Position numbers and translations under genes: made by a program. Below are positions 1-64,000 of a stretch of 64,000 nt of DNA, piece by piece. Below the pieces are notes generated by a model. That model made no database searches. It was not told the DNA's origin and saw only the letters and a list, made by a program, of their open reading frames with translations. Origin of the DNA: Nitratiruptor sp. YY09-18 (GTDB taxonomy: Bacteria; Campylobacterota; Campylobacteria; Campylobacterales; Nitratiruptoraceae); the NCBI RefSeq assembly GCF_016593235.1, contig NZ_AP023065.1, forward strand, positions 1,488,001 through 1,552,000. Direction: 5' to 3'. Within the stretch, counting starts at the first letter, position 1; the number at the start of each line of letters is the position of its first letter.

Positions 1-208
1 TTTCAAGCAATGAGGAGAGATTTTCTAAAAAAACCGACTTTCCACATCCTGGCGCTCCTACCAAAAAGAGCATCTGACGCGTCTCATTTTCCAATATATC
101 AAGAAGCTGATTTTTTGTCTGCAAGAAGGAGCGGGTTTGATAGAGCTCGATTCCCTCTACCCTATCTTCAAATATTTTGGCAATGGCTTTAAAATCAGCC
201 ATCATCAT
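1..208 (-). CDS. mshM: MshM/ExeA-like AAA ATPase, N-terminal fragment (cut by window edge)
   Basis: The reading frame runs off the left edge of the window, so only about 67 residues are visible. They contain a clear Walker A P-loop (GAPGCGKS) near residue 50. Three consecutive in-frame ATG codons (208, 205, 202) are possible starts, and all overlap the 3' end of the secretin gene by a few bases, as in a translationally coupled operon. A small cytoplasmic AAA ATPase directly after the secretin gene matches MshM of MSHA pilus loci and ExeA of type II secretion, where it helps secretin assembly. The family call is inference from position plus the P-loop. Confidence 0.75.
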   Translation of the reverse strand, partial: MMMADFKAIAKIFEDRVEGIELYQTRSFLQTKNQLLDILENETRQMLFLVGAPGCGKSVFLENLSSLLE

Positions 209-1697
209 CCTTGAATATTGCTACATCATCAATAGTAGGGACATTGTGCTCTTTGATAATTTTTGGCACCAAGAGGATAAAGAGTTCACTCCTTTTTTGA
301 ACCCTTTTGGTACTGTGAAAGATTCTCCCAATAATTGGTACATCACCTAAAAGAGGTACTTTGGTATGGTCATTATTGTAGTTTTTACTCACAAGTCCAC
401 CGATGAGAATCTTTTGGCCATCTCTCACTTTGACTATGGATGTGAGCTGCTTAATCTTCACATCAGGTGGCAATACGCGCATCGATTGGTTATTTTCATC
501 AGCATGGATAAGTTCACTAGATACCGGATTAACCTTCATAATGATCTGATTATTATCTGTGATCTCTGGAATGACATAGAGTGTCACACCTATGAATGAT
601 TGGCCAATCGCATACGTCTGCGTCCCAACAGTAGAACCACTTTGAATATTTGTCGTCCCACTTGTCTCATAGCGATAAGAAAGCTGGTCTCCTACATTGA
701 TGATTGCTGGCTGGTTGTTAAGCGTGAGAATCTTTGGATTGGAAAGGACCTTCACATCCCCATACTTTTTCAAAAAGTCGAAGAGTCCTTGCATAGAGAA
801 ATTGTATCCTATGAAGTAGTTTGGATGAGCAAGATTACTCACACTCACCCCATCTGCTCTTGTTTTATACCCTTCTCTACTTCCTGTGAGAGTAAGATTG
901 AACTTGCTCCAGTCTATTCCTAGGGTCTGCTCATCCTTATACTTTACTTCAATGATTTTTGCTTCTATGAGCACCTGCTTGTGCATGCGATCTGCAAGCT
1001 TATCCAAAAACCTCTTCACAGCTTCAAGCTCTTTTTTTGTTCCTGTAACAGTCACAAGTGAGGCATCTTGGTTAATAAAAATTTTGAAATCTCTCCTACC
1101 ACTTACACCTATCAAAAGGGTTTCGAGCTGCTTGTGCAAACTTTGCCAAAAAGTAAACTGCGATTTTGTTGTAATAGTGGTGTAGTCATTGGTATAAGCA
1201 CTACTCTCTTCATTGCCGGTAGTGCCTGTTGTACCACCACTTCCATTTCCACTACCAATCCCTCCAGAACCGTATGTATCTGATCCTGAAGTGGTGCCAA
1301 GGATTACCATCTTTTTGCTCTCACTTGTCAAAGAGCTAAGATTGATATAGTCGATATTGAAGTTTTTTGTTTTATAATAGGCAACCTTCAATATATGTTT
1401 GCGTGGATTGTAATTATAAAAAAGGTTATTCTCTCCCAAAATAAAATCAAAAAGCTCTTCGAGAGTGTAGTCTTTGATATTGACATAATCGAGACTCTTG
1501 TGGACTTTAATACGCGCTTTTGGATCTTCAAAAATGATAGAGATATTGCATGTTGCTGCTATATCTTTGAGCACCGAGTTTATTGTAATACCTCGGCCAT
1601 TATCGCTCATAGCCTTGAGACTAAAGAGCTTGGTATCACAATCTTGTGCCCACAAAACAATTGCTGTAAGAAAAATTATAGTAATCTTTTTTATCAT
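195..1697 (-). CDS. mshL: MshL-like secretin, outer-membrane pilus channel
   Basis: Residues 1-17 form a signal peptide ending near WAQD. Residues about 35-110 resemble the STN/secretin N0 domain. A Gly/Ser/Thr-rich linker follows at about 137-166. The C-terminal half is a secretin domain: VLIEAKIIEV near residue 240, and the conserved end VPLLGDVPIIGRIF near 447-460 followed by ELFILLVPKII. At 500 residues it is close to MshL/PilQ-short size. Secretins form the outer-membrane ring through which a type IV pilus or type II pseudopilus passes. It overlaps the MshK-like gene by 4 nt and the ATPase by 8-14 nt. The MSHA assignment over T2SS GspD rests on gene order. Confidence 0.9.
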   Translation of the reverse strand: MIKKITIIFLTAIVLWAQDCDTKLFSLKAMSDNGRGITINSVLKDIAATCNISIIFEDPKARIKVHKSLDYVNIKDYTLEELFDFILGENNLFYNYNPRKHILKVAYYKTKNFNIDYINLSSLTSESKKMVILGTTSGSDTYGSGGIGSGNGSGGTTGTTGNEESSAYTNDYTTITTKSQFTFWQSLHKQLETLLIGVSGRRDFKIFINQDASLVTVTGTKKELEAVKRFLDKLADRMHKQVLIEAKIIEVKYKDEQTLGIDWSKFNLTLTGSREGYKTRADGVSVSNLAHPNYFIGYNFSMQGLFDFLKKYGDVKVLSNPKILTLNNQPAIINVGDQLSYRYETSGTTNIQSGSTVGTQTYAIGQSFIGVTLYVIPEITDNNQIIMKVNPVSSELIHADENNQSMRVLPPDVKIKQLTSIVKVRDGQKILIGGLVSKNYNNDHTKVPLLGDVPIIGRIFHSTKRVQKRSELFILLVPKIIKEHNVPTIDDVAIFKDDDG

Positions 1698-2023
1698 TTC
1701 TCCACCACTTTCAGTACATGAGGACGATAGAGCACCAATACTCTTTTCTTCTTACCTCGCTGTAAAATCACATAACTATCTTTTATATCCACTATCTTAA
1801 ATCCTCTTATTATATCACCCCTTTTATAAGATTTCCCATTAATGTAGGCTTTGTCATTAAAAATCGCTTGCAGTTGCAATGGTCGTACAAAGGGGGTAAA
1901 AAATATCGGCTTATGACTCTTTTTGATAATCTTTTTGGCACTGTTGAAGGGATCATAGTTAACTGGAAGATCCAAAGCCAAAAGCGACAAAGAGGCTAAA
2001 ATAACTATAAAAAAAGCTCTCAT
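1694..2023 (-). CDS. MshK/PilP-like small periplasmic pilus protein
   Basis: This 109-residue protein has an N-terminal signal or anchor (MRAFFIVILASLSLLAL) and a C-terminal beta-rich segment built on GDII.GFKIVDI, the short GspC/PilP-like homology region that links inner-membrane complex and secretin. I start it at 2023, not at the in-frame ATG at 2050, because 2023 gives an ATGA 4-nt overlap with the upstream MshJ-like gene. By position between MshJ and MshL it takes the MshK slot. Sequence similarity alone is weak in this family, so the name is positional inference. Confidence 0.7.
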   Translation of the reverse strand: MRAFFIVILASLSLLALDLPVNYDPFNSAKKIIKKSHKPIFFTPFVRPLQLQAIFNDKAYINGKSYKRGDIIRGFKIVDIKDSYVILQRGKKKRVLVLYRPHVLKVVEK

Positions 2024-2646
2024 TTTTCTACTCCATAGAGTTTGAGCCAAAAACTAAGGCGTGGCACTGTGCCGTTTGTCTCAAAATGGAGATTATCTAC
2101 GCGCAAAAGCATTGGATGCTTTTCGATATCGCGCAAAAATCGTACACTTTGCAAAAAGGCTCCCTGCCCTTGAATCTTGAGACTCTTTTGCTCTTTGAGC
2201 CTTCCTAGAAACTTCTTGTCCATCTCATTTATCTGAATAAGTGAGAGGACAACGCCACGTTTTTTAGAATCAGCCAATATATCTTCAAGGAGTTTTGCAA
2301 AGTTTTGCTGATTGAGAAAGAGATACTTTTGCATCTGCAACTTTTGCAAGAGTGCATACTCTTTTTGCTTCAGCTCATCAAGTTTGGCTCGCAAGTTTGC
2401 AAGCTCTTGCTTTTTTTTCATAATTATACTTTCATAGTGCTTAGGAGAAGTTTTTGCTACTTTATTTTGGAGCTGCTGCAATCTAGCTTGCAGATCTTGA
2501 ATATGGTCAAATTGAGGCCCTAAAACGTAGGTATAAAAGAGTAATCCAAGCAAGATGATAGATGCAAGATAGATAATATATCTTTTTGATCGCGGAATAT
2601 TTTGGAGTCTATTTTCATAAAACTCTATCTGCTCATACAGTCTCAT
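2020..2646 (-). CDS. mshJ: MshJ/PilO-like inner-membrane pilus assembly protein
   Basis: A 208-residue bitopic protein. A cytoplasmic N-terminus of about 20 residues is followed by one transmembrane helix (about 22-43), a long Gln/Lys/Leu coiled coil (about 45-115) and a compact alpha/beta C-terminal domain. This is the PilO/GspM/MshJ layout, which forms the inner-membrane alignment complex with PilN/MshI. It overlaps the neighbouring MshI and MshK-like genes by 4 nt each, so the set is likely translated as one unit. Confidence 0.75.
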   Translation of the reverse strand: MRLYEQIEFYENRLQNIPRSKRYIIYLASIILLGLLFYTYVLGPQFDHIQDLQARLQQLQNKVAKTSPKHYESIIMKKKQELANLRAKLDELKQKEYALLQKLQMQKYLFLNQQNFAKLLEDILADSKKRGVVLSLIQINEMDKKFLGRLKEQKSLKIQGQGAFLQSVRFLRDIEKHPMLLRVDNLHFETNGTVPRLSFWLKLYGVEK

Positions 2647-4100
2647 CGCACAACCTCAATATGACTCTCATAGAGTCCTCTATCCATAACAATCTCTTTA
2701 GTCTGAACGTTAGCATAGCCTTTTTGGATCATAAATTGCATAAATTTTGCTATCTTTTCTCTCTGGTTTGTTTGAGAAATCACATCTATACCCAGACGTT
2801 TCGTACCATTTTGTTCGATAGACTTAGTGCTTAACTTATATGTATAAAGACCTAAAATTGCATCATTTATCATCTTTTGTCTTTGGGTTTTTGCATTTTC
2901 GATGAATGGAATTGCATCTAATGTATCAGCTATCTCATCAATTTGTGTCTCTTTGCTATCGATTGCAGCGAGGAGCTTTTTTTGTTGCTCTTTGAGTTTG
3001 AGCAGAGCTCCTTCATACTTTTTGCTATTGTGACGGTTTTTCTCATACTGCTGCTGCATAAATGCAATCTGGCTCTCTAGATTATCGATTTTACTTTGTA
3101 ACCATATCCATGCACCCGTACCTATGAGCAGTACTACAAATAGCGCCAATGCAAGCTGCACCACTTCAAACTGCACAAGCGGTTTTTTGCGTTCAAAAAG
3201 AGTGAAGTTGAGTTTTTGATCAAGCTGCTCATACTTTTGGATATATGCTGCAGCCACTGCCAATGAAGCACTCTGTGCCTCAACACTACAGCACGCAAAG
3301 GGCTTGACCTCCAAAGCACCCTCAATGCCAAAACTGACAAAATAGTCCCTTAGTCCATCAATCATCTGCCCATCAGCATCGAGAAAAATTCTATCGACTC
3401 GATCTATACCAAAGAAGCTTCGTTTAAAATTTATACTATATGCTACTTTTTCGATATTTTTATAAAAAATCTCTTGCAATTTATCATAGATATCACTCTC
3501 TTGCAAAGAGTAGTTTTCACTTCTAAGACCCTTGCTAAAGAGCAAGTTTTTGATACGCACGAGTTCTATACCACTCTTTTTGGCAATTTGTGAGAAAGAG
3601 TCGATATTGCGGTGTCCTATAAATTTGCCATTTTGATAAATTGCTACAAAAGCCTCTTCATCTGCTAGATAGAAAAAGATGTCATTGGTATTAGCTGGTG
3701 TGTCATAAAAAGCTTTATATGCTATGAATCTTGGGAAAACGATATCAATAAAACCAAGTTTTTTAAGTGGCTCTTGCAAATAGTTCTCAAGCTCCTCTTT
3801 TACGATCGCAAAAGCTTCCACGAGATAGCTATTTTCATGCTCGATTGGATAAGCGAGGTAATCGATGGCATACTCTTTGTTTGGATCAAGACCACCTTCG
3901 TTGTAAAGTTTGAGTTCAGTTTGTACTGCTAGTTGCTCTTGTGAGAGGTGCAGGGGGAGTTTGAATGAAAGAGCGAGGATTTTATGCGATGGGATGAGAG
4001 CTCCAACAGGAAAATCTTTGAGTTTTTTACCATTGCAGCTATCAAATTTTCCCTTTTCATATAAAAAACAGCTATCTTTATAAAAAACTACCGCACCCAT
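2643..4100 (-). CDS. mshI: MshI-like PilM-PilN/GspL-type fusion
   Basis: 485 residues. The N-terminal 300 look like an actin-fold PilM/GspL cytoplasmic domain (opening MGAVVFYKDSCFLYEKGKF). A single transmembrane helix follows at about 310-335, then a coiled coil (about 336-400) and a periplasmic ferredoxin-like domain as in PilN. MshI and GspL carry both parts in one chain, while classical type IV pili split them into PilM and PilN. It recruits the motor ATPase to the inner-membrane platform. It lies 10 nt downstream of the pilin cluster and overlaps MshJ. Confidence 0.75.
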   Translation of the reverse strand: MGAVVFYKDSCFLYEKGKFDSCNGKKLKDFPVGALIPSHKILALSFKLPLHLSQEQLAVQTELKLYNEGGLDPNKEYAIDYLAYPIEHENSYLVEAFAIVKEELENYLQEPLKKLGFIDIVFPRFIAYKAFYDTPANTNDIFFYLADEEAFVAIYQNGKFIGHRNIDSFSQIAKKSGIELVRIKNLLFSKGLRSENYSLQESDIYDKLQEIFYKNIEKVAYSINFKRSFFGIDRVDRIFLDADGQMIDGLRDYFVSFGIEGALEVKPFACCSVEAQSASLAVAAAYIQKYEQLDQKLNFTLFERKKPLVQFEVVQLALALFVVLLIGTGAWIWLQSKIDNLESQIAFMQQQYEKNRHNSKKYEGALLKLKEQQKKLLAAIDSKETQIDEIADTLDAIPFIENAKTQRQKMINDAILGLYTYKLSTKSIEQNGTKRLGIDVISQTNQREKIAKFMQFMIQKGYANVQTKEIVMDRGLYESHIEVVR

Positions 4101-4110
4101 GCAACCCTCA

Positions 4111-4572
4111 TTAATTAGTATGACTTATTATAACATAGAGATATCCGCTCTTGGGATAGAGCATGAATGAGGCTTTTTGGTTTTTGTATGTGAGTTGCAA
4201 GATCTTTTGCGCTTGTGTAATAAGTGAAGACTCTTGGGTGAGATTGTCATCTTTGTGCGGACGACCGAAACTATCGAAGCAAAGAGTATCGATACTGTTT
4301 TGCAGAGCGCTTTTTATCTGGTAGTGCTCTTTTTGTGCCATTTTTTTAAGACTCTGCTCTCCTAAATCTATACATCCTATGCCATCAGGCTTCGTCAGAC
4401 CACTCTTATCATAGGCAAGTCCTTGATATTTAGCTTCCATCATTTTAAGATAAATAAAATTTGCATCATTTTGAAGGTTATGGGTCTTAAAACTATTTAT
4501 AGCAATAGTTGCTAGGATCCCTATCACTATCATGACAAAGATAAGTTCTATAACACTCAAAGCACGTCTCAT
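4111..4572 (-). CDS. Type IV pilin-like protein (MshD/MshC-type minor pilin)
   Basis: 153 residues opening MRRALSVIELIFVMIVIGIL, a class III signal: a very short basic leader, cleavage before LSVIE, Glu at mature position 5, then the hydrophobic assembly helix. The residue before cleavage is Ala, not the usual Gly, a tolerated variant. The remainder is a small globular domain with two Cys (in GIGCIDLG and DTLCFDSF) that could form a disulfide. It overlaps the next pilin-like gene by 4 nt. It needs a PilD-type prepilin peptidase, which is not in the window. Confidence 0.8.
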   Translation of the reverse strand: MRRALSVIELIFVMIVIGILATIAINSFKTHNLQNDANFIYLKMMEAKYQGLAYDKSGLTKPDGIGCIDLGEQSLKKMAQKEHYQIKSALQNSIDTLCFDSFGRPHKDDNLTQESSLITQAQKILQLTYKNQKASFMLYPKSGYLYVIISHTN

Positions 4573-5018
4573 GGTCTTTGCAAGCTCCTTTTGTGGATCC
4601 TCACAGGTGCTGTATTGCCATTAATACTATGCACCACAAGATCAATTACCACATATCCGTTGGATTCTGGAGTCTGAATAATTCTCACTCTGTTTTGGCA
4701 TGTTGGGTCGCTTGGATCTATATCACTTGCATTTTTATCACTGATATAGTAGTAGAGTACTGACACATTTGCCTCATAGCGGTTTTTTGGATCTTTGAAA
4801 CTAAAGGGTGCGACGCATTTGCCATCTCTTTTGACTCCATGTATATGCAAAATCGCAGCTTCCAGCGCACTTTGAGCGAAAAGCTTGGCCTGCTCTTTGA
4901 CATAATTATCTGCATAATGGTGCGCTTTGATCTTCGCATACTGCAGCGTTACGACAGATAGGCCTGCAAGCAGTAGCAGTATAAATATTGCCATGAGGAG
5001 ATTGAATCCACTTCTCAA
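4569..5018 (-). CDS. Pseudopilin-like protein lacking Glu5
   Basis: 149 residues. The start MRSGFNLLMAIFILLLLAGL has the Gly-Phe cleavage junction and hydrophobic helix of a type IV pilin, but the fifth mature residue is Met, not the near-invariant Glu. Type II tip pseudopilins of the GspK class also lack Glu5, so this may be a tip-located minor pilin. The C-terminal domain carries two Cys (DGKCVAPF and PTCQNRV). It sits between two other pilin-like genes with 4-nt overlaps. The specific Msh letter cannot be assigned from sequence alone. Confidence 0.7.
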   Translation of the reverse strand: MRSGFNLLMAIFILLLLAGLSVVTLQYAKIKAHHYADNYVKEQAKLFAQSALEAAILHIHGVKRDGKCVAPFSFKDPKNRYEANVSVLYYYISDKNASDIDPSDPTCQNRVRIIQTPESNGYVVIDLVVHSINGNTAPVRIHKRSLQRP

Positions 5019-5914
5019 AACACCACCTTCATCTTCCCAAAGTGCACACCTACATCTGTGCCTCTAAATTTTTTTGAAACATCAAGATAAATACGCATCG
5101 TTTGGTTGACATCGCTTACTTCAAATCCACTGATATCTCTTGCTAATACTGTGACTTTTCCTTGAGCGTTGCCATGTGGGTCTGCGCAAAATGTCTCAGA
5201 TTTCCATGGCCTGTAGTCATAAAAAAGCAAGAGCGTATTATTGATATCGCTGATATTGAGATCTTGTATACACCCAGCATCTTGCTTGATATCGGCTCCT
5301 CTAGCAATCGCATATGCAGTTTTGACAAGATAGTACTTCTCATAGATCCATTGTGGCTTGATACTGTCTGTGATGGTAATCTTATCCTGACCAAAGGCTA
5401 CATCATACACATCTTGGCTCTGTCTGCCATGCCATCCAAAAGCATCTGGATTACTAGTAGTTGCTCTATCAAAGCTTTTGGCAAAGACAAGTCCGTAATC
5501 TGCTCCACCACTCAAACTTATAGTAGTCTCAAGAGTATAGTCGCTATTGGCTAAAGAGGCTACCATATCTACAAAAGGAATATATTTTCCCATTTTGCGA
5601 TTGAGCTCATCAAATGCGAGCCACTCAAGCACTGGATAGCGCTCAGTGGAGGGGATCTCGTCAATATATGCGAAATTACCACTAGCTGGATCATAGCCGA
5701 TCACAGAAGCTGGAATGCGATCTTGCATATATGAAGATATGATATCAAGAGCGATTTGGGATTCAAGAGAGAGTCTTGTCATCTCTTTAGCCTTGAAGCT
5801 TCTCACGATAATAGCTTGCATGGCTTTGTATGAAGCGACACTCAAAATTGCAATAATGACTACGACAACTACAATCTCAATGAGTGTAAATGCGCGCCTT
5901 GTTACTTTTTCCAT
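5015..5914 (-). CDS. Type IV pilin-like protein (MshO-type minor pilin)
   Basis: 299 residues, long for a minor pilin and near the size of MshO. The start MEKVTRRAFTLIEIVVVVVI is a textbook prepilin signal (basic leader, cut before FTLIE, Glu5 present). The rest is a beta-rich globular domain with Cys near residues 221 and 250. It overlaps the upstream pilin gene by 13 nt and the downstream one by 4 nt. In MSHA operons the minor pilins prime assembly and present the adhesin. The MshO name is by size and position only. Confidence 0.75.
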   Translation of the reverse strand: MEKVTRRAFTLIEIVVVVVIIAILSVASYKAMQAIIVRSFKAKEMTRLSLESQIALDIISSYMQDRIPASVIGYDPASGNFAYIDEIPSTERYPVLEWLAFDELNRKMGKYIPFVDMVASLANSDYTLETTISLSGGADYGLVFAKSFDRATTSNPDAFGWHGRQSQDVYDVAFGQDKITITDSIKPQWIYEKYYLVKTAYAIARGADIKQDAGCIQDLNISDINNTLLLFYDYRPWKSETFCADPHGNAQGKVTVLARDISGFEVSDVNQTMRIYLDVSKKFRGTDVGVHFGKMKVVF

Positions 5915-6540
5915 GGCATTCTCTTGATCTGCAGTTGTCCGATATTGGACGCGTAGTAGTAAAGCGTGGCAATGTTTTGCCCCAAAATCTCCTGCTTTTG
6001 CATAGGAGTTGCATTGATCTCAATCAGTTTCACATTAGACGATGTACTTTGATATGTTTTGCTAAGAGTTACTTGCTGCTGTGGAGCAAAATCTTTGACA
6101 TAGTGTACCTGTATATGCATACGGTAGGTGCGAGTATTATTGAAATTTGAGCTTGTGATTGCGACACCATGAAAATCATCAATATCATCAGGCAAGCTAT
6201 CACCTCCATCGCTACCAATTACAGAAGCGTTGATGTGGTGCTCACAGTTGCGTGATCCTACAAAACCACCTTGGCGGTAAATTTTGGCAAATACTCCACA
6301 CTGATATGCATTTGCACCATTTTGCACATCCAAAATATCATCATAGTGCGTATTGTGCTCATCCCAAGCTAATGTGCGAATAAGTCCCACAAGAGCAATT
6401 TCGTTTGAGAGAGCCTCCTCTTTGAGAATATTTTTATTGACTTTAGCAGTTACTTGTAAAATTTTTGGAAAAAGAGTAAAAGCAATAGCAATGATTACCA
6501 TTGAAAATATTAGCTCGACAAGAGTCAAACTCCGTCTCAT
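5902..6540 (-). CDS. Type IV pilin-like protein (MshP/MshD-type minor pilin)
   Basis: 212 residues starting MRRSLTLVELIFSMVIIAIA: basic leader, cleavage after Ser before LTLVE, and Glu5 retained. The Ser at position -1 is unusual for prepilin peptidase and may mean slow or absent cleavage. The globular part contains two Cys (YQCGVFAK and SRNCEHH). It is translationally coupled to the MshQ-like gene by a 4-nt overlap and is the first pilin gene of the cluster. Confidence 0.75.
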   Translation of the reverse strand: MRRSLTLVELIFSMVIIAIAFTLFPKILQVTAKVNKNILKEEALSNEIALVGLIRTLAWDEHNTHYDDILDVQNGANAYQCGVFAKIYRQGGFVGSRNCEHHINASVIGSDGGDSLPDDIDDFHGVAITSSNFNNTRTYRMHIQVHYVKDFAPQQQVTLSKTYQSTSSNVKLIEINATPMQKQEILGQNIATLYYYASNIGQLQIKRMPWKK

Positions 6541-9500
6541 CGAAACACCTTCACGCCACGTTCAGATTTTGCAACGCCTTGATCAAATTGTGTGCCATTT
6601 GTCTCACCACTCTTGACAGTTTTGGCAATTGGTGGTCGATAGTGGTATTCGATACATGGATGCTGTGCACAAGTACTCGTAGCATCAATCGAGTAGTTTT
6701 CATCACTATAAGAGAACCAGAGCCAGCTAGGGATATCAATATGGAGCATCGCATCTTTGATGCTATTGGTATTTTGTACTTTTATTGTATAAAGAGCTTG
6801 ATGAAACGTTGTACTTGTATTGAGCACTAGATTCCCACTCTGCATAGAAAAATTAGCTTTTGGATAAATATGTTTGATTTTCCCATCTGTTACAATACTG
6901 TGATCGATGTTTTTACGCCATTTTGGCACAATCTGCTCAGCCGAGCTGTTGGTATCATCATAGTAGATAATATAGCTTGTAGTATTGTCTTCACTCTTAT
7001 GTGTCAAAAGATCTTGGGTTATGATCCTTCCGTAGCGAAAATGTAGAGCACTCTCTACATCTTCTTGCAATCCATTTGCATCACCATCACCAACATGTAT
7101 CTTTGTAATAGTCACTTCTTGTGGGTTGACGGGCTTTGAGTAGTTTTTGTCAAAGTTAAACCATAGAGCAAATCTAGTAGAGCCATTATTATCTTGTGTA
7201 AAATTGGATTTATCATAACTCAATTGCAGTGACGCATTGGCATCAATGCTTCCTCGTGATTGATTTTGCTCTTTTGCATCTTGCAAAATATAAATAAACT
7301 CCTTTACACCGGCCAAAGGTGTATGCTCAAAAGTGATACCTAAATCATGCGCATAACATAATGCATTGTAATTTTCAGTCGTTTCATTTTCTGCATTTTT
7401 AGCAGTGATGTTGCCCTCTAAGAGCGCTGACATATGTAAATCATTGGAATAGTAGGTAAATATACCATTGTGATCTTTGGAAGTAGCGTTGATTTCAAAA
7501 TGGTGGGGGATAAATCGATGTGTGAGGAGAGCTTTTTGGATAGTGAGATTTTTATCACTATTCCATATGTTTGAAATATTTTTATCTTTACAATCTACAT
7601 AAGCAAATTTTTGTGTACAGATATCTTTTTCACGAATAGTTATATTTATCTCACCCACTTCATTATATGTAGCATTGGTTTGTGCTAATCCATTGCTAAA
7701 ATTAAAATCTTCAAGATCTAGATCACCAAAGATACAACCCGGTTTTGTTTCATTTGCTTCTACAATAAATGAACTGTTTTTCGTTTCATTATAATCTTTT
7801 ACAGCACTTATTGCATTAAACTCTACTGCTTTGAAAGTTATCTGGAATTCCTCATCTGCCCTAATAGGAGCAGTCTCATTGAGCTCTATTGTAAACCTCT
7901 CTGGACGTATTGCAAAATTATCAGTTGAGAGAGTCTGGTTATCTTCACTATTTAATGGACAAGATTCATTTACACCCTTTTTCCATGCTATTTTCACTTT
8001 TGCTTCTTTAACTGCTCTAGCTACTATTATATTTTGCCATTGAGAACTATTTGCCTCTATAAATTTTATCTTCTGCCAAGATGTATAGTTTTGTTCCATA
8101 TTGTTTGCATCGACAATTTGTGCGCATACTGTTCCATTAAATTCTTGTAAACTCTCTCCCTGTTCATTAAGAGAAGCAATTGTTAATGAAAATGGCTGAT
8201 TGACTATTTTTGTAGAAATATTTCTATCATTGAAATCTCTAAATGTATCCCAAGCATCAAATTTATATGCTTTTATTTGATTTTGTTCTTCTCTAATAAC
8301 AAAGTTCCTTGAAAAGACAAATATCCCACCTGTTTCTGGTATGTGATGCCTTTCTGTATCTTGATAACTTGATTTAAAATAATAGCTTTTTTTGGAATAG
8401 CCTGATCCATCTTCATCTATTCGAAAACCTACCTGTGAGCTATTGAGTACACATCTTCTCAACCACCCTCCATCTATTCCATTTTTAGAATTTTTATTTG
8501 CCGCGATGAGCGGAGTTGTATTATAGTGATTGACGAAGTTGACAACCTTACAGCTATCATCCCAACCTACAAAATAGTTCTCTATTCTCATAGTCTCAAA
8601 AAGTACAGTATTGTTATAATCATCTACTATACTATCTTGAATATTAGGGGGAGCGAGCATATAGCCGATGGTTTCTTCTTTTACTATTTCACCATCTTTT
8701 TTATAACTGCTCTCATGCGTTTCACTTCTCTCAAGTGAAAGATAGATACCACTACTATTAACATCAATAGCTGTAGTCAAAAATGGGATTGAACGTATTA
8801 TGGTTCCTTGTCGATATCTATCCAATCCTATTTCATTGTTTAATGTCTGAATAGTTCCAACTACTACAGGTTTACAACCAGAAAAAATTGTATCTACTTT
8901 TTCCCACTCATCTACATCCAGATAATTTTTACCTGATGAATGCTGCTGATACTTTTTTGTAGTTATGGTTCCCACTTGTATATAGGTGTTACCAATTTTA
9001 TGGATACCTTTGTTGACAGCGAGGTAGCTAACATTTTGCGCATAATGTGGTCCATCTTCTCCTTGCGGCTCTGCCATAATAATATCAAAACCTGCTTTTG
9101 TCACATTTTTTATCCTTGGAGCAGCTGGATGGCTTCCATTTTTTTCTGCAACAACAAAAACTACAGGAACACTACTGAAAGATTTATTGAAATCCACATG
9201 TGTCCAATGAGGATTTGTTGTAGTATCTTGAATGGTCATATGACCACCTTCAAACTCTAAAGGGGTAATAGTTACATTAGAAGATATTTGACATCCACAT
9301 TTTATACAATTCCTCTCACTTCCGTCATAATTTTTACCCTCTTTTTCATTATCAAAAATATTTTTTATTTCATCATCATTTAAAGCACCTTTCCATATTT
9401 TAACTTCGTCAATCTCTCCTTTAAAAACTTTATATGTGTTGCCAGAATATAAATTACCAATATAGAGATTGGAATCAAAATGCTTCAAATAATCACTCGA

Positions 9501-11303
9501 TTCTGCTGCTGTCTTGTCAAGTTCACCATTAATGTACACTTTAACTCTTTTTTCTTTTGGCTGAGTTCCGTCGAAAACTATTGCTACATGTGTCCAATGG
9601 TTTTTTAATATATATCTATTTGTTGCAAAACGATTATTACTCCCATCAATATCTATATAAAGTTTTGCCTCATCAGCTTCTCCATCTCCATCGTTATCTT
9701 TCATTCCTTGATCATTCCAAAAAAAGACTCCATATGCATTTTCACTATTATAATTTTTTCGTTTTGAAATCACACCTCTTGCATTGTTTTTATTATCTTG
9801 ACGAAGTTGGGTAGGATAAATCCAAGCCATAATTGTAAGCTTTTTGGTATCATCATATTCATTTTTATTCTTTATTTCTACATAGTCATCCATACCATCG
9901 AGCTCCAATGCCCTGCAAACTTTTCCCTTAGATGTATTGGCTCCATTGAGAGGTGTGCCGTTATTTTGCAATGAAGAGTAGTCTTCTATTTCCCTTTCAT
10001 TACCAGATAATTCGCACTCATCAAAATGCCAATCACCCACTGGTTTTGGAACTAAAGGGCAACTTTTTAAAGGATGATGGTCAACGCCATACTTATCAAT
10101 CGTGTAACTTCCTTTTCCACTCCAATCATCCCAGTAGTTTCCCTCTTTTCCATCATCGAATTTAGCCTTGGTATCATAGTTTTTGAAATGTATAGCATTA
10201 TTGTAAAAACAATTATGATCTATTTGAAAGCCCAAATCCTTTTCTTCATCTTGTTTTAAAAGTTGAATACCAACATTCCAAGCTTTGTGATTGACATTTT
10301 TGATGATATTTCTTTTAATCTCACCCTTTTTCTTCAATTTTTCAAAATATATTCCCCAATTTATCGCCTTGTCGATAATGTTATCAACGATCTTGACCTC
10401 ACCTTCGATCTCTTTAATATAGACCGCTTCGTGTTTGCAGTTGCGTATCTGGCTGCCAAGCAGAGAGAAATCGCCTTTAATTTTTCCTTTGCTCCAAATC
10501 CCCACACCTCTATCGGCAGCATCGATACTAAGATTTTCGACATATAAACTTCCAATCTCTTTGTCTTTTTTCCAAGTAATAGCAGCACTGTTATCGCCAT
10601 GAAGTTTCACAGCTACATTCTTTATTGTAAACTTGGCTTTATTGGCACTATCACCGGCCAAATATATCCCTGTATCGGCAACATCGAGATTGATATCAAA
10701 GATTTGGATATCTTCCTCGGGTTTTGCAAAAACTATGCCCTTATTGCTTTTTACGGTTATATCTGCTTGCTTTATCTGGATATCTATAGCTTTGTCATTG
10801 AATTTTATTGCCGGATCATCACTGAAAATTTTCATATTCTCAATCTTTATACCGCTGGTTTCCTTATTAAAAACTATGCCAAAACCTTCACTTTGAATGT
10901 CAAGATTTCGCAAAGCAATATTTTTACACTTATCTATAGCATGGATAGCGGCTACATCATCGCTATTGGAGTGCCTCAAAGTCAAATAGGCCACTGTGAT
11001 ATCGTGTCTATCTTTACCGATTTCAATCAATTTGAATTTATCACTCTTTATCCTTACATCATTAGGGTTTTTCGTAGAAGAGATTAGTGTTAAATTATTT
11101 TTATTGATTTTAATAATCCCTTTAGCAGAATTTATAATATATGTGCCAGGGCAGATTTTTATCGTATCGCCATCTTGAGCATGCTTAACTGCATCTTCAA
11201 TCGTGCTATATTGTGCTCCATTGCAGGAGTTATCATCATCTACGACAAGAGTTGTTGCATCTAAGATAGATACGAATGAAATAAGTAAAAATATTAGTCT
11301 CAT
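6537..11303 (-). CDS. mshQ: Giant MshQ-like adhesin: beta-helix, LamG, DUF6701-type tail
   Basis: 1588 residues with a cleavable signal (MRLIFLLISFVSILDA). Residues about 20-410 repeat short hydrophobic beta-coils with Asn ladders, typical of a right-handed parallel beta-helix (pectate-lyase/NosD style). Residues about 425-650 are a LamG/concanavalin-like domain (LDGMDDYVEI, WTHVAIVFDG). Residues about 675-1000 form a further beta-rich region with repeated 'WTHVDF' style strands. The last 550 residues match the Asn-rich architecture of MshQ tails (DUF6701): FAIRPERF, then repeated beta-sandwich strands. MshQ proteins are cell-surface parts of MSHA pili. Cysteines are sparse and could form disulfides. 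Position before the minor pilins supports the name; the beta-helix front end is unusual for MshQ. Confidence 0.75.
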   Translation of the reverse strand: MRLIFLLISFVSILDATTLVVDDDNSCNGAQYSTIEDAVKHAQDGDTIKICPGTYIINSAKGIIKINKNNLTLISSTKNPNDVRIKSDKFKLIEIGKDRHDITVAYLTLRHSNSDDVAAIHAIDKCKNIALRNLDIQSEGFGIVFNKETSGIKIENMKIFSDDPAIKFNDKAIDIQIKQADITVKSNKGIVFAKPEEDIQIFDINLDVADTGIYLAGDSANKAKFTIKNVAVKLHGDNSAAITWKKDKEIGSLYVENLSIDAADRGVGIWSKGKIKGDFSLLGSQIRNCKHEAVYIKEIEGEVKIVDNIIDKAINWGIYFEKLKKKGEIKRNIIKNVNHKAWNVGIQLLKQDEEKDLGFQIDHNCFYNNAIHFKNYDTKAKFDDGKEGNYWDDWSGKGSYTIDKYGVDHHPLKSCPLVPKPVGDWHFDECELSGNEREIEDYSSLQNNGTPLNGANTSKGKVCRALELDGMDDYVEIKNKNEYDDTKKLTIMAWIYPTQLRQDNKNNARGVISKRKNYNSENAYGVFFWNDQGMKDNDGDGEADEAKLYIDIDGSNNRFATNRYILKNHWTHVAIVFDGTQPKEKRVKVYINGELDKTAAESSDYLKHFDSNLYIGNLYSGNTYKVFKGEIDEVKIWKGALNDDEIKNIFDNEKEGKNYDGSERNCIKCGCQISSNVTITPLEFEGGHMTIQDTTTNPHWTHVDFNKSFSSVPVVFVVAEKNGSHPAAPRIKNVTKAGFDIIMAEPQGEDGPHYAQNVSYLAVNKGIHKIGNTYIQVGTITTKKYQQHSSGKNYLDVDEWEKVDTIFSGCKPVVVGTIQTLNNEIGLDRYRQGTIIRSIPFLTTAIDVNSSGIYLSLERSETHESSYKKDGEIVKEETIGYMLAPPNIQDSIVDDYNNTVLFETMRIENYFVGWDDSCKVVNFVNHYNTTPLIAANKNSKNGIDGGWLRRCVLNSSQVGFRIDEDGSGYSKKSYYFKSSYQDTERHHIPETGGIFVFSRNFVIREEQNQIKAYKFDAWDTFRDFNDRNISTKIVNQPFSLTIASLNEQGESLQEFNGTVCAQIVDANNMEQNYTSWQKIKFIEANSSQWQNIIVARAVKEAKVKIAWKKGVNESCPLNSEDNQTLSTDNFAIRPERFTIELNETAPIRADEEFQITFKAVEFNAISAVKDYNETKNSSFIVEANETKPGCIFGDLDLEDFNFSNGLAQTNATYNEVGEINITIREKDICTQKFAYVDCKDKNISNIWNSDKNLTIQKALLTHRFIPHHFEINATSKDHNGIFTYYSNDLHMSALLEGNITAKNAENETTENYNALCYAHDLGITFEHTPLAGVKEFIYILQDAKEQNQSRGSIDANASLQLSYDKSNFTQDNNGSTRFALWFNFDKNYSKPVNPQEVTITKIHVGDGDANGLQEDVESALHFRYGRIITQDLLTHKSEDNTTSYIIYYDDTNSSAEQIVPKWRKNIDHSIVTDGKIKHIYPKANFSMQSGNLVLNTSTTFHQALYTIKVQNTNSIKDAMLHIDIPSWLWFSYSDENYSIDATSTCAQHPCIEYHYRPPIAKTVKSGETNGTQFDQGVAKSERGVKVFR

Positions 11304-11962
11304 ACCATCACTTTACTCGCCACTGCCACTGCAGCCGTTTCACTTCTTAAAATTGTTGGTGTATCTAAACCTACAATTCGTTGCATTTGCGCTCTCTCCT
11401 CCTTGCTAAATCCCCCTTCCGGACCTATAAAGACTCTCTCTATATTATCGGAACATTGTAACTTTTCTTCACTAAAGTCGATACATACTACATCCGGATA
11501 TTGACGCATAGCCTCACTAAAATTTTCCATAATCTCCAACTCCATTAAGCGGCTTCTACCACACTGCTGGGATGAGTTGATGAGGATTTTTTGGAGTTTT
11601 TCAAGGCGGAGTTTGAAGTTTTTTTGACTGCGGTCACAATAGACAAAACTAATCTTGCTCACACCAATTTCGTTGAGAGATGGAAGCGTCTTTTCTATGC
11701 TTTTGGGATCAATCACACACCACAAAATATGTAAATAGCGCTTGGGAATAACCTCTTTATACTCTTTGTGAACAAGTGTTAACAAAGCATCGCGTCTGCT
11801 TACCTGGTCAATTTTGTAAAAGTAGATATATCCATCGTGCATATTGCGAAGAGCTAGCTCTTTGCCTTTACAATGGCGGCGCACTTTGAAAATATAGTTA
11901 TATACCTCACCCTCAATATGCAAAAACTCTTGGCCAGCTTCTGGATGGTAAACAAACTGCAT
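11300..11962 (-). CDS. rsmE: 16S rRNA m3U1498 methyltransferase RsmE
   Basis: 220 residues, slightly shorter than the E. coli enzyme. The C-terminal SPOUT knot is clear: GPEGGFSKEE near residue 178 and the closing RSETAAVAVASKV, the SAM-binding and dimer signatures. The N-terminal PUA-like domain binds 16S rRNA. It methylates N3 of U1498 in the decoding region. Its start codon shares one base with the stop of the upstream membrane gene (TGATG), and its 3' end overlaps the mshQ start by 4 nt, so the pilus operon may be read through from here. Confidence 0.95.
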   Translation of the reverse strand: MQFVYHPEAGQEFLHIEGEVYNYIFKVRRHCKGKELALRNMHDGYIYFYKIDQVSRRDALLTLVHKEYKEVIPKRYLHILWCVIDPKSIEKTLPSLNEIGVSKISFVYCDRSQKNFKLRLEKLQKILINSSQQCGRSRLMELEIMENFSEAMRQYPDVVCIDFSEEKLQCSDNIERVFIGPEGGFSKEERAQMQRIVGLDTPTILRSETAAVAVASKVMV

Positions 11963-12372
11963 CAGACTAAAAAGGCTAGTAAAATGACAACTATCTCTGC
12001 TACTACTTCAGCACCATACACCTTAGCCACCCATTTTTTATATACTTGTTGTGCAACTACTTCATCACTTTTGATGGGTTTACGCTTTTTGTTGATCAGA
12101 ATCTGATGGACTATAACACCGATCATGACAAAAATCATTGCGCCTATTGCAATATTCCATACCTCAAACTTCGTTACAGCCATCATCAAGAGTCCGGTAA
12201 AAAGAACAATCCCTATGATTATATTTTGCATAAGCAAGAGATTTCCAAGTTTTATAGAAAACTTGATGAAGTTTTGCTCTTTGGCAATTATAAAGTAAGC
12301 AAGTTGCGAGAGAATGAGCAAGATTGCGCTTGCCATATGGGTGTGCTCAGAGGCTACAAAAAGTGTTTGCAA
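11962..12372 (-). CDS. Conserved hypothetical membrane protein, about 4 TM
   Basis: I do not recognise the family. About 136 residues with four hydrophobic segments, a His-rich motif before the first helix (SEHTHMAS) and a Lys/Arg-rich cytoplasmic loop (INKKRKPIKSDE) between helices 3 and 4. Start choice: an AGGA at about 12379-12382 sits 6 nt before a TTG at 12372. A TTG at 12387 and an ATG at about 12336 are alternatives. It is coupled to rsmE by a 1-nt overlap and divergent from moeA. A small CopD/DUF2269-like heme or metal membrane protein is possible but unproven. Confidence 0.7.
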   Translation of the reverse strand: MQTLFVASEHTHMASAILLILSQLAYFIIAKEQNFIKFSIKLGNLLLMQNIIIGIVLFTGLLMMAVTKFEVWNIAIGAMIFVMIGVIVHQILINKKRKPIKSDEVVAQQVYKKWVAKVYGAEVVAEIVVILLAFLV

Positions 12373-12434
12373 AAGCGATCCTTTCAAAGTTATGCTACAA
12401 TCTTTAGAAACTCAATTATACCAAAGGATAGAGA

Positions 12435-13643
12435 ATGGCAATAGCTGTCACAGAAGCTTTGCAACTCATTGAAAATATTCATACTACTAGAGCAAGAGAG
12501 ACGCTCTGCATAGAAGAAGCCCTCGGTCGCATTAGTGCCCAAGAGTATCGAGCAAATATTGATCTGCCAAGTTTTAACAATTCTGCAATGGATGGTTTTG
12601 CAGTGAGGCTTGAGGATGCAGGAAAAGGGGTTAAAGTAATTGGCACTATCTTGGCTGGCAGCAGTGCACAACTAAGCGTAACACCAGGAAACGCAGTCAA
12701 GATCATGACGGGTGCCAAGATCCCAGAAGGCTGTGAAGCAGTAGTACCAATAGAAGATGTGGAGTTTGTAGGTGAAAGTGTCAAACTCCCCTCCAAAATC
12801 ACTCCTCAGGCTAATATGCGCTTGCGAGGTGAAGATATCAAAGCTGGGCAGACAATTATTGAAAGGGGAGAGTATCTCTCAAGTTACAAAATCGGCCTTC
12901 TTGCTAGCCAAGGATACTCCTATATCGAAGTCTATCGTCCGCTACGTGTAGCGATATTTGCCACAGGACATGAGCTTAAAATGCACTATGAATCTTTGCA
13001 AAATGCGCAGATTTTCAACTCCAATACTCCATCCCTTCTCGCACGCTGCAAAGAGCTTGGCTGTGAGGTGACTTTTATTGGAAAAATTGAAGATAATCCA
13101 CAAACGATCAAAGAGGCTATCGCTAATGCAAAAGATGCAGATATTATTATCACAAGTGGTGGAGTAAGTGTAGGTGAAGCAGACTTTACCAAAGAGGCTT
13201 TCAAAGATATGGGAATGCAGGTCCTCTTTAGCAAAATTGATATAAAACCTGGCAAGCCTACGACACTTGGCAAAATTGGTGATACATATGTGCTCAATCT
13301 TCCAGGCAATCCTCTGGCTGCAATCTTGAACTTTGAGCTTTTTGGTCGCTTCTTGATCAATCGCCTCAGTGGACGCAAAGATCCTTATATCAAACCTATC
13401 AAAACAGTAATTGCTCACAAGCTCACACTCAAACCAGGTCGCAATACCATTATACCTGGAACTTTTGATGGAGCAACCTTCTACCCCTTAGAAAAAAGAG
13501 GACCCGGAATGGTAAGGCCAGCAAGCTTGATGGATGGGTTTATTATCACAAAAAAGGATGCGTCACAAATTAGCAAAGAGGTGCTCTTCATCCCGCTTGC
13601 GAATTTTACTGCAAGCAAGATGTATGAGCTCTTTAGCGGGTAA
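12435..13643 (+). CDS. moeA: Molybdopterin molybdenumtransferase MoeA
   Basis: 402 residues, the normal MoeA length. The N-terminal NSAMDGFAV motif (near residue 51) and the MoCF fold with TSGGVSVGEADF (near 238) and LPGNPLAA (near 291) are all present. MoeA inserts molybdate into adenylylated molybdopterin to make Moco. The start is preceded by AGGATAGAG. It is the only plus-strand gene in this stretch, transcribed away from the membrane gene and converging on the cytochrome c gene with no visible terminator between. moaA lies 2 kb away, so Moco genes are scattered but local. Confidence 0.95.
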   Translation: MAIAVTEALQLIENIHTTRARETLCIEEALGRISAQEYRANIDLPSFNNSAMDGFAVRLEDAGKGVKVIGTILAGSSAQLSVTPGNAVKIMTGAKIPEGCEAVVPIEDVEFVGESVKLPSKITPQANMRLRGEDIKAGQTIIERGEYLSSYKIGLLASQGYSYIEVYRPLRVAIFATGHELKMHYESLQNAQIFNSNTPSLLARCKELGCEVTFIGKIEDNPQTIKEAIANAKDADIIITSGGVSVGEADFTKEAFKDMGMQVLFSKIDIKPGKPTTLGKIGDTYVLNLPGNPLAAILNFELFGRFLINRLSGRKDPYIKPIKTVIAHKLTLKPGRNTIIPGTFDGATFYPLEKRGPGMVRPASLMDGFIITKKDASQISKEVLFIPLANFTASKMYELFSG

Positions 13644-14330
13644 TTACTTTAAAGTAGAGATATAAACTGCAAGAGCTTCAATATCTGCATCACTGAGGCC
13701 TGCTACCTGGCCTTTCATCAATGCTCCCATACCGTATTGGTTGAGAGTGCCAGCTTTGTAGCCTTTGAGCTTTTTGATGAGCTCATCTTTGCTCATACCA
13801 GCAATAATACCAGATTTGCCTAAAGCTTTGAGATTACCTTTTTGTCCGTGGCATGAAGCACATTTAGTATAGAGCTCTTTGCCTTTGTCTGCTGCTGGTG
13901 CAGCTGCAGCTTTTGGCTCGGCTTTTGTCGCAGCCTCTTTTGCAGCAGTTGCACCTGCAGCTGCCGCTGCTGCTTGAGCCGGTTTTGCACCTGGAAGTGC
14001 TTCAGTTGCAGATTTTACAACTTCTTTAGCACTTTCAGTCGCTTTTTCTTTGATCTGCTCTACGGTTTCTTTGGCTTTTTGCGCTACATTGTGTGTAGCT
14101 TCACTTGCTTGCTCTGCTGCTGAAGATGCACTTTGTGCAGCAGCCTCTGCTTTTGGCGCTTCTGCTTTTGGAGCTTGCTGCTTGGCTGCCGGAGCAGGTT
14201 TTGGCGCTTCAACTTTCTTCTCTACAGCACTTTGCTGGCTTTGGGCTTTGGCTTTATGCTCCTCTTTATTACCACATCCTACAAAGAGTAGTGTTGCTGC
14301 AACTACTGAAATCAATCCTAGTCTTTTCAT
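13644..14330 (-). CDS. Mono-heme cytochrome c lipoprotein with long Ala/Lys/Pro spacer
   Basis: 228 residues. The signal MKRLGLISVVAATLLFVGCG ends in a lipobox-like LFVGC, so the protein is probably a lipoprotein anchored by Cys19. Residues about 25-150 are a low-complexity Ala/Lys/Glu/Pro spacer. The C-terminal 75 residues are a class I cytochrome c domain with CASCHG (near residue 158) and an axial Met candidate in MGALMKGQ. The layout suggests a tethered periplasmic electron shuttle, for example between the bc1 complex and cbb3 oxidase encoded in this window. The partner is inference. Confidence 0.85.
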   Translation of the reverse strand: MKRLGLISVVAATLLFVGCGNKEEHKAKAQSQQSAVEKKVEAPKPAPAAKQQAPKAEAPKAEAAAQSASSAAEQASEATHNVAQKAKETVEQIKEKATESAKEVVKSATEALPGAKPAQAAAAAAGATAAKEAATKAEPKAAAAPAADKGKELYTKCASCHGQKGNLKALGKSGIIAGMSKDELIKKLKGYKAGTLNQYGMGALMKGQVAGLSDADIEALAVYISTLK

Positions 14331-14342
14331 GAAGACTCCTTC

Positions 14343-14924
14343 TTATATTTTTTTTGGATTTATGATCTTATCACCGTGCAAGAGCTTCTCCCACATATGC
14401 CTATCACTCCACTCCTCTTTGACACCATCGGAAAATTTAATCAGTTCTAGTGCTATCTTTCCCATCTTTTCATTAAAAGCATCTTCTCGTGAAGCTCTAG
14501 CATATCCGGTCTCTGTCTCATGCACAATGACCTCTTTTATTATAACATCTTTCTCTTCATTTACTGTGACAGTATTTTGGAGCACCAAATCAACCATCAA
14601 AAGTATTACACGTGCATACTGCTCTGCACTGGGACTCACCGGCAGCTCCACCCATCTTCTACTCCATCGCTTCATAGCAGCCAGATACTCTGGATCATCC
14701 CCACTCCACAAAGTTATCGCATGATCAAATGAATCGATAAGCTCTTTGATGGTAAGTTTTGTAAGACCAAAATCATACACCATCTGTCCGCGATCAAGAT
14801 GGCCTGAAGCAAAAATAAGCTCTACTTTATATGAATGTCCGTGTATCGATTCGCTACATCTTCTAGTTGTACAATTTCGCACAATATGAGCATTTTCAAA
14901 TTTGTAAAGTTTTCTAATCAGCAT
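14343..14924 (-). CDS. queD: 6-carboxytetrahydropterin synthase QueD
   Basis: 193 residues, longer than E. coli QueD (about 120) with a C-terminal extension common in this phylum. Zn ligands are visible as His13 (ENAH) and the HGHSY motif at 28-32. Cys23 in RRCSE is the expected catalytic Cys. It converts 7,8-dihydroneopterin triphosphate to 6-carboxytetrahydropterin, the second step of queuosine/7-deazaguanine synthesis. It sits directly after queE, which performs the next step, so the two form a functional pair. Confidence 0.9.
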   Translation of the reverse strand: MLIRKLYKFENAHIVRNCTTRRCSESIHGHSYKVELIFASGHLDRGQMVYDFGLTKLTIKELIDSFDHAITLWSGDDPEYLAAMKRWSRRWVELPVSPSAEQYARVILLMVDLVLQNTVTVNEEKDVIIKEVIVHETETGYARASREDAFNEKMGKIALELIKFSDGVKEEWSDRHMWEKLLHGDKIINPKKI

Positions 14925-14926
14925 AG

Positions 14927-15703
14927 CTACCTCATCTTTTCTCTATTCCAAAGTCTCACTTGCAATCTATCACTATAGATAAATCCATACAGCAAGCAAA
15001 ACTCAGCTACAGCTTTATCGTGTTTTCGCAGTATTTCTACCTTATCTCCCAAAGGCATGCAAAACACCTCTACTTCCGGATAGTTCCCCGCTATATCTAC
15101 AATCTCTTCATATGCGCGCATCTCTATGAGATTGCGGCTGAGAGTAAACTTGAAAAAGCTATATGCGGTATGAGTGACAATTGTGGCAATTGCCTCTTTA
15201 TTGACGCGTTTTTCATATCTCTCGCCACTATTTGAGAGCTTCACTGCCATTGCAAATATCACATCTTTATAGGCTGGAAAGTTATCAAAATCGATTAAAA
15301 TAGTAGCATTTGTCTCTATCGTAACGATATATCCCTCATCTACCAAATATTCGATGAATGTATAAAATATTTCATCTTTCCAATAGAGAAGCGGCTCACC
15401 ACCTGTGAGCACTACGTGTGGTTTGAAATCAAGATATTGTGTATGCTCTTGCAAAATATCTATAAGCTCTTGCACATTTCTAATTTGCTGCCAATCTTTG
15501 TGGAACAACTCTTTGTTGACAGCGTGAATACTATCGCACCCAAAGACCTTCTTGCCCTTGACAAAATACTCACCAAAACTAGGACACTTGAGATTGCATC
15601 CGCCAAAGCGAAAAAATATGCTGGGTGTACCTACAAATTTGCCTTCACCTTGAATAGAGTAAAAATGCTCCACAAGATAGATCACATCATCCTCCTGTTT
15701 CAT
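14927..15703 (-). CDS. queE: 7-carboxy-7-deazaguanine synthase QueE (radical SAM, expanded Cys motif)
   Basis: About 258 residues from the ATG at 15703 ([14 protein letters not shown]), chosen because it overlaps moaA by only 17 nt. The ATG at 15769 would overlap by 83 nt. The YSIQGEG substrate motif and GGCNLKC identify QueE. The third cluster Cys lies 15 residues after the second (GCDS), so spacing is CX3CX15C rather than CX3CX2C. TGGEPLL is the SAM GGE motif. It makes CDG from the QueD product. QueE proteins with widened Cys spacing are known, so the enzyme is probably active. Confidence 0.9.
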
Positions 15704-16655
15704 AGAAGGCACGACTAGAGACTTCGCTGTTCTCTTCACTCCAGCGATTCTCTTTTGGTTTATTAGCAAGAACCTCTTTGAGGATCTCTACAGCTCTATC
15801 TATATCACCCTCTTGCACTGCATCTTTGATACTCATTGCTTCATCAAAATAAAGACATGGAATAAGATAGCCTTCTGCAGTGAGGCGGATGCGGTTGCAG
15901 CTTTCACAAAAATCGTGTTTGTGGGGATCTATAAGTCCAAAAGTATACTCTTCATCAGCGAGTCTGTACAAAAAGGCTGGGCTGCTTCCCTGGCGCCCAA
16001 TCTTTTCGATTGCATATTTTTCTTTGATCTTTTCTAGTATCTCCTTGCCATGCATCCCTTTGAGCTGACTGTGGGCATGGACATTTTCCATATATTCAAT
16101 GAAGCGTACCTGCATTCCACGCTCTTTACAGTACTCTAAAATATCGACTATTTCACTGTCATTGACACCCTTGAGAGGAACCATATTTATTTTGACCTTT
16201 AGACCAGCATCTAACGCTGCATCAATACCAGTTAATACATTTTCAAGCACATCTTTGCCGGCAATGAGGCGGGCAGTTTCTGGTTTGAGTGAATCGAGAG
16301 AGATATTGAGGCGCTTGAGTCCAGCTGCTTTGAGGTCTTTGGCTATATCTTTGAGCAGATAGCCATTTGTAGTCATCGCTAGATCAATATCTGGCTTATA
16401 GTCATAGATCATTTTGATAAATTTATCTAGATCTGCCCTGAGTGTTGGTTCACCCCCAGTAAGACGAATCTTTGTAATGCCCTGATCAATTGCTGCTTTT
16501 ACAAATTTAAAAAGATCTTCAAAACTAAGAAGGTTTTCTTTAGGTACCCATGAAAAAGGCTTTTCTGGCATGCAGTATTGACAGCGAAAATTGCACCGCT
16601 CTGTCAATGATATGCGTAGATAATCAACTTTTCGGCCATGTCCATCTATGAGCAT
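15687..16655 (-). CDS. moaA: GTP 3',8-cyclase MoaA (radical SAM)
   Basis: 322 residues from the ATG at 16655 ([14 protein letters not shown]). The longer in-frame start at 16748 would add 31 residues that precede the normal MoaA N-terminus and run into the hairpin after petC. The first [4Fe-4S] motif CNFRCQYC is at residues 21-28, and the second cluster is near 250-270 (CESCNRIR and then IPC). LTGGEPTL is the SAM motif. It performs the first step of molybdopterin synthesis. The partner moaC is not in the window. Confidence 0.95.
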
Positions 16656-16724
16656 ATGTACTCTTTTGGTAGTTTTTTGTAGATTGTAGCAGAAATAGTA
16701 AAAAGAAATATTAAAAATGAAGGG

Positions 16725-16750
16725 TTTTGGAAGGCTTAAGCCTTCCAAAA
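16725..16750. terminator. Perfect 11-bp inverted repeat after petC
   Basis: A 26-nt perfect palindrome (stem TTTTGGAAGGC, loop TTAA) lies 1 nt after the petC stop codon. In the petC direction no clean U-tract follows, only AAAACCC. It may be a terminator, or a 3' stabilising hairpin with read-through into moaA. Confidence 0.6.
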
Positions 16751-16751
16751 A

Positions 16752-17666
16752 TTAGTGAACCTCTCTCCAGATTTTCTGTTTCCATAGATATGCGAGGATT
16801 GAGAAGATAACAAAGTAGAGCAATACCCATGGTCCTAGGCTATTGCGTTTCTCTTTTTTGCGATCCCCTACTTTTTCAAGATAGGTGATCACTTTTTCTG
16901 TAGCCTCTTTTGTCAAACCTACACGAGGCATTGCTGTACCATGGAGAATCTTTTGTGGATCTTCCACGAAATCACGGATATATTCATGCCCTCGACTTCT
17001 AATAAACATAGAGAGATCTGGAGGAGTCGTTCCGAGATACTTTTTGAGATTTGATTCATACTGAGCGAGTTTGAGCTCAAACTGCTTCTTCTCAACTTCT
17101 GTTTTGAATTTTGGCTCTTCACCAATTACAGTCCAGTGATCGTAGCGAAGATTGTGACAGCGTCCACACGCAGTTTCATAAGCCTCTTTTGGAGAGACCT
17201 CTTTTGGTGCAATTGAGACAAGATATGCCACAATATCAGCCAAGTCTTGATCGCTACCAAAGAAATTAGGCATTGGAAAAGGCTTTTTATCATTGAATTT
17301 ATGAGAAAGTTTAAAAGCCTTCACAGGATCTTTGATAACATTAGCTAAAAATTTATGATCTACAACAGCTGCAATGTTGCTAAGATCTGGTGGATTGACA
17401 CCATAACTTGCACTTGCAGTCACTGGATCCATAGGAGCAGGGATGTTTTGGCTTTTGATTGAGTGACAGCCTGTACAACCATTATTCATAATAGCTTGCT
17501 GCCCTTTGTTTGGATCACCATTGAGTGCTATCGCCTTGAGATCACTATATGCAAATGTAGCAGGTTCATGGTGAGGGTGCATTTTCGAGTGTGCATACGG
17601 CTCGATACCCCAATATGTAATACCTACTAATACCACAATGATTGCTAATATTTTCAACTCTCTCAT
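16752..17666 (-). CDS. petC: Di-heme cytochrome c1 of the bc1 complex, PetC
   Basis: 304 residues. An N-terminal membrane anchor (about 5-22) is followed by two c-heme motifs, CTGCH at 64-68 and CGRCH at 167-171, and a C-terminal transmembrane helix (WVLLYFVIFSILAYLW). Mitochondrial-type cytochrome c1 has one heme; a two-domain, two-heme PetC unrelated in fold is the Campylobacterota form. It passes electrons from the Rieske centre to soluble or tethered cytochrome c. It overlaps petB by 4 nt and ends the petABC operon. Confidence 0.9.
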   Translation of the reverse strand: MRELKILAIIVVLVGITYWGIEPYAHSKMHPHHEPATFAYSDLKAIALNGDPNKGQQAIMNNGCTGCHSIKSQNIPAPMDPVTASASYGVNPPDLSNIAAVVDHKFLANVIKDPVKAFKLSHKFNDKKPFPMPNFFGSDQDLADIVAYLVSIAPKEVSPKEAYETACGRCHNLRYDHWTVIGEEPKFKTEVEKKQFELKLAQYESNLKKYLGTTPPDLSMFIRSRGHEYIRDFVEDPQKILHGTAMPRVGLTKEATEKVITYLEKVGDRKKEKRNSLGPWVLLYFVIFSILAYLWKQKIWREVH

Positions 17667-19063
17667 TGCGCACCCCCTCTATTTTTCACAAACACTGGAT
17701 TGAGGAAAAAGAGCAAATAGAAGATTGCAAAAAGTGCAATTATGACTATTCCGTTTCCAAGTGCTTTTGTATACTCAAGATATCCAGCTATATAGAGTGC
17801 TAAAGTCACAAGAATTACTAAACTTAAGAGGCCTTTCTTTCTAGCAGTTACTGCCGGCAATGCTGCAAAAAGTGCCAAGAAACCTACAGCTGCTACATAA
17901 CCGATATATGCATTGAATCCTGTTGGAGGAAGTTTACCCCAGATTGTAAGAACAATCATATCTGCTACCAAGAGCCAGAACCAAATAAAGAATCCCCCAC
18001 GTTTTGCAGCAGGTGCTACCTCATCATTTTTGTCAAACCAAGGCAAGAAGAAGAAGATGATGTTCGCAATACCAAAAGCGATAAGCCCCATGTCCATTGC
18101 ACTCAGTGGTCCAACATTGAAAAAGAATCCACGAAGCACTTCATAACTCCACAAGAAATACCATTCAGGGTAGATATGTGGTGGTGTCTTCATAGGGTTT
18201 GCCGGATCAAAGTTTATCGGATCCATTGCAAAGTCATAGTGATAGAACACAAGATAGAAGTAAAAAATCATGAAAACACCAAGAACGAAGAGGTCTTTAG
18301 AGATAAATACCGGCCAAAAAGGAATAACTTTTGACTCTTTTTTGAGCCCAGCTTTATATTTTTCAGCCTCTGCATCAAAATCTATCTCTTCTCCCTCTTG
18401 GTTGTTAACGTGAGGAATTCGGAGACTATAGAAGTGAAAACCAATAAGCATCATAATAATAATTGGCATCAAGAATACATGAAGCATGAAAAATCTTGTA
18501 AGTGTTGGGTCTGAAACGTAGAAGTTACCACGAATCCAAATAACAAGATCATCTCCGATAAATGGAATACCACCAAAGAGGTTGGTAATAACTTGAGCTG
18601 CCCAATAACTCATCTGTCCCCATGGAAGCATATATCCACTAAATGCTTCAGCGCTAAATGTGACAAAAAGCAGCATACCTGATATCCAGATCATCTCACG
18701 ACCACGTTTATATGAAGCGTAGTAGATACCTGTAAGCATGTGGATATAAATTACGAGGAATACAACCGAAGCCGCAACCGCGTGCATATGACGCCACAAC
18801 CAACCATACCACACCTCTTGCATGATAGTATAGTTAACACTATCAAAAGCAAGTTTTGTATCTGGTTTGTAATACATCAAAAGAAAGATACCACTGATGA
18901 CAAGAATAGTAAACATTGTCATCAAAACAACACCCATAGCCCACAAAAAGTTGATATTTTTGGGCACCCAATACTCTGCAGCCAATACCTTCCAAAGTTT
19001 AGTCAATGCAAGTCTTTGGTCGAGCCACTCATATACACTATTTGCTTTTGTAAAATGTGCCAT
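17663..19063 (-). CDS. petB: Cytochrome b of the bc1 complex, PetB
   Basis: 466 residues from the ATG at 19063. A clear AAGGAG sits 5 nt upstream and overlaps the GTG at 19069, which rules the GTG out. The N-terminal four-helix part carries the paired heme His (for example HMHAVAASVVF and HVFLMPIIIM) and the PEWYFLWSYE quinol-site segment. The C-terminus has extra hydrophobic helices beyond the canonical eight (about residues 350-455). It oxidises menaquinol and transfers protons. The gene overlaps petC by 4 nt. Confidence 0.95.
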   Translation of the reverse strand: MAHFTKANSVYEWLDQRLALTKLWKVLAAEYWVPKNINFLWAMGVVLMTMFTILVISGIFLLMYYKPDTKLAFDSVNYTIMQEVWYGWLWRHMHAVAASVVFLVIYIHMLTGIYYASYKRGREMIWISGMLLFVTFSAEAFSGYMLPWGQMSYWAAQVITNLFGGIPFIGDDLVIWIRGNFYVSDPTLTRFFMLHVFLMPIIIMMLIGFHFYSLRIPHVNNQEGEEIDFDAEAEKYKAGLKKESKVIPFWPVFISKDLFVLGVFMIFYFYLVFYHYDFAMDPINFDPANPMKTPPHIYPEWYFLWSYEVLRGFFFNVGPLSAMDMGLIAFGIANIIFFFLPWFDKNDEVAPAAKRGGFFIWFWLLVADMIVLTIWGKLPPTGFNAYIGYVAAVGFLALFAALPAVTARKKGLLSLVILVTLALYIAGYLEYTKALGNGIVIIALFAIFYLLFFLNPVFVKNRGGAQ

Positions 19064-19072
19064 ACCCACTCC

Positions 19073-19588
19073 TTACGCTTTACCGACCAATTTTTTATAC
19101 TCTGGACCCTCTTCACCAAGCACTAACTTTGTACCCTCAATTTTGAATGGAGGAATATCCATAGGTCTAGGAGGAGGTCCGAAGGTATTCACACCACAAG
19201 CATCATACTCACCACCATGACATGCACAGTGAAAAATTTTCTTTTCTGGTTCCCATGTTGGAATACATCCGAGGTGCGTACATAGACCAATCATTACGAG
19301 ATATTCACTATCACCTATCTTTACAAGACGTTTTTTTGTCTCATCTGGAAGATGGTTACAATTCTCTTCAGGGGGCTTTTTGAGAATAAAGATAGGTTTA
19401 CCACGCCAAGTAACCGTACGAAGCTCTCCCTCTTTCATAGGAGAGAGGTCAACTGTAGTAAAACCAGCCGCCATAACACTTGGTAATGGATCCCATGTTC
19501 GCTTCATTGCATAGAGTGCTGCAAGTCCGCCTGCAGCTGCAAATCCACCAAACACCATACCAAGGAAGTCACGTCTGCTTTGTGCCAT
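19073..19588 (-). CDS. petA: Rieske iron-sulfur protein, PetA
   Basis: 171 residues from the ATG at 19588, with AAGGA 6 nt upstream; the in-frame TTG two codons earlier is not needed. The N-terminus has a Tat-type signal (SRRDFLG then a hydrophobic helix), as usual for Rieske proteins exported folded. The [2Fe-2S] ligands are CTHLGC and CACHGG, each Cys-x-His. It is the first gene of petABC. The 80-nt AT-rich gap upstream (19589-19669) is the only room for an operon promoter. Confidence 0.95.
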   Translation of the reverse strand: MAQSRRDFLGMVFGGFAAAGGLAALYAMKRTWDPLPSVMAAGFTTVDLSPMKEGELRTVTWRGKPIFILKKPPEENCNHLPDETKKRLVKIGDSEYLVMIGLCTHLGCIPTWEPEKKIFHCACHGGEYDACGVNTFGPPPRPMDIPPFKIEGTKLVLGEEGPEYKKLVGKA

Positions 19589-19669
19589 TGACAATCCTTT
19601 GTGATAATTTGGTCATCAGATTTTAGTATATATTTAATTAAAAATATATAAAATTAAATTATATGTAAG

Positions 19670-20536
19670 TTAAGAATTGCTTTTGAGAATCTCCATAATT
19701 TTATATGCGGCTTGCTCTGCACTCAATTTCAGCAAGTAATCGCGGTGTGGTTGTGGGATATCAAGAAGTGCCTCTTGGAGTTTCGCAGCATCAAATATAC
19801 CGATATTGCGCACTTTTACGTTTTCTAAAGCTTGCACATACTCTTCATCGTCTCCAAAGTAGATAACTCTTGCTCCAGTTGCAGCAGCCTCTAGTGCACT
19901 TTGGGCAGACCCACTCACAAAAATTTTACTCTCTTGAAGAATCTCGATATACTCATCATATGCATAAATATTTTTGAAATACCTTTTGAGCTTCTCTTCC
20001 ATATCTACAAAGAAGTAAAACCCTTCCAAAAGATCAAAATCAAAATCTATCAGCTTTGGAGCAATTTGGAGCATCTCTTTGTGATAGTCGCTATCTCCAT
20101 AGAAAAAGAGTCGTTTTTCTTTTGTAAACTCTCCAAAATAGCGGCTATCAACCAAAACGGCATTGATAACATTATGCCCCACAATATATGGATTTATAAG
20201 ATACTCTCCCTCTTTTGGCGCATCTTTGGGATCATAACTTATACGAAAAAAAGCTCCAAAATAGTCAATCATCTCTTGGTGAATAATCTCATTGTGTTCA
20301 TCACTGTCATAGATAATTACATCACCTCTTTCACATATATTGCCAATATTGCGAAAATCCTCTATCCCTACAGCTTTTTGTATACCCAAAATTCTTTTTG
20401 CATATGTTGCAGAGCGAAACTCTGTTGTCATGAGATAGGTCTCAATATCTTTAAATTCGTGCATGAGTGCTACAGTACGACGCAAGCGATCAAGTCCTAA
20501 TCTATTGTCTGTCTTTGCATAGAAGTAGAGTCTCAT
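19670..20536 (-). CDS. Glycosyltransferase-like (GT-B/PseG-like) hypothetical protein
   Basis: 288 residues, not recognised with certainty. It has no signal peptide or TM segment. The C-terminal part contains [23 protein letters not shown], shortened here to its sense: a Ser/Ala-rich loop followed by E-A-x-x-x-G and a strand, the usual sugar-nucleotide-binding signature of GT-B enzymes and PseG. The N-terminus ([18 protein letters not shown]) would be the first Rossmann strand. It overlaps mnmG by 4 nt, suggesting co-transcription but not shared function. A role in flagellin or surface glycan synthesis is a guess. Confidence 0.65.
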
Positions 20537-22404
20537 TTTTTCCCTTTTTGTCGCATTTTGATATAAATATGCAAGATTTCGATCGCTGCTGGAGTAATAC
20601 CGCTAATCTCGCTTGCAGCAAAGAGTGTAGGAGGTTTGAACTTCTTGAGTTTCTCCTTAACTTCGTTGGAAAGACCACTTATAGCATCGATATCAAGATC
20701 TTGCGGGATTTTGACATCCATGAGCTCATGCATGCGCTCAATCTGCTCTTTTTGCTTCTGAATATACTGGGCATATTTTGCCTCAATGAGAATCTGCTCT
20801 TTAGCTTCAGGGCTAAAATCTTTAACGATTGGCGCAAGCTTTTCTAACTTTTCCATAGTAAAGCCAGCACGCGCTGCAATATTTTTGAGACTTGTTTTGT
20901 CAGTAATCTTCTCTTCACCAATTGTAGCCAAAAAGACAAGATTCTCTTTGGTTGGTGTGATGTATGTATTCTCTAAGTATTCTAAACCCTTTTCGATCTC
21001 TTCACGTTTTTTTATCATCCTTGCATAGGTCTCTTCATCTATGAGACCGAGCTTGTGACCATACGGCATGAGGCGAAGATCTGCATTATCTTCACGAAGC
21101 AGCAAACGAAATTCAGCCCTGCTAGTAAACATTCTGTATGGCTCTTTTGTCCCCTTTGTAACTAAATCATCTATAAGCACACCTATATATGCTTCATCAC
21201 GCCCTAAAATAAGCGGCTCTTCCTCTTTGATAGCCAAAGCTGCATTGATACCTGCCATAAGTCCCTGTGCAGCAGCCTCTTCATATCCAGTCGTTCCGTT
21301 GATTTGTCCAGCAAGGTAGAGATTTCTGATTTTTTTGGTCTCAAGAGTGTGTTTGAGTTCTGTAGGATCTACATAGTCATACTCTATTGCATAACCATAG
21401 CGTACAGGCTGGGCATTTTCTAAGCCCTTGATAGAGCGGATCATCTCTAGCTGCACATCTGGTGGCAAAGAGGTACTAAGACCATTGATATAGTACTCTG
21501 TAGCCTCTAGGGTCTGTGGCTCTACAAAAATATGGTGGCGCTCTTTGTCACGAAAACGATAGACTTTATCTTCGATACTTGGACAGTACCTTGGCCCAAC
21601 CCCTTCTATCTGCCCCGTAAAGAGAGGGGCTCTGTGAAAATTGGATTCGATAATCTCATGGGTTCGTTCATTGGTATAGGTGATGTAGCATGGAAGCTGG
21701 GTAGGATTGAAACGTTTTCGATCGGTTCTGAAACTAAACGGAATAGGATTTTCATCGCCCGGTTGCACTTCCATTTTGCTAAAATCGATGGTTTTTGCAT
21801 CGATTCTTGCACATGTTCCGGTTTTTAGCCTTCCAAGTTTAAGTCCAAGGCTTTTAAGCGAATCACTGAGTGCATTGGAAGCGAACTCCCCTGCTCGTCC
21901 CGCTTCTTGTTTGATTTCTCCTATGTGAATAAGGCCTCTTAAAAAAGTGCCTGTAGTTACAATCACCTTTTTTGCATGGTAAATATTTTTTAAATTGGTC
22001 TCTACACCAACAACCGCATCTCCTTTGACGAGGAGCCTGTCCACCATCTCTTGTCGCACTTCCAAATTTGGCGTATTGAGCACTATGGTTCGCATCATAA
22101 TGCGGTACCTGTCCATATCGATTTGCGCTCTGCTTCCTCGCACAGCTGGACCTTTGGAGGCGTTGAGGATGCGGAACTGTATACCTGTTTTATCAGTCGT
22201 CAGTCCCATCTGCCCTCCAAGGGCATCGATCTCTTTGACAAGATGTCCTTTTGCCAGACCTCCGATCGCCGGGTTACAGCTAGCGGCACCGATTTGCTCA
22301 GCCAAAATGGTAATCATCAACGTTTTCATACCCATACGGGCACTGGCCAGTGCCGCCTCGATACCGGCGTGTCCTCCACCAATGACAATAATGTCAAATT
22401 TCAT
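20533..22404 (-). CDS. mnmG: tRNA U34 5-carboxymethylaminomethyl synthesis enzyme MnmG (GidA)
   Basis: 623 residues from the ATG at 22404 ([18 protein letters not shown]), where the FAD dinucleotide motif starts in the usual place. The upstream in-frame start at 22440 adds a charged 12-residue tail without support. The [17 protein letters not shown] segment and the two active-site Cys region (ASCNPAIGG near residue 45) are typical. With MnmE it modifies the wobble uridine of several tRNAs. It is divergent from ribE across about 110 nt. Confidence 0.97.
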
Positions 22405-22512
22405 ATATTGCTCCGTTTTATCTTTGTTATAATTATACAAAACTTAAGAAAGATTAAACTTGCGACAAGATAGTATCAAAAATCTTCAAGAATTCAAACC
22501 AAAAGAGATGCG

Positions 22513-23121
22513 ATGTTCACAGGCCTCATTCGAGAAATAGCAACCGTCTCACATTTTGATGGCAAACATCTGAGACTCAAAGCAAAACATAGACCAAAAA
22601 TCGGTGATTCCATTGCTGTTAACGGTGCATGTTTAAGTGTAACGAAACTCTATAACGATGGTTTTGAAGTAGAACTCAGCGATGAAACAAGAAACGTTAT
22701 CGCTTTGGAAAACTACAAAGATCGCGTCCATATCGAACCAGCGATGCGACTTAGCGACAGGATAGAGGGACATATCGTCCAGGGACATATCGACACACTT
22801 GGTACAATCATCTCCATAAAACCGGGAATCAACTCCACCGATTTTTTGATCAAAATTCCAAAAGAGTACATCAAGTTTGTTATTCCAAAAGGAAGTATCG
22901 CGATCGATGGCGTCAGCCTCACAGTCAACGAAGTTTACGAGGATTCTTTCAGACTTACCATCATACCAATCACCCTCAAAGAGACACTTTTTGGCACCTA
23001 TACTGTGGGACGCAGAGTAAATATCGAAACAGATATGTTTGCAAGGTATCTTTTCCATCTTTTTGATAGAGAAACTTCTTTAAATTGGGAATTGATCGAT
23101 AAATTCCACGCATTGTTTTAA
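22513..23121 (+). CDS. ribE: Riboflavin synthase alpha chain RibE
   Basis: 202 residues. The MFTGLI start is diagnostic for riboflavin synthase, and the two lumazine-binding barrels are visible (first at about 3-85, second from about 95). GHIVQGHIDT and the second-barrel SLTVNEV motif are conserved. It dismutates two 6,7-dimethyl-8-ribityllumazine to riboflavin. It stands alone, with no other rib gene adjacent and no visible FMN riboswitch in the 108-nt upstream gap. Confidence 0.95.
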   Translation: MFTGLIREIATVSHFDGKHLRLKAKHRPKIGDSIAVNGACLSVTKLYNDGFEVELSDETRNVIALENYKDRVHIEPAMRLSDRIEGHIVQGHIDTLGTIISIKPGINSTDFLIKIPKEYIKFVIPKGSIAIDGVSLTVNEVYEDSFRLTIIPITLKETLFGTYTVGRRVNIETDMFARYLFHLFDRETSLNWELIDKFHALF

Positions 23122-23139
23122 TATAGAGAAAACTTCCTT

Positions 23140-23226
23140 CTATTTTTTATTTATTGCATAAATGCTATTTATTTTTGAATATTTATAGAAATATTTTCGT
23201 ATTTTTTCAAACATACTTTTTAGCAT
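23140..23226 (-). CDS. 28-residue microprotein, paralogue of the 39210-39317 ORF
   Basis: A short ORF downstream of the DUF2325 gene with a near-ideal AAAGGAG five nt before ATG. The product is basic and aromatic-rich; its C-terminal half contains YSKINSIYAI. A second tiny ORF upstream of tonB encodes HSKIHSIYFI at the same distance from a shared F-x-K-[IL] motif. Paralogy plus a strong RBS at both sites argue for real genes. No transmembrane helix is evident; an amphipathic membrane-surface peptide is possible. Function unknown. Confidence 0.6.
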   Translation of the reverse strand: MLKSMFEKIRKYFYKYSKINSIYAINKK

Positions 23227-23272
23227 TTGCTCTCCTTTGTAAGTATTTAAATATAGAACAAAAATCATCATT

Positions 23273-23554
23273 TTACATTTTCATTACCGTTTGTATTTTC
23301 TTGATCAACTCATTTTTATTGTATTTTGAATAGACAGTAAGGATATTTCTCTTTTTTGCCTCTTTTTTAAAACTTTCCATTTTACTATGAGCCAGATATT
23401 CTGTAATAAAAATCACCATATCAATATCAGATGGTATTTTTTTGTGAAAATTTTTCTTCCTACAATCAAAATGTACTACTTTTATTGCTCCAATTTCATA
23501 AAGAGTCGATTGTATATGCTTGATTTTATCGGCACCTATCAGTAAAACTCCCAC
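23273..23554 (-). CDS. DUF2325 protein, copy 1
   Basis: 93 residues, DUF2325-like. The start MGVLLIGADK, a central HFDCRKKNF with one Cys, and the MVIFITEYLAHSK segment match the Rossmann-like DUF2325 fold. It is about 60% identical by eye to the copy at 37059-37349. A Fur-box-like sequence lies 16 nt upstream of its ATG (23571-23589), so iron repression is likely. The biochemical function of DUF2325 is not established. A 28-residue microprotein follows it on the same strand. Confidence 0.8.
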   Translation of the reverse strand: MGVLLIGADKIKHIQSTLYEIGAIKVVHFDCRKKNFHKKIPSDIDMVIFITEYLAHSKMESFKKEAKKRNILTVYSKYNKNELIKKIQTVMKM

Positions 23555-23570
23555 AATATACTCCTTTATA

Positions 23571-23589
23571 GATAATGACTGTCGTTTTC
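23571..23589. promoter_or_regulatory. Fur-box-like site upstream of DUF2325 copy 1
   Basis: GATAATGACTGTCGTTTTC matches the 19-bp consensus GATAATGATAATCATTATC at 14 of 19 positions and sits 16 nt before the DUF2325 ATG. A second AT-rich inverted repeat (TTGATAACAATAATCAA, 23627-23643) lies further upstream in the divergent region. Confidence 0.55.
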
Positions 23590-23680
23590 AGTAATTAAAA
23601 AGTAATTTTCTTGTTTTTATCTTAAATTGATAACAATAATCAATTTAATAAACAATTAAGTTGGGCTGTACTATTATTTT

Positions 23681-23699
23681 AATAATGATTTTCATTTTC
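23681..23699. promoter_or_regulatory. Fur-box-like site upstream of the flavodoxin operon
   Basis: AATAATGATTTTCATTTTC matches the Fur consensus at 15 of 19 positions. It lies 17 nt upstream of the first plus-strand ATG (23717), a position where a bound repressor would block transcription start. It closely resembles the site at 37370-37388 upstream of the other DUF2325 gene. Confidence 0.6.
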
Positions 23700-23716
23700 A
23701 ATAAAAAGGGGCCATC

Positions 23717-23824
23717 ATGACCACAGGAATCAAAAGCAAACAGGCAAAAAAAATTCTCACTGATGCTTGCATTATATTTTTAAAAGCTAAATACTCAAAA
23801 ATAAAAATAAGGAGAAAATCATGA
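23717..23824 (+). CDS. Possible 35-residue leader microprotein of flavodoxin operon
   Basis: ATG at 23717 follows AAAAGGGG and opens a 35-codon frame ending in TGA that overlaps the next gene's ATG (ATGA). The product (MTTGIKSKQAKKILTDACII...) is basic with one Cys and resembles nothing I know. The stop-start overlap and the Fur-like site immediately upstream support translation. The AAGGAG for the next gene lies inside this ORF, so it may serve as a coupling leader rather than make a functional peptide. Confidence 0.4.
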   Translation: MTTGIKSKQAKKILTDACIIFLKAKYSKIKIRRKS

Positions 23825-24144
23825 CAGTACCAACAGCTTTTTTTGAAAAAGTTTTAAAGCCGGATATAAGTTCAATATTAGAGTTAGCTTCTATGAATGA
23901 AATGATATACCAATACAATTTCGATATAACCACACTTAACAATAGAGATTATAAACAGAGAAATGCTCTTTTTTATGCTATCTATTTTAACAACTTGGAA
24001 AACTGCAAATTTCTGCTTAAAAACAAAATCTCTCTTTGGGTAGAACCACAATATCACGCATTAGATTTTGCAAGATCATTAAGAAATAAAAAATGCTATG
24101 ACTATATTTTGCTTTTTTTAAATAATAAATATATTTTTTCATAA
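23821..24144 (+). CDS. Ankyrin-repeat-like small protein
   Basis: 107 residues. The segment NNRDYKQRNALFYAIYFNNL, then FLLKNKISLWVE and HALDFARSLRNKKCYDYILL, follows the ankyrin pattern (Asn/Asp...G or R-x-x-A-L-x-x-A, then helix) for about two repeats. No signal peptide. Ankyrin proteins mediate protein contacts; small ones next to redox genes often act as chaperones or inhibitors, but no partner can be read here. It has a strong RBS (AAGGAG) and is the second ORF of the Fur-boxed operon ending at 25540. Confidence 0.65.
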   Translation: MTVPTAFFEKVLKPDISSILELASMNEMIYQYNFDITTLNNRDYKQRNALFYAIYFNNLENCKFLLKNKISLWVEPQYHALDFARSLRNKKCYDYILLFLNNKYIFS

Positions 24145-24156
24145 GGAGGAGATGCT

Positions 24157-24408
24157 ATGAACTATCCTAGTGAGTTTATTATTACAGAATTTACTGACGG
24201 GTATGTAGAAGAGGATTTTTTGTTTCATGAATTAGGGTTTGAGTATGCATTGGATATTTTGGAAATTCCTGATGAGTTTCTTGAAGATGTTGAATATATT
24301 GCAGATGAGGGATTAAAGATATTTCTTGATGAAAGAAAGATAGAAGAGTATATAGGTATGGATTGGTATTACAATCTTTTACCTTATGAAGCAAAATTAA
24401 CTATATAA
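24157..24408 (+). CDS. Acidic hypothetical protein
   Basis: 83 residues, not recognised. Strongly acidic (many Glu/Asp, few Lys/Arg), with aromatic residues spread through it and no Cys, signal or TM helix. AAGGAGGAG lies 6 nt before the ATG, one of the strongest RBS in the window. It is 12 nt from the flavodoxin gene and likely expressed with it. An acidic partner for an electron-transfer protein is conceivable but only a guess. Confidence 0.65.
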   Translation: MNYPSEFIITEFTDGYVEEDFLFHELGFEYALDILEIPDEFLEDVEYIADEGLKIFLDERKIEEYIGMDWYYNLLPYEAKLTI

Positions 24409-24419
24409 AGGATCCGATT

Positions 24420-24920
24420 ATGACAAAAATTATCTATGCAACACAAACGGGAAATACAGAAAATATAGCAAACCAAATTGCCCAAAAAATTGGTGAAAAT
24501 GTAGATGTTGTCGATATTGCAAACGCAACAAAAGATGATTTTGAAGAGGCTGATTTTTTGATCATGGGAACTTCTACTTGGGGCGAGGGAGAATTGCCTG
24601 ATGAGCTTGAAGGAGCTATGCCACTTATTGAATCTTTGGACTTAAAAAATAATAATATCGCTCTTTTTGGCTTGGGAGATCAAGAGGAGTATGGGGAATA
24701 TTTTGTCAATGCTTTGGGAATTTTGTATGAAAAACTTAAAAACAAAGGAGCCAATATCGTAGGTTTTACCTCAACCGATGGGTATGAGTATGATGAAAGT
24801 AAAGCTGAGATTGAGCCAGGAGTTTTTTGTGGATTAGTTTTGGATGAAGATAATCAAGATGATCTTACCGAACAAAGAGTCGATAGATGGCTTGAAGAAA
24901 TTAAGCCCTATATAAAGTAG
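24420..24920 (+). CDS. fldA: Flavodoxin (FMN), long-chain type
   Basis: 166 residues. The FMN phosphate loop TQTGNTEN is at residues 8-15, the second loop is GTSTWGEGELPDE (near 50-62), and the third loop is FGLGDQEEYGEYF (near 82-94). Length fits long-chain flavodoxins. It is a low-potential one-electron carrier that can replace ferredoxin. In Helicobacter it is the electron acceptor of pyruvate oxidoreductase, and porCDAB is in this window. Its Fur-like operator is consistent with induction under iron limitation. Confidence 0.93.
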   Translation: MTKIIYATQTGNTENIANQIAQKIGENVDVVDIANATKDDFEEADFLIMGTSTWGEGELPDELEGAMPLIESLDLKNNNIALFGLGDQEEYGEYFVNALGILYEKLKNKGANIVGFTSTDGYEYDESKAEIEPGVFCGLVLDEDNQDDLTEQRVDRWLEEIKPYIK

Positions 24921-24928
24921 GAGTTGCA

Positions 24929-25540
24929 ATGCGACTAGCTGGATTTATCATAAAAAATGGGAGAATTTATGAGATTCTCCCTAAGACCTGTTACTTTGAA
25001 AGTATAAGTGAAAGAAGAAGGCTCTTTTTTGAAATAATCAATTTTACAATGCCAAAAAGTTTTCGCTTTAATTTACAAGAGTATGATTTTACAAACCAAA
25101 ACATAGCTCAAATTTTTATGCAAAAAATTGTCTCACTTCTACCCTTTTGGGAAACTGCATTGCTATTTTTAATGCAAACAAATTTTCAATTTTTAATAAA
25201 TTTAGATAAAGTATTTTTATACATTGTCTATAAAAGAATTTTAAAGAAAAATCCTAAAAAATTTGTCTCAATACAGCCTCCATTTATCTATATTGATAAT
25301 GGTAAAAGAAAAGTAAGAATCCATCCTCTATGGAAATCCAATTTTAATAAAACTACTATAGAAAAAGAGATGCAAATAATGGAGAAAAATGTAGAGCACT
25401 ATATCGTTTTTCCAAAACAAAACTACTTTTACCGCTACAAATCTATCTACCACCAAAATTGTGAGATTTTACGCATTGTGCCATATTCATTCTCTTTTTT
25501 TCTTAGAAAGAAGAAAGAACTCAAAAAAATTTATGATTGA
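24929..25540 (+). CDS. Basic hypothetical protein ending the flavodoxin operon
   Basis: 203 residues, not recognised. Lys/Phe/Ile-rich and strongly basic, with a hydrophobic stretch near 75-100 (LLPFWETALLFLMQTNFQFL) that may be an amphipathic or single membrane helix. It is preceded by GTAGGAG 5 nt upstream and starts 8 nt after fldA. The bidirectional terminator at 25566 closes the operon 25 nt after its stop. Contrast between this very basic protein and the acidic 83-residue neighbour may indicate interaction. Confidence 0.6.
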   Translation: MRLAGFIIKNGRIYEILPKTCYFESISERRRLFFEIINFTMPKSFRFNLQEYDFTNQNIAQIFMQKIVSLLPFWETALLFLMQTNFQFLINLDKVFLYIVYKRILKKNPKKFVSIQPPFIYIDNGKRKVRIHPLWKSNFNKTTIEKEMQIMEKNVEHYIVFPKQNYFYRYKSIYHQNCEILRIVPYSFSFFLRKKKELKKIYD

Positions 25541-25565
25541 ATTGGGAAATTCATAACGATTGTAG

Positions 25566-25587
25566 AGCTCGAGAAAACTCTCGAGCT
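25566..25587. terminator. Bidirectional terminator hairpin between fldA and feoB operons
   Basis: A perfect 9-bp stem (AGCTCGAGA/TCTCGAGCT) with an AAAC loop occupies the gap between two convergent operons. A short TTTAA follows in the plus direction. Its location between convergent stops supports terminator function for both strands. Confidence 0.75.
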
Positions 25588-25746
25588 TTAATGATGACTA
25601 TTTTTTGCACCACATATATTAGAAGAGGAGCATCCTTTACAACTGGTGCAGGCATTTGCATGTCCATGAGTATCTTTTTTAGTATAATGTCTATAAATAT
25701 ACCATATACTGGCAATACCGATTAATCCTATTATTAAATTTTCCAT
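25588..25746 (-). CDS. FeoB-associated Cys-rich small membrane protein
   Basis: 52 residues from the ATG at 25746, 8 nt after the feoB stop. One N-terminal transmembrane helix (ENLIIGLIGIASIWYIYRHY) is followed by a short Cys/His-rich tail with CTSCKGC, a further Cys in NICGAK and a terminal SHH. Small Cys-rich proteins at the end of feo operons are common, and they may bind iron or a redox cofactor near FeoB. A 106-residue in-frame extension into feoB (to 25908) is rejected because it reads antiphase through conserved FeoB codons. Confidence 0.75.
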   Translation of the reverse strand: MENLIIGLIGIASIWYIYRHYTKKDTHGHANACTSCKGCSSSNICGAKNSHH

Positions 25747-25754
25747 TTTTTCTC

Positions 25755-27866
25755 CTAAAAACCGAGCAATAATCCGATTTGATAAATCAATGTTGAAACT
25801 ATATAAGGTGTTATTGTCGTAAGAGCAATTGCACCTCCAACCATTTTCCATCCAAACTCCTGATAAATTGCTCCTAATGTAACGATACAAGGAATCCACA
25901 ATAGACAAAATACCATATAAGAAAATGCTGAAAGTGGTGTAAAACTCTCTTTAATCTTCTTTTGTAAAGGAGTCTTTTCTGTTTCTATTTCAAACACTCC
26001 TGGGACTATACTTGTAAACATAGCTCTGATAGAATCTTTCACAGCAATAAAAAAACCTGTAATTTGTTCTTTTATATCTTCATTGAAGGTGGTAGCTTTA
26101 TCTTCCCCTTCGGCTTCTTCTTGCACATCATATACTTGACCTAAAGCACCTATAACCGCTTCTTTTGCAATAGTTCCGGGAATTAATGCCGCCACAGGTC
26201 TCCAGTCATCAAATCCTGCCGGTTTAAAAACAGGTGCAATTGCTACAGCCGCTTTTCCAAGAATTGTATCTTGCGGTTTTGCTCCGTAAGGAATATTTAT
26301 TACAACCCATAAAAGAACCATTGTGGCCGCAATAACTGTTCCCGCTTTTTTTACAAAAGCCCCGGTTCTTGATGCAATGGATTTCCAAAGCATTTTTCCT
26401 GTAGGAAATCTGTAAGGCGGCAGTTCCATAACGAAAGGCGGAACTTCTCCTTTAAATACAGTTTTTTTCAAAATTAGACCAACAACAATGGCCACTGCTA
26501 TACCGATAAGATACATAAGTAAAACAATGCCTGCTTGATTCTCTTTAAAAAATACAGCTGTAAAAAGAGCATAGATAGGTAGCCTTGCTCCACACGACAT
26601 GAATGGAACGAGCAATGCCGTCAATTTTCTGTCCCTCTCATTTTCGAGTGCCCTTGTGGCATAGATAGAAGGCACATTACAACCAAAACCTATAATCAAA
26701 GGAATGAACGATTTTCCATGCAAACCTATGCTTCTCATTGCCCTGTCCATAACAAAAGCGGCTCTTGCCATATATCCGCTCTCTTCAAGAAGTGCTAAAA
26801 AGAAATAGAGAAAAAACATAAGAGGCACGAAAGTTAACACAAGACCGACGCCTCCGATGATGCCATCTATCACTAAAGACTGCAGCCATTCAGGTGCTCC
26901 TGAGAGCATAGCGCTTGTCCATTTACCTATAAAACCGTTTATAAATCCGTCTGTCCAGTCAATAAAGGGTCCGCTTCCATCAAATGTAAATTTAAAAACT
27001 ATATACATCATAAATATAAAAATCGGAATTCCGAGAAAACGGTTTAAAAATATTGAATCAAGAATATCAGTTAAATCCTTTTTTCTCTTTTCTGTGGATT
27101 TTAGTGTCTGTTTGATCAATGATGCAATATAGGTATATCTCTCTTCTGCTATGACGCCCTCGGCATCATCGTTAAAAACTTTTTCAAATTCCTCATGCAA
27201 ATCCATACATCTATTAGGTTCTGGGAATTTGTCAATAATATCTTTTTCGCCCTCCAAGATTTTAATTGCTGTCCATCTTTTGGGATAAGGAAAGTCTGAG
27301 GGGATTAACTCCATGGCTCTTGTTATAAATTCTTCTGTAACGGTTGAATACTTAGGCATTTTTGGTTTTTCTTTTGTCTTACATAACTCCTGAATCATCA
27401 TTAAAAGTTCTTCTTTTCCAACTCCTTTGGTTGCGATGGTCGGTATAGCTCGAACCCCTGTAAGCTCATAAAATTTTTCTATATCAAATCTATAACCTTT
27501 TTCTTTAAAATCATCCCAAATGTTTAAAGCCATAACTATAGGAATTTCCAATTCCATCAGTTGCACTGTAAGATAAAGATTACGCTGCAAATTGGTAGAA
27601 TCGACTACATCAATTACAATATCCGGTTTTTCTTCAAGCAAATATTCTCTTGCAATTTTTTCTTCTATAGAATAAGGGCTTAAACTATATGTCCCGGGAA
27701 GGTCAATAAGTTTTAAAGTCATATCTTTAGTAACAAGGTCAGCCTCTTTTTTTTCAACTGTTACTCCCGGCCAATTTCCAACTTTCAGGTTCGCCCCGGC
27801 AATGGCATTAATTAATGTCGTTTTCCCAACATTTGGATTTCCTGCAAAAGCAACTCTACATTTCAT
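25755..27866 (-). CDS. feoB: Ferrous iron permease FeoB
   Basis: 703 residues. The N-terminal GTPase has G1 GNPNVGKTT, G3 DLPGTYSL and G4 NIWD. A helical spacer follows, then two Gate-type membrane blocks with ESGYMARAAF and the Cys-containing GFGCNVPS and MSCGARLP motifs. A charged soluble loop (around residues 575-600, EEAEGEDK) separates late helices. It transports Fe2+ through the inner membrane. It is fed by two feoA genes that abut it directly, and the upstream region carries Fur-box palindromes. Confidence 0.97.
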   Translation of the reverse strand: MKCRVAFAGNPNVGKTTLINAIAGANLKVGNWPGVTVEKKEADLVTKDMTLKLIDLPGTYSLSPYSIEEKIAREYLLEEKPDIVIDVVDSTNLQRNLYLTVQLMELEIPIVMALNIWDDFKEKGYRFDIEKFYELTGVRAIPTIATKGVGKEELLMMIQELCKTKEKPKMPKYSTVTEEFITRAMELIPSDFPYPKRWTAIKILEGEKDIIDKFPEPNRCMDLHEEFEKVFNDDAEGVIAEERYTYIASLIKQTLKSTEKRKKDLTDILDSIFLNRFLGIPIFIFMMYIVFKFTFDGSGPFIDWTDGFINGFIGKWTSAMLSGAPEWLQSLVIDGIIGGVGLVLTFVPLMFFLYFFLALLEESGYMARAAFVMDRAMRSIGLHGKSFIPLIIGFGCNVPSIYATRALENERDRKLTALLVPFMSCGARLPIYALFTAVFFKENQAGIVLLMYLIGIAVAIVVGLILKKTVFKGEVPPFVMELPPYRFPTGKMLWKSIASRTGAFVKKAGTVIAATMVLLWVVINIPYGAKPQDTILGKAAVAIAPVFKPAGFDDWRPVAALIPGTIAKEAVIGALGQVYDVQEEAEGEDKATTFNEDIKEQITGFFIAVKDSIRAMFTSIVPGVFEIETEKTPLQKKIKESFTPLSAFSYMVFCLLWIPCIVTLGAIYQEFGWKMVGGAIALTTITPYIVSTLIYQIGLLLGF

Positions 27867-28094
27867 TTATATTCCTTCTACTTCTATCATCTGAGCTTCA
27901 TTTTTTCTAAGGGAGAGTTTATACCCTTTAATGGTTATTTCTATTGGGTCTCCAAGAGGTGCAATTTTTTCAACTTTAATTTTTTCACCCTTAATAATTC
28001 CCATATCCCTTAATTTTCTTTTTATTGTTTTATTTTCACCAACCACTGCTTTGACGACAGCTTCTTCTCCAACTTTTAATTCGGAAAGTTTCAT
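27867..28094 (-). CDS. feoA: FeoA-domain protein, copy next to feoB
   Basis: 75 residues forming a single SH3-like FeoA domain: LKVGEEAVV near the start, the MGIIKGEKIKVEKIAPLGDPIEI core and a final strand KNEAQMIEV. FeoA modulates FeoB, probably at the GTPase or inner gate. It overlaps the preceding feoA by 4 nt and ends right at the feoB ATG. Confidence 0.92.
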   Translation of the reverse strand: MKLSELKVGEEAVVKAVVGENKTIKRKLRDMGIIKGEKIKVEKIAPLGDPIEITIKGYKLSLRKNEAQMIEVEGI

Positions 28095-28312
28095 TCTTCT
28101 TCCTCCACGATTATTTTATCTGCCAATCCAAATCCCAATGCAATCCTGGACTCCCCAAGTTTTACGAGCAATGGCCCTCCATCATTTTTTAAAAGTTTTA
28201 TTTCAATCCCTGGAGAGATTCCCATGGCCAATAATCTATCTATTGCTTTTCTACCTCCCCTAATGTCAACAATTTTTAATTTTCTTCCTACACTTGCCAT
28301 TGTTAAAGGCAT
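28091..28312 (-). CDS. feoA: FeoA-domain protein, second copy
   Basis: 73 residues, one FeoA fold: VDIRGGRKAIDRLLAMGISPGIEI is the family core and LADKIIV the last strand. It diverges from its downstream neighbour, so this is an old duplication rather than a recent one. It starts after a 101-nt gap holding two strong hairpins, which may uncouple its expression from the three-module FeoA gene upstream. Confidence 0.9.
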   Translation of the reverse strand: MPLTMASVGRKLKIVDIRGGRKAIDRLLAMGISPGIEIKLLKNDGGPLLVKLGESRIALGFGLADKIIVEEEE

Positions 28313-28335
28313 TTTTCACCCCTATAATTATTTTT

Positions 28336-28408
28336 TGATGTTTGGGGATAAATCTTTCATAAGATCTATCACCAAACATCACTATGCGGCTGAAATTGCC
28401 GCATAGTG
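28336..28408. other. Two adjacent strong hairpins inside the feo gene cluster
   Basis: Hairpin A (28336-28381) pairs TGATGTTTGG with CCAAACATCA and continues inward through GATA/TATC and ATCTT/AAGAT with a few mismatches. Hairpin B (28380-28408) is an 11-bp perfect stem (CACTATGCGGC) with a 7-nt loop. On the transcribed minus strand B begins 5 nt after the triple-FeoA stop, then A, then an A-rich tract. Lack of a U-tract argues against simple termination. An RNA-processing or stability element is more likely. Confidence 0.6.
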
Positions 28409-28413
28409 TATAA

Positions 28414-29103
28414 TTATTCAACAAAAATCTTTTCGGCAAGACCTTCACCGATAATATGTTTTTTACCTGTCTCTTTGACCATAACCATCAATGGCATTCT
28501 TTTGGGATCTTTAATATAAAGTACTTTTATAATGGAACCTTCTTTAATCCATTTTTCATCATACATCTCTTCTTCTCCATGGGAAGCTGCAACAAGTGTT
28601 ATAGTTCCCGTCTCACCTTTCTTCATGAAGCCGAGCTGCTTTTCGCCCTCTTCGGTTTTCACAAGGATCGGTTTGGTAGGAGAGACATGAACCACTTTTT
28701 CGTCTTCAATTTTGAGAATTTTATCTTCTCCTTCTGGTAAAAAAGATTCGATGGTAATTTCTTTACCTATATCAAGTCCAAGGGCTTGAAGTCTTTTATA
28801 CTCCTCTTTTCCTCCCTCAATGGAAACAATCTTTGCGCTCTCTTTGGGAGCAAGTTGTGCAACTCTTTTTTCATCTTTATCAGTCACAATTACTCTAGCT
28901 TGTTTAAAGCCTAGTATCCTTTTATTTCCTTCGACCTCTACAACCACTTTTGATTGAAAATGGGTATCGATAATAAGAGTAGATCCCTCATCTATAGCAT
29001 ATTCAGCCAGTTTTGTATTGGCATACTCGCACAGATACTCATCAAATCCGACAACTTTTAACTCTACTCCTCTTTCACTGTTCCAAAGACTCTTTTTTTT
29101 CAT
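28414..29103 (-). CDS. Triple FeoA-module protein
   Basis: 229 residues from the ATG at 29103 (MKKKSLW); the upstream start at 29148 would run into the ferredoxin gene. The chain appears to hold three tandem FeoA-like SH3 modules, at about 10-75, 80-158 and 163-229, each ending in a GF/EGLAEK-type strand (for example ILGFKQARVIV and IIGEGLAEKIFV). Most FeoA proteins have one. It may act as a multivalent scaffold for FeoB. The module boundaries are by eye. Confidence 0.75.
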   Translation of the reverse strand: MKKKSLWNSERGVELKVVGFDEYLCEYANTKLAEYAIDEGSTLIIDTHFQSKVVVEVEGNKRILGFKQARVIVTDKDEKRVAQLAPKESAKIVSIEGGKEEYKRLQALGLDIGKEITIESFLPEGEDKILKIEDEKVVHVSPTKPILVKTEEGEKQLGFMKKGETGTITLVAASHGEEEMYDEKWIKEGSIIKVLYIKDPKRMPLMVMVKETGKKHIIGEGLAEKIFVE

Positions 29104-29117
29104 TTTTTTCTCCTTTT

Positions 29118-29309
29118 TTATTTTTGTGTGATTGCCCCAAAAGGACACATTTCACATGCCCTTTGCAAGCATGCTACTTCCATATCATTTTGCGGATTTC
29201 GTACTATCTCATAATAGCCATCTCCACCTTTTTTGATCATACCTCTTCCTGCTCTCAATGCTCTGGCACATCTTTTACACTTCGTTCGATCTATTGTAAA
29301 AGTTGGCAT
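29118..29309 (-). CDS. Small ferredoxin-like protein, first gene of feo operon
   Basis: 63 residues with Cys11, Cys14, Cys47, Cys52 and Cys55-Pro. This resembles a single-cluster [4Fe-4S] ferredoxin (CxxC ... CP), with the loop between cluster halves widened by a Lys/Gly-rich insert. It is read toward feoA-feoB and is preceded by a Fur palindrome (29333-29357). A role in reducing iron or a cluster at the Feo complex is plausible, not shown. Confidence 0.75.
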   Translation of the reverse strand: MPTFTIDRTKCKRCARALRAGRGMIKKGGDGYYEIVRNPQNDMEVACLQRACEMCPFGAITQK

Positions 29310-29332
29310 ACTCCTCCTTTCGCTCTACTTCT

Positions 29333-29357
29333 AATAATGATAACTAATATCATTATT
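29333..29357. promoter_or_regulatory. Fur-box palindrome upstream of the feo operon
   Basis: A nearly symmetrical AATAATGATAAC...ATATCATTATTT lies 24 nt upstream of the ferredoxin ATG. Together with the palindrome at 29393 it flanks the divergent promoter region between the feo operon and the TauE-type gene. Confidence 0.7.
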
Positions 29358-29392
29358 TACCAAAATTGTATATCCAAGAGCATTAAACATTT

Positions 29393-29421
29393 CTTAAAAT
29401 GATAGTCATTATCATTTTAAT
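29393..29421. promoter_or_regulatory. Extended 29-bp Fur-box palindrome
   Basis: CTTAAAATGATA...TATCATTTTAAT contains TGATAGTCATTATCA, the same 15-mer as upstream of the Fur-family gene (39531-39545). Extended arms CTTAAAAT/ATTTTAA(G) recur at 37040 and 39472. It lies 62 nt upstream of the TTG start at 29484. Confidence 0.75.
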
Positions 29422-29483
29422 TCGATTTTTATCAAGATGAGCTATAATCGTATTTTTAATTAATTTAATTTAAGGATTATAGT

Positions 29484-30218
29484 TTGGAGTATCTTCTCTA
29501 TTTTACAGTTACCCTGATACTTTCTACTCTATTTGCTATGGGTGGCACTGGCTCTGGAATTGCCCTAATACCTGTTTTACATCTCCTTGGTATCGGATTT
29601 AATCTGGCTAAAGCTGTAGGACTTTTTGTAGGTTTTGCAACCACTTTTACTTCCAGTATCATGAATTTTAAGCGGAAGGTCCTCGATGTGAAATTCGCTC
29701 TCCCGCTTGCTTTGACGCTGCTGGTTTTTGCTCCAATCGGTGCACAGCTTTCACGATTCGTGGATGAGAAAATCGTCAAAGTTTTATTTATTCTATTTCT
29801 TTTTTTCAGCGCTACAATGATGATGTTTTTTAAAAAGGAGCCAAAAGCACATTTCCAAAAACCATGGGTATTAGTGATACTGGGAATAGTAGTAGGTCTT
29901 CTTGCCGGACTGCTTGGTGTGGGAGGCGGAAATATGCTCCTTCCAGTTTTGATTCTTCTAGGTTTTGAGCCCAAAAAGGTAGCCGTTGCAGTAAGCTTTA
30001 TGGTGCCTTTTTCCGCATTTACCTCATTTTTGAGTTATGCCAGTTTCGTACAAATGGATTGCATTCTTTTGGGAGTCTGTGCAATTGCCGCTATTATTGG
30101 AGGATTTATTGGAAATCATATTATGCACGTTAAACTCACCCAAAGCCAAACAAAGAGAGTTATTGCAGTCATTTTATATATTTTAGCAATACATATGGCT
30201 TTCACTCTTGTCGCCTAA
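29484..30218 (+). CDS. TauE/SafE-family membrane permease, Fur-boxed
   Basis: 244 residues with about eight hydrophobic helices and the two family repeats: GGTGSGIALIPVLHLLG near the start and GLLGVGGGNMLLPVLILLG in the middle. The start codon is TTG with AAGGA 8 nt upstream. TauE/SafE proteins export or import small anions or sulfur compounds, and the substrate cannot be read. The Fur palindromes in its promoter tie it to iron. It converges on the FTR1 operon with a 32-nt gap and no clear terminator. Confidence 0.85.
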   Translation: MEYLLYFTVTLILSTLFAMGGTGSGIALIPVLHLLGIGFNLAKAVGLFVGFATTFTSSIMNFKRKVLDVKFALPLALTLLVFAPIGAQLSRFVDEKIVKVLFILFLFFSATMMMFFKKEPKAHFQKPWVLVILGIVVGLLAGLLGVGGGNMLLPVLILLGFEPKKVAVAVSFMVPFSAFTSFLSYASFVQMDCILLGVCAIAAIIGGFIGNHIMHVKLTQSQTKRVIAVILYILAIHMAFTLVA

Positions 30219-30250
30219 AAATTAATATAAAATGCTCTATTAACATATTT

Positions 30251-32263
30251 TTATAAATTTTCTTTTAATGTGCCATATTTACTATAACTATAAAATCCCA
30301 ATAAAAGTAAAGCAACTCCAATTTGAGCGATTGCTGTCTCAATTGTTGGAGAATATCCAAAATAATCCCTTAAAAACTGCCAATTTGGCAAAAAGATTGA
30401 TGGAGTAGCACTTATAATATTTGCCGTTTGCAATCCTCTAATCCCTGCACCTACAAAAATAATTGAAAGGATAGATAACAACAATCCAGTTACTTTAAAA
30501 AAGAGATTAATCGGCAATTTTTTTATACCCTTTATTAGTAAAACAGCTACAACAACGATAACTGCCAAACCAATTAAAAATCCTATCCATACCGCCTGAG
30601 GATAAGAGTCTTGCGCTAAAGCCTCATAAAAAAGCACTGTTTCAAATCCTTCACGATACACTACCAAAAATCCTATAAAAAGTAGGGTAACAACACTTCC
30701 TGTTTTTATAGATTTTTCACTCAGCTCCTTTGCATAAGCAACCCACCCTTTTACATAGGTGTTGTGAAAAATCCAAGCTGTTACAAATATAAGCATAATT
30801 GCCGCAAGCAAAGCACTACCGCCTTCTATAAGCTCACGATTTGAGGTTGAAATACTGATAATCTCTTTTGCTATGTAATAGGTTGCAATTGAAGCAAAAA
30901 CTCCTAAAGCTACACCGCCAAAAAGAAATATTTTATCTCTTTTACTATTAAAAAGTGTAAGCAAAACTGCCAAAACTAAAACGGCTTCGAGACCTTCTCG
31001 AATAATAATCATCATCGATTGAAGCATAGAATTAGCATAGGAAAGTTTTGATTCCAGCTCAATTTGAGCTTGTTGCAATTTTTCTTTCAATATTGCTGTA
31101 GTTTTTGGCAAATTCTTTATATCTTTATGCGCAAGCTCATATCCCAATCCTTTTATATCACCAAAGCCATCCCAAAAAAGCCCTTCAATTTCAGTAGATA
31201 GCGCTGGATCTCTTGGTTTTAATCGTATTTCAATATCTGGATCAAAAAAGCTATATGCTTCAAGTCTAAAAAAATCAGCCTGTTTAAAATTATTCTCTTT
31301 TGCCATTTTTAGCATTGCATTTAAACTACTGTTTATGTGAGAGACTATCTCTTTTGGAGTCTCTTTTATATCTTTAAGTCCTGTGGCAATGAGCACAATC
31401 TTTTTCGCTTCTTTTGTTAGCGTTTTAACCTCTTTTTTATTCTTCTTTTTTTCAATATTAGAAATAATTTTTTCATAAATTGCAAGCAGTTTTTGAAAAT
31501 CTTCTGGATTTATATTAGAAGATAGAGTCAAAATTTTTTCTTTTGCTCTTGCACTAAAAATAACAGCTTCAGTATATTCTAAATTATTTTTTATATTGCC
31601 TTCATCATCTACGCCATTTGAGTAATCAAATGCTGTTAGTTTATTGTATCTGATAAATGACTTTACATTTGCTTGGAGTTCTTTAGGTGAGAGTTTTTTT
31701 GATTTAAGAAGCAAAATCTCTTTTTGCAAAGCAACAAGCCCCTTTTTAAAGGCCTCTTTGTCCTTTTCTTTTATCGCTTTTTCAAGCTTGCTAATATCGA
31801 TATTTTTACCAAGTACAGTAAAATACTCTTTTATGAAAAAAAGCTTTTCAAGTGGTTTTTGATTTACTTTCAAATCCGATTTTTCAAGTGCGATAAAAAG
31901 CTTTTTGATCTTTTTAGCAAATAAAATCTCTTTCTTTACATCTTCATCAAAATCCAGCATATCAATTAGATCAAACATCTTTTTATCATAAGCTCTTGAT
32001 TCAAGTTTTACAATGAGCTTTGCTTTTGCTTTTAAAAATGCTTCTAAACTTTTAGCACTCTTTATAGCTTCTAACTCTTTTAAAAGGTTTAGCTTTTGTG
32101 CCGTGTCTTTAAAAAAATCAAACTTTTCATCCAAAAAATTTTGATGCTGTAAAATTGCCATCTGTTTATGAAACAGCTCTTTATCTAAATAGTATCGTTG
32201 CTTCCAAAGCTCCATACCAAAAAGGATTTGAATACATAAAACAAGGAGAAAAACTCTTTTCAT
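30251..32263 (-). CDS. FTR1-family iron permease with long periplasmic N-domain
   Basis: 670 residues. A signal peptide is followed by about 380 residues of Lys/Glu/Leu-rich helical periplasmic domain. Seven membrane helices then carry two REGxE motifs, REGLEAVL near residue 420 and REGFETVL near 540, the Fe-binding signature of FTR1/EfeU. In yeast FTR1 works with a ferroxidase; in E. coli EfeU works with EfeO and EfeB. Here the upstream genes supply an imelysin (EfeO-like) and heme proteins. It starts 1 nt after the cytochrome stop and ends the operon. Confidence 0.92.
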   Translation of the reverse strand: MKRVFLLVLCIQILFGMELWKQRYYLDKELFHKQMAILQHQNFLDEKFDFFKDTAQKLNLLKELEAIKSAKSLEAFLKAKAKLIVKLESRAYDKKMFDLIDMLDFDEDVKKEILFAKKIKKLFIALEKSDLKVNQKPLEKLFFIKEYFTVLGKNIDISKLEKAIKEKDKEAFKKGLVALQKEILLLKSKKLSPKELQANVKSFIRYNKLTAFDYSNGVDDEGNIKNNLEYTEAVIFSARAKEKILTLSSNINPEDFQKLLAIYEKIISNIEKKKNKKEVKTLTKEAKKIVLIATGLKDIKETPKEIVSHINSSLNAMLKMAKENNFKQADFFRLEAYSFFDPDIEIRLKPRDPALSTEIEGLFWDGFGDIKGLGYELAHKDIKNLPKTTAILKEKLQQAQIELESKLSYANSMLQSMMIIIREGLEAVLVLAVLLTLFNSKRDKIFLFGGVALGVFASIATYYIAKEIISISTSNRELIEGGSALLAAIMLIFVTAWIFHNTYVKGWVAYAKELSEKSIKTGSVVTLLFIGFLVVYREGFETVLFYEALAQDSYPQAVWIGFLIGLAVIVVVAVLLIKGIKKLPINLFFKVTGLLLSILSIIFVGAGIRGLQTANIISATPSIFLPNWQFLRDYFGYSPTIETAIAQIGVALLLLGFYSYSKYGTLKENL

Positions 32264-32264
32264 C

Positions 32265-33749
32265 TTATATCTCCTTGCTATCTTGCGCCATTAAAAATTT
32301 TGGTATAGGAATGTTTCTATGAAGCGATTTTATAATCAGCTCCTCATAGGCAATCTTATACCAAAGTTTTGCCTCAAGTTTTTTGACTTTTTTCCCATTT
32401 AATGGGACTTTATAAGTAACTATTTGAAATCCTCTTGGTGGAATAGGAGGTCTTGTTAAAATAATATCAGCTGTTTTAAAAGTTAGGTGATCCATTATAA
32501 TATTGCCTTTTTTATCCAAAAATCTCTCTGCCCAAATGACAACATCTTTTTCTCTATCACTCTCACCACTATTAAAAATTGTGCTGTTATTTTCATCAAA
32601 AGCTTTTAACTGCAACCAGATATGTTTTTGATCTATTACTCCTGTTGGCAGGTTATGTCCAGCTCCTACATTACTTACCTTTACTTTGACTTCAAGCTCA
32701 TTGCCAATTTGTTTTTGAGAGATAATCTCTACTTTTGCTGCTGCTTTTAAAAACTTTTCTGTTACTGGTCGTTGTTTATCCATAAGTTCAAAATATTTTT
32801 TTGCACTCACTCCAGGTAATACTCCACCTCTTATAAATAAAAGCTTCTCTTTTAAACTTGTATCTTGTAAAACATGATTACCACCCCAAAAATTATGTGA
32901 ATATTTTTTTGGTTTTTTTATGATTCCTTTTTGTAAATTGGAAATAAACTCAACCGGTTTATAATTCATATGGCAATCTTGGCATGTAATATTATTTTTC
33001 GCATACCAGCTATTTTTCCATTCATCATAAGTGCTTTGTGCTTTTAGCACTTTTGTTGAAGGAGTTACTGGAGGATAGTATCTTTCATTATGGCATGCTC
33101 CACAAAACGCTGAACTTCTTAAAAGCTCATTTGTTTTTGCACTTCCAAAGGCTCTTGCATGGTCTCTTGGACTTGCCAAAATTGCAGAGCCACTTAAATT
33201 ATCATACGCTTTATTTAGATCAAATGTAACTGCTCCATTACCAGTTTGTGGATCTGCTTTTGTAGCTGTATGACAAAAGACACATGCCAAACCTTCTGTT
33301 TGCACATCGCTTGGCTCTACACTTATAATTGGATTATTCCGTCCCATAGCAACTTCCATAGGATTATGACAGCTATCACAAAATCTTGAAAGTTCCCTTC
33401 CATGATGCCTTTTTTTAATTTGCACATTTGCCTCAATGGAGTTGTCATAAACTAAATCTCTACCACTGATACTATGCAAAGATGGCACCCATTCTTCAAA
33501 CTCTTTTTTATGACATTTCACGCAGGCTGAAGAGCTTGGAATTGCTTTTGGATTTCCCATTTTTCCATCGGCTGTTGCCAAATGTCCCGGGAAAAATGGC
33601 TGATCTTTGCCCCAAGGAGTTGAGTAAAAAAGAATATCTTTAACATCTACTCCCTTATACTCTTTTTTAGGTGTAAGTATGTAGATTATGCTCACACCTA
33701 AAAGAGAAAAGATAAAAGAAAAAAGAATAATCTTTTTATATTTTTTCAT
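32265..33749 (-). CDS. Penta-heme cytochrome c, putative iron-uptake redox partner
   Basis: 494 residues. An N-terminal signal anchor (about 8-26) is followed by five CXXCH motifs: CVKCH, CDSCH, CVFCH, CGACH and CQDCH, all in the first 250 residues. The C-terminal part is beta-rich without hemes (VKVKVSNVGAGHNLPTG, a conserved His in GAGHNLP). The arrangement resembles cytochrome c554-type multiheme proteins with a beta domain. It overlaps the b-type gene by 4 nt and directly precedes FTR1, so it probably sets the redox state of iron at the permease. Confidence 0.85.
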   Translation of the reverse strand: MKKYKKIILFSFIFSLLGVSIIYILTPKKEYKGVDVKDILFYSTPWGKDQPFFPGHLATADGKMGNPKAIPSSSACVKCHKKEFEEWVPSLHSISGRDLVYDNSIEANVQIKKRHHGRELSRFCDSCHNPMEVAMGRNNPIISVEPSDVQTEGLACVFCHTATKADPQTGNGAVTFDLNKAYDNLSGSAILASPRDHARAFGSAKTNELLRSSAFCGACHNERYYPPVTPSTKVLKAQSTYDEWKNSWYAKNNITCQDCHMNYKPVEFISNLQKGIIKKPKKYSHNFWGGNHVLQDTSLKEKLLFIRGGVLPGVSAKKYFELMDKQRPVTEKFLKAAAKVEIISQKQIGNELEVKVKVSNVGAGHNLPTGVIDQKHIWLQLKAFDENNSTIFNSGESDREKDVVIWAERFLDKKGNIIMDHLTFKTADIILTRPPIPPRGFQIVTYKVPLNGKKVKKLEAKLWYKIAYEELIIKSLHRNIPIPKFLMAQDSKEI

Positions 33750-34171
33750 CTATTGTCCTTGTGTTTAAAAGATAGATGCAAAACAAAAAGCAGAGTAAAA
33801 AAAACCGCTATAATCAAGTGAATATTGGATATAAAATCATAAGTTTCAAAACGATAATAGATTGGTTTGAAAAAATAGCTTAGATACGGAATAAAATGGG
33901 CTAAACCGCTTACAAAAAGAACTATTAAAAGTGCTAACATAAAATATGAAAGCTTTATAAAATTTGAACTGTTGGCCCGCAATTTTGAGGTTTTGATATG
34001 TTTTGGAAGAGTATAGAGCAGATAGAAAACAAAAAGCACACCCAGCCACAAATGAATATTTAAAATAGTCTCTGCGGCACCCCAATTTAGTGGTGCCGCA
34101 AAGTAATAAACAAATCCGCTTACAAGCATTACCACCGCAATGGCAATGGTATATAAAGCATAGTTCTTCAT
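33746..34171 (-). CDS. Four-helix b-type-cytochrome-like membrane protein
   Basis: 141 residues, four transmembrane helices. It has an internal duplication: NIHLWLGVLF...KH and NIHLIIAVFF...KH, each helix with a His at the start and another 18-19 residues later. Paired His on two helices fit a bis-His b-heme as in DUF4405/cytochrome b561-like proteins. It shares one base with the imelysin stop (TAATG) and overlaps the penta-heme gene by 4 nt, so it likely hands quinol electrons to that cytochrome. Confidence 0.75.
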   Translation of the reverse strand: MKNYALYTIAIAVVMLVSGFVYYFAAPLNWGAAETILNIHLWLGVLFVFYLLYTLPKHIKTSKLRANSSNFIKLSYFMLALLIVLFVSGLAHFIPYLSYFFKPIYYRFETYDFISNIHLIIAVFFTLLFVLHLSFKHKDNR

Positions 34172-35205
34172 TACACATTTGGCTTAATATGTAGTTTCTT
34201 AGCCGCTTTTGCCATAAGTGCGCTTAATCTATCTGCCATATCTTGAGCCTGGGATGCATATGCATCAGCATCTTCTGGTTTAAAAATATGCCCAGACTGC
34301 TCTTTCATATAGATATCATCCACAAATGAAACTAAATCATAAAAAGCAAGTCTAATTTGACTATCTAGTTTTGGATCAACTTTTTTTAGTTTTGGATGAA
34401 TCGCCGCTTCATATGCAACTTTAAGCCCGCCACTAATTCCTTTGATATCGAAAATTCTTGAAAGCGCCACAAAAGCTTCAGATTTACCAAGGATTCTACT
34501 ATTTTTCCAATCCTCAAAATAATCGCCCATTGTTGGAATCATTGTAAGCTCAGCCGTAAATACATCGGTGAGATTCATCTTAAGATCTTTTACCTTATCT
34601 TTTAGCTCTTTTGTATACTTTGCAAAATTATCCGCTACGCATTTAAGCCATTTTGCGTTTGGAAGAGCTTCACCTTTTGTAATTTGACCATCACCATTTA
34701 AGTCAACTTTTTTTGCTACATATGCTTCATGCGTTCCCCAAAGGGTTGGCTCAAGCAGATAGTGAAAAAAGTTTCCGGGTCTTTTTGTGTTGAATTTGCA
34801 TTTATACGGGCACTTCAAATCAAAAGGTGCTACATCTTCATTGCCTTCGCTTGCAGGAATTCCGGCATCCAAAATAAGGTCATATTTTGCAGTTTGTGGC
34901 ATACCAGCAACAAGTCCTTCAATAATCTCATAGTTGCTTGATGCTTCAAGCCACGCCCTTTTCATCTGTTCTATATCTTTTGTAAGATCTTTTCTGTTTT
35001 TCTTCCAAGCTTTGTCATAATTAAAATGAAAAGCCTTTATGTCTTCATAATAGTCATCTGCAATCTCTTTGAGCTTTTTTGCTTCATTATAAAGCTTTGT
35101 AGCGTGCTCAAGCTCAAACTCTTTTACTTTGTTTATCCCGCTATCAGCTAAAAGAGTTCCTGAAAGAATAAAACCTGCAACCATTCCCATTACCATTTTT
35201 TTCAT
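34171..35205 (-). CDS. Imelysin-family (M75, EfeO-like) periplasmic protein
   Basis: 344 residues, Sec signal peptide (MKKMVMGMVAGFILSGTLLA). The helical body, with the WGTHEAYV segment near residue 157, fits the imelysin/EfeO-type family, though the canonical GxHxxE is not intact. A DLNGDGQITKGE loop near residues 168-180 looks like an EF-hand Ca2+ site, unusual here. CPYKC near 131-135 could form a disulfide. EfeO-like proteins bind iron in the periplasm and deliver it to EfeU/FTR1, the downstream partner in this operon. Confidence 0.8.
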   Translation of the reverse strand: MKKMVMGMVAGFILSGTLLADSGINKVKEFELEHATKLYNEAKKLKEIADDYYEDIKAFHFNYDKAWKKNRKDLTKDIEQMKRAWLEASSNYEIIEGLVAGMPQTAKYDLILDAGIPASEGNEDVAPFDLKCPYKCKFNTKRPGNFFHYLLEPTLWGTHEAYVAKKVDLNGDGQITKGEALPNAKWLKCVADNFAKYTKELKDKVKDLKMNLTDVFTAELTMIPTMGDYFEDWKNSRILGKSEAFVALSRIFDIKGISGGLKVAYEAAIHPKLKKVDPKLDSQIRLAFYDLVSFVDDIYMKEQSGHIFKPEDADAYASQAQDMADRLSALMAKAAKKLHIKPNV

Positions 35206-35230
35206 AATCTCTTCTCCTTTTTAGACTAAA

Positions 35231-35731
35231 TTAATCTCTACTATTTGCAATATTTCCTATCTCTTTATCAATCATAAAAAGACCTCTACCTTCTGTCCCA
35301 ATAATCTCAAACTTATCTAAAATTCCTTTAAAGAGAGCCTCTTCTTCATGTTGCTCTGCGGTATACCACTGCAAAAAGCTGAAGGTAGAATAATCTTTTA
35401 ACTGTAAAGTAAAATCTACTAAATCAAAGATTTTTTGTGTGATAAACTGCTCATGCTTATATGTTTTTTCAAAAACTTCTTGCAATGAAGAAAACTCATT
35501 TTCAGGCGCTTTCATACCGGTTATAATGGCTTGCGCGCCTGTTTCATTGATATATTGAAAGAGTCTTTCCATATGTTCCATCTCTTCAGCTGCATGTTGA
35601 TTTAAAAATCGAGCTGACCCTTCAAACCCTTTTGCCTTGCACCAAGCGCTCATCGCTTTGTAGATATTTGCCGATTCAAACTCCAGCATCATCTGCTCAT
35701 TGAGTCTCTCATTAAGCTCTTTTTTTAACAT
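35231..35731 (-). CDS. ftn: Ferritin (non-heme)
   Basis: 166 residues with the ferroxidase ligands in place: Glu17, EEMEHM near 49-54, Glu94 and EQHEEE near 126-131. It stores iron as ferric mineral in a 24-mer. It lies between the imelysin gene (25-nt gap) and the porin, so storage is co-located with uptake. The 106-nt region before it holds two mutually exclusive hairpins that could adjust its expression. Confidence 0.95.
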   Translation of the reverse strand: MLKKELNERLNEQMMLEFESANIYKAMSAWCKAKGFEGSARFLNQHAAEEMEHMERLFQYINETGAQAIITGMKAPENEFSSLQEVFEKTYKHEQFITQKIFDLVDFTLQLKDYSTFSFLQWYTAEQHEEEALFKGILDKFEIIGTEGRGLFMIDKEIGNIANSRD

Positions 35732-35761
35732 GTCTATCCTTTTGATTGTTTTGGCAAAAAT

Positions 35762-35841
35762 GCCTTAAGCAGCCCTCAAAAAAGGAGTAAGAATGAAACT
35801 GGCACTTGAGGGCTGCCTAAGGCATCTAAAAGATGCCTTAG
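35762..35841. other. Overlapping, mutually exclusive hairpins between porin and ferritin genes
   Basis: On the minus-strand mRNA three segments occur: CTAAGGCATC (35832-35841 arm), a middle arm (35806-35826) and a last arm at 35762-35779. The middle arm can pair with the first (10-bp perfect stem, 5-nt loop, covering the porin stop codon) or with the last (18-bp stem, one mismatch, 26-nt loop, followed by ATTTTTG). The second form looks like a terminator. The pairings share bases, which is attenuator geometry. Confidence 0.6.
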
Positions 35842-36980
35842 AAAGAGTAATTGACAAAAAATCTTGTGTTGGTAAAATTATCTCCATTAATATCATCATC
35901 AACATCACTGTAAATGAGATCAAAACTTAAACTATCATTGAACGCATAGCTGATATAGCCATCAAATTCTGTTGAGTCCACATCGTTTTTATCTGTTAAA
36001 TTCAAATACCCCACACCAAAAGTCAGTCCATCCACTCCAAAAGAGCCCAAATCAAGCTCGGCATTTACATACCAGGCATCTGCATCCACTCCACCCTCAG
36101 CCAATGTGAGCACTTCGGCTGAAGTAAAAAACGGACCTCCTCCAAAACCGTTATCTGCTGTATTGTCATTGCTTTTGTTGTAAGCAATACCTAAGCTAAA
36201 TCCTTTATACCCTGCACTAGCACTTACACCATAAATTGAAGCAGCATCAGCACTTTTGTAGTTTTGATACGCATACTGCAATCCTATTGCATATGAAACC
36301 CCGTTTGCCTCGCCTTCATAATTTGCATCCGCATAGAAAATCTTGTCAATCGCAAAGTCATTTAGGTAGTAATACCACGCTGAAACTGCTAATCCTTCAA
36401 TTCCTTCATACGTTATACTTGCAACTTGCACTCCATCATCACCATTTAAATCTTCAAAGCTTGAAGGATTGGGCGCATCAACACCAGCCCATCGTTGCAC
36501 TTGTCCTAAAATAATTGTAGTATCAGGTAGATCTTTATTGATTACAAGTGCCGCTTCAAAGGTATTTGGAACCATTGCAATATCATCCGTATCGGCAAAC
36601 GGCGTATCAATCTCTTGTCGACCGACTTTGATAGTCGTATTACCGAATTCTCCTAAAAGATAGGCTTCTCCTAAAATTGAGTAAGATTTGTTGTTTGCAT
36701 TAAAAAAGCCAAATCCTTCAGCCCCGTCATTGATATGCCCAACAACATTTGTCGTATAAAAACTAGCTCCTGCACTTACTCCTTTAAAAGAGTTTGTTTC
36801 AACATGAAGTTTTCCACCTAAAGACATATCACTATTTGAGTCATCGTCATATTGATATCCAAGTCTGATATATCCGTTAACAGTTTTTATAAATTCATTT
36901 TTTAAAGAGCTCCCTTCATCTGCATATATCGTAACACCTAACATCATTATAGTGGTTGCACTAAGTACAATTTTTTTCAT
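35838..36980 (-). CDS. Outer-membrane porin, Fur-boxed
   Basis: 380 residues from the ATG at 36980 (MKKIVLSATTIMML), with GGAAG upstream; the start at 36995 only adds 5 residues before the signal peptide. After cleavage near YAD the chain alternates aromatic and polar residues, and it ends in FVNYSF, the terminal Phe of outer-membrane beta-barrels. It resembles the OprD-like porins of Campylobacterota. A 29-bp Fur palindrome (37040-37068) precedes it, so it may admit iron complexes under limitation. Confidence 0.85.
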   Translation of the reverse strand: MKKIVLSATTIMMLGVTIYADEGSSLKNEFIKTVNGYIRLGYQYDDDSNSDMSLGGKLHVETNSFKGVSAGASFYTTNVVGHINDGAEGFGFFNANNKSYSILGEAYLLGEFGNTTIKVGRQEIDTPFADTDDIAMVPNTFEAALVINKDLPDTTIILGQVQRWAGVDAPNPSSFEDLNGDDGVQVASITYEGIEGLAVSAWYYYLNDFAIDKIFYADANYEGEANGVSYAIGLQYAYQNYKSADAASIYGVSASAGYKGFSLGIAYNKSNDNTADNGFGGGPFFTSAEVLTLAEGGVDADAWYVNAELDLGSFGVDGLTFGVGYLNLTDKNDVDSTEFDGYISYAFNDSLSFDLIYSDVDDDINGDNFTNTRFFVNYSF

Positions 36981-37039
36981 CTTCCTTCCTTTCAAAAATT
37001 TTATATCTGAAATTTTAATTCACATAATCTTGGTTAATT

Positions 37040-37068
37040 CTTAAAATGATAATTGATATCATTTTAAG
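37040..37068. promoter_or_regulatory. 29-bp Fur-box palindrome upstream of porin
   Basis: CTTAAAATGATAAT...ATATCATTTTAAG is an almost perfect 29-bp palindrome. It overlaps the stop codon of the DUF2325 gene and lies 59 nt before the porin ATG. The same extended arms occur at 29393 and 39472. Confidence 0.75.
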
Positions 37069-37349
37069 ATTTTACTAAATTTTTCTATTTTGCTTTTTAA
37101 ATCATTTTTACTATGTTTACTATATACTGTAGGAATTTTTCTCTTTTGTGCCTCTTTTTTAAAAACTTCCATTTTGTTGTGCGAGAGATAATCTGTTATA
37201 AAAACAACCATATCAATATTACTTGGAATTTTTCTTTTATAAAAATTTTTCTTTCTACAGTCAAAATGAATCACTTTCGTTGCACCAAGTTCAAAAAGAG
37301 TAGATTTTATTTGTTGGACTTTATCTGCACCTATTACTAATACTCCCAT
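37059..37349 (-). CDS. DUF2325 protein, copy 2
   Basis: 96 residues from the ATG at 37349 (MGVLVIGADK), the exact counterpart of copy 1; the longer start at 37364 is not shared. HFDCRKKNF is identical in both copies. Two Fur-box-like sites (37370, 37430) lie immediately upstream, and its 3' end carries the porin's Fur palindrome. The second copy sits in the tonB/porin group, the first beside the flavodoxin operon. Confidence 0.8.
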   Translation of the reverse strand: MGVLVIGADKVQQIKSTLFELGATKVIHFDCRKKNFYKRKIPSNIDMVVFITDYLSHNKMEVFKKEAQKRKIPTVYSKHSKNDLKSKIEKFSKILK

Positions 37350-37369
37350 AGCGTTCCTCTCCATGTTTT

Positions 37370-37388
37370 AATAATGAATTTCATTTTC
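37370..37388. promoter_or_regulatory. Fur-box-like site upstream of DUF2325 copy 2
   Basis: AATAATGAATTTCATTTTC, 14 of 19 consensus positions, lies 20 nt upstream of the DUF2325 copy 2 ATG. It resembles the site at 23681. Confidence 0.55.
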
Positions 37389-37429
37389 ATTAAAAGTTTA
37401 AGAAAAAACTGCTTAACCCAGACTTAATA

Positions 37430-37444
37430 TGATAATGATTATCA
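37430..37444. promoter_or_regulatory. Perfect 7-1-7 Fur box
   Basis: TGATAATGATTATCA is an exact 7-1-7 inverted repeat of the Fur type. It sits between exbD's 3' end and DUF2325 copy 2, 80 nt upstream of its ATG. Confidence 0.75.
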
Positions 37445-37489
37445 ATTTATGAATAGTTCTTTTATACTTAAAAACGATGGTATAGCATT

Positions 37490-37873
37490 TTATTTTGCTT
37501 CATTGACAAGAGCAATATTGTTAAGTTCATACTTTTTTAAAATATCTAATAATTTCACAATCCTCTCATAACGGACATCTTTATCAATTCTCACAAAAAC
37601 CGGCTGTTTTTTATCTGCTACCCTTGCAAGAGACCCATCCAGCTCTTTAAAAGAGACTTTTTTACCTCCTAATGCAAGCTCAGTTGAAGATAGCTCAATT
37701 GTGATTTTCTCTTTTTCTATTGTTTTAGCTGATGATTTACTACTTGGCAAATTAAGCAGTAGTGCCAACTCATCTTTTTTAAAAACGGTGCTAACTAGAA
37801 AAAATACCAATAACAAAAAAACTACATCAATAAGCGGCGTCATATCGGGAGTTATCTGCTCTCTTCGCTTCAT
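37490..37873 (-). CDS. exbD: ExbD-type energy transducer
   Basis: 127 residues: a short cytoplasmic N-terminus, one transmembrane helix with the conserved Asp ([15 protein letters not shown]) and a periplasmic domain. ExbD Asp in the helix is the proton-binding residue. It overlaps exbB by 4 nt and completes a tonB-exbB-exbD operon. Products power the TonB-dependent receptor at 40157. Confidence 0.93.
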
Positions 37874-38406
37874 AGCAACTCTTTTTTATAAAGAGATGGC
37901 AAGATATCACTTGTAATAGCAACTTCCAATCCATCAAGCATGCTAACAAGATAGTTATATCCCACAACATGGGGAATGGCTACAATAAGTCCAGCTACTG
38001 TGGTTATAAGAGCCATAGATATACCACCGGCAAATGTTGATGGATCGCCCAATCCACTTTTAGATATTGCTTCAAAAGCAAGCAAAACCCCGATAACCGT
38101 TCCAAGCAGTCCAAGCAAAGGTGCAATAGAGGCAATTATTTTAATTGTTCCTAACCCTCTTTCAAGATAGTAAAGCCTTTTGGCAATCTCATCTTTGATA
38201 AGCTCCATCACGATATGCTCATCATGAAGCGGGATTTTTTTAGCTTGAATGTAATCAATAACTTCTTGCAAAATCACGGATTTTTTCCGTTTTGCTATAA
38301 GAATCTGGATAAACTTTAGAAACATAATTGTGTATCCTATGATATTGAGGACGATTAAAATATATACTATCACGCCACCTTTTTCTATATAATCCATCAA
38401 ATGCAT
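37870..38406 (-). CDS. exbB: ExbB-type proton channel
   Basis: 178 residues with three transmembrane segments, the MotA/TolQ/ExbB signature [19 protein letters not shown] and a C-terminal TM pair. The start at 38406 has AAGGA 5 nt upstream. Shorter than E. coli ExbB, typical of Campylobacterota. It forms the proton channel with ExbD that drives TonB. Confidence 0.93.
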
Positions 38407-38416
38407 ACTCTTCCTT

Positions 38417-39196
38417 TCATTTTATTACATATTTAATAGGAACAACGATATCTAAATGATCTACGCCGAGCTCTTTTGGTATAGGCTTAAACTTTCCAAT
38501 TTTTTGCAATGTCTCGATTGCCCCATTATTGAGTCTTTTATATTTTGATGGTTTGAGGATATTTACATTGGTTATCCTCCCATCTGCTAATATTGTAAAA
38601 CTTACAACCACTACGCCTTGCTGTTTTAACCTTTTTGCAATTTTAGGATAATATTTTTTTGCTTCAATTTTAGCTTTTACTAAACTCATATAGTTTGCTT
38701 TTACTCTATTTTTCAAAATGGTATTATCTCGTTTTGTTTCTGTTTTTGGCACTCTATTTTCATTCTTTTGAATGTTTTTTATCATTTTTTGATGTTCGCT
38801 AGATTTTTGCTTTTTAGATAGTTGAGGCTTAGAGTTTGATTGAGGTTTAGGCTTAATTTTTTGCTTTCGTATAAGCTTTTTTTGGGACTTAGGTTTTGGT
38901 GTATGTTTATATTTATGGCTTAGCTTTGGTCTTGGCTTAGATTTAGGTTTAGGTTTTAGCTTTGGTTTTGGTTTGATTTTTGGTTTGGGAGATAATTGAG
39001 TACTTTGTTTATATTGAATATTTCTTATAGATTTATACCTTGGCTTTTGGATAGTAATTTTATAAAGCTTTAGTTGTTGAATCTCTGTTTTTTGCTCTTT
39101 TATTGATATAGGTGTAGTTTTTGAAAATAGAAAAATCCCATGAATGAGTAATACTACAACAAAAATTATAAATTTTATATTCTTGGAAACTTCCAA
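38417..39196 (-). CDS. tonB: TonB with extended Lys-Pro spacer
   Basis: 259 residues. An N-terminal membrane anchor (about 8-25) is followed by a spacer of Lys-Pro repeats (about 65-130) that bridges the periplasm, then the C-terminal TonB domain ([32 protein letters not shown]). The start is TTG at 39196 with only a weak RBS (TAGGT). No better in-frame ATG occurs before the anchor. A 35-residue microprotein ORF lies immediately upstream. Confidence 0.92.
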
Positions 39197-39209
39197 TATC
39201 TACCTAATT

Positions 39210-39317
39210 TTACGAAAATCGTTTTTTATATTCAGTAATAAAATAGATACTGTGAATTTTTGAATGCATATGTATCCATCTATTTAACTTTTTAAATATT
39301 TGCAATAGAAATTTCAT
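39210..39317 (-). CDS. 35-residue microprotein, paralogue of the 23140-23226 ORF
   Basis: ATG at 39317 follows TAGGAG 6 nt upstream. The 35-residue product is basic with HSKIHSIYFI in its second half, mirroring YSKINSIYAI in the ORF at 23140. The two align without gaps from Phe8/Phe6 to the end of that motif. It lies 13 nt before tonB, downstream of the strongest Fur palindrome, and is probably co-transcribed. Function unknown. Confidence 0.6.
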   Translation of the reverse strand: MKFLLQIFKKLNRWIHMHSKIHSIYFITEYKKRFS

Positions 39318-39471
39318 TAATCACTCCTACTAATAAATTTTGTAAAATAAAGTCTAAAGAGATGAGCAAGGATGACTACATAGTTATTAGATCACTCCTT
39401 ATTTTTCATATCAAAACTCGATAATGAAATTTATTTTCAAAAAAGTTTACACAAGGCATTCTTAGTTACAT

Positions 39472-39500
39472 CTTAAAATGATAACGATTATCGTTTTAAG
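39472..39500. promoter_or_regulatory. 29-bp Fur-box palindrome, tonB/fur divergent region
   Basis: CTTAAAATGATAAC...TATCGTTTTAAG, near-perfect 29-bp palindrome. It lies between the leftward microprotein-tonB unit (155 nt from its first ATG) and the rightward Fur-family gene. Apart from this and the site at 39531, I see only AT-rich sequence in 39318-39557. Confidence 0.8.
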
Positions 39501-39530
39501 CTCTCTTTAACATCTCTTTATATACGATTT

Positions 39531-39545
39531 TGATAGTCATTATCA
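39531..39545. promoter_or_regulatory. Fur box adjacent to the Fur-family gene start
   Basis: TGATAGTCATTATCA lies 12 nt before the ATG of the Fur-family gene, near or over its RBS. The position suggests tight autoregulation. The identical 15-mer occurs at 29400-29414. Confidence 0.75.
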
Positions 39546-39557
39546 TAAAGGGAAGCG

Positions 39558-39986
39558 ATGGATATAGATACCTGTCTTAAAAAGAGAGGATTAAAAGGGA
39601 AAAAGATTAAAGAAGCAATTATTGAAATATTAAATAAATCTTCACAACCTTTAGCAGCAGAAGAGATTCTTGCACGTATTGAAGAGTTTCCTATAAGAAA
39701 ACCTACACTCAATACTATCTACCGTTCCTTAAGAATTTTAATGGAGTGTCAAATTATAAAAAGTGTCACTATCGAAAATAGAAAAGTTTTTACAATGAAA
39801 ACATATAAATATGAAGTTTGCCATATATGTGGAGAAATTATACATTTTGAAGAACTAAAAAACCAACCTGAGTGTTCATCTGAAAATAAACCGAATGGAA
39901 TAGTGTTTTACGCAGTATGTAAATTTTGTAATAGACAAAATGCAATTATTTTACAAGGAGAAGAAAATGATACACAAGAAAGATGA
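39558..39986 (+). CDS. Fur-family metalloregulator
   Basis: 142 residues. The winged-helix N-terminus has RKPTLNTIYRSLRILMEC, the recognition-helix region of Fur proteins. The C-terminus carries two CxxC pairs, CHICG and CKFC, a structural Zn site. The usual His-rich sensing string is weak (EIIHFEE). It could be a Fur, Zur or PerR; adjacency to iron transport genes and Fur boxes at its own promoter favour iron. It begins an operon with the 57-residue membrane protein and the receptor. Confidence 0.85.
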   Translation: MDIDTCLKKRGLKGKKIKEAIIEILNKSSQPLAAEEILARIEEFPIRKPTLNTIYRSLRILMECQIIKSVTIENRKVFTMKTYKYEVCHICGEIIHFEELKNQPECSSENKPNGIVFYAVCKFCNRQNAIILQGEENDTQER

Positions 39987-40140
39987 AATGCAAACACATG
40001 GCAGCTATTTACCTGAAAAGATAATAAATTTGCTGCTATTACTATTTACAACAATAATAGTTTATAGCTATCTCGTATTTTCTCTTGAGGAGAAAAATAT
40101 AATGAGGGCTTTAAATCAATGGTTTGCATACATATTTTAA
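39967..40140 (+). CDS. 57-residue single-TM membrane protein
   Basis: ATG at 39967 follows AAGGAG 7 nt upstream and overlaps the regulator's 3' end by 20 nt. One hydrophobic helix (IINLLLLLFTTIIVYSYLVF) is followed by a short charged tail. It ends 16 nt before the receptor gene. No recognised family; small membrane proteins often accompany TonB or receptor genes. A longer frame from 39940 lacks an RBS. Confidence 0.6.
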   Translation: MIHKKDEMQTHGSYLPEKIINLLLLLFTTIIVYSYLVFSLEEKNIMRALNQWFAYIF

Positions 40141-40156
40141 AGATTGGGAGGAAGAT

Positions 40157-42490
40157 ATGAAAATGAAAATTAAGAACATCGGGCTCTCTATAGCCCTAGC
40201 AACAATGCTTTTACAGGCTGAAGATATAAATTTGGGTGAAGTGACTGTCACAACAGCAACCAAAACAGAAAAAAATATAGAAGGTGTAAGCGCTTCAGTT
40301 ATTGTAATTGACGAAAAGACAATAGAAAAAATGGGTGCTTCTACGTTAGGTGATGTTATCTCAAAAACTCCTGGACTCATAAGGCAGTATGGAACGTTTC
40401 CTTCAGCTTCAAGCAAATCAAAATCCTCTATTTCAATTAGAGGAATGGGCGCAACTGGAACACTTTTTTTAATAGATGGCCAAAGAATAGCAGGAGAAGT
40501 TAAAAATCCTTACGATCTTGATCGAATTCCAGCATCAATTATTGAGCGTATAGAAATTGTAAAAGGGCCGATGAGCACTCTTTATGGTGCAGATGCAGTT
40601 GGTGGAGTTATCAATATTATCACAAAACAGCCAAAAGATAGATTTCAAGGCTCTATGGGTATTCAAAGCGGTTCAAATACAAAAGGAGAAGGAAGAAACA
40701 ATAATGCCTATTTTAATATGAGAGGGAAAAAGAATAAATTAAAATATAGCTTTTACACAGATATCTCCCATTCAACTCCATATACCCAAAAAGAAAGAAC
40801 ATATGTAAAACTTGGTGGACAAAAACTGAGTCCTTCACAACTGCAAAAAGTTCCAATAGTACCATACTTAAAACCCAATAATCCACAAACACATGGAAAT
40901 CCCTTTTATCTGCAACCGGACAAAACTTCTAAACCTATACCATTAGATCCAAATTTAGTTAATCTCGATAGAAAAACTGCTTTAGATGATTTTAACAGAT
41001 TCAAAAATGATTTTAAAAAAGCAGGAGTAAAAGACTTTTATGATACTGATGTCACATATAGAGAAAGAGCAAATGTTTTTAATGTGGGAACAAAAGTTGA
41101 ATATGAACTCAATGAGCAAACTTCATTGGGAATAGATTTTTCTTATATGAAAGAAGAAAGATGGGGAGTATATAATGCATATGCCCACCCTTTTGGAGTA
41201 AAGCCTCCTATAGGACATCCCAAAAATCCTATTGTAGGGCATAAACCAGATGGAACTCCTGTAAGTTTTGTTGATAAAATAGGACATCCTATGGGAATGT
41301 GTCCAGCATGGAATGTTCCAGTAAACTCTCATGACAAAAACGATAGACGAAATATTGGCGCTTTTATGAACTATTTAGTCAATGATGACTTATCGTTGAA
41401 ACTGCATATATACAACTCCTACTATAGAAAAAGAAATATTACTACTATGAAATATTGGAAGGATTTTGGTTTTAAAAGCGAAAAAGAGTCTGCAGCAAAT
41501 AGTATGAATGCTAATGTTGATATTACATCATACGAACTTTTAGCTAACTATGCCCTTAATGACGCACATCTTTTAACCTTTGGGACTGAATATAGAGACG
41601 AAGAAAGAGAGGCAACCGTTTTTGATTCTACTCCAAATATGGGAAAAAAAGAGGTTGATTATAAAGCCATCTATTTACAAGATGAGTGGGAAGTTAGCGA
41701 TACTCTTAATGTAATTGGCGGAGCAAGATATGATGCTATAAGCAATGCAGACAATAAAGCTACTTTTAGATTGGGAGCCGTCAAAAACTTTTCAAAACTC
41801 TTTAATCTAAGAGTAAATTTCGCACAAGGCTACAGAACTCCTGATATCAGAGAACTCTATATCAACAAACAAACCCCAATGGGACTAATTCAAGGAGCAG
41901 AAGTTGTTGGATATGATCTAAAACCAGAATTTACCAACTCTTATGAGATTAGTGCAAGTGGGACAAAAGAGCACTTTAGTTATGAAGTGGCTTTTTTTCT
42001 TAATAAGATTGATGATCGCATACAAAAAGTTGCAGGGAGTAACCCCGGCTCATATACGTTTATAAATGTCAGCGATGCTGAGACAAAGGGAATGGAACTA
42101 ACCCTTACTTACGATTTTGAAAATGGCTTTACTACTGAGCTTACCTGGAATGAGCTAAGAACTGAAGATAAAAAAACAAAAAAAGATTTGGAGTTTAATC
42201 CAGATAGAGTTGTAGCTCTCAAGTGTGATTACACTTTTTCTAAAAACTTTAACATAAACCTAATAGCAACCTATACAGGCAAAGAGCACTATACACAAAT
42301 GACACCAAAAGGAAAAGTTGAATTGACAACAGATCCTTTTACATTGGTAGATCTTACAGCATCCTATAAATTTGCTCAAAATTATGAACTTTTTGGTGGA
42401 GTAAACAATCTTTTTGATGAAGATGTAGATGATGTTCTAGGCTCAACTGTTGGAACTTATATCTATGCAGGCTTAAGAGTAAATTTTTAG
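40157..42490 (+). CDS. TonB-dependent outer-membrane receptor with metal-ligand-rich loop
   Basis: 777 residues from the ATG at 40157 (GGGAGGAAG upstream). A signal peptide ends near LQAED, and a TonB-box-like stretch (LGEVTVTTATK) precedes the plug domain (about 30-150, DAVGGVINIITK). A 22-strand barrel follows, ending GLRVNF. An extracellular insertion at about residues 340-385 is rich in His, Pro, Gly and Met with one Cys (repeated GHP, then GMCP), and an earlier Pro-rich loop spans about 230-275. Siderophore, heme or another metal chelate is the likely ligand class. Confidence 0.92.
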   Translation: MKMKIKNIGLSIALATMLLQAEDINLGEVTVTTATKTEKNIEGVSASVIVIDEKTIEKMGASTLGDVISKTPGLIRQYGTFPSASSKSKSSISIRGMGATGTLFLIDGQRIAGEVKNPYDLDRIPASIIERIEIVKGPMSTLYGADAVGGVINIITKQPKDRFQGSMGIQSGSNTKGEGRNNNAYFNMRGKKNKLKYSFYTDISHSTPYTQKERTYVKLGGQKLSPSQLQKVPIVPYLKPNNPQTHGNPFYLQPDKTSKPIPLDPNLVNLDRKTALDDFNRFKNDFKKAGVKDFYDTDVTYRERANVFNVGTKVEYELNEQTSLGIDFSYMKEERWGVYNAYAHPFGVKPPIGHPKNPIVGHKPDGTPVSFVDKIGHPMGMCPAWNVPVNSHDKNDRRNIGAFMNYLVNDDLSLKLHIYNSYYRKRNITTMKYWKDFGFKSEKESAANSMNANVDITSYELLANYALNDAHLLTFGTEYRDEEREATVFDSTPNMGKKEVDYKAIYLQDEWEVSDTLNVIGGARYDAISNADNKATFRLGAVKNFSKLFNLRVNFAQGYRTPDIRELYINKQTPMGLIQGAEVVGYDLKPEFTNSYEISASGTKEHFSYEVAFFLNKIDDRIQKVAGSNPGSYTFINVSDAETKGMELTLTYDFENGFTTELTWNELRTEDKKTKKDLEFNPDRVVALKCDYTFSKNFNINLIATYTGKEHYTQMTPKGKVELTTDPFTLVDLTASYKFAQNYELFGGVNNLFDEDVDDVLGSTVGTYIYAGLRVNF

Positions 42491-42540
42491 CAAAATATTT
42501 TCAGGTTATAATCAACTTAATTGTATATAATTTTGAAATC

Positions 42541-42559
42541 TATTATCATAATCATAATC
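42541..42559. promoter_or_regulatory. Fur-box-like site upstream of ABC transporter genes
   Basis: TATTATCATAATCATAATC is a series of NAT triplets matching the Fur consensus at about 14 of 19 positions. It sits 12 nt before the substrate-binding protein ATG, in the 81-nt gap after the receptor gene, so the ABC genes may have their own iron-responsive promoter. Confidence 0.5.
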
Positions 42560-42571
42560 TAAAGGATTGAT

Positions 42572-43540
42572 ATGAAAAAAATGTTATTGTTACTCTCTGT
42601 GTTTTTGACATTTTCAATAGCATCAGAGAAACTTGAAAAAATTGTTATAGCAGGACCTTCTGCAAATGTATCTCATCCGATTTTTCGTATGATTGAGAGC
42701 GGGGCTCTCAAAAAGTATGCAAAAAAAATTGAGTTCAAACTTTGGAAAAATCCAGATCAACTAAGAGCGATGATTATCAATAAGGAAGTAGATTTTGTAG
42801 CGGTTCCAACAAACGTGGCCTCAATTTTATATAACAAAAATCAGCCAATTAGACTCCTTAATGTCTCCATTTGGGGGATTTTGCATATTTTAGTAAGGGA
42901 TAAAAATATAAATACCCTTGAGAAGCTAAAGGGAAAATCGCTTCTTGTTCCTTGGAGAGGCGATATGCCAGATATCGTTTTACAGGCCATTATGAAACAA
43001 AAGAAATTAAGCTCTAAAGATATTCATCTTATTTACGTCTCCAATCCAATGGATGCAGCTAGCCAGCTTATCATGAGACGACAAGACAATGCCCTCTTGC
43101 CAGAGCCTGCAACATCGATGGTGCTTAGAAAAACACACTCTTTTCCTATAAGTATCGTTGCTCCAGAGCTTTATAGAGGAATTGACTTGCAACAAGAGTG
43201 GGCAAAAGCTTTTCATACAAAACCTAAAATTCCACAAGCCGGTATGGCAGTTGTTGGGAAAATGAGAGAAAACAAAAAAATTGTTGAAGCTTTTGAAAAA
43301 GCGTACATTGAGGCTATGCAGTGGTATAAAAGCCATCCAAAAGAGGCAGGAAAACTTGTTGTAAAATATGTAAAAATGTTTACACCAGAGGCTGTGGCAG
43401 ACTCCATTAGCCATGTAAAAATGGAAGTTGTTAAAGCAAAAGAAGCAAAAAAAGATATTGAATTTTTCTTTGAAAAACTAAAAGAGCAAAGTCCAAAAAT
43501 CATAGGTGGAAAACTTCCTGATGAGGAGTTTTACTACTGA
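42572..43540 (+). CDS. ABC substrate-binding protein, NitT/TauT (SsuA/THI5-like) type
   Basis: 322 residues with an N-terminal signal peptide and no lipobox. The fold motif is the NMT1/THI5 type: IVIAGPSANVSHP at the start, VDFVAVPTNVASILY (near 71-85) and LKGKSLLVPWRGD (near 122-135). These proteins bind small anions or organic molecules (nitrate, sulfonates, pyrimidines). Its place after the TonB receptor and a Fur-like box suggests a chelator or iron-linked substrate. It abuts the permease gene by 1 nt. Confidence 0.85.
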   Translation: MKKMLLLLSVFLTFSIASEKLEKIVIAGPSANVSHPIFRMIESGALKKYAKKIEFKLWKNPDQLRAMIINKEVDFVAVPTNVASILYNKNQPIRLLNVSIWGILHILVRDKNINTLEKLKGKSLLVPWRGDMPDIVLQAIMKQKKLSSKDIHLIYVSNPMDAASQLIMRRQDNALLPEPATSMVLRKTHSFPISIVAPELYRGIDLQQEWAKAFHTKPKIPQAGMAVVGKMRENKKIVEAFEKAYIEAMQWYKSHPKEAGKLVVKYVKMFTPEAVADSISHVKMEVVKAKEAKKDIEFFFEKLKEQSPKIIGGKLPDEEFYY

Positions 43541-44322
43541 TGGATGCTCTTAAAAAAATCATCAAAGACTTTCCAAAATTTTTATGGAGTGGTTGGGGCT
43601 CCATAGCTGCTATTTTTCTTTTTATTGCAGCTTGGGATGTGGGCAATCAAATTTATGGGGATATGATTTTGCCCTCCCCTTTGCAAAGCTTTCAAAGTGT
43701 TTTAGAGCTGTTTCAAGACAAAGAGTTTTTAGAGAATCTTTCTATTACAATTAATAGAGTGATTGTTGGATTTGGTCTCTCTCTTTCAATTGGAACGCTC
43801 CTTGGCTTAATAGCCGGTTTTTTTATTACAGCCTCCGTTGCAAGCCGTCCAATCATTACAATTTTAATGGGAATGCCACCGATTGCCTGGATCGTTTTGG
43901 CGATGATTTGGTTTGGTATGGGAGATATGACGGTTGAATTTACCGTATTTGTCGCATCTATGCCAATAGTATTTATTGGGGCTTTGCAGGGAACAAGAAC
44001 GCTAGAGGATAAATTTGAAGAGATGGCAGATACTTTTAAAGTGCCAAAGTTGATGAAATTTACCGATATTTATCTGCCTCATATCTTCTCTTATATCTTT
44101 CCTGCTTGGGTCAGTGCTCTTGGAATGGCTTGGAAGATCGTTGTAATGGCGGAGCTTTTGGCTACAAGCGATGGTATTGGTGCGGCTTTGGCAATGGCTA
44201 GAAGTCAGCTTGATACCAAAACAGCTCTTGCACTTGTTGTTATCATGATTGCTCTTTTAATGATTGTAGAGTATATCTTTTTAGAACCTATTAAAAAAGA
44301 AGTGGAAAAATGGCGCGATTGA
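43540..44322 (+). CDS. ABC transporter permease, NitT/TauT type
   Basis: 260 residues with six transmembrane helices and the EAA-type loop near DKFEEMADTFKVPKLMKF, where the ATPase docks. The family (binding-protein-dependent transport inner membrane component) matches the substrate-binding gene upstream. It overlaps the ATPase gene by 13 nt. Confidence 0.9.
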   Translation: MDALKKIIKDFPKFLWSGWGSIAAIFLFIAAWDVGNQIYGDMILPSPLQSFQSVLELFQDKEFLENLSITINRVIVGFGLSLSIGTLLGLIAGFFITASVASRPIITILMGMPPIAWIVLAMIWFGMGDMTVEFTVFVASMPIVFIGALQGTRTLEDKFEEMADTFKVPKLMKFTDIYLPHIFSYIFPAWVSALGMAWKIVVMAELLATSDGIGAALAMARSQLDTKTALALVVIMIALLMIVEYIFLEPIKKEVEKWRD

Positions 44323-45041
44323 AGGTAGAGCATCTGACATTTTCTTTTGGATATAAAACAATCCTTGAGGATATCAGTTTTGAAATAGATGAAGGAGAAG
44401 TTGTCTCAGTTGTAGGACCAAGTGGTGGAGGAAAAACAACACTTCTTAGGCTATGTGCGGGTCTACTGGATAGACAGGAAGGAACGATTGAAAATAGCTT
44501 CAAAACACAAGCAATTGCCTTTCAAGATGCAAGACTGCTTCCATGGAAAAATGTGCTTGATAATATCGCTTTTGGTCTCAAAGCTCAAGGAGTTTCTAAA
44601 AAAGAACGCATCAAAAGAGCAAAAGAGATTGCTTTGAAATTTGATTTAGAAGAGGATGATTTTGAAAAGTTTCCAAAAGAGCTGAGTGGTGGGATGAGTC
44701 AAAGAGTCTCATTTGCTAGAGCCCTTGTCACAAAGCCAGAGCTTCTTTTTTTAGATGAGCCCTTTTCAGCTTTGGATATTGGTCTCAAAAGAGAGCTGCA
44801 AAACCATTTGATTGAGCTTATCGATAAAAAAGCAATTACTATTTTTTTTATAACACACGACTTAATGGAAGCAGTGAAACTGAGCGATAAGATTTTTGTG
44901 CTTGAGCCAGATCCGGGTAGAATCGTTAAAACTTTCACAATCGATATTCCACAAAGCAAAAGAGACGATAGCTATGTTTACAGCGAAACTGCAAAGCTGT
45001 TACAAGATCCTTATATTATAGAAACGTTTGAACTGGAGTAA
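44310..45041 (+). CDS. ABC transporter ATPase, NitT/TauT type
   Basis: 243 residues. Walker A GPSGGGKTT (near 37-45), Q-loop in AIAFQDAR, signature LSGGMSQR (near 127) and Walker B LLFLDEP (near 148) are intact. It energises the permease at 43540. The next gene, NnrS-like, starts 2 nt after its stop, so all four genes behave as one operon. Confidence 0.95.
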   Translation: MARLKVEHLTFSFGYKTILEDISFEIDEGEVVSVVGPSGGGKTTLLRLCAGLLDRQEGTIENSFKTQAIAFQDARLLPWKNVLDNIAFGLKAQGVSKKERIKRAKEIALKFDLEEDDFEKFPKELSGGMSQRVSFARALVTKPELLFLDEPFSALDIGLKRELQNHLIELIDKKAITIFFITHDLMEAVKLSDKIFVLEPDPGRIVKTFTIDIPQSKRDDSYVYSETAKLLQDPYIIETFELE

Positions 45042-45043
45042 AT

Positions 45044-46273
45044 ATGGCAGCTACAAAACATTATGAATCCTATCCCAAAGGAGCTTTTCCTACCTATCTT
45101 GCTTACGGTTTTCGCCCGGCCTTTTTGCTGATGCCTCCTTATATGATTCTTTCAATTCTTCTTTGGGTGCTTTACTACAATGGTTATATTGCTTTGCCAT
45201 TTATTGGTGATGGCATGAGCTGGCATATCTACGAGATGCTTTTTGGAGTAGGATTTTTGGGAATGGCTGCCTTTATTTTAACAGGAGCACCTGAGCTTTT
45301 TCCTGGAACCGTTCCAATTGTTGGAAAAGAGTTAGCTGCTCTTTTTGGATTTTGGATAGTAGGTAGAATTGCCTTTTGGACGATGGGAGTTATTGGAGTC
45401 TATCCGGCAGCGATTATTAACATAATCCTCTTTGCCTGGCTTACCCTTTTGGTTATCAAGCCAATCTTGAAAGATCCAGCCAAACGCCATGTCAGTATCG
45501 CCTATACCTTTATAGCCGTGCAAGTTGCACAAATTTGGTTCTTTTTAAGCGCTGCAGGAGTTGTAAAAACAGATCCTTTAGATGTTTTAAAGCTCAGCCT
45601 TGGCGTATTTTTGATTCTTATTATTCTTGCAATTCGCAGAGTAAACACAGAAGCTGTCAATGAGATTTTAGAACATGAAGGGTATGAAGAGATCTTTTTT
45701 GCAAGACCTCCGGCATATAACTTGACAATTTTTATGATTGCTCTTTTTAGCGCACTTGAATTTTTCTTTCCGCAAAACAGAGCATTAGGCTGGGTGGCTT
45801 TAGGCACAGCAAGTGCAGCTTTGGCAATTTTGAATGATTTTATCAATTATGAAGAGACAAATATTTTATTTAAAAAGCTCATTTTCTCATTAGAGCTCGT
45901 TCCAATTCTTATAGCTATTGGTTATGGACTCATTGGCTATAACTATTTAACCGGAATGAAACTTTTTAACGGAGATCTTTTGCATATGCTTACAACCGGT
46001 GCATGGACACTTTCGTTTTATGTGGTTATGATTGTTGTTACGATTGTTCATACTGGAAGAGATATCGCCAAAGCAAGAGACAATTTTATCTGTTTGGGAA
46101 CAGTCTCTATCATTATCGCAGCACTGCTTAGGACAGCTGTTGCCTTTTATCCTGAGTATGCACAACTGCTTTATTTTCTCTCTACTCTTTTTTGGATAAG
46201 TCCTTTTGTTATCTATATGATACGATATTATAAATGGTTATTGAGCCCAAGGGCTGATGGTCTTCCTGGATAA
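45044..46273 (+). CDS. nnrS: NnrS-family heme/copper membrane protein
   Basis: 409 residues, about twelve transmembrane helices. It has the N-terminal GFRPAFLL motif and the His-containing WHIYEMLFG stretch, which typify NnrS. NnrS proteins bind heme and copper and protect against nitrosative stress under NO-dependent regulators in denitrifiers. Here the gene is attached to a TonB receptor/ABC operon with Fur-type sites, not to nitrite or NO reductase genes. That context suggests a link to metal or heme handling, though NO protection of iron proteins is another reading. Confidence 0.85.
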   Translation: MAATKHYESYPKGAFPTYLAYGFRPAFLLMPPYMILSILLWVLYYNGYIALPFIGDGMSWHIYEMLFGVGFLGMAAFILTGAPELFPGTVPIVGKELAALFGFWIVGRIAFWTMGVIGVYPAAIINIILFAWLTLLVIKPILKDPAKRHVSIAYTFIAVQVAQIWFFLSAAGVVKTDPLDVLKLSLGVFLILIILAIRRVNTEAVNEILEHEGYEEIFFARPPAYNLTIFMIALFSALEFFFPQNRALGWVALGTASAALAILNDFINYEETNILFKKLIFSLELVPILIAIGYGLIGYNYLTGMKLFNGDLLHMLTTGAWTLSFYVVMIVVTIVHTGRDIAKARDNFICLGTVSIIIAALLRTAVAFYPEYAQLLYFLSTLFWISPFVIYMIRYYKWLLSPRADGLPG

Positions 46274-46282
46274 AGGAGTATG

Positions 46283-46780
46283 ATGAGACTTTTTATAGGT
46301 AGTTTTGCTCACATTCCAAAATATCAAGAAATAAAAAATAGTTTCTCATTTCTAGAAGGAAAGTGGGTAGAAAAACGCAATCTTCATCTTACATATATTT
46401 TTCTTGGCGAGATAGAAACTCCAAAACTTATAACACAGAAATTAGAAAATTTTTCTCCAAATCTTTCGCCTTTAAAAATAGAAGGACTGGGCTTTTTCGG
46501 TAATCCTGCCAAAATATTATATGCAAAAGTCGATGACCAATCTTTGAGTGATGTGGTCAAAACACTCCAAGAGAGACTAACAATAAATATTGATAAACCC
46601 TTCATTCCCCACATAACACTATGTCGCATAAAAAAGGTCCATAATTTTAAGCGCTTTGTAACCACAGTAAAAAGTTATGAGAAAAAAGAGCTTGGCTTTA
46701 TTGAGCCAAAAATCCAACTTATTCAAAGTATACTTACGCCAAAAGGGCCTCGCTATATTCCGTTACACTCTTTTATATGA
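46283..46780 (+). CDS. thpR: RNA 2',3'-cyclic phosphodiesterase ThpR (LigT-like)
   Basis: 165 residues, 2H phosphoesterase. The two HxT/Sx motifs are HLTYIFLG near residue 35 and HITLCRI near 110. It opens 2',3'-cyclic phosphates on RNA. Two ATGs (46280, 46283) lie in series after AAGGAG; the second has the better spacing. It may be the last gene of the receptor/ABC unit (9 nt after nnrS), and it overlaps the convergent cupin gene by 28 nt. Confidence 0.9.
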   Translation: MRLFIGSFAHIPKYQEIKNSFSFLEGKWVEKRNLHLTYIFLGEIETPKLITQKLENFSPNLSPLKIEGLGFFGNPAKILYAKVDDQSLSDVVKTLQERLTINIDKPFIPHITLCRIKKVHNFKRFVTTVKSYEKKELGFIEPKIQLIQSILTPKGPRYIPLHSFI

Positions 46781-47067
46781 ATTGCTAACCAAAGAGAACC
46801 TGGTACTACTTCTACAAGAGTATGTGGCATATATGCAGGAATAAAGAGATTGTCACCAGGCTGAAGATGGTACAGTCGTCCTTCCATTTTTAGTTTTGCT
46901 TCACCTTTAAGCAATACAACCCATTCATCAGTTTCATCTTTAAAATGTTTTGGAGTTTCTACCCTGCCTGAAACAATACGTACAATTTCTACCTTTTCAT
47001 TCATAAAAAGAGTTGTAAAATCTTCATCCTTTCCTGGAATAGTGTATTTATAGAGATTTAAAATCAT
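46753..47067 (-). CDS. Cupin-domain protein
   Basis: 104 residues, a single cupin barrel: motif 1 around DEWVVLLKGEAKL and motif 2 around LQPGDNLFIPAYMPH. Metal ligands fit (His/Glu in FKDETDEW, His in MPH). The start is ambiguous: GTG at 47073 or ATG at 47067, neither with a strong RBS. I list the ATG. It overlaps the AMMECR1 gene's 3' end and converges on thpR. Substrate unknown. Confidence 0.8.
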   Translation of the reverse strand: MILNLYKYTIPGKDEDFTTLFMNEKVEIVRIVSGRVETPKHFKDETDEWVVLLKGEAKLKMEGRLYHLQPGDNLFIPAYMPHTLVEVVPGSLWLAIHIKECNGI

Positions 47068-47635
47068 CTTCACTAAATTTTTCTACCTGATATGTAAATA
47101 TCTGCGGATGATACTCAAGGCAATTTGCCGGAAGGCCGGCTTTGAGACAAAGATGTGCAAAAAATTGATCAAAATCTGGCAATTCTTCCCAAACTTGTGG
47201 CAAAAATGTTGCCTGGCGGCCATCAAGCTTAAGAACTACTCCATCGACGCCGGGACGAATCTTTTGACGCAAATCTTCAATATCTTTATACTCAAGGGGC
47301 TTTGGCTCACTCAAAAGGGATATCTCTATTGTTATTTTGTCAAACTCCTCTGGGCTCAATGGTGGAAATCTTGGATCTCCAAATGCTGCTGCTTTTGCAT
47401 TCTCTATCAAATCATCAATGAGAGGTCTATAGGCTACTAACGAACCGATACATCCCCGTAGTGAACTTCGCTCATTTATTGTCACAAACACTGCGCCAGG
47501 TTCAGCAAGTCTAGGGAACATTTGTATCAGGCGCTGTTTGACTTCATCATTGAGCTCTTTATGCCCCAAAAATTCCTCTTTTATTGCAATACGGGCAATA
47601 TTGAGCATTGCCCTTTTGAGATTATCATCAATCAT
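47048..47635 (-). CDS. AMMECR1-domain protein
   Basis: 195 residues from the ATG at 47635, with AAGGAG 6 nt upstream; the in-frame start at 47656 lies further inside the GGDEF gene. The conserved RGCIGSL motif (near 57-63) and FGDPRFPPLS define AMMECR1. These proteins usually pair with a radical-SAM partner, not seen here. Function unproven. It overlaps both the GGDEF gene and the cupin gene. Confidence 0.88.
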   Translation of the reverse strand: MIDDNLKRAMLNIARIAIKEEFLGHKELNDEVKQRLIQMFPRLAEPGAVFVTINERSSLRGCIGSLVAYRPLIDDLIENAKAAAFGDPRFPPLSPEEFDKITIEISLLSEPKPLEYKDIEDLRQKIRPGVDGVVLKLDGRQATFLPQVWEELPDFDQFFAHLCLKAGLPANCLEYHPQIFTYQVEKFSEDDFKSL

Positions 47636-49418
47636 CTTCGTCTCCTTTATATACAAGTCTGTTTCTTCCTAATTTTTTTGCCTCATATAAAGCCTCATCA
47701 GCCCTTTTATAGAGGCTATGGACATCATCACCATCTCTATATTTTGCCACACCTATACTAATAGTTACTTGACCATATACTCCCTCAAATTTATGTGTCG
47801 CAATTTTCCTGCGCACATCTTCTAAAAGTTCGAGCACTTTTTGGACGTTTGTAGTTTCAAAGATTATGAGAAACTCCTCCCCACCTATGCGGAATATGAG
47901 ATCACTTTTGCGAAATTCGTGCTGTAAGATGGCGGCAATTTCTCTAAGAACCACATCTCCTACATCGTGGCCATAAGTATCATTGATCTGTTTGAAATAA
48001 TCAATATCAATCATTGCAAAGAGCAGATCTGTTTGGAGTGTTGCAGCTTTTTTGATTCCCTCATTGGCAACTTTTTCAAAGAAGTAGCGATTGTAAAGCT
48101 TAGTCAGAGGATCTATGATTGCAAGTTGTTGGAGTCTTTTTTGCTTTTGATACTTTTGTGTTATATCAATAAAGATTACTACAAAATCTTCTTCATTGAG
48201 TCTACTCGCTTTGACCTGGAAAATATACTCTTGCTCTTTATAGCGCACCTTTGCATAATACTCTTTATCAGGATGCGCTAGGATATACTCCGTCCACTTT
48301 TTACCTTCAATAATCGCATCGATAAATCCTTCTTCATGAACGAAGAAATCACATATACACTGATGCTCGCGCAAAAACTCCTCTAAATTTTTATAATCAT
48401 TGAAGTATTGAAAGAAGGTGCTATTGGCATATTTCATTGTAAAGCCATCATTAATAATCACAATCTCTTGGATCTTATCAAGAATCGTCGCAAAATACTC
48501 ATACTGCTTACGCAATTTTTCAACCATCTCTCTATTGAATATTTTCATAATGATTAAAATTGTAAAAATAAATAAAACAATCATAAAAATAACACGATAT
48601 ATGAGAGACTTACTAATAAAGTCTGTGAGTACTGCATTTTTCTCTTTACTAAATACTATCCATCCCAAAATTTCGCCTTCAAGATCCTTAAGAGGATAGC
48701 GATAAAAAATCTGCCCATTGATTGCTAGAGGTTCATTGCTGTACAAAACCTGTTCAATATCTATATTTTGTATCTGTTCAAGAAGCTGTGGTGATGTATT
48801 GGAGTTGACAACTTTATACTCTCGTACCATACGATGCAGCTCTTTTGCATAACTTTTATACTTTTTGTCAAGCAAAACAACTGCTTCAATTCCTATACGT
48901 TGCAAATCTTTCACAATGGAGTTAAACTGACTAAAAGTTTCAAGATATCCTTGGAGCTTACCCTCGATAAAAATTGGTACAAATGCTCCAAAATGGATAC
49001 CACGACAATCTAAAACAATATCAGTTTTATAGCTGTTCTTTTTTTGTGAAAACTTTTTACATGTATTGTAATGTATAATTTTATATGTAGCATAGAGTAT
49101 AGTGGCATTCGTGTCAACAATGGCAAAATGGATGTTTTTGTAATTGGTATATCTGCGTAAATTTTTACTAATTTTTTCCAGATATGGTACTTTATGCTTT
49201 AAAAAATACGGCTCAATATCTTTGTGCTCACTTGTTGCTATTGCCAAAGCAAGGGTTGAGTTTTTTTTCAAATTAATCTCATTATCAAGTACAAGTTTTG
49301 TTTGTTTTTTAAATTTTGCAATAAATGACTTTTGAATATCATAGAGATTCATCGATGCTAATGCCACAAAGAATCCTATCACGGTAAAAATAATACTATA
49401 GCGTTTCAATATCTTCAT
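47628..49418 (-). CDS. Membrane diguanylate cyclase with periplasmic sensor and PAS
   Basis: 596 residues. A transmembrane helix (about 7-25), a periplasmic sensor of about 240 residues, a second helix (about 274-293), a PAS-like domain (about 310-420) and a GGDEF domain (about 430-596) with active GGEEF near residue 507. The I-site RKSD is five residues before it, the normal spacing for product inhibition. It should make c-di-GMP in response to a periplasmic signal. A pilus locus in the window could be a target. Confidence 0.92.
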   Translation of the reverse strand: MKILKRYSIIFTVIGFFVALASMNLYDIQKSFIAKFKKQTKLVLDNEINLKKNSTLALAIATSEHKDIEPYFLKHKVPYLEKISKNLRRYTNYKNIHFAIVDTNATILYATYKIIHYNTCKKFSQKKNSYKTDIVLDCRGIHFGAFVPIFIEGKLQGYLETFSQFNSIVKDLQRIGIEAVVLLDKKYKSYAKELHRMVREYKVVNSNTSPQLLEQIQNIDIEQVLYSNEPLAINGQIFYRYPLKDLEGEILGWIVFSKEKNAVLTDFISKSLIYRVIFMIVLFIFTILIIMKIFNREMVEKLRKQYEYFATILDKIQEIVIINDGFTMKYANSTFFQYFNDYKNLEEFLREHQCICDFFVHEEGFIDAIIEGKKWTEYILAHPDKEYYAKVRYKEQEYIFQVKASRLNEEDFVVIFIDITQKYQKQKRLQQLAIIDPLTKLYNRYFFEKVANEGIKKAATLQTDLLFAMIDIDYFKQINDTYGHDVGDVVLREIAAILQHEFRKSDLIFRIGGEEFLIIFETTNVQKVLELLEDVRRKIATHKFEGVYGQVTISIGVAKYRDGDDVHSLYKRADEALYEAKKLGRNRLVYKGDEDD

Positions 49419-50133
49419 CCTTTATAGGCTTTGCGCATGAGCGCATCTTCTTCGTTTCCATATCTATGCGTCTAAGAGGAAGCTCTTTTTTGCTTGCAAT
49501 CGTCATTGGCTTGAGGCTGCCAAGTTTTAGTTCATATACCTTTAAACCAACTTCATGAAGCGCGAGTCTCACAGGAGTTGCTTGCGAATAGGTTGTAAGG
49601 ATTCCATCATCTGTAAGGAGTTTTGCTATATCTGTAAAATACTCAACTGTCCAAAGAATCGGATTTTTCTTGGGACTAAAAGCATCCTGATAAACAACAT
49701 CAATAGCATGAAGGCTTTTGATATACGCTCTCGCATTACCTATAAAAAGCTCTATTGTAATATTGTCACTTTGAAATCTTTTTGTTCGTAAAAGTTCCAA
49801 TAAAATCTCTTTGTAGGGTGCTAATTGTTCAGGATAAGTAAAATCTGGAAGCAGTTGTAAAAGATTCCTGTCAAGTTCGGGCGAAAATATCTCTATAGAT
49901 TTCACACGATCTTGATGGAAAAAGTGATAGAGTGTTGCAAGTGTATTGATACCTAGCCCAAAACAGATATCAAGAATGCGCAAATGCGGTTTGGAGCAGA
50001 AAGTAAAAGCTGGGATGACATGTTTTTGTAAAGCTTCGGTGAGTGCCCCATCTTTGGTGGAATGGTAACACTCATCAAACTCATGCGAATAGAGAGTCAA
50101 ACTCCCATCATTACTTTGACGAATCTCATACAT
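49396..50133 (-). CDS. MnmC/MnmD-like tRNA methyltransferase
   Basis: 245 residues. ILDICFGLGINTL is the SAM-binding glycine-rich loop and VYQDAFSPKKNPILWT the MnmC N-domain motif (D-A-F-x-P). It would methylate 5-aminomethyl-2-thiouridine in tRNA, finishing the pathway begun by MnmG, encoded at 20.5 kb. The oxidase half of bifunctional MnmC is absent, as in stand-alone MnmD. It overlaps arsC by 8 nt and the GGDEF gene by 23 nt. Confidence 0.85.
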   Translation of the reverse strand: MYEIRQSNDGSLTLYSHEFDECYHSTKDGALTEALQKHVIPAFTFCSKPHLRILDICFGLGINTLATLYHFFHQDRVKSIEIFSPELDRNLLQLLPDFTYPEQLAPYKEILLELLRTKRFQSDNITIELFIGNARAYIKSLHAIDVVYQDAFSPKKNPILWTVEYFTDIAKLLTDDGILTTYSQATPVRLALHEVGLKVYELKLGSLKPMTIASKKELPLRRIDMETKKMRSCAKPIKDEDIETL

Positions 50134-50473
50134 CTTCTATTAGTTCTTTAAACTTTTCGGGAGGCCTTCCCAAAACAGCTTGATCTCCTTTGATAAGAAT
50201 AGGACGCTCAATGAGCCTTGGATGCTCGCACATCGCTTTGAGAATCTCCTCTTCGCTTGCATCTTTGAGGCCGAGTTCTTTATAGAGTTTTTCCTTTTTG
50301 CGCACAAGTTCACTTGGTTTCATACCAAGTTTTTGCAAAACATCTTGCAACTCTTGGCATGTTGGTGGTTCATCAATATAGCGGCGCACCTCCACATCGA
50401 GACCTTCTAAAAGCTTGTATCCCTCTCTGCTCTTTGCACATCGCGGATTGTGCCATAGAATATACTCTGCCAT
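50126..50473 (-). CDS. arsC: ArsC/Spx-family reductase
   Basis: 115 residues, thioredoxin-like. HNPRCAKSREG gives the catalytic Cys12 and the anion-loop Ser/Lys. The C-terminal RPILIKGDQAVLGRPPE with its Arg residues matches glutaredoxin-linked arsenate reductase (ArsC/YfgD). Substrate is uncertain because the family also includes non-arsenate members, and no ars regulator or pump is nearby. Confidence 0.85.
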   Translation of the reverse strand: MAEYILWHNPRCAKSREGYKLLEGLDVEVRRYIDEPPTCQELQDVLQKLGMKPSELVRKKEKLYKELGLKDASEEEILKAMCEHPRLIERPILIKGDQAVLGRPPEKFKELIEDV

Positions 50474-50481
50474 ATCTACTC

Positions 50482-50778
50482 CTACATGATCTCATCAAGC
50501 TCACGAAACATCAACGCTTCGACGATCTCATCTATACTCATACCAGCTCGCGCAAGGAGTGCTCGAGCGCCCAGCTCATACGCTTCATCAAGATTATCAT
50601 TTTTATCTGGAGTTATTATATAGTCAAAAAAGTCTTGTGGAAGTGCATCGAAAAAATTGATTGCTACTATTTGCATCCCTTCACCAAGCTCTAAAAAAGC
50701 GTAGCTTGTTGCTTCTTTTGTAGGAGCAACAATACTCTCTTCTTTATTGACACTTTTTACTGGTATCACTATATGCAC
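50482..50778 (-). CDS. NifX/NifB-C-terminal-like small protein
   Basis: 98 residues from a GTG start at 50778, chosen because GGAG lies 6 nt upstream; a TTG at 50790 is in frame but sits on the RBS. The alternating strand-helix pattern (HIVIPVKS, QIVAINFFDAL, EAYELGARALLARAGM) resembles the dinitrogenase iron-molybdenum cofactor-binding fold (NifX/NafY/NifB tail). It lacks obvious metal motifs. One nt separates it from the luxS stop codon. Confidence 0.6.
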   Translation of the reverse strand: MHIVIPVKSVNKEESIVAPTKEATSYAFLELGEGMQIVAINFFDALPQDFFDYIITPDKNDNLDEAYELGARALLARAGMSIDEIVEALMFRELDEIM

Positions 50779-50779
50779 G

Positions 50780-51331
50780 CTACTCTCCAATAACTTCTAC
50801 ACTCTTTGGATCTACATCACACTTATGCTTGTCAATTGCACCCAGATCCAATTTCAACTCTTCATTGTTCATAATACCTATACCACTTTCCACCACATAT
50901 TTAGCTATTCTTTGTGCTTTATTGAGTGAGTGCATATAGCAGCTTCCACACTGGTAGACATTGAGCTCTGGAATATCTTCAATGCTTTTGAGTGCTAGTA
51001 TGTCACGCATACTCTTTTCCCAGGCTTGTGCAACACTGAGTTCATCGGGTCTACCAATCACACTCATATAAAATCCCGTGCGACATCCCATAGGTGAGAT
51101 ATCTATGATCTCAACATCATCACTATTGAGATGACTGCGCATATATCCTGCAAAGAGGTGCTCCAAGGTATGTGTACCTTTGACACTCATGATCTGTTTG
51201 TTTGGCTTGACAAAACGCAAGTCATAGACAGTAATTGGATCACCGGATGGTGTTTGCAACTCCTTGGCTTTTCGCACTGCAGGCGCATGCATTCTTGTAT
51301 GATCTACTAAAAAACTCTCTAATAGAGGCAT
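50780..51331 (-). CDS. luxS: S-ribosylhomocysteine lyase LuxS
   Basis: 183 residues. The HTLEH zinc motif is at 54-58, Cys84 (MGCRTGFYM) is the catalytic Cys, and CGSC near 126-129 includes the third zinc ligand. It splits S-ribosylhomocysteine to homocysteine and DPD, the precursor of AI-2, in the activated methyl cycle. Length is slightly above E. coli. It lies inside the long minus-strand run after the GGDEF-like gene. Confidence 0.95.
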
Positions 51332-51347
51332 ATTTTGTTCCTTTAAA

Positions 51348-51749
51348 TTATTCTACAATAGTATTGAGTGAAGAGTTTTGCGCTTCTAAAACGTTTTGAA
51401 TTGCTTTGGAGATAATATCATCAGCATCTATATTGTGCTTGCAAGCAACACCGATAGATATTTTACTGTTTGGATAGAGCTTTTCTAAGGCGTAGAGGAT
51501 TTTATTTGCAACTTTTGCATGGGAATCTGGTCTATTGGCAAAAAAGAGAAGCGAGTAGTAGTGATCATCAATTTTGGCAAATCTATCTGCACAACGAGTA
51601 TTTGAAACAATTATCTGCGATATATCTTCACTGCCATCAAAGGCAATAAGCATGAGGCAAAAAGGAAGTTCGTATCTTTTGGAGATACACTCAAACTTCC
51701 TAACTTCCTCCTTAATTTTTTCTTTGATTATCGGGTAGATATAACCCAT
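51348..51749 (-). CDS. Degenerate GGDEF-fold protein (receptor-type candidate)
   Basis: 133 residues from the ATG at 51749, whose A overlaps the porB TAA. It is a shortened GGDEF fold: [11 protein letters not shown] aligns with the normal core strand. The active-site string is replaced by DDHYY, and RCAD lies exactly five residues before it, where the I-site RxxD belongs. So synthase activity is unlikely, but c-di-GMP binding is possible. The longer in-frame start at 51812 is rejected. Confidence 0.7.
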
Positions 51750-52747
51750 TAGACTCCAGCCTCTTCTCTTCTTTGGAGATACTCCCATCTTGTATCGACA
51801 GCTTTTTGCCATAGATCAATAATGTGTCTATTCTCTGGTTTGAAGAGGTGTCTAAATCTTGGCTGTGCAGCAAGATACTCCTCTACCGGAATTTTATTCT
51901 TTGGTCTATAGGTAATATTGAGCTTCGTGCTATAGATAATTCCGTGCTCATCACGCTCATTGATAATCTCATAGAGTGGCCATACACAGCTCTCGACTCC
52001 AAGATCACTCACTTCTATAGTATCTTCTGGAGCGTGCTTCCACTCAGTTGTACAAGCACTTTGAGCATTGATATAGACAGGTCCATAAACTTCAAAACCT
52101 TTTTGCACCTTTTTGATTAAATCTTTCCATTTACTTGGACTTACCTGCGCAACATAGGGTGCACCATGATCTGCCATGATCTCTACCATGCTTTTTTTCA
52201 TCATCTTCTCACCATAGCTCACACTACCAGCTGGACTGGTTGTCGTACTTGCTCCTATTGGTGTAGATGAACTCCTTTGCCCTCCAGTATTTGCATAGAC
52301 CTCATTGTCAAGACAGACATACATGAAGTTGTGACCTCTCTCAAATGCTCCACTGAGTGACTGAAAACCGATATCATATGTTCCACCATCACCTGCAAAT
52401 GCAACGATTTTTGGCTCTTTTCCCTCATCTACCATCTTTTGCGTTGCTGGTGGGAGCTTGCCCTTTTTCTTCATTACTTCATATGCCGCACTTACAGTTG
52501 CTGCTGCAACTGCTGCATTTTCAAATCCGATATGGATCCAACTTACATCCCAGCTTGTCTTTGGATATACCGCCGTACATACTTCCAAACATCCTGTCGC
52601 AGTAGCAACAATGACAGGATCATCTGTCGCATTGAGAACTTCTCGCACAATAATATTGTGCGAACATCCAGGACACATAAGGTTTGCGCCCTCAAATCTA
52701 TCATTTGATAGTGACAACTCTTTTAGATTTTTGATCTTTTTTACCAT
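51749..52747 (-). CDS. porB: Pyruvate:ferredoxin oxidoreductase beta subunit PorB
   Basis: 332 residues. MCPGCSHN near residue 24 supplies Cys ligands of the first cluster. The TPP motif is GDGGTYDIGFQSLSGA (near 118), ending near NEVYANTGGQ. This is the catalytic subunit. The four-subunit set, in order C-D-A-B, matches Helicobacter pylori porCDAB. Pyruvate is decarboxylated to acetyl-CoA, or formed in reverse during carbon fixation. Confidence 0.95.
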   Translation of the reverse strand: MVKKIKNLKELSLSNDRFEGANLMCPGCSHNIIVREVLNATDDPVIVATATGCLEVCTAVYPKTSWDVSWIHIGFENAAVAAATVSAAYEVMKKKGKLPPATQKMVDEGKEPKIVAFAGDGGTYDIGFQSLSGAFERGHNFMYVCLDNEVYANTGGQRSSSTPIGASTTTSPAGSVSYGEKMMKKSMVEIMADHGAPYVAQVSPSKWKDLIKKVQKGFEVYGPVYINAQSACTTEWKHAPEDTIEVSDLGVESCVWPLYEIINERDEHGIIYSTKLNITYRPKNKIPVEEYLAAQPRFRHLFKPENRHIIDLWQKAVDTRWEYLQRREEAGV

Positions 52748-52759
52748 CTCTTCCCCCTC

Positions 52760-53977
52760 TTAATAAAACGATAACTTCGGACCTCTAAGTCCCAAGAATT
52801 GCTGCAATGGCACAACAGCTTTGCCAGCTTTTGCACACTTATCAAGATCTTCATATACCTCTTTGAGCATATCGATCGTAGTATCGCGTCCACCAAGACC
52901 ATAGATGTAGTTGAGCATTACTGGACTCTTGCCATGTGCTAGCATAGTAGCACTAACTTCATTGAAGAGTGCACCAAAAGTTCCGCCAGGAGCACTTCTA
53001 TCCATTGCAGCCACTGCTTTGACATTTTCTAGAGCTTTTGCAACCTCTTTGAACGGGAACGGTCGAAGAACTCTCAGACTCACAACGCCAGCCTTAATGC
53101 CCTTCTCTCTCATCTGATCAGCTGCAATGCGCGCACTCTCTACAGTAGTTCCAAGAGCAAAAATTGCCACATCCGCATCATCCATTTTATATGTGTAGAC
53201 AAGGTCATACTCTCGTCCGGTTCTTTCCTTAAACTCATTAAAGACTTTTTTGATAGTATCAAATGAGTTCATGAGGTCGTGGTGTTGACGCGCTTTATGC
53301 TCAAAGTGCCAATCCTCTTCAGTCTGCACGCCATGCGTTACAGGGTTTGCAACATCAAGCATAGTATTTACAGGTTTATATTCACCTACAAACTCTGCAG
53401 CCTCTTCATCTTGGAGAGGGCGAACATTTTGTGCAGTATGCGAACAAATAAATCCATCTTGATGCACCATAACTGGAAGGCGGACATTAGGATCTTCACC
53501 AATTTTAAAAGCCATAAGTGTAAGATCATACGCCTCTTGTGGATTGTATGAGCACAGATTTATCCACCCAGCATCTCGTCCAAGATACATATCTGAATGA
53601 TCTCCGTTCACGTTGAGTGGAGCTGCCAAGGCACGGTTAACTACTGTGAGAACAATTGGGAGTCTCATACCACTTGCTTGGTAGAGCACCTCGACCATAA
53701 GTGCAAAACCTTGTGAACTTGTAGCAGTTGCAGCACGCACACCTGCAGCACTTGCAGCCACACATCCACTCATTGCTGAGTGTTCAGACTCAACCATAAT
53801 AAATTCACCATCTACATACCCATCAGCTAAAAACTTAGAGTAGTTTTGCACGATTGGTGTTGAAGGTGTAATAGGATAAGCTGCTACAATATCTACCTGC
53901 GCTTGGCGCAGTGCATGGGCAGCAGCCATGTTTCCATCCCAAACCTCTACTTCATTTAATTCAAACTTTTTCGCCAT
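52760..53977 (-). CDS. porA: Pyruvate:ferredoxin oxidoreductase alpha subunit PorA
   Basis: 405 residues. AAYPITPSTPIVQNYS (near 33-48) and the ESEHSAMSGCVAASAAG region (near 63-79) are typical of the pyruvate-binding alpha chain. TTVESARIAADQMREKGIKAGV marks the C-terminal transketolase domain. It pairs with PorB at the active site. A GAP of 12 nt separates the genes. Confidence 0.95.
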   Translation of the reverse strand: MAKKFELNEVEVWDGNMAAAHALRQAQVDIVAAYPITPSTPIVQNYSKFLADGYVDGEFIMVESEHSAMSGCVAASAAGVRAATATSSQGFALMVEVLYQASGMRLPIVLTVVNRALAAPLNVNGDHSDMYLGRDAGWINLCSYNPQEAYDLTLMAFKIGEDPNVRLPVMVHQDGFICSHTAQNVRPLQDEEAAEFVGEYKPVNTMLDVANPVTHGVQTEEDWHFEHKARQHHDLMNSFDTIKKVFNEFKERTGREYDLVYTYKMDDADVAIFALGTTVESARIAADQMREKGIKAGVVSLRVLRPFPFKEVAKALENVKAVAAMDRSAPGGTFGALFNEVSATMLAHGKSPVMLNYIYGLGGRDTTIDMLKEVYEDLDKCAKAGKAVVPLQQFLGLRGPKLSFY

Positions 53978-53987
53978 TTGCTATCCT

Positions 53988-54419
53988 TTACTTCTTCTCT
54001 TCTTTTTTGGGCCACATACTAAGTGCTTCATTGTTATCCATATGCTCTGGAAACATCAAAAGTGATTTTGGATTAGTAGGACATACTTCCACGCATATAC
54101 CACAACCTTTGCAGTGCTCATAAATAACGCCGATCATCTTTTTATCACGACTAAGTATTGAAATATCTGGACAAAATACCCAACAAAACTGACAATCGAT
54201 ACAGAGGTCTCTGTTATAGACAGGTTTTTCTACTCTCCAATCCCCTACTTGCCATTCATGGGAGTTTGTAGGAGCATATGGCCTCTCTTCCATAGGTACC
54301 TCGACTACATCCTCAACAGGCTCAGTAAAAGAGAAGAGCGCTGCACCAGGAATAAGCTCATTCCAGCCTAATTCATTAATCTCTTCTACCTTTTTTATCT
54401 CTTTCATATCTTTTGCCAT
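53988..54419 (-). CDS. porD: Pyruvate:ferredoxin oxidoreductase delta subunit PorD
   Basis: 143 residues. Two [4Fe-4S] motifs are clear: CIDCQFCWVFCPD and CKGCGICVEVCPT. The N-terminal half is a Glu/Pro-rich extension. This is the electron-exit subunit that hands electrons to ferredoxin or flavodoxin; the window's fldA could be its partner under iron limitation. Confidence 0.95.
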   Translation of the reverse strand: MAKDMKEIKKVEEINELGWNELIPGAALFSFTEPVEDVVEVPMEERPYAPTNSHEWQVGDWRVEKPVYNRDLCIDCQFCWVFCPDISILSRDKKMIGVIYEHCKGCGICVEVCPTNPKSLLMFPEHMDNNEALSMWPKKEEKK

Positions 54420-54429
54420 AAACGATCCT

Positions 54430-54987
54430 TTATTTCACTTCATTGTAGGCACGCTCAATCGCCGCCATATTTGCATCGATGATTTTTTGTGGAAATTTTG
54501 CAAGAACTTTTTTCATCGCATCTTTAAAATAATCAAGCTCAAACATTCCCGAAACTTTCATCAATGCTCCAAGCATTGGAGTATTCGGAATGGCTCTTCC
54601 AATGGTATCGAGCGAAATTTGCATACAGTCCACTACATACACCTCTTTGCCTTCCAACTTTGGCTGTGATTTGATAAGCTCCTCTTTGGAAAGGTGTGTC
54701 GTGATGATATATTTTGTATTCTCTTTTTCATTTGCAGTAATATCAGCAGTATATGTAAGACCTGGGTCAATTACCAAGACATAGTCTGGTCTCATGAACT
54801 TTTCGTGATTGAGAATTGGCTGTTCATCAACTCTGTTGTATGCAGTCATCGCCGCACCACGTTTTGCAGATCCATAAAAGGCAAAAGCTTGTACATATTT
54901 TCCTGTATTAGCAACTACATCGGCTAAACCTTTAGCCCCTGTAACTGCCCCCTGTCCAGCACGACTATGCCATCGAATCTCTAACAT
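54430..54987 (-). CDS. porC: Pyruvate:ferredoxin oxidoreductase gamma subunit PorC/PorG
   Basis: 185 residues. WHSRAGQGAVTGAKGLADV near the N-terminus is the gamma-chain signature for CoA binding. It is the first gene of the por operon; a 99-nt AT-rich gap before it, with a TACAAT on the minus strand at 55016-55021, likely holds the promoter. Confidence 0.95.
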   Translation of the reverse strand: MLEIRWHSRAGQGAVTGAKGLADVVANTGKYVQAFAFYGSAKRGAAMTAYNRVDEQPILNHEKFMRPDYVLVIDPGLTYTADITANEKENTKYIITTHLSKEELIKSQPKLEGKEVYVVDCMQISLDTIGRAIPNTPMLGALMKVSGMFELDYFKDAMKKVLAKFPQKIIDANMAAIERAYNEVK

Positions 54988-55086
54988 TTTCTCTCCTATC
55001 GCTATTTGTTATTAAATTGTAATCAACTCCATCTTAAATACTCATTAGAACCTATTATGTCTAATTAAAGATGAATTTACTCTTAG

Positions 55087-55746
55087 TTATACCAATTGAC
55101 AAACTCTTTTTATAAACGCTACTCCCTCAAGGGGTGTTGCAAAGAGGTGGCGGCTGCACTTTTGCATATGCTCTTTGGATCCATAACCGCATGATACACC
55201 AATACCAGTAATGTTTGCAGCATGTGCTGCCTCCATATCGAGGCATGTATCACCTACCATAAAACTATTTTGTAGGTCACTTTCAAGATGGTGCATCGCT
55301 TTGAGAATTGGCTCTGGATGGGGTTTGTGGTGCAAAACATCTTCAGATCCAACCAACACGCCAAAATAGCTCATCAATCCCATATATTCCAAAAGCTCCC
55401 TTGAATATTTCCCTGTTTTTGTAGTCACAACTCCAAGCTTTGCAAAAGTCGCAGCCTCTTTGAGAGCTTCGCGTGCAGTAGGAAGGAGCTTTGTCTTTTC
55501 TTTGAAGATTTTGCGATACTCTACTTTATATCTTGTAACATACTCTTCTACATTCTCTTTAATACCCAGATGGCGAAACATGAAATCGAGAGGATGACCA
55601 ATAAGTGTCAAAATCTGTTTATCTTCGGGGGGCTCTTTGCCAAAGAAACGAAACGCTTTGTGAAAAGATTCTAATATCGCTTCGGTTGAGTCGATTAAAG
55701 TTCCATCAAGATCGAAAAGAATCGTACACTTCACGGCTTGATCCAA
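55087..55746 (-). CDS. HAD-family phosphatase, phosphoglycolate phosphatase-like
   Basis: 219 residues. Motif I DLDGTLIDS starts near residue 12, motif II is VVTTKTG, motif III HKPHPEP, motif IV MVGDTCLDMEAA. This is the Gph subgroup. Phosphoglycolate from oxygenase activity or DNA repair is the common substrate, but members vary. It overlaps the peptide-binding gene by 16 nt. Confidence 0.9.
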   Translation of the reverse strand: MDQAVKCTILFDLDGTLIDSTEAILESFHKAFRFFGKEPPEDKQILTLIGHPLDFMFRHLGIKENVEEYVTRYKVEYRKIFKEKTKLLPTAREALKEAATFAKLGVVTTKTGKYSRELLEYMGLMSYFGVLVGSEDVLHHKPHPEPILKAMHHLESDLQNSFMVGDTCLDMEAAHAANITGIGVSCGYGSKEHMQKCSRHLFATPLEGVAFIKRVCQLV

Positions 55747-57230
55747 TCGATCTCATTATGCATTATGCCAACAATTGATGGTTCAACATTTTTGATCTTT
55801 GCATTTACTGCTGTAATTGCATTTGGAATATATAAAAAGATATAGGGAGAATCTTGAACAATATGATCAAAAATTTTTTTGTAAATCGAAGCTAACTTCT
55901 CTTGATCTATTGTTCCTTCGGCTTGTTCAATGAGTATGTCTACTTGGTCATTTTTATAGCTTACAAGATTAAATCCTCCAAGCCTGGCACTTTTGCTATG
56001 CCAGATACTAAATGCATCTGGTGTGAGCCCTAGTGACCAGCCAAGCAAAACTGTATCAAATTTCCTTGGAGTAACTACTGTATTTAAAAAAGCCTGCCAC
56101 TCCATTGCGCGAATTGTCACTTTCACACCAATTTTTGCTAGCTGATATTGAATAATCTGTGCTGCATACATACGCAAGGAGTTGTTTGAATTGGTAGCTA
56201 TCTCAAAGACCAAAGGATGCTCTTTGGTATAGCCAGCCTCTTTGAGTAGCTCTATTGCTCTTTTTGGATCATATGGAGCTGGCTTGATGGTAGGATCATA
56301 TGCAAAAGTGCCTGGCATAAAAGGACCAGTGCAGATGCGCGCATGGGAAAAAAACAATAGATCTATGAGAAGCTTTTTGTCGATTGCCATATCGATGGCT
56401 TTGCGCACACGAATATCTTGAAATTTTTTGCGCTTGAGATTGAAGCCAAGATATGTATAGCCATGGCTCATCTGCTCATAAATCTTGTAATGTGTTTTAA
56501 ACTTACTACCAATCTGCCTCTCATACTGCAGTGGTGAGAGACCACCTACATCAAGCTTAAATGATTTGAGCATCAAAAATTCTGTGGCTGGGTCTGGGAG
56601 AAAGTGATAGACAATCTTTTCTATGTGGGGTTTATGCTCAAAATAGTGAGGATTTGCATAGAGCGTAATATCTTGTGAAACATTGAAGCTTTTGAGCATA
56701 TAGGGCCCTGTGCCGATTGGATGCTGATTGAAGCTACTTGTCATAATATCTTTTTCGTTCTGCAAGATGTGTTTAGGTACAATCCCTAGCATCCATATCT
56801 GCAAGGCTTTGAAGTAGGGTTTTTTATACGTAATGAGTACTTTGTGGTCATCAAGAGCTTTGATAGACTTTACATAGCGAAAATCGCTTGCATAAGGTGT
56901 GAATATCTTTGGCGAAGTTATAAGCTTGTAGGTAAATATTACATCTTCAGCACTAAAGGGCTCTCCATCATGCCAAGTAACTCCTCTTCTAAGTGTTACA
57001 AGAAGATGCCTATTATCGAGAAATTTCCACGATTTTGCAAGATCTCCTACGATTTTACCATTTTTATTATATTTAAAGAGTCCATTGAAGATCCATCCAG
57101 CGATTTCAGCACTGGCACTATCTGTTGCAAGTAGTGGATTTATGCGAGATGGACTTGCACTAATTGAAAGATGCAGAGTTGAAGCAAAGAGTGATATTGA
57201 AAAAAGAGCTATACATATGAAACGTTTCAT
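55731..57230 (-). CDS. Peptide/nickel-type ABC substrate-binding protein
   Basis: 499 residues from the ATG at 57230 (MKRFICIALF), with the RBS GGGAGGA just upstream. The signal peptide ends near LFAST. The family segment FSAEDVIFTYKLI and WHDGEPF (near 90-105) mark the SBP_bac_5 class (DppA/OppA/NikA). No permease or ATPase genes lie next to it. The RBS lies in a small hairpin with the next feature. Confidence 0.9.
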   Translation of the reverse strand: MKRFICIALFSISLFASTLHLSISASPSRINPLLATDSASAEIAGWIFNGLFKYNKNGKIVGDLAKSWKFLDNRHLLVTLRRGVTWHDGEPFSAEDVIFTYKLITSPKIFTPYASDFRYVKSIKALDDHKVLITYKKPYFKALQIWMLGIVPKHILQNEKDIMTSSFNQHPIGTGPYMLKSFNVSQDITLYANPHYFEHKPHIEKIVYHFLPDPATEFLMLKSFKLDVGGLSPLQYERQIGSKFKTHYKIYEQMSHGYTYLGFNLKRKKFQDIRVRKAIDMAIDKKLLIDLLFFSHARICTGPFMPGTFAYDPTIKPAPYDPKRAIELLKEAGYTKEHPLVFEIATNSNNSLRMYAAQIIQYQLAKIGVKVTIRAMEWQAFLNTVVTPRKFDTVLLGWSLGLTPDAFSIWHSKSARLGGFNLVSYKNDQVDILIEQAEGTIDQEKLASIYKKIFDHIVQDSPYIFLYIPNAITAVNAKIKNVEPSIVGIMHNEIDWIKP

Positions 57231-57236
57231 AAATCC

Positions 57237-57253
57237 TCCCAGCATTGCTGGGA
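57237..57253 (-). promoter_or_regulatory. Hairpin that sequesters the RBS of the peptide-binding gene
   Basis: On the minus-strand mRNA TCCCAGC-AAT-GCTGGGA forms a 7-bp GC-rich stem whose 3' arm includes the GGGA of the ribosome-binding site, 8-14 nt before the ATG. It could limit translation or melt with temperature, or it could also be part of an upstream terminator. Confidence 0.5.
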
Positions 57254-57266
57254 AAATTGTACCATT

Positions 57267-57620
57267 TTATTGCACAGGCTCGAAGCTATTGCCTTCAGCT
57301 GCCCAAGCATAGATCCCACCAGCTAAGTGGGCTGCATTTGCATACCCAGCTTGATTTGCTAAGAAGTTGCCAACACTTGCGGTCCTGCTACCTGTACGAC
57401 ACACAAGCACAAAAGGTGTCTCTTTTGTAGGAACATACTTTTGAAACTCTTGCATAAAACTTTCTATATTATAGTTTCCGTACTCATCAAAAAATGTGAG
57501 AAGTTTTGATCCAGGAATCACTCCCGTTTGACGCCACTCACCAGGTGTTCGTATGTCAATAAGAACGACGCCTTTATTGGCCAACTCTTTTACCTCTTGA
57601 GGAGATAAATCCTTCAACAT
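57267..57620 (-). CDS. Rhodanese-domain protein
   Basis: 117 residues, one rhodanese domain. The catalytic loop is VLVCRTGSRTA (Cys near residue 73), and GVVLIDIRTPGEWRQTG is the conserved CH2A-like strand. No signal peptide, so cytoplasmic. It would transfer sulfane sulfur to an unknown acceptor. It starts 61 nt downstream of the rpsI stop. Confidence 0.9.
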   Translation of the reverse strand: MLKDLSPQEVKELANKGVVLIDIRTPGEWRQTGVIPGSKLLTFFDEYGNYNIESFMQEFQKYVPTKETPFVLVCRTGSRTASVGNFLANQAGYANAAHLAGGIYAWAAEGNSFEPVQ

Positions 57621-57655
57621 TTATAAATCCTTTGATAGCATAAAAATATTGGGAG

Positions 57656-57669
57656 TGGGCAAAAGCCCA
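57656..57669 (-). terminator. Possible terminator after rpsI
   Basis: TGGGC-TTTT-GCCCA in the minus direction, 5-bp stem, lies between rpsI and the rhodanese gene. A T-rich ATATTTTTATG follows about 10 nt downstream. Short, so modest support. Confidence 0.4.
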
Positions 57670-57681
57670 AAAAGAAGAAAA

Positions 57682-58071
57682 TTATCTTTTTGAAAATTGT
57701 GGAGATCTTCTTGCTTTGTGCTTTCCGTATTTCTTTCTCTCAACAACACGAGCATCACGAGTAAGAAGGCCGTGAGGTTTGAGAACTTGTCTGAGACTCT
57801 CATCTAGCTGGCACAATGCCTTAGAAATTCCATGCTTGAGGGCATCAGCTTGTGCACTATAACCACCGCCGAGAGTTGTGGCTACAATATCTACACTCTC
57901 TTCCATTTTTGTAAGAGTCAATGGAAGTCTTACACGAAGTTTTAAAGCTTCATGGCCACCAAGCCACTCATCAAGAGTCATACCGTTGACAATAATTTTC
58001 CCACTTCCTTTTGTAAGCCAAACTTTAGCAGCGGCTGTCTTTCTCTTTCCTGTTGCATAGTATCTGCTCAT
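57682..58071 (-). CDS. rpsI: 30S ribosomal protein S9
   Basis: 129 residues. [15 protein letters not shown] at the start and the basic C-terminus ending [13 protein letters not shown] are the S9 hallmarks; the tail reaches the P-site tRNA. It follows rplM by 1 nt, the usual order. Confidence 0.98.
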
Positions 58072-58072
58072 C

Positions 58073-58492
58073 TTAGTTTCCCTTCACTTGTGCTGTATGA
58101 GGATGTTCGCTTCCCGGATAGACTTTAAGTTTTTTAAGCATAGCGCGGCCAAGTTTTGTTTTTGGAAGCATACCGCGAGTAGCTAGTTTAAAAAGTTTTT
58201 CAGGATTCTTTTGGCGAAGCTCAGCAAGCTTTTCACTTTTGACTCCACCAAAATATCCAGTGTGTCTATGATACTCTTTGTTCTCTTTTGCACCACTCAC
58301 TTTTACTTTTGATGCATTAATAACGACTACGTAATCACCGCAATCTACGTGTGGTGTATAGTTTGGTTTATGTTTACCACGAAGAAGTGTTGCAATTTCA
58401 GTCACCAAGCGACCAAAAGTTTTACCTTCTGCATCAATAACATGCCATTCTCTTTGCACTTCTTGAGGTTTTGTCATTTTTGTAAATTTCAT
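58073..58492 (-). CDS. rplM: 50S ribosomal protein L13
   Basis: 139 residues. [21 protein letters not shown] and the [15 protein letters not shown] segment are typical of L13. It is the first gene of the rplM-rpsI pair. A 77-nt gap with AT-rich sequence separates it from the fixH-like stop and should hold the promoter. Confidence 0.98.
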
Positions 58493-58569
58493 CGCTTACA
58501 ACCCTTTACCAGATTTGATGTGAAATATTACTTTTTGATAGCTTTAATTTCGCTTAATTTTAGTATTTT

Positions 58570-59064
58570 TTAAGCTTTTACGAGCATATCGCGGAGTGTA
58601 GACATCTTATATTTTTCAAATACTGTTAGTTTATCTACATTGAGCTTGACAATAATATTCCATCTGCCTTTGAGAGGGAGCTTTGCTTTTGCGATATACT
58701 CACCATCTTGGAACACGGCTTTTGTTTTGATGTCATATTTTGTAGTCTCTGGTCTTGTAAAGAGAACAATTGCTTGTGCATCTTTTAGCACATTACCATT
58801 TTTATCTACTATTTTAAATGCAAAAGCAGCATCTGGGAAACCCAGTTTTTTTGTAAGGGGAATGAATTTGTAGTTTTTATTGAACTCTTTTTGCATCTTT
58901 AAAATATCGTAGATGTCTTTATCTACATCTTGATATTTCATCATATAGCTATTATCAAGCTCTACAGGGTTATCTATAGCAGTCTTTACCGTCCAGACTC
59001 CCATAGCTATAGCAAAGAGCACAAGTCCGATAATGAAATGTGGCCAATAGTTTTTGCTTGTCAT
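58570..59064 (-). CDS. FixH/CcoH-like cbb3 oxidase accessory protein
   Basis: 164 residues. One N-terminal transmembrane helix (WPHFIIGLVLFAIAMGVWTV) and a periplasmic beta-domain fit FixH, which helps mature or assemble cbb3 oxidases. The homology is by fold and context, four genes after ccoP. It overlaps the TPM-like gene by 4 nt and ends the cco operon. Confidence 0.8.
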   Translation of the reverse strand: MTSKNYWPHFIIGLVLFAIAMGVWTVKTAIDNPVELDNSYMMKYQDVDKDIYDILKMQKEFNKNYKFIPLTKKLGFPDAAFAFKIVDKNGNVLKDAQAIVLFTRPETTKYDIKTKAVFQDGEYIAKAKLPLKGRWNIIVKLNVDKLTVFEKYKMSTLRDMLVKA

Positions 59065-59654
59065 CGCTTTATAAATCTCCTATAGATAAAATTGCCTAAA
59101 ATCAAGGCGATTATAGAATAAAAGAGTATACGCATCCAATAATATATATTTCTATTGGTATTTCCTATGGCTGATTTAAGTTTGATTTGCTTTTTATCTG
59201 CTATTTGCTCAGCAATTTCAGAATATCCATTGAGTATTGCAGCCTCAACTGCTGCGTGAGGATTTTTAAAATGTGCTGTGAGAATTGGAATTATTGTTCC
59301 TTTCCAAGGAAGTGGACTAAGAATTGTCTCTGCATCGACTAAATTTTTAGGATTTTGCACAATATCTACTTTTTTGTCTTGAAGACTAAGTGTTAATAGT
59401 ACAAAAGGGGGTTGCAATTTTTTGGCAATTGCAGATTCATACTCTTTTATCTTTTTACCCTCCATGGATTTTATAACAACAACGAATACTTTCACACCTG
59501 TTTTACTCGCAAGCTCATTACCAATTTCATTAATTTTATCGACCGTTTTTTGGGGCAGTATATTGTCATTTTTTAAAATGAAGTTATTGGCAAAAAGAAG
59601 TGAGGAAGAGAGAATTAAAAGGGCAAAAGCCCTTTTAAAAAGAGTGTAAGACAT
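59061..59654 (-). CDS. TPM-domain-like membrane protein in the cco operon
   Basis: 197 residues from the ATG at 59654 (MSYTLFKRAFALL), which shares one base with the 33-residue ORF's stop. A signal peptide is followed by a TPM-like fold (ELASKTGVKVFVVVIKSM, PPFVLLTLSLQDKKVDIVQ) and a C-terminal TM helix. TPM domains occur in envelope and oxidase or photosystem repair contexts. The longer frame to 59726 overlaps the small ORF and is rejected. Confidence 0.75.
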   Translation of the reverse strand: MSYTLFKRAFALLILSSSLLFANNFILKNDNILPQKTVDKINEIGNELASKTGVKVFVVVIKSMEGKKIKEYESAIAKKLQPPFVLLTLSLQDKKVDIVQNPKNLVDAETILSPLPWKGTIIPILTAHFKNPHAAVEAAILNGYSEIAEQIADKKQIKLKSAIGNTNRNIYYWMRILFYSIIALILGNFIYRRFIKR

Positions 59655-59755
59655 TAACCTACGTAAGCATGAAAAGGAGTCGCTACTGCCCACAAAGAAA
59701 GCGCCGCCATTCCAAGCAGCATCCAACCAATGATTGCTTCAAACTTATCTACCAT
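59654..59755 (-). CDS. 33-residue membrane microprotein in the cco operon
   Basis: ATG at 59755 with GAGGAGG 7 nt upstream; stop TAA shares one base with the next ATG. The sequence starts MVDKFEAIIGWMLLGMAALSLW and has one hydrophobic helix with a short tail. Single-helix microproteins in oxidase operons can be subunits or assembly factors. Coding context and RBS make it a real gene; function unknown. Confidence 0.7.
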   Translation of the reverse strand: MVDKFEAIIGWMLLGMAALSLWAVATPFHAYVG

Positions 59756-59771
59756 GATAGCCTCCTCTGGC

Positions 59772-60029
59772 TTATTTTTCGAATTTATACTTATGCAGTG
59801 TATCTCCACCTACTGGTGTACCATGCACAATGATATGTTTTTCATTTTCAAGATCTGGACCAAACATTTTGATACCAAATGGATCTACTACTTCATAGTG
59901 TTGCTGTGCAGTAGCATTTTGTGTCTTGATTGCAGCTGTAGTCAAAAATGCCAAAATACCCAAGAGCAATGCAACTGCTATGAAATATCCAGTAAGACCA
60001 TGTAATGACCAAATGCTTCTATTTTCCAT
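59772..60029 (-). CDS. DUF4006-family small membrane protein
   Basis: 85 residues from the ATG at 60029 (MENRSIWSLHG); the start at 60044 lies within ccoP. One transmembrane helix (about 12-35) and a short periplasmic tail with HGTPVGG. DUF4006 genes directly follow ccoP in Campylobacterota and are presumed cbb3 oxidase partners. It begins 1 nt after the ccoP stop. Confidence 0.82.
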   Translation of the reverse strand: MENRSIWSLHGLTGYFIAVALLLGILAFLTTAAIKTQNATAQQHYEVVDPFGIKMFGPDLENEKHIIVHGTPVGGDTLHKYKFEK

Positions 60030-60030
60030 T

Positions 60031-60876
60031 TTAAGCTCCTTCACTTAGTGAGCGGATGTATGTAGCAACCGCTTTTTCTTGTACAGGAGTGAGTCTACCT
60101 TTGAATGAAGGCATGTGTCCAATAATACCTTTTTTACCATGTTCAAGAACTTTTGCGATTATGGTGTCATCATATTCTCTAAGGTTTGGTGCTTGACCGC
60201 TCATACCACGGCCATCTGGTCCGTGACATCCTGCACATACGTTTTGGAATACCTCAGCACCTTTATCGTTACCTTTGAAGCCATTAGCTACATATTCAGC
60301 AACTGCTTCAGCATCTGCGCCACTAGTAAGTCCTGGAGGCATCATCCCTAGAGGATAGCCAAACTGTCCATTTGGGTTTCCAAGAGCAGCTGAACCTCTT
60401 GCAATGACATCAAGAACCTCTTTTTTAAGAAGTCTTCTTGTCAAGTCTTGTGCTTTTCCCTCAATTCCTGTTCCATCAATTCCGTGACATGGAGAACACT
60501 GTACCAAGAAAACACCCTCACCCATACCAAGAAGATCCTCTTTTGTAGGGTTAGCCCATTTGCTTTGGAATTTTGCGTTATATGTTTTTACCTCTTTATT
60601 ATATTCACCTATTTGCGAATAAGCATTGAGAGGATATCCTACAAGCCAGTACCAAGCTCCCCAGATGATTGTACCCATAAATGCCAAAGACCAACCAATT
60701 GGAGAGTTGTTTTTATATTCGCCGATTCCATCCCAATTCTCTTCTTTGAGGACACCCTCACTCTTACCCTCTTTGATCTGCTTGAAGTATTTAGCTGCCA
60801 CACCAATTGTCAAGATCAAAATAGCAGCAGCACCAAGCAGAGCCAACTGGTTGACATTATCGCTTAACCAATTCAT
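60031..60876 (-). CDS. ccoP: cbb3 oxidase di-heme cytochrome c subunit CcoP
   Basis: 281 residues. One or two N-terminal transmembrane helices (about 10-27 and 60-80) and two CXXCH hemes, CSPCHG and CAGCHG, each with nearby axial Met candidates (GMMPPG, GHMPSF). It brings electrons from soluble cytochrome c to CcoO. It overlaps ccoQ by 4 nt. Confidence 0.95.
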   Translation of the reverse strand: MNWLSDNVNQLALLGAAAILILTIGVAAKYFKQIKEGKSEGVLKEENWDGIGEYKNNSPIGWSLAFMGTIIWGAWYWLVGYPLNAYSQIGEYNKEVKTYNAKFQSKWANPTKEDLLGMGEGVFLVQCSPCHGIDGTGIEGKAQDLTRRLLKKEVLDVIARGSAALGNPNGQFGYPLGMMPPGLTSGADAEAVAEYVANGFKGNDKGAEVFQNVCAGCHGPDGRGMSGQAPNLREYDDTIIAKVLEHGKKGIIGHMPSFKGRLTPVQEKAVATYIRSLSEGA

Positions 60877-61082
60877 TTTGACTCCTTAGTGTTTTCTTCT
60901 TCTAAAGGCTCTACCGGGGGAGATGTGAGCTCATCATCGAGCGCCATCTTCCCATACTTTTCGTAATTTCGTTTACCTTTTTTCTCGCTTCGATACAAGT
61001 GGATAATGTATCCATAGAGCACTATTGTCAAGAAGATTACTAGCACGAAATACGCTATCCCTTGTATCAGCTTGATATCCAT
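60873..61082 (-). CDS. ccoQ: cbb3 oxidase subunit CcoQ
   Basis: 69 residues, one transmembrane helix (IAYFVLVIFLTIVLYGYIIHL) and a Lys/Glu-rich cytoplasmic tail. Size and place between ccoO and ccoP identify it. CcoQ helps hold the complex together. Confidence 0.9.
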   Translation of the reverse strand: MDIKLIQGIAYFVLVIFLTIVLYGYIIHLYRSEKKGKRNYEKYGKMALDDELTSPPVEPLEEENTKESK

Positions 61083-61084
61083 AC

Positions 61085-61768
61085 CTATTTCAACCTGTTA
61101 AGATATGCGATAAGTGCAACAATTTCAGGGATTTTGCCCTGTTTTACCATATCTACAAGATCTTGACGTTTAGTCTCTTCAGCAACTTTAAGCGCATATG
61201 CAAGTGCGCGTTTTTTTGCTTCATCAAAGCTTCCCAATGGAACGTCTACTTTTCCATCACCGTCTATATCTTTATCATATGGAACGTTGAATACTTTTTT
61301 CACTGTCAATGCTTCTGCATACGCTGTCTCAAGGTCTGCCACATTTGTAAACATATGCTTATATGCTGGCATGATAGATCCAGGAACTACGCTTGTTGGA
61401 TCCCACATATGGTTTGCATGCCAATCACTTGTACGATAGTTACCTACTCTGTGAAGATCTGGACCAGTTCTTTTAGATCCCCACAAAAATGGTCTATCAT
61501 ATGCATATTCCCCATTGAGGCTGTACATACCGTAGCGGTCTGTTTCACTCTTGAATGGACGAATAAGTTGTGAGTGACAAGCATTACAGCTATCTTTAAT
61601 ATATACTTGTCTTCCTGCAAGTTCAAGCAAAGAGTAAGGTTTAGCTCCTGCAACTGGGCGAGACTGCTGGGCGAAATCAGGAACGATTTCGATGAGCCCA
61701 GCAAACGCGATGACTACAAAAACTCCGACTGCGAAAAAGAACGGATTTCTTTCTAACCAACCAAACAT
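61085..61768 (-). CDS. ccoO: cbb3 oxidase mono-heme cytochrome c subunit CcoO
   Basis: 227 residues. N-terminal transmembrane anchor (about 9-28), heme site CNACHS near residue 59, and the RYGMYSLNGEYAYDRPFLWGSKRTGPDL region conserved in CcoO. It receives electrons from CcoP and passes them to CcoN. It begins 10 nt after ccoN. Confidence 0.95.
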   Translation of the reverse strand: MFGWLERNPFFFAVGVFVVIAFAGLIEIVPDFAQQSRPVAGAKPYSLLELAGRQVYIKDSCNACHSQLIRPFKSETDRYGMYSLNGEYAYDRPFLWGSKRTGPDLHRVGNYRTSDWHANHMWDPTSVVPGSIMPAYKHMFTNVADLETAYAEALTVKKVFNVPYDKDIDGDGKVDVPLGSFDEAKKRALAYALKVAEETKRQDLVDMVKQGKIPEIVALIAYLNRLK

Positions 61769-61778
61769 TCAAGCCTCC

Positions 61779-63242
61779 TTATCCAGCCATCGGTGAAGCA
61801 AATGCAGGCTCTTTTTCGATTTGCTTAGCCGCTGTCATAGTTTTATAGAAGTTATATGCCCACATAAATAGACCAATGAAATAGAATAGGCCACCAATAC
61901 CTCTAAGTGTATAGTAAGGATGCAGTACAGTTACAGTATCGATGAAAGAGTATGCAAGGTTACCATACTGGTCAACTGCTCTCCACATCATACCTTGAGT
62001 AATACCAGCAATCCACATGCTTGAGAAGTAAAGAACGATACCTGTTGTTTGGAGCCAGAATTGCATTTCAAGAAGTTTTTTGCTGTAAATTTCTCTTTTG
62101 TAAAATCTTGGAGCCATGTGCATAATAGCTGCAATGATCATGAACCCAACCCATCCAAGAGTACCATCATGTACGTGTCCTGGAATCCAATCAGTAAAGT
62201 GCGCAAGTGCGTTAACTGATTTGATTGATTGAATTGGACCTTCAAGAGTTGAGAGCATATAGAAAGTTGAAGCCAATACCATAAACTTAATAAGTGGGTT
62301 TTCTTTTAGTTGTCCCCATTCACCTTTCATAGTAAGAAGCATATTGAGCGCACTACCCCATGAAGGTAGAATGAGAATAACTGAGAAGATTGAACCCATA
62401 GTTTGCATCCAATCTGGGACAGTTGAATAGATAAGGTGGTGACCACCAGCCCAAAGATATACAAACATCAATCCCCAGAATGAGAGGAGTGAGAGTTTAT
62501 ATGAATAAACTGGCTGGCCAGACTCTTTTGGAAGATAGTAGTAGATCATTGCAATGATAGGTACAGTGAAAACAAATGCAACAGCATTATGACCAAACCA
62601 CCATTGTACCATCGCATCGTTTGTACCTGCATACATACTAACTGAGTGGAGTGGATCACCCATTCCAGTTATAAGGTAAGTTGGTACTTCCATGTTGTTG
62701 AAAAGGTAGAGCATTGCAACACCAAGGAATGTAGCAATGTAATACCACATAGAGATATAGAGCGTTTTTTCTCTTCTAATACCGATAAGACCAAAGATAG
62801 AGATACCCCAAAGTACCCAAATAAGAACTACTGCAATATCAAGTGGCCACTCAAACTGCGCATACTCTTTTGAAGTAGTATAGCGAGCGAGCAATGACAC
62901 TACTGCTGCAAGTGCTGTGAAGAAGTAGAGCCAAAAATGTAGCTTCGCAATACCTTGCAAAAATTTACTCTCTGCAAGACTTACCTTTAAAACTCTTTGT
63001 CCTACATAATACCATGTAGCCCAAATACCGCTGAGCGTAAAGCCATATGCTACTACATTAGTGTGAATTGGTCGAAGTCGACTAAAAAGACTATACTGAC
63101 CAGCAACATAGTTAAGCTCAGGAAAAGCCAGCTCAAAGGCGATCCATACGCCTATACCCATCCCCAATATACCGAACAAGATAGCTAGATAGCTAAACCA
63201 TCTTGCAACGGTATAATCATACTCGATTGCAGGATTTTGCAT
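61779..63242 (-). CDS. ccoN: cbb3 oxidase catalytic subunit CcoN
   Basis: 487 residues with twelve transmembrane helices and conserved His ligands of the low-spin heme (RPIHTNVVAYGF) and of CuB and the high-spin heme (WFGHNAVAF, GGHHLIYS, HVHDGTLGW). It reduces O2 at low concentration. The leader (63249-63292) carries a hairpin and an anti-SD element. Confidence 0.97.
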   Translation of the reverse strand: MQNPAIEYDYTVARWFSYLAILFGILGMGIGVWIAFELAFPELNYVAGQYSLFSRLRPIHTNVVAYGFTLSGIWATWYYVGQRVLKVSLAESKFLQGIAKLHFWLYFFTALAAVVSLLARYTTSKEYAQFEWPLDIAVVLIWVLWGISIFGLIGIRREKTLYISMWYYIATFLGVAMLYLFNNMEVPTYLITGMGDPLHSVSMYAGTNDAMVQWWFGHNAVAFVFTVPIIAMIYYYLPKESGQPVYSYKLSLLSFWGLMFVYLWAGGHHLIYSTVPDWMQTMGSIFSVILILPSWGSALNMLLTMKGEWGQLKENPLIKFMVLASTFYMLSTLEGPIQSIKSVNALAHFTDWIPGHVHDGTLGWVGFMIIAAIMHMAPRFYKREIYSKKLLEMQFWLQTTGIVLYFSSMWIAGITQGMMWRAVDQYGNLAYSFIDTVTVLHPYYTLRGIGGLFYFIGLFMWAYNFYKTMTAAKQIEKEPAFASPMAG

Positions 63243-63248
63243 CTAAGA

Positions 63249-63292
63249 CCTCCTATAGAATTTGTCATAACGATGACATACCATTACGGAGG
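63249..63292 (-). promoter_or_regulatory. ccoN leader with possible anti-SD and hairpin
   Basis: On the minus-strand mRNA, CCTCC (63288-63292) can pair with the AGGAGG ribosome-binding site (63249-63254), and between them TGTCAT-CGTT-ATGACA forms a 6-bp stem. Pairing would hide the ccoN RBS. The rest of the 244-nt upstream gap (63293-63486) is AT-rich and shows no other structure I can support. Confidence 0.45.
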
Positions 63293-63486
63293 TTATTATA
63301 TGCAATCAAACTTGTAAAAAACCTTAAACAGCAAAGAAATAAGTATTAGTATAAATATTCAGATTATTTTCAGCTTTCGTTCAATTCCCCAATTTTTCGT
63401 AGCTGTTGTAAATACTATGTAGCAAAACTTTAAATTTTGTACTATTTTTATTACTTTTTATTCACTTTTTGATTAATGACAATTAT

Positions 63487-64000
63487 TTATATTTTATGCA
63501 TCTGCTGCATCATGTGATGCATATGCATCTTCATCATTCCTGGATGTGTCCAGATCATATAGCCTTTATAAATGAGATAGATCCCATAAAGAGCAATAAT
63601 AATAGCTGCAATCTTGATCATCAAAAGCCTAAACGAAGAGCTTTTTAAAAATCCTGCAACAGTGCCTAAGCCAAACATTACCGGAATAGTCGAGAGACCA
63701 AATACAAGCATCACAACAGCACCCCAGAATGGACTTCCTGTAGCTGCTGCACTTGCAGCAAAGAAGTAGACAAGACCGCAAGGGATAAAGCCATTGAGCA
63801 CTCCAAGCAAAAAGAAACTTCCAAGTGATTTAGACTTGATGAGTCTACTAAAGATGGTGCGAAAGAGTGGAAGATTTGTAAGATTTGCTTCTATGGAGGT
63901 GAGAAATTTGATATTACCTGAGAGGCTGAGCCCCATAAGAATCATAACTACACCTATCAGTACAAAAAGCAATGCATGGGTGGTAGGAGAAACCATAAAA
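63487..64000 (-). CDS. TauE/SafE (DsbD-like) membrane protein, partial, Met/His-rich tail
   Basis: About 170 residues are visible; the frame is open to the right edge, so the N-terminus is missing. Several transmembrane helices include GFIPCGLVYFF, the PCGL motif of DsbD-like/TauE families. The last 22 residues are Met/His-rich (MMKMHMHHMMQ...), typical of copper contact. Next to a cbb3 operon, a copper supply or maturation role is plausible, as proposed for similar genes near cco loci. Confidence 0.8.
   Translation of the reverse strand, partial: FMVSPTTHALLFVLIGVVMILMGLSLSGNIKFLTSIEANLTNLPLFRTIFSRLIKSKSLGSFFLLGVLNGFIPCGLVYFFAASAAATGSPFWGAVVMLVFGLSTIPVMFGLGTVAGFLKSSSFRLLMIKIAAIIIALYGIYLIYKGYMIWTHPGMMKMHMHHMMQQMHKI

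Follow-up and report, generated by a model that had tools for sequence, protein, structure and literature searches.

The locus studied here raises the question of what would be imported by a gene run that joins a TonB-dependent receptor, a NitT/TauT-type ABC transporter and the membrane protein NnrS, and what NnrS would do there. The window is the whole stretch of 64,000 nucleotides analysed from Nitratiruptor sp. YY09-18, which has a genome of 1.757 Mb. The sequence and its ORFs showed a packed plus-strand run of furP, a 57-aa ORF, the receptor, the periplasmic binding protein (SBP), the permease, the ATPase and NnrS (Table 1). The SBP and permease genes overlap by 1 nt, the permease and ATPase genes overlap by 13 nt, and NnrS follows after a gap of 2 nt. 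The continuous unit described in the original prediction is exact by these ORF coordinates, and with a gap of 2 nt only, no separate nnrS promoter was evident. The gene run thus stands, but as a single transcription unit it needs correction. The receptor–SBP spacer is 81 nt long and contains a separate Fur box, which makes two promoters probable. A gap of 6 nt separates NnrS from thpR, a gene that also comes after NnrS in the Nitratiruptor congener L033. The divergent tonB, exbB and exbD genes, the complete energiser that the receptor requires, use a control region in common with the furP side. No Rfam or tRNA match indicated a structured RNA, riboswitch or tRNA in the window.

Table 1. Positions of the features discussed (window numbering, except where a locus is named).
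Feature	Position	Strand	Remark
Adjoining iron island	25755-37364		feoB, feoA-like, TauE, FTR1, multihaem cytochrome, cytochrome b, imelysin, ferritin, OprD porin, DUF2325
Composite FNR-like and Fur-like site	29395-29435		upstream of feoA-like/feoB genes
exbD	37490-37873	-	energiser, divergent from furP
exbB	37870-38406	-	energiser, divergent from furP
tonB	38417-39196	-	energiser, divergent from furP
tonB/furP divergent control region	39197-39557	.	three Fur-like boxes
Fur-like box, 15/19	39420		tonB/furP control region
Fur-like box, 15/19	39474		tonB/furP control region
Fur-like box, 16/19	39526		tonB/furP control region
furP	39558-39986	+	FUR family match
57-aa hydrophobic ORF	39967-40140	+	without family match
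TonB-dependent receptor	40157-42490 (ATG start)	+	plug + barrel, CirA-like
Fur-like box, 15/19	42541-42559		upstream of SBP gene
SBP	42572-43540	+	NMT1/NitT-TauT fold
ABC permease	43540-44322	+	type I (BPD_transp_1)
ABC ATPase	44310-45041	+	ABC_tran
NnrS	45044-46273	+	ABC-linked clade
thpR	46280-46780	+	RNA 2',3'-cyclic phosphodiesterase ThpR
Plug-less barrel, TIGR01778-related	L044 7812-9707; L045 10478-12341; L065 9310-11163; L079 10273-12120; L083 5842-7632; L051 5000-6920
135-aa UPF0093-like protein	L053 8978-9385; L064 9004-9417; L070 8900-9298; L074 9025-9402; L080 11071-11469

The domain matches showed that the ABC transporter is of the NitT/TauT type: PF09084 reached 28.9 bits (cut-off 20.5), PF00528 65.6 (26.4) and PF00005 98.6 (25). 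The named NCBIfam equivalog cut-offs were missed by all three proteins. The permease, nearest to the SaoP/SsuC/NrtB models, scored 123 of 295 bits with SaoP, the ATPase 195 of 357 bits with the taurine model, and the SBP 43.5 of 163.5 bits with the SsuA family. Classical siderophore systems use FecCD-type permeases. No FecCD/BtuC type II permease is present at the module, where the permease is BPD_transp_1. The predicted SBP model (pLDDT 90) was closest to the solved structure 3hn0 (Z 32.1, 26% identity), and further fold matches were PqqT, SsuA, CmpA and NrtA, with Z of 22–32 to the NitT/TauT class. The search output names no cargo for 3hn0, and the SBP alignment contained no conserved Cys/His/Met metal site, so the cargo cannot be called from this modelled fold. 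Because the SBP has no conserved metal ligands, any metal binding would need a chelator.

An SBP profile search showed that the SBP family occurs in 95 of 397 Campylobacterota genomes (24 of 68 genera), and NnrS occurs in 173 of the 397. NnrS was present in 94 of the 95 SBP-positive genomes versus 79 of the 302 SBP-negative ones (Fisher p 2.4e-41; the genomes are related, and such p-values overstate their independence). The neighbourhood conservation that the original prediction had set beforehand as its test was borne out: 48 of the 50 SBPs of the window type have NnrS within 5 kb; of the remaining two, one is at a contig break and one has NnrS 20 kb away. The gene order varies: some loci place NnrS between the SBP and ATPase genes, and others have a divergent SBP gene. 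Despite these changes, the SBP/ABC/NnrS set remains together. Carriers occur in Sulfurimonas, Arcobacter, Campylobacter-type branches and Neisseria, and the presence of the core in Neisseria and alpha-proteobacteria goes beyond the original prediction. The SBP-permease-ATPase-NnrS core adjoins nap genes in an Agrobacterium plasmid record, lies beside an Rrf2 regulator in a Chelatococcus plasmid record, and is accompanied by pseudoazurin and NnrU in a Martelella plasmid record. In Paracoccus the core is accompanied by a TonB receptor together with an Rrf2 regulator, in a Neisseria gonorrhoeae record by a plug-less barrel in two reading frames, and a relative in Diaphorobacter has cobN and further TonB receptors alongside. 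The ABC-NnrS core is a widespread unit, surrounded by iron genes in many Campylobacterota and by denitrification genes in several alpha-proteobacteria. The iron-related neighbours of the module copies include the FTR1/ferritin/imelysin island, FeoB, Fur with DUF2325, ChaN, PepSY and TonB. A 135-aa membrane protein, weakly UPF0093-like, was also seen to recur inside or beside the module in several genomes.

What NnrS does biochemically is, to our knowledge, not settled. One publication terms it a postulated sensor without demonstrated role. The NnrS of the window matched PF05940 at 265.9 bits (gathering score 28), and H61, H314 and H336 were invariant in the alignment. Its predicted structure was poor (pLDDT 57). 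The NnrS tree, from which row L087 (wrong frame) was left out, grouped the 22 linked copies of the window type, without exception, in a single clade (SH-aLRT 100) that is separate from 16 unlinked copies. Many genomes carry a second, unlinked NnrS besides the linked one. The second NnrS of YY09-18 (G000:C1:98271-99398, L002) groups within the unlinked clade. An NnrS clade tied to a single importer, with predicted iron-type and often FNR-type control, shows where to look for the function of this protein.

The outer-membrane part of the module is variable. The window receptor has both a plug and a beta-barrel domain over the cut-offs (PF07715 92.7 bits, PF00593 167.7 bits). Profile searches found its subfamily in 24 genomes, all SBP-positive (p 6.5e-25) and adjacent in 18, and a MetA-type porin in 12 genomes, all SBP-positive and adjacent in 11. 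Neither was found by these profiles in 16 of the 50 window-type cases. The three Nitratiruptor congeners with the module all have the porin instead of the receptor. In the Campylobacter-type branch, where the SBP is about 31% identical, a plug-less barrel stands in the receptor's place; its nearest model is TIGR01778 (176 bits, 1e-51, below the cut-off of 472). The original prediction had joined receptor, ABC transporter and NnrS in one module. The ABC-NnrS linkage holds, but the receptor is not obligatory, and a porin or plug-less barrel replaces it in many relatives. In the Campylobacter/Helicobacter-type branch and, in two frames, in Neisseria gonorrhoeae, the module begins with plug-less TonB-receptor-like barrels. 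Three assignments were rejected for the window receptor. It is not an OprC/NosA copper receptor (TIGR01778 58.6 bits, cut-off 472) or a heme receptor (TIGR01785/86 scores below cut-off), and its His/Met/Cys-rich loop at about residues 345–385 was dropped as a metal site, being mostly missing in all aligned relatives.

The nearest named relative found was Nitratiruptor sp. YY08-14, whose 27-kb plasmid pNitYY0814 (L047, NZ_AP023062.1) bears most of the island that is chromosomal in YY09-18. Three segments of the window, 24157-25501, 30290-37450 and 42630-46274, match the plasmid at 93–97% identity (93% for the second and 94% for the third), and the rounded identity of the permease and ATPase proteins is 100%. 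The segment between, 37450-42630, is a largely different cassette with exbD-exbB-tonB, furP, the 57-aa ORF and the receptor; a furP homologue with 70% identity lies at the equivalent place of the plasmid. The limit of high identity was located at 42572-42630, in the part of the SBP gene that encodes the signal peptide. With the receptor cassette swapped and a porin as alternative, the simplest inference is that the cargo is unchanged and small enough for a porin. The iron island of the window, in which a flavodoxin is also counted, shares its FTR1-to-DUF2325 set with pNitYY0814. FTR1, multihaem cytochrome c, cytochrome b, imelysin and ferritin (30251-35731) form a conserved set that is also present in L021 and L047, and it looks like a cytochrome-coupled iron permease system.

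Regulation was predicted from operator-like boxes. The Fur-like sites of the original prediction are real, at 39474 and 42541 (15/19 each) and 39526 (16/19). The window contains 11 Fur-like sites of at least 15/19, which stand at flavodoxin, feoA, DUF2325/exbD, the tonB/furP gap and the SBP gene; simulated 64-kb sequences averaged 4.75 matches at a threshold of at least 14/19. Within 250 bp upstream, a Fur box of at least 15/19 was found at 24 of 35 module lead genes versus 15 of 212 other genes in the same loci (p 4e-15), and an FNR-type box of at least 9/10 at 17 of 35 versus 16 of 212 (p 2e-8), the loci being related. The boxes in the window and their enrichment across module lead genes agree with the iron linkage first proposed, and predict Fur-type control as in siderophore and heme uptake. 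The Fur boxes are weaker in the Campylobacter/Neisseria branch.

The FNR-type box in many relatives adds to the original prediction. Composite FNR+Fur operators (TTGATnnnnATCAATGATAATTAATATCA) occurred at 17 sites in 840 kb, 13 of them at module promoters, and the simulations gave 2, 0 and 0. The FNR–Fur spacing at module promoters was 1 bp in 12 of 13 loci. About 28 bp separate the FNR box from a -10-like hexamer downstream, a placement resembling class II activator sites, and the core promoter is overlaid by the Fur box. We read this arrangement as a promoter activated by an FNR-family protein and repressed by iron, and the FNR-type box would add nitrogen-oxide/oxygen-type control to iron control. 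In the window, neither furP nor the SBP gene is preceded by an FNR-type box that exceeds chance expectation, and predicted Fur boxes alone are present there. A composite FNR-like and Fur-like site was also noticed upstream of the feoA-like/feoB genes (Table 1). The furP gene is the most divergent of the three Fur-family genes of the genome. It is without the HHDH motif of canonical Fur and keeps two CxxC pairs; being divergent and without HHDH, its product may not sense iron in the usual way.

We infer the direction of transport, the cargo, the chemistry of NnrS and the actual regulation as follows. Our leading, still tentative reading is an iron-repressed importer of a small organic chelate, most likely of iron, in which NnrS keeps the cargo usable under NO. 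The best reading of the predicted operators is that in many lineages this importer would also be activated by an FNR-family protein. The cargo would cross the outer membrane via the TonB-driven receptor in YY09-18 or the MetA-type porin in congeners. The NitT/TauT-fold SBP would catch it in the periplasm, and the type I permease and ATPase would pump it inward. NnrS, made from the same transcript, would be a fixed inner-membrane partner, most likely keeping the incoming iron or chelate usable with NO present by redox chemistry or denitrosylation at heme/copper centres. A narrower version, in which the importer takes a small iron complex (possibly NO-formed) that the dedicated NnrS reduces or denitrosylates at the inner membrane, is rather unlikely; if true, iron-complex denitrosylation or reduction would give an NnrS clade a defined biochemical function. 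Besides the lack of a conserved metal site in the SBP and of a FecCD-type permease at the module, two observations stand against the iron-chelate reading. Alpha-proteobacterial copies have nap, pseudoazurin, NnrU and Rrf2 genes as neighbours instead of a conserved iron uptake set, and the Campylobacter/Neisseria branch has a barrel nearest the copper model together with weaker Fur boxes.

The main rival to iron is copper. A copper complex may be imported for the copper enzymes of nitrogen-oxide respiration and received or handled by a copper/heme NnrS, which we consider unlikely. NnrS is listed among copper proteins (PMC6769254), the plug-less barrel matches the TonB-copper model TIGR01778 at 1e-51, pseudoazurin is a neighbour, and among 100 relatives NosZ is somewhat commoner in carriers (11 of 16) than in non-carriers (33 of 84, p 0.03). 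However, Fur boxes and iron genes surround many Campylobacterota copies, and both the window receptor and the plug-less barrel fail the copper-receptor cut-off. NosZ is missing from 5 of the 16 carriers, and copper supply to N2O reductase was rejected as the sole purpose.

Also unlikely is an organic cargo, such as heme, a PQQ-like compound, a pyrimidine or some other cofactor or nutrient, needed under iron shortage and taken up with NnrS as an accessory. PQQ, sulfonates and thiamine precursors are ligands of the SBP's fold neighbours, several loci include a small membrane protein resembling UPF0093, and the Diaphorobacter relative has its cobN and TonB receptors, but the fold family is generic and no recurring biosynthetic or salvage gene was seen with the module. 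Least likely, NnrS is a merely co-expressed general NO protection that sits in an iron operon as iron pools are NO-sensitive, with an unrelated ABC cargo: Fur and FNR boxes would suffice for this without direct interaction, and NnrS is placed in NO-responsive regulons of many proteobacteria (PMC1274295), but the linked NnrS is a separate clade that stays with the ABC genes through gene-order changes, and many genomes including YY09-18 have an unlinked NnrS besides.

The proposed iron-chelate importer was compared with known systems. It resembles the CirA/Fep and Hmu siderophore and heme importers in having a CirA-like receptor, TonB-ExbBD, Fur boxes, and an SBP and ABC pump in one locus. It differs in its NitT/TauT-type I ABC transporter, which is not FecCD/BtuCD, in the fixed NnrS and in a receptor replaceable by a porin. 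The NMT1 SBP fold and the permease and ATPase families are those of NitT/TauT importers (Tau, Ssu, Nrt, Cmp, ThiXYZ, PqqT, SaoABP), whereas the tie to NnrS, the predicted iron and FNR type control and the scores under every named equivalog cut-off set the module apart. The Campylobacter-branch barrel is nearest the model of the OprC/NosA copper receptors, but is without plug and below cut-off, and the window receptor is outside that family. NnrS, termed a hypothetical heme-copper membrane protein in PMC1274295, has its Pfam family and conserved histidines in common with the NnrS of NO regulons in R. sphaeroides, Vibrio and Shewanella. Unlike those, it belongs here to a separate clade locked to an importer, and the available parts of the literature mention no adjoining importer. 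The original prediction knew of no described system of such composition, and likewise none was found in the literature searched, which covers few subscription papers. The parts are of known kinds, and their combination is new.
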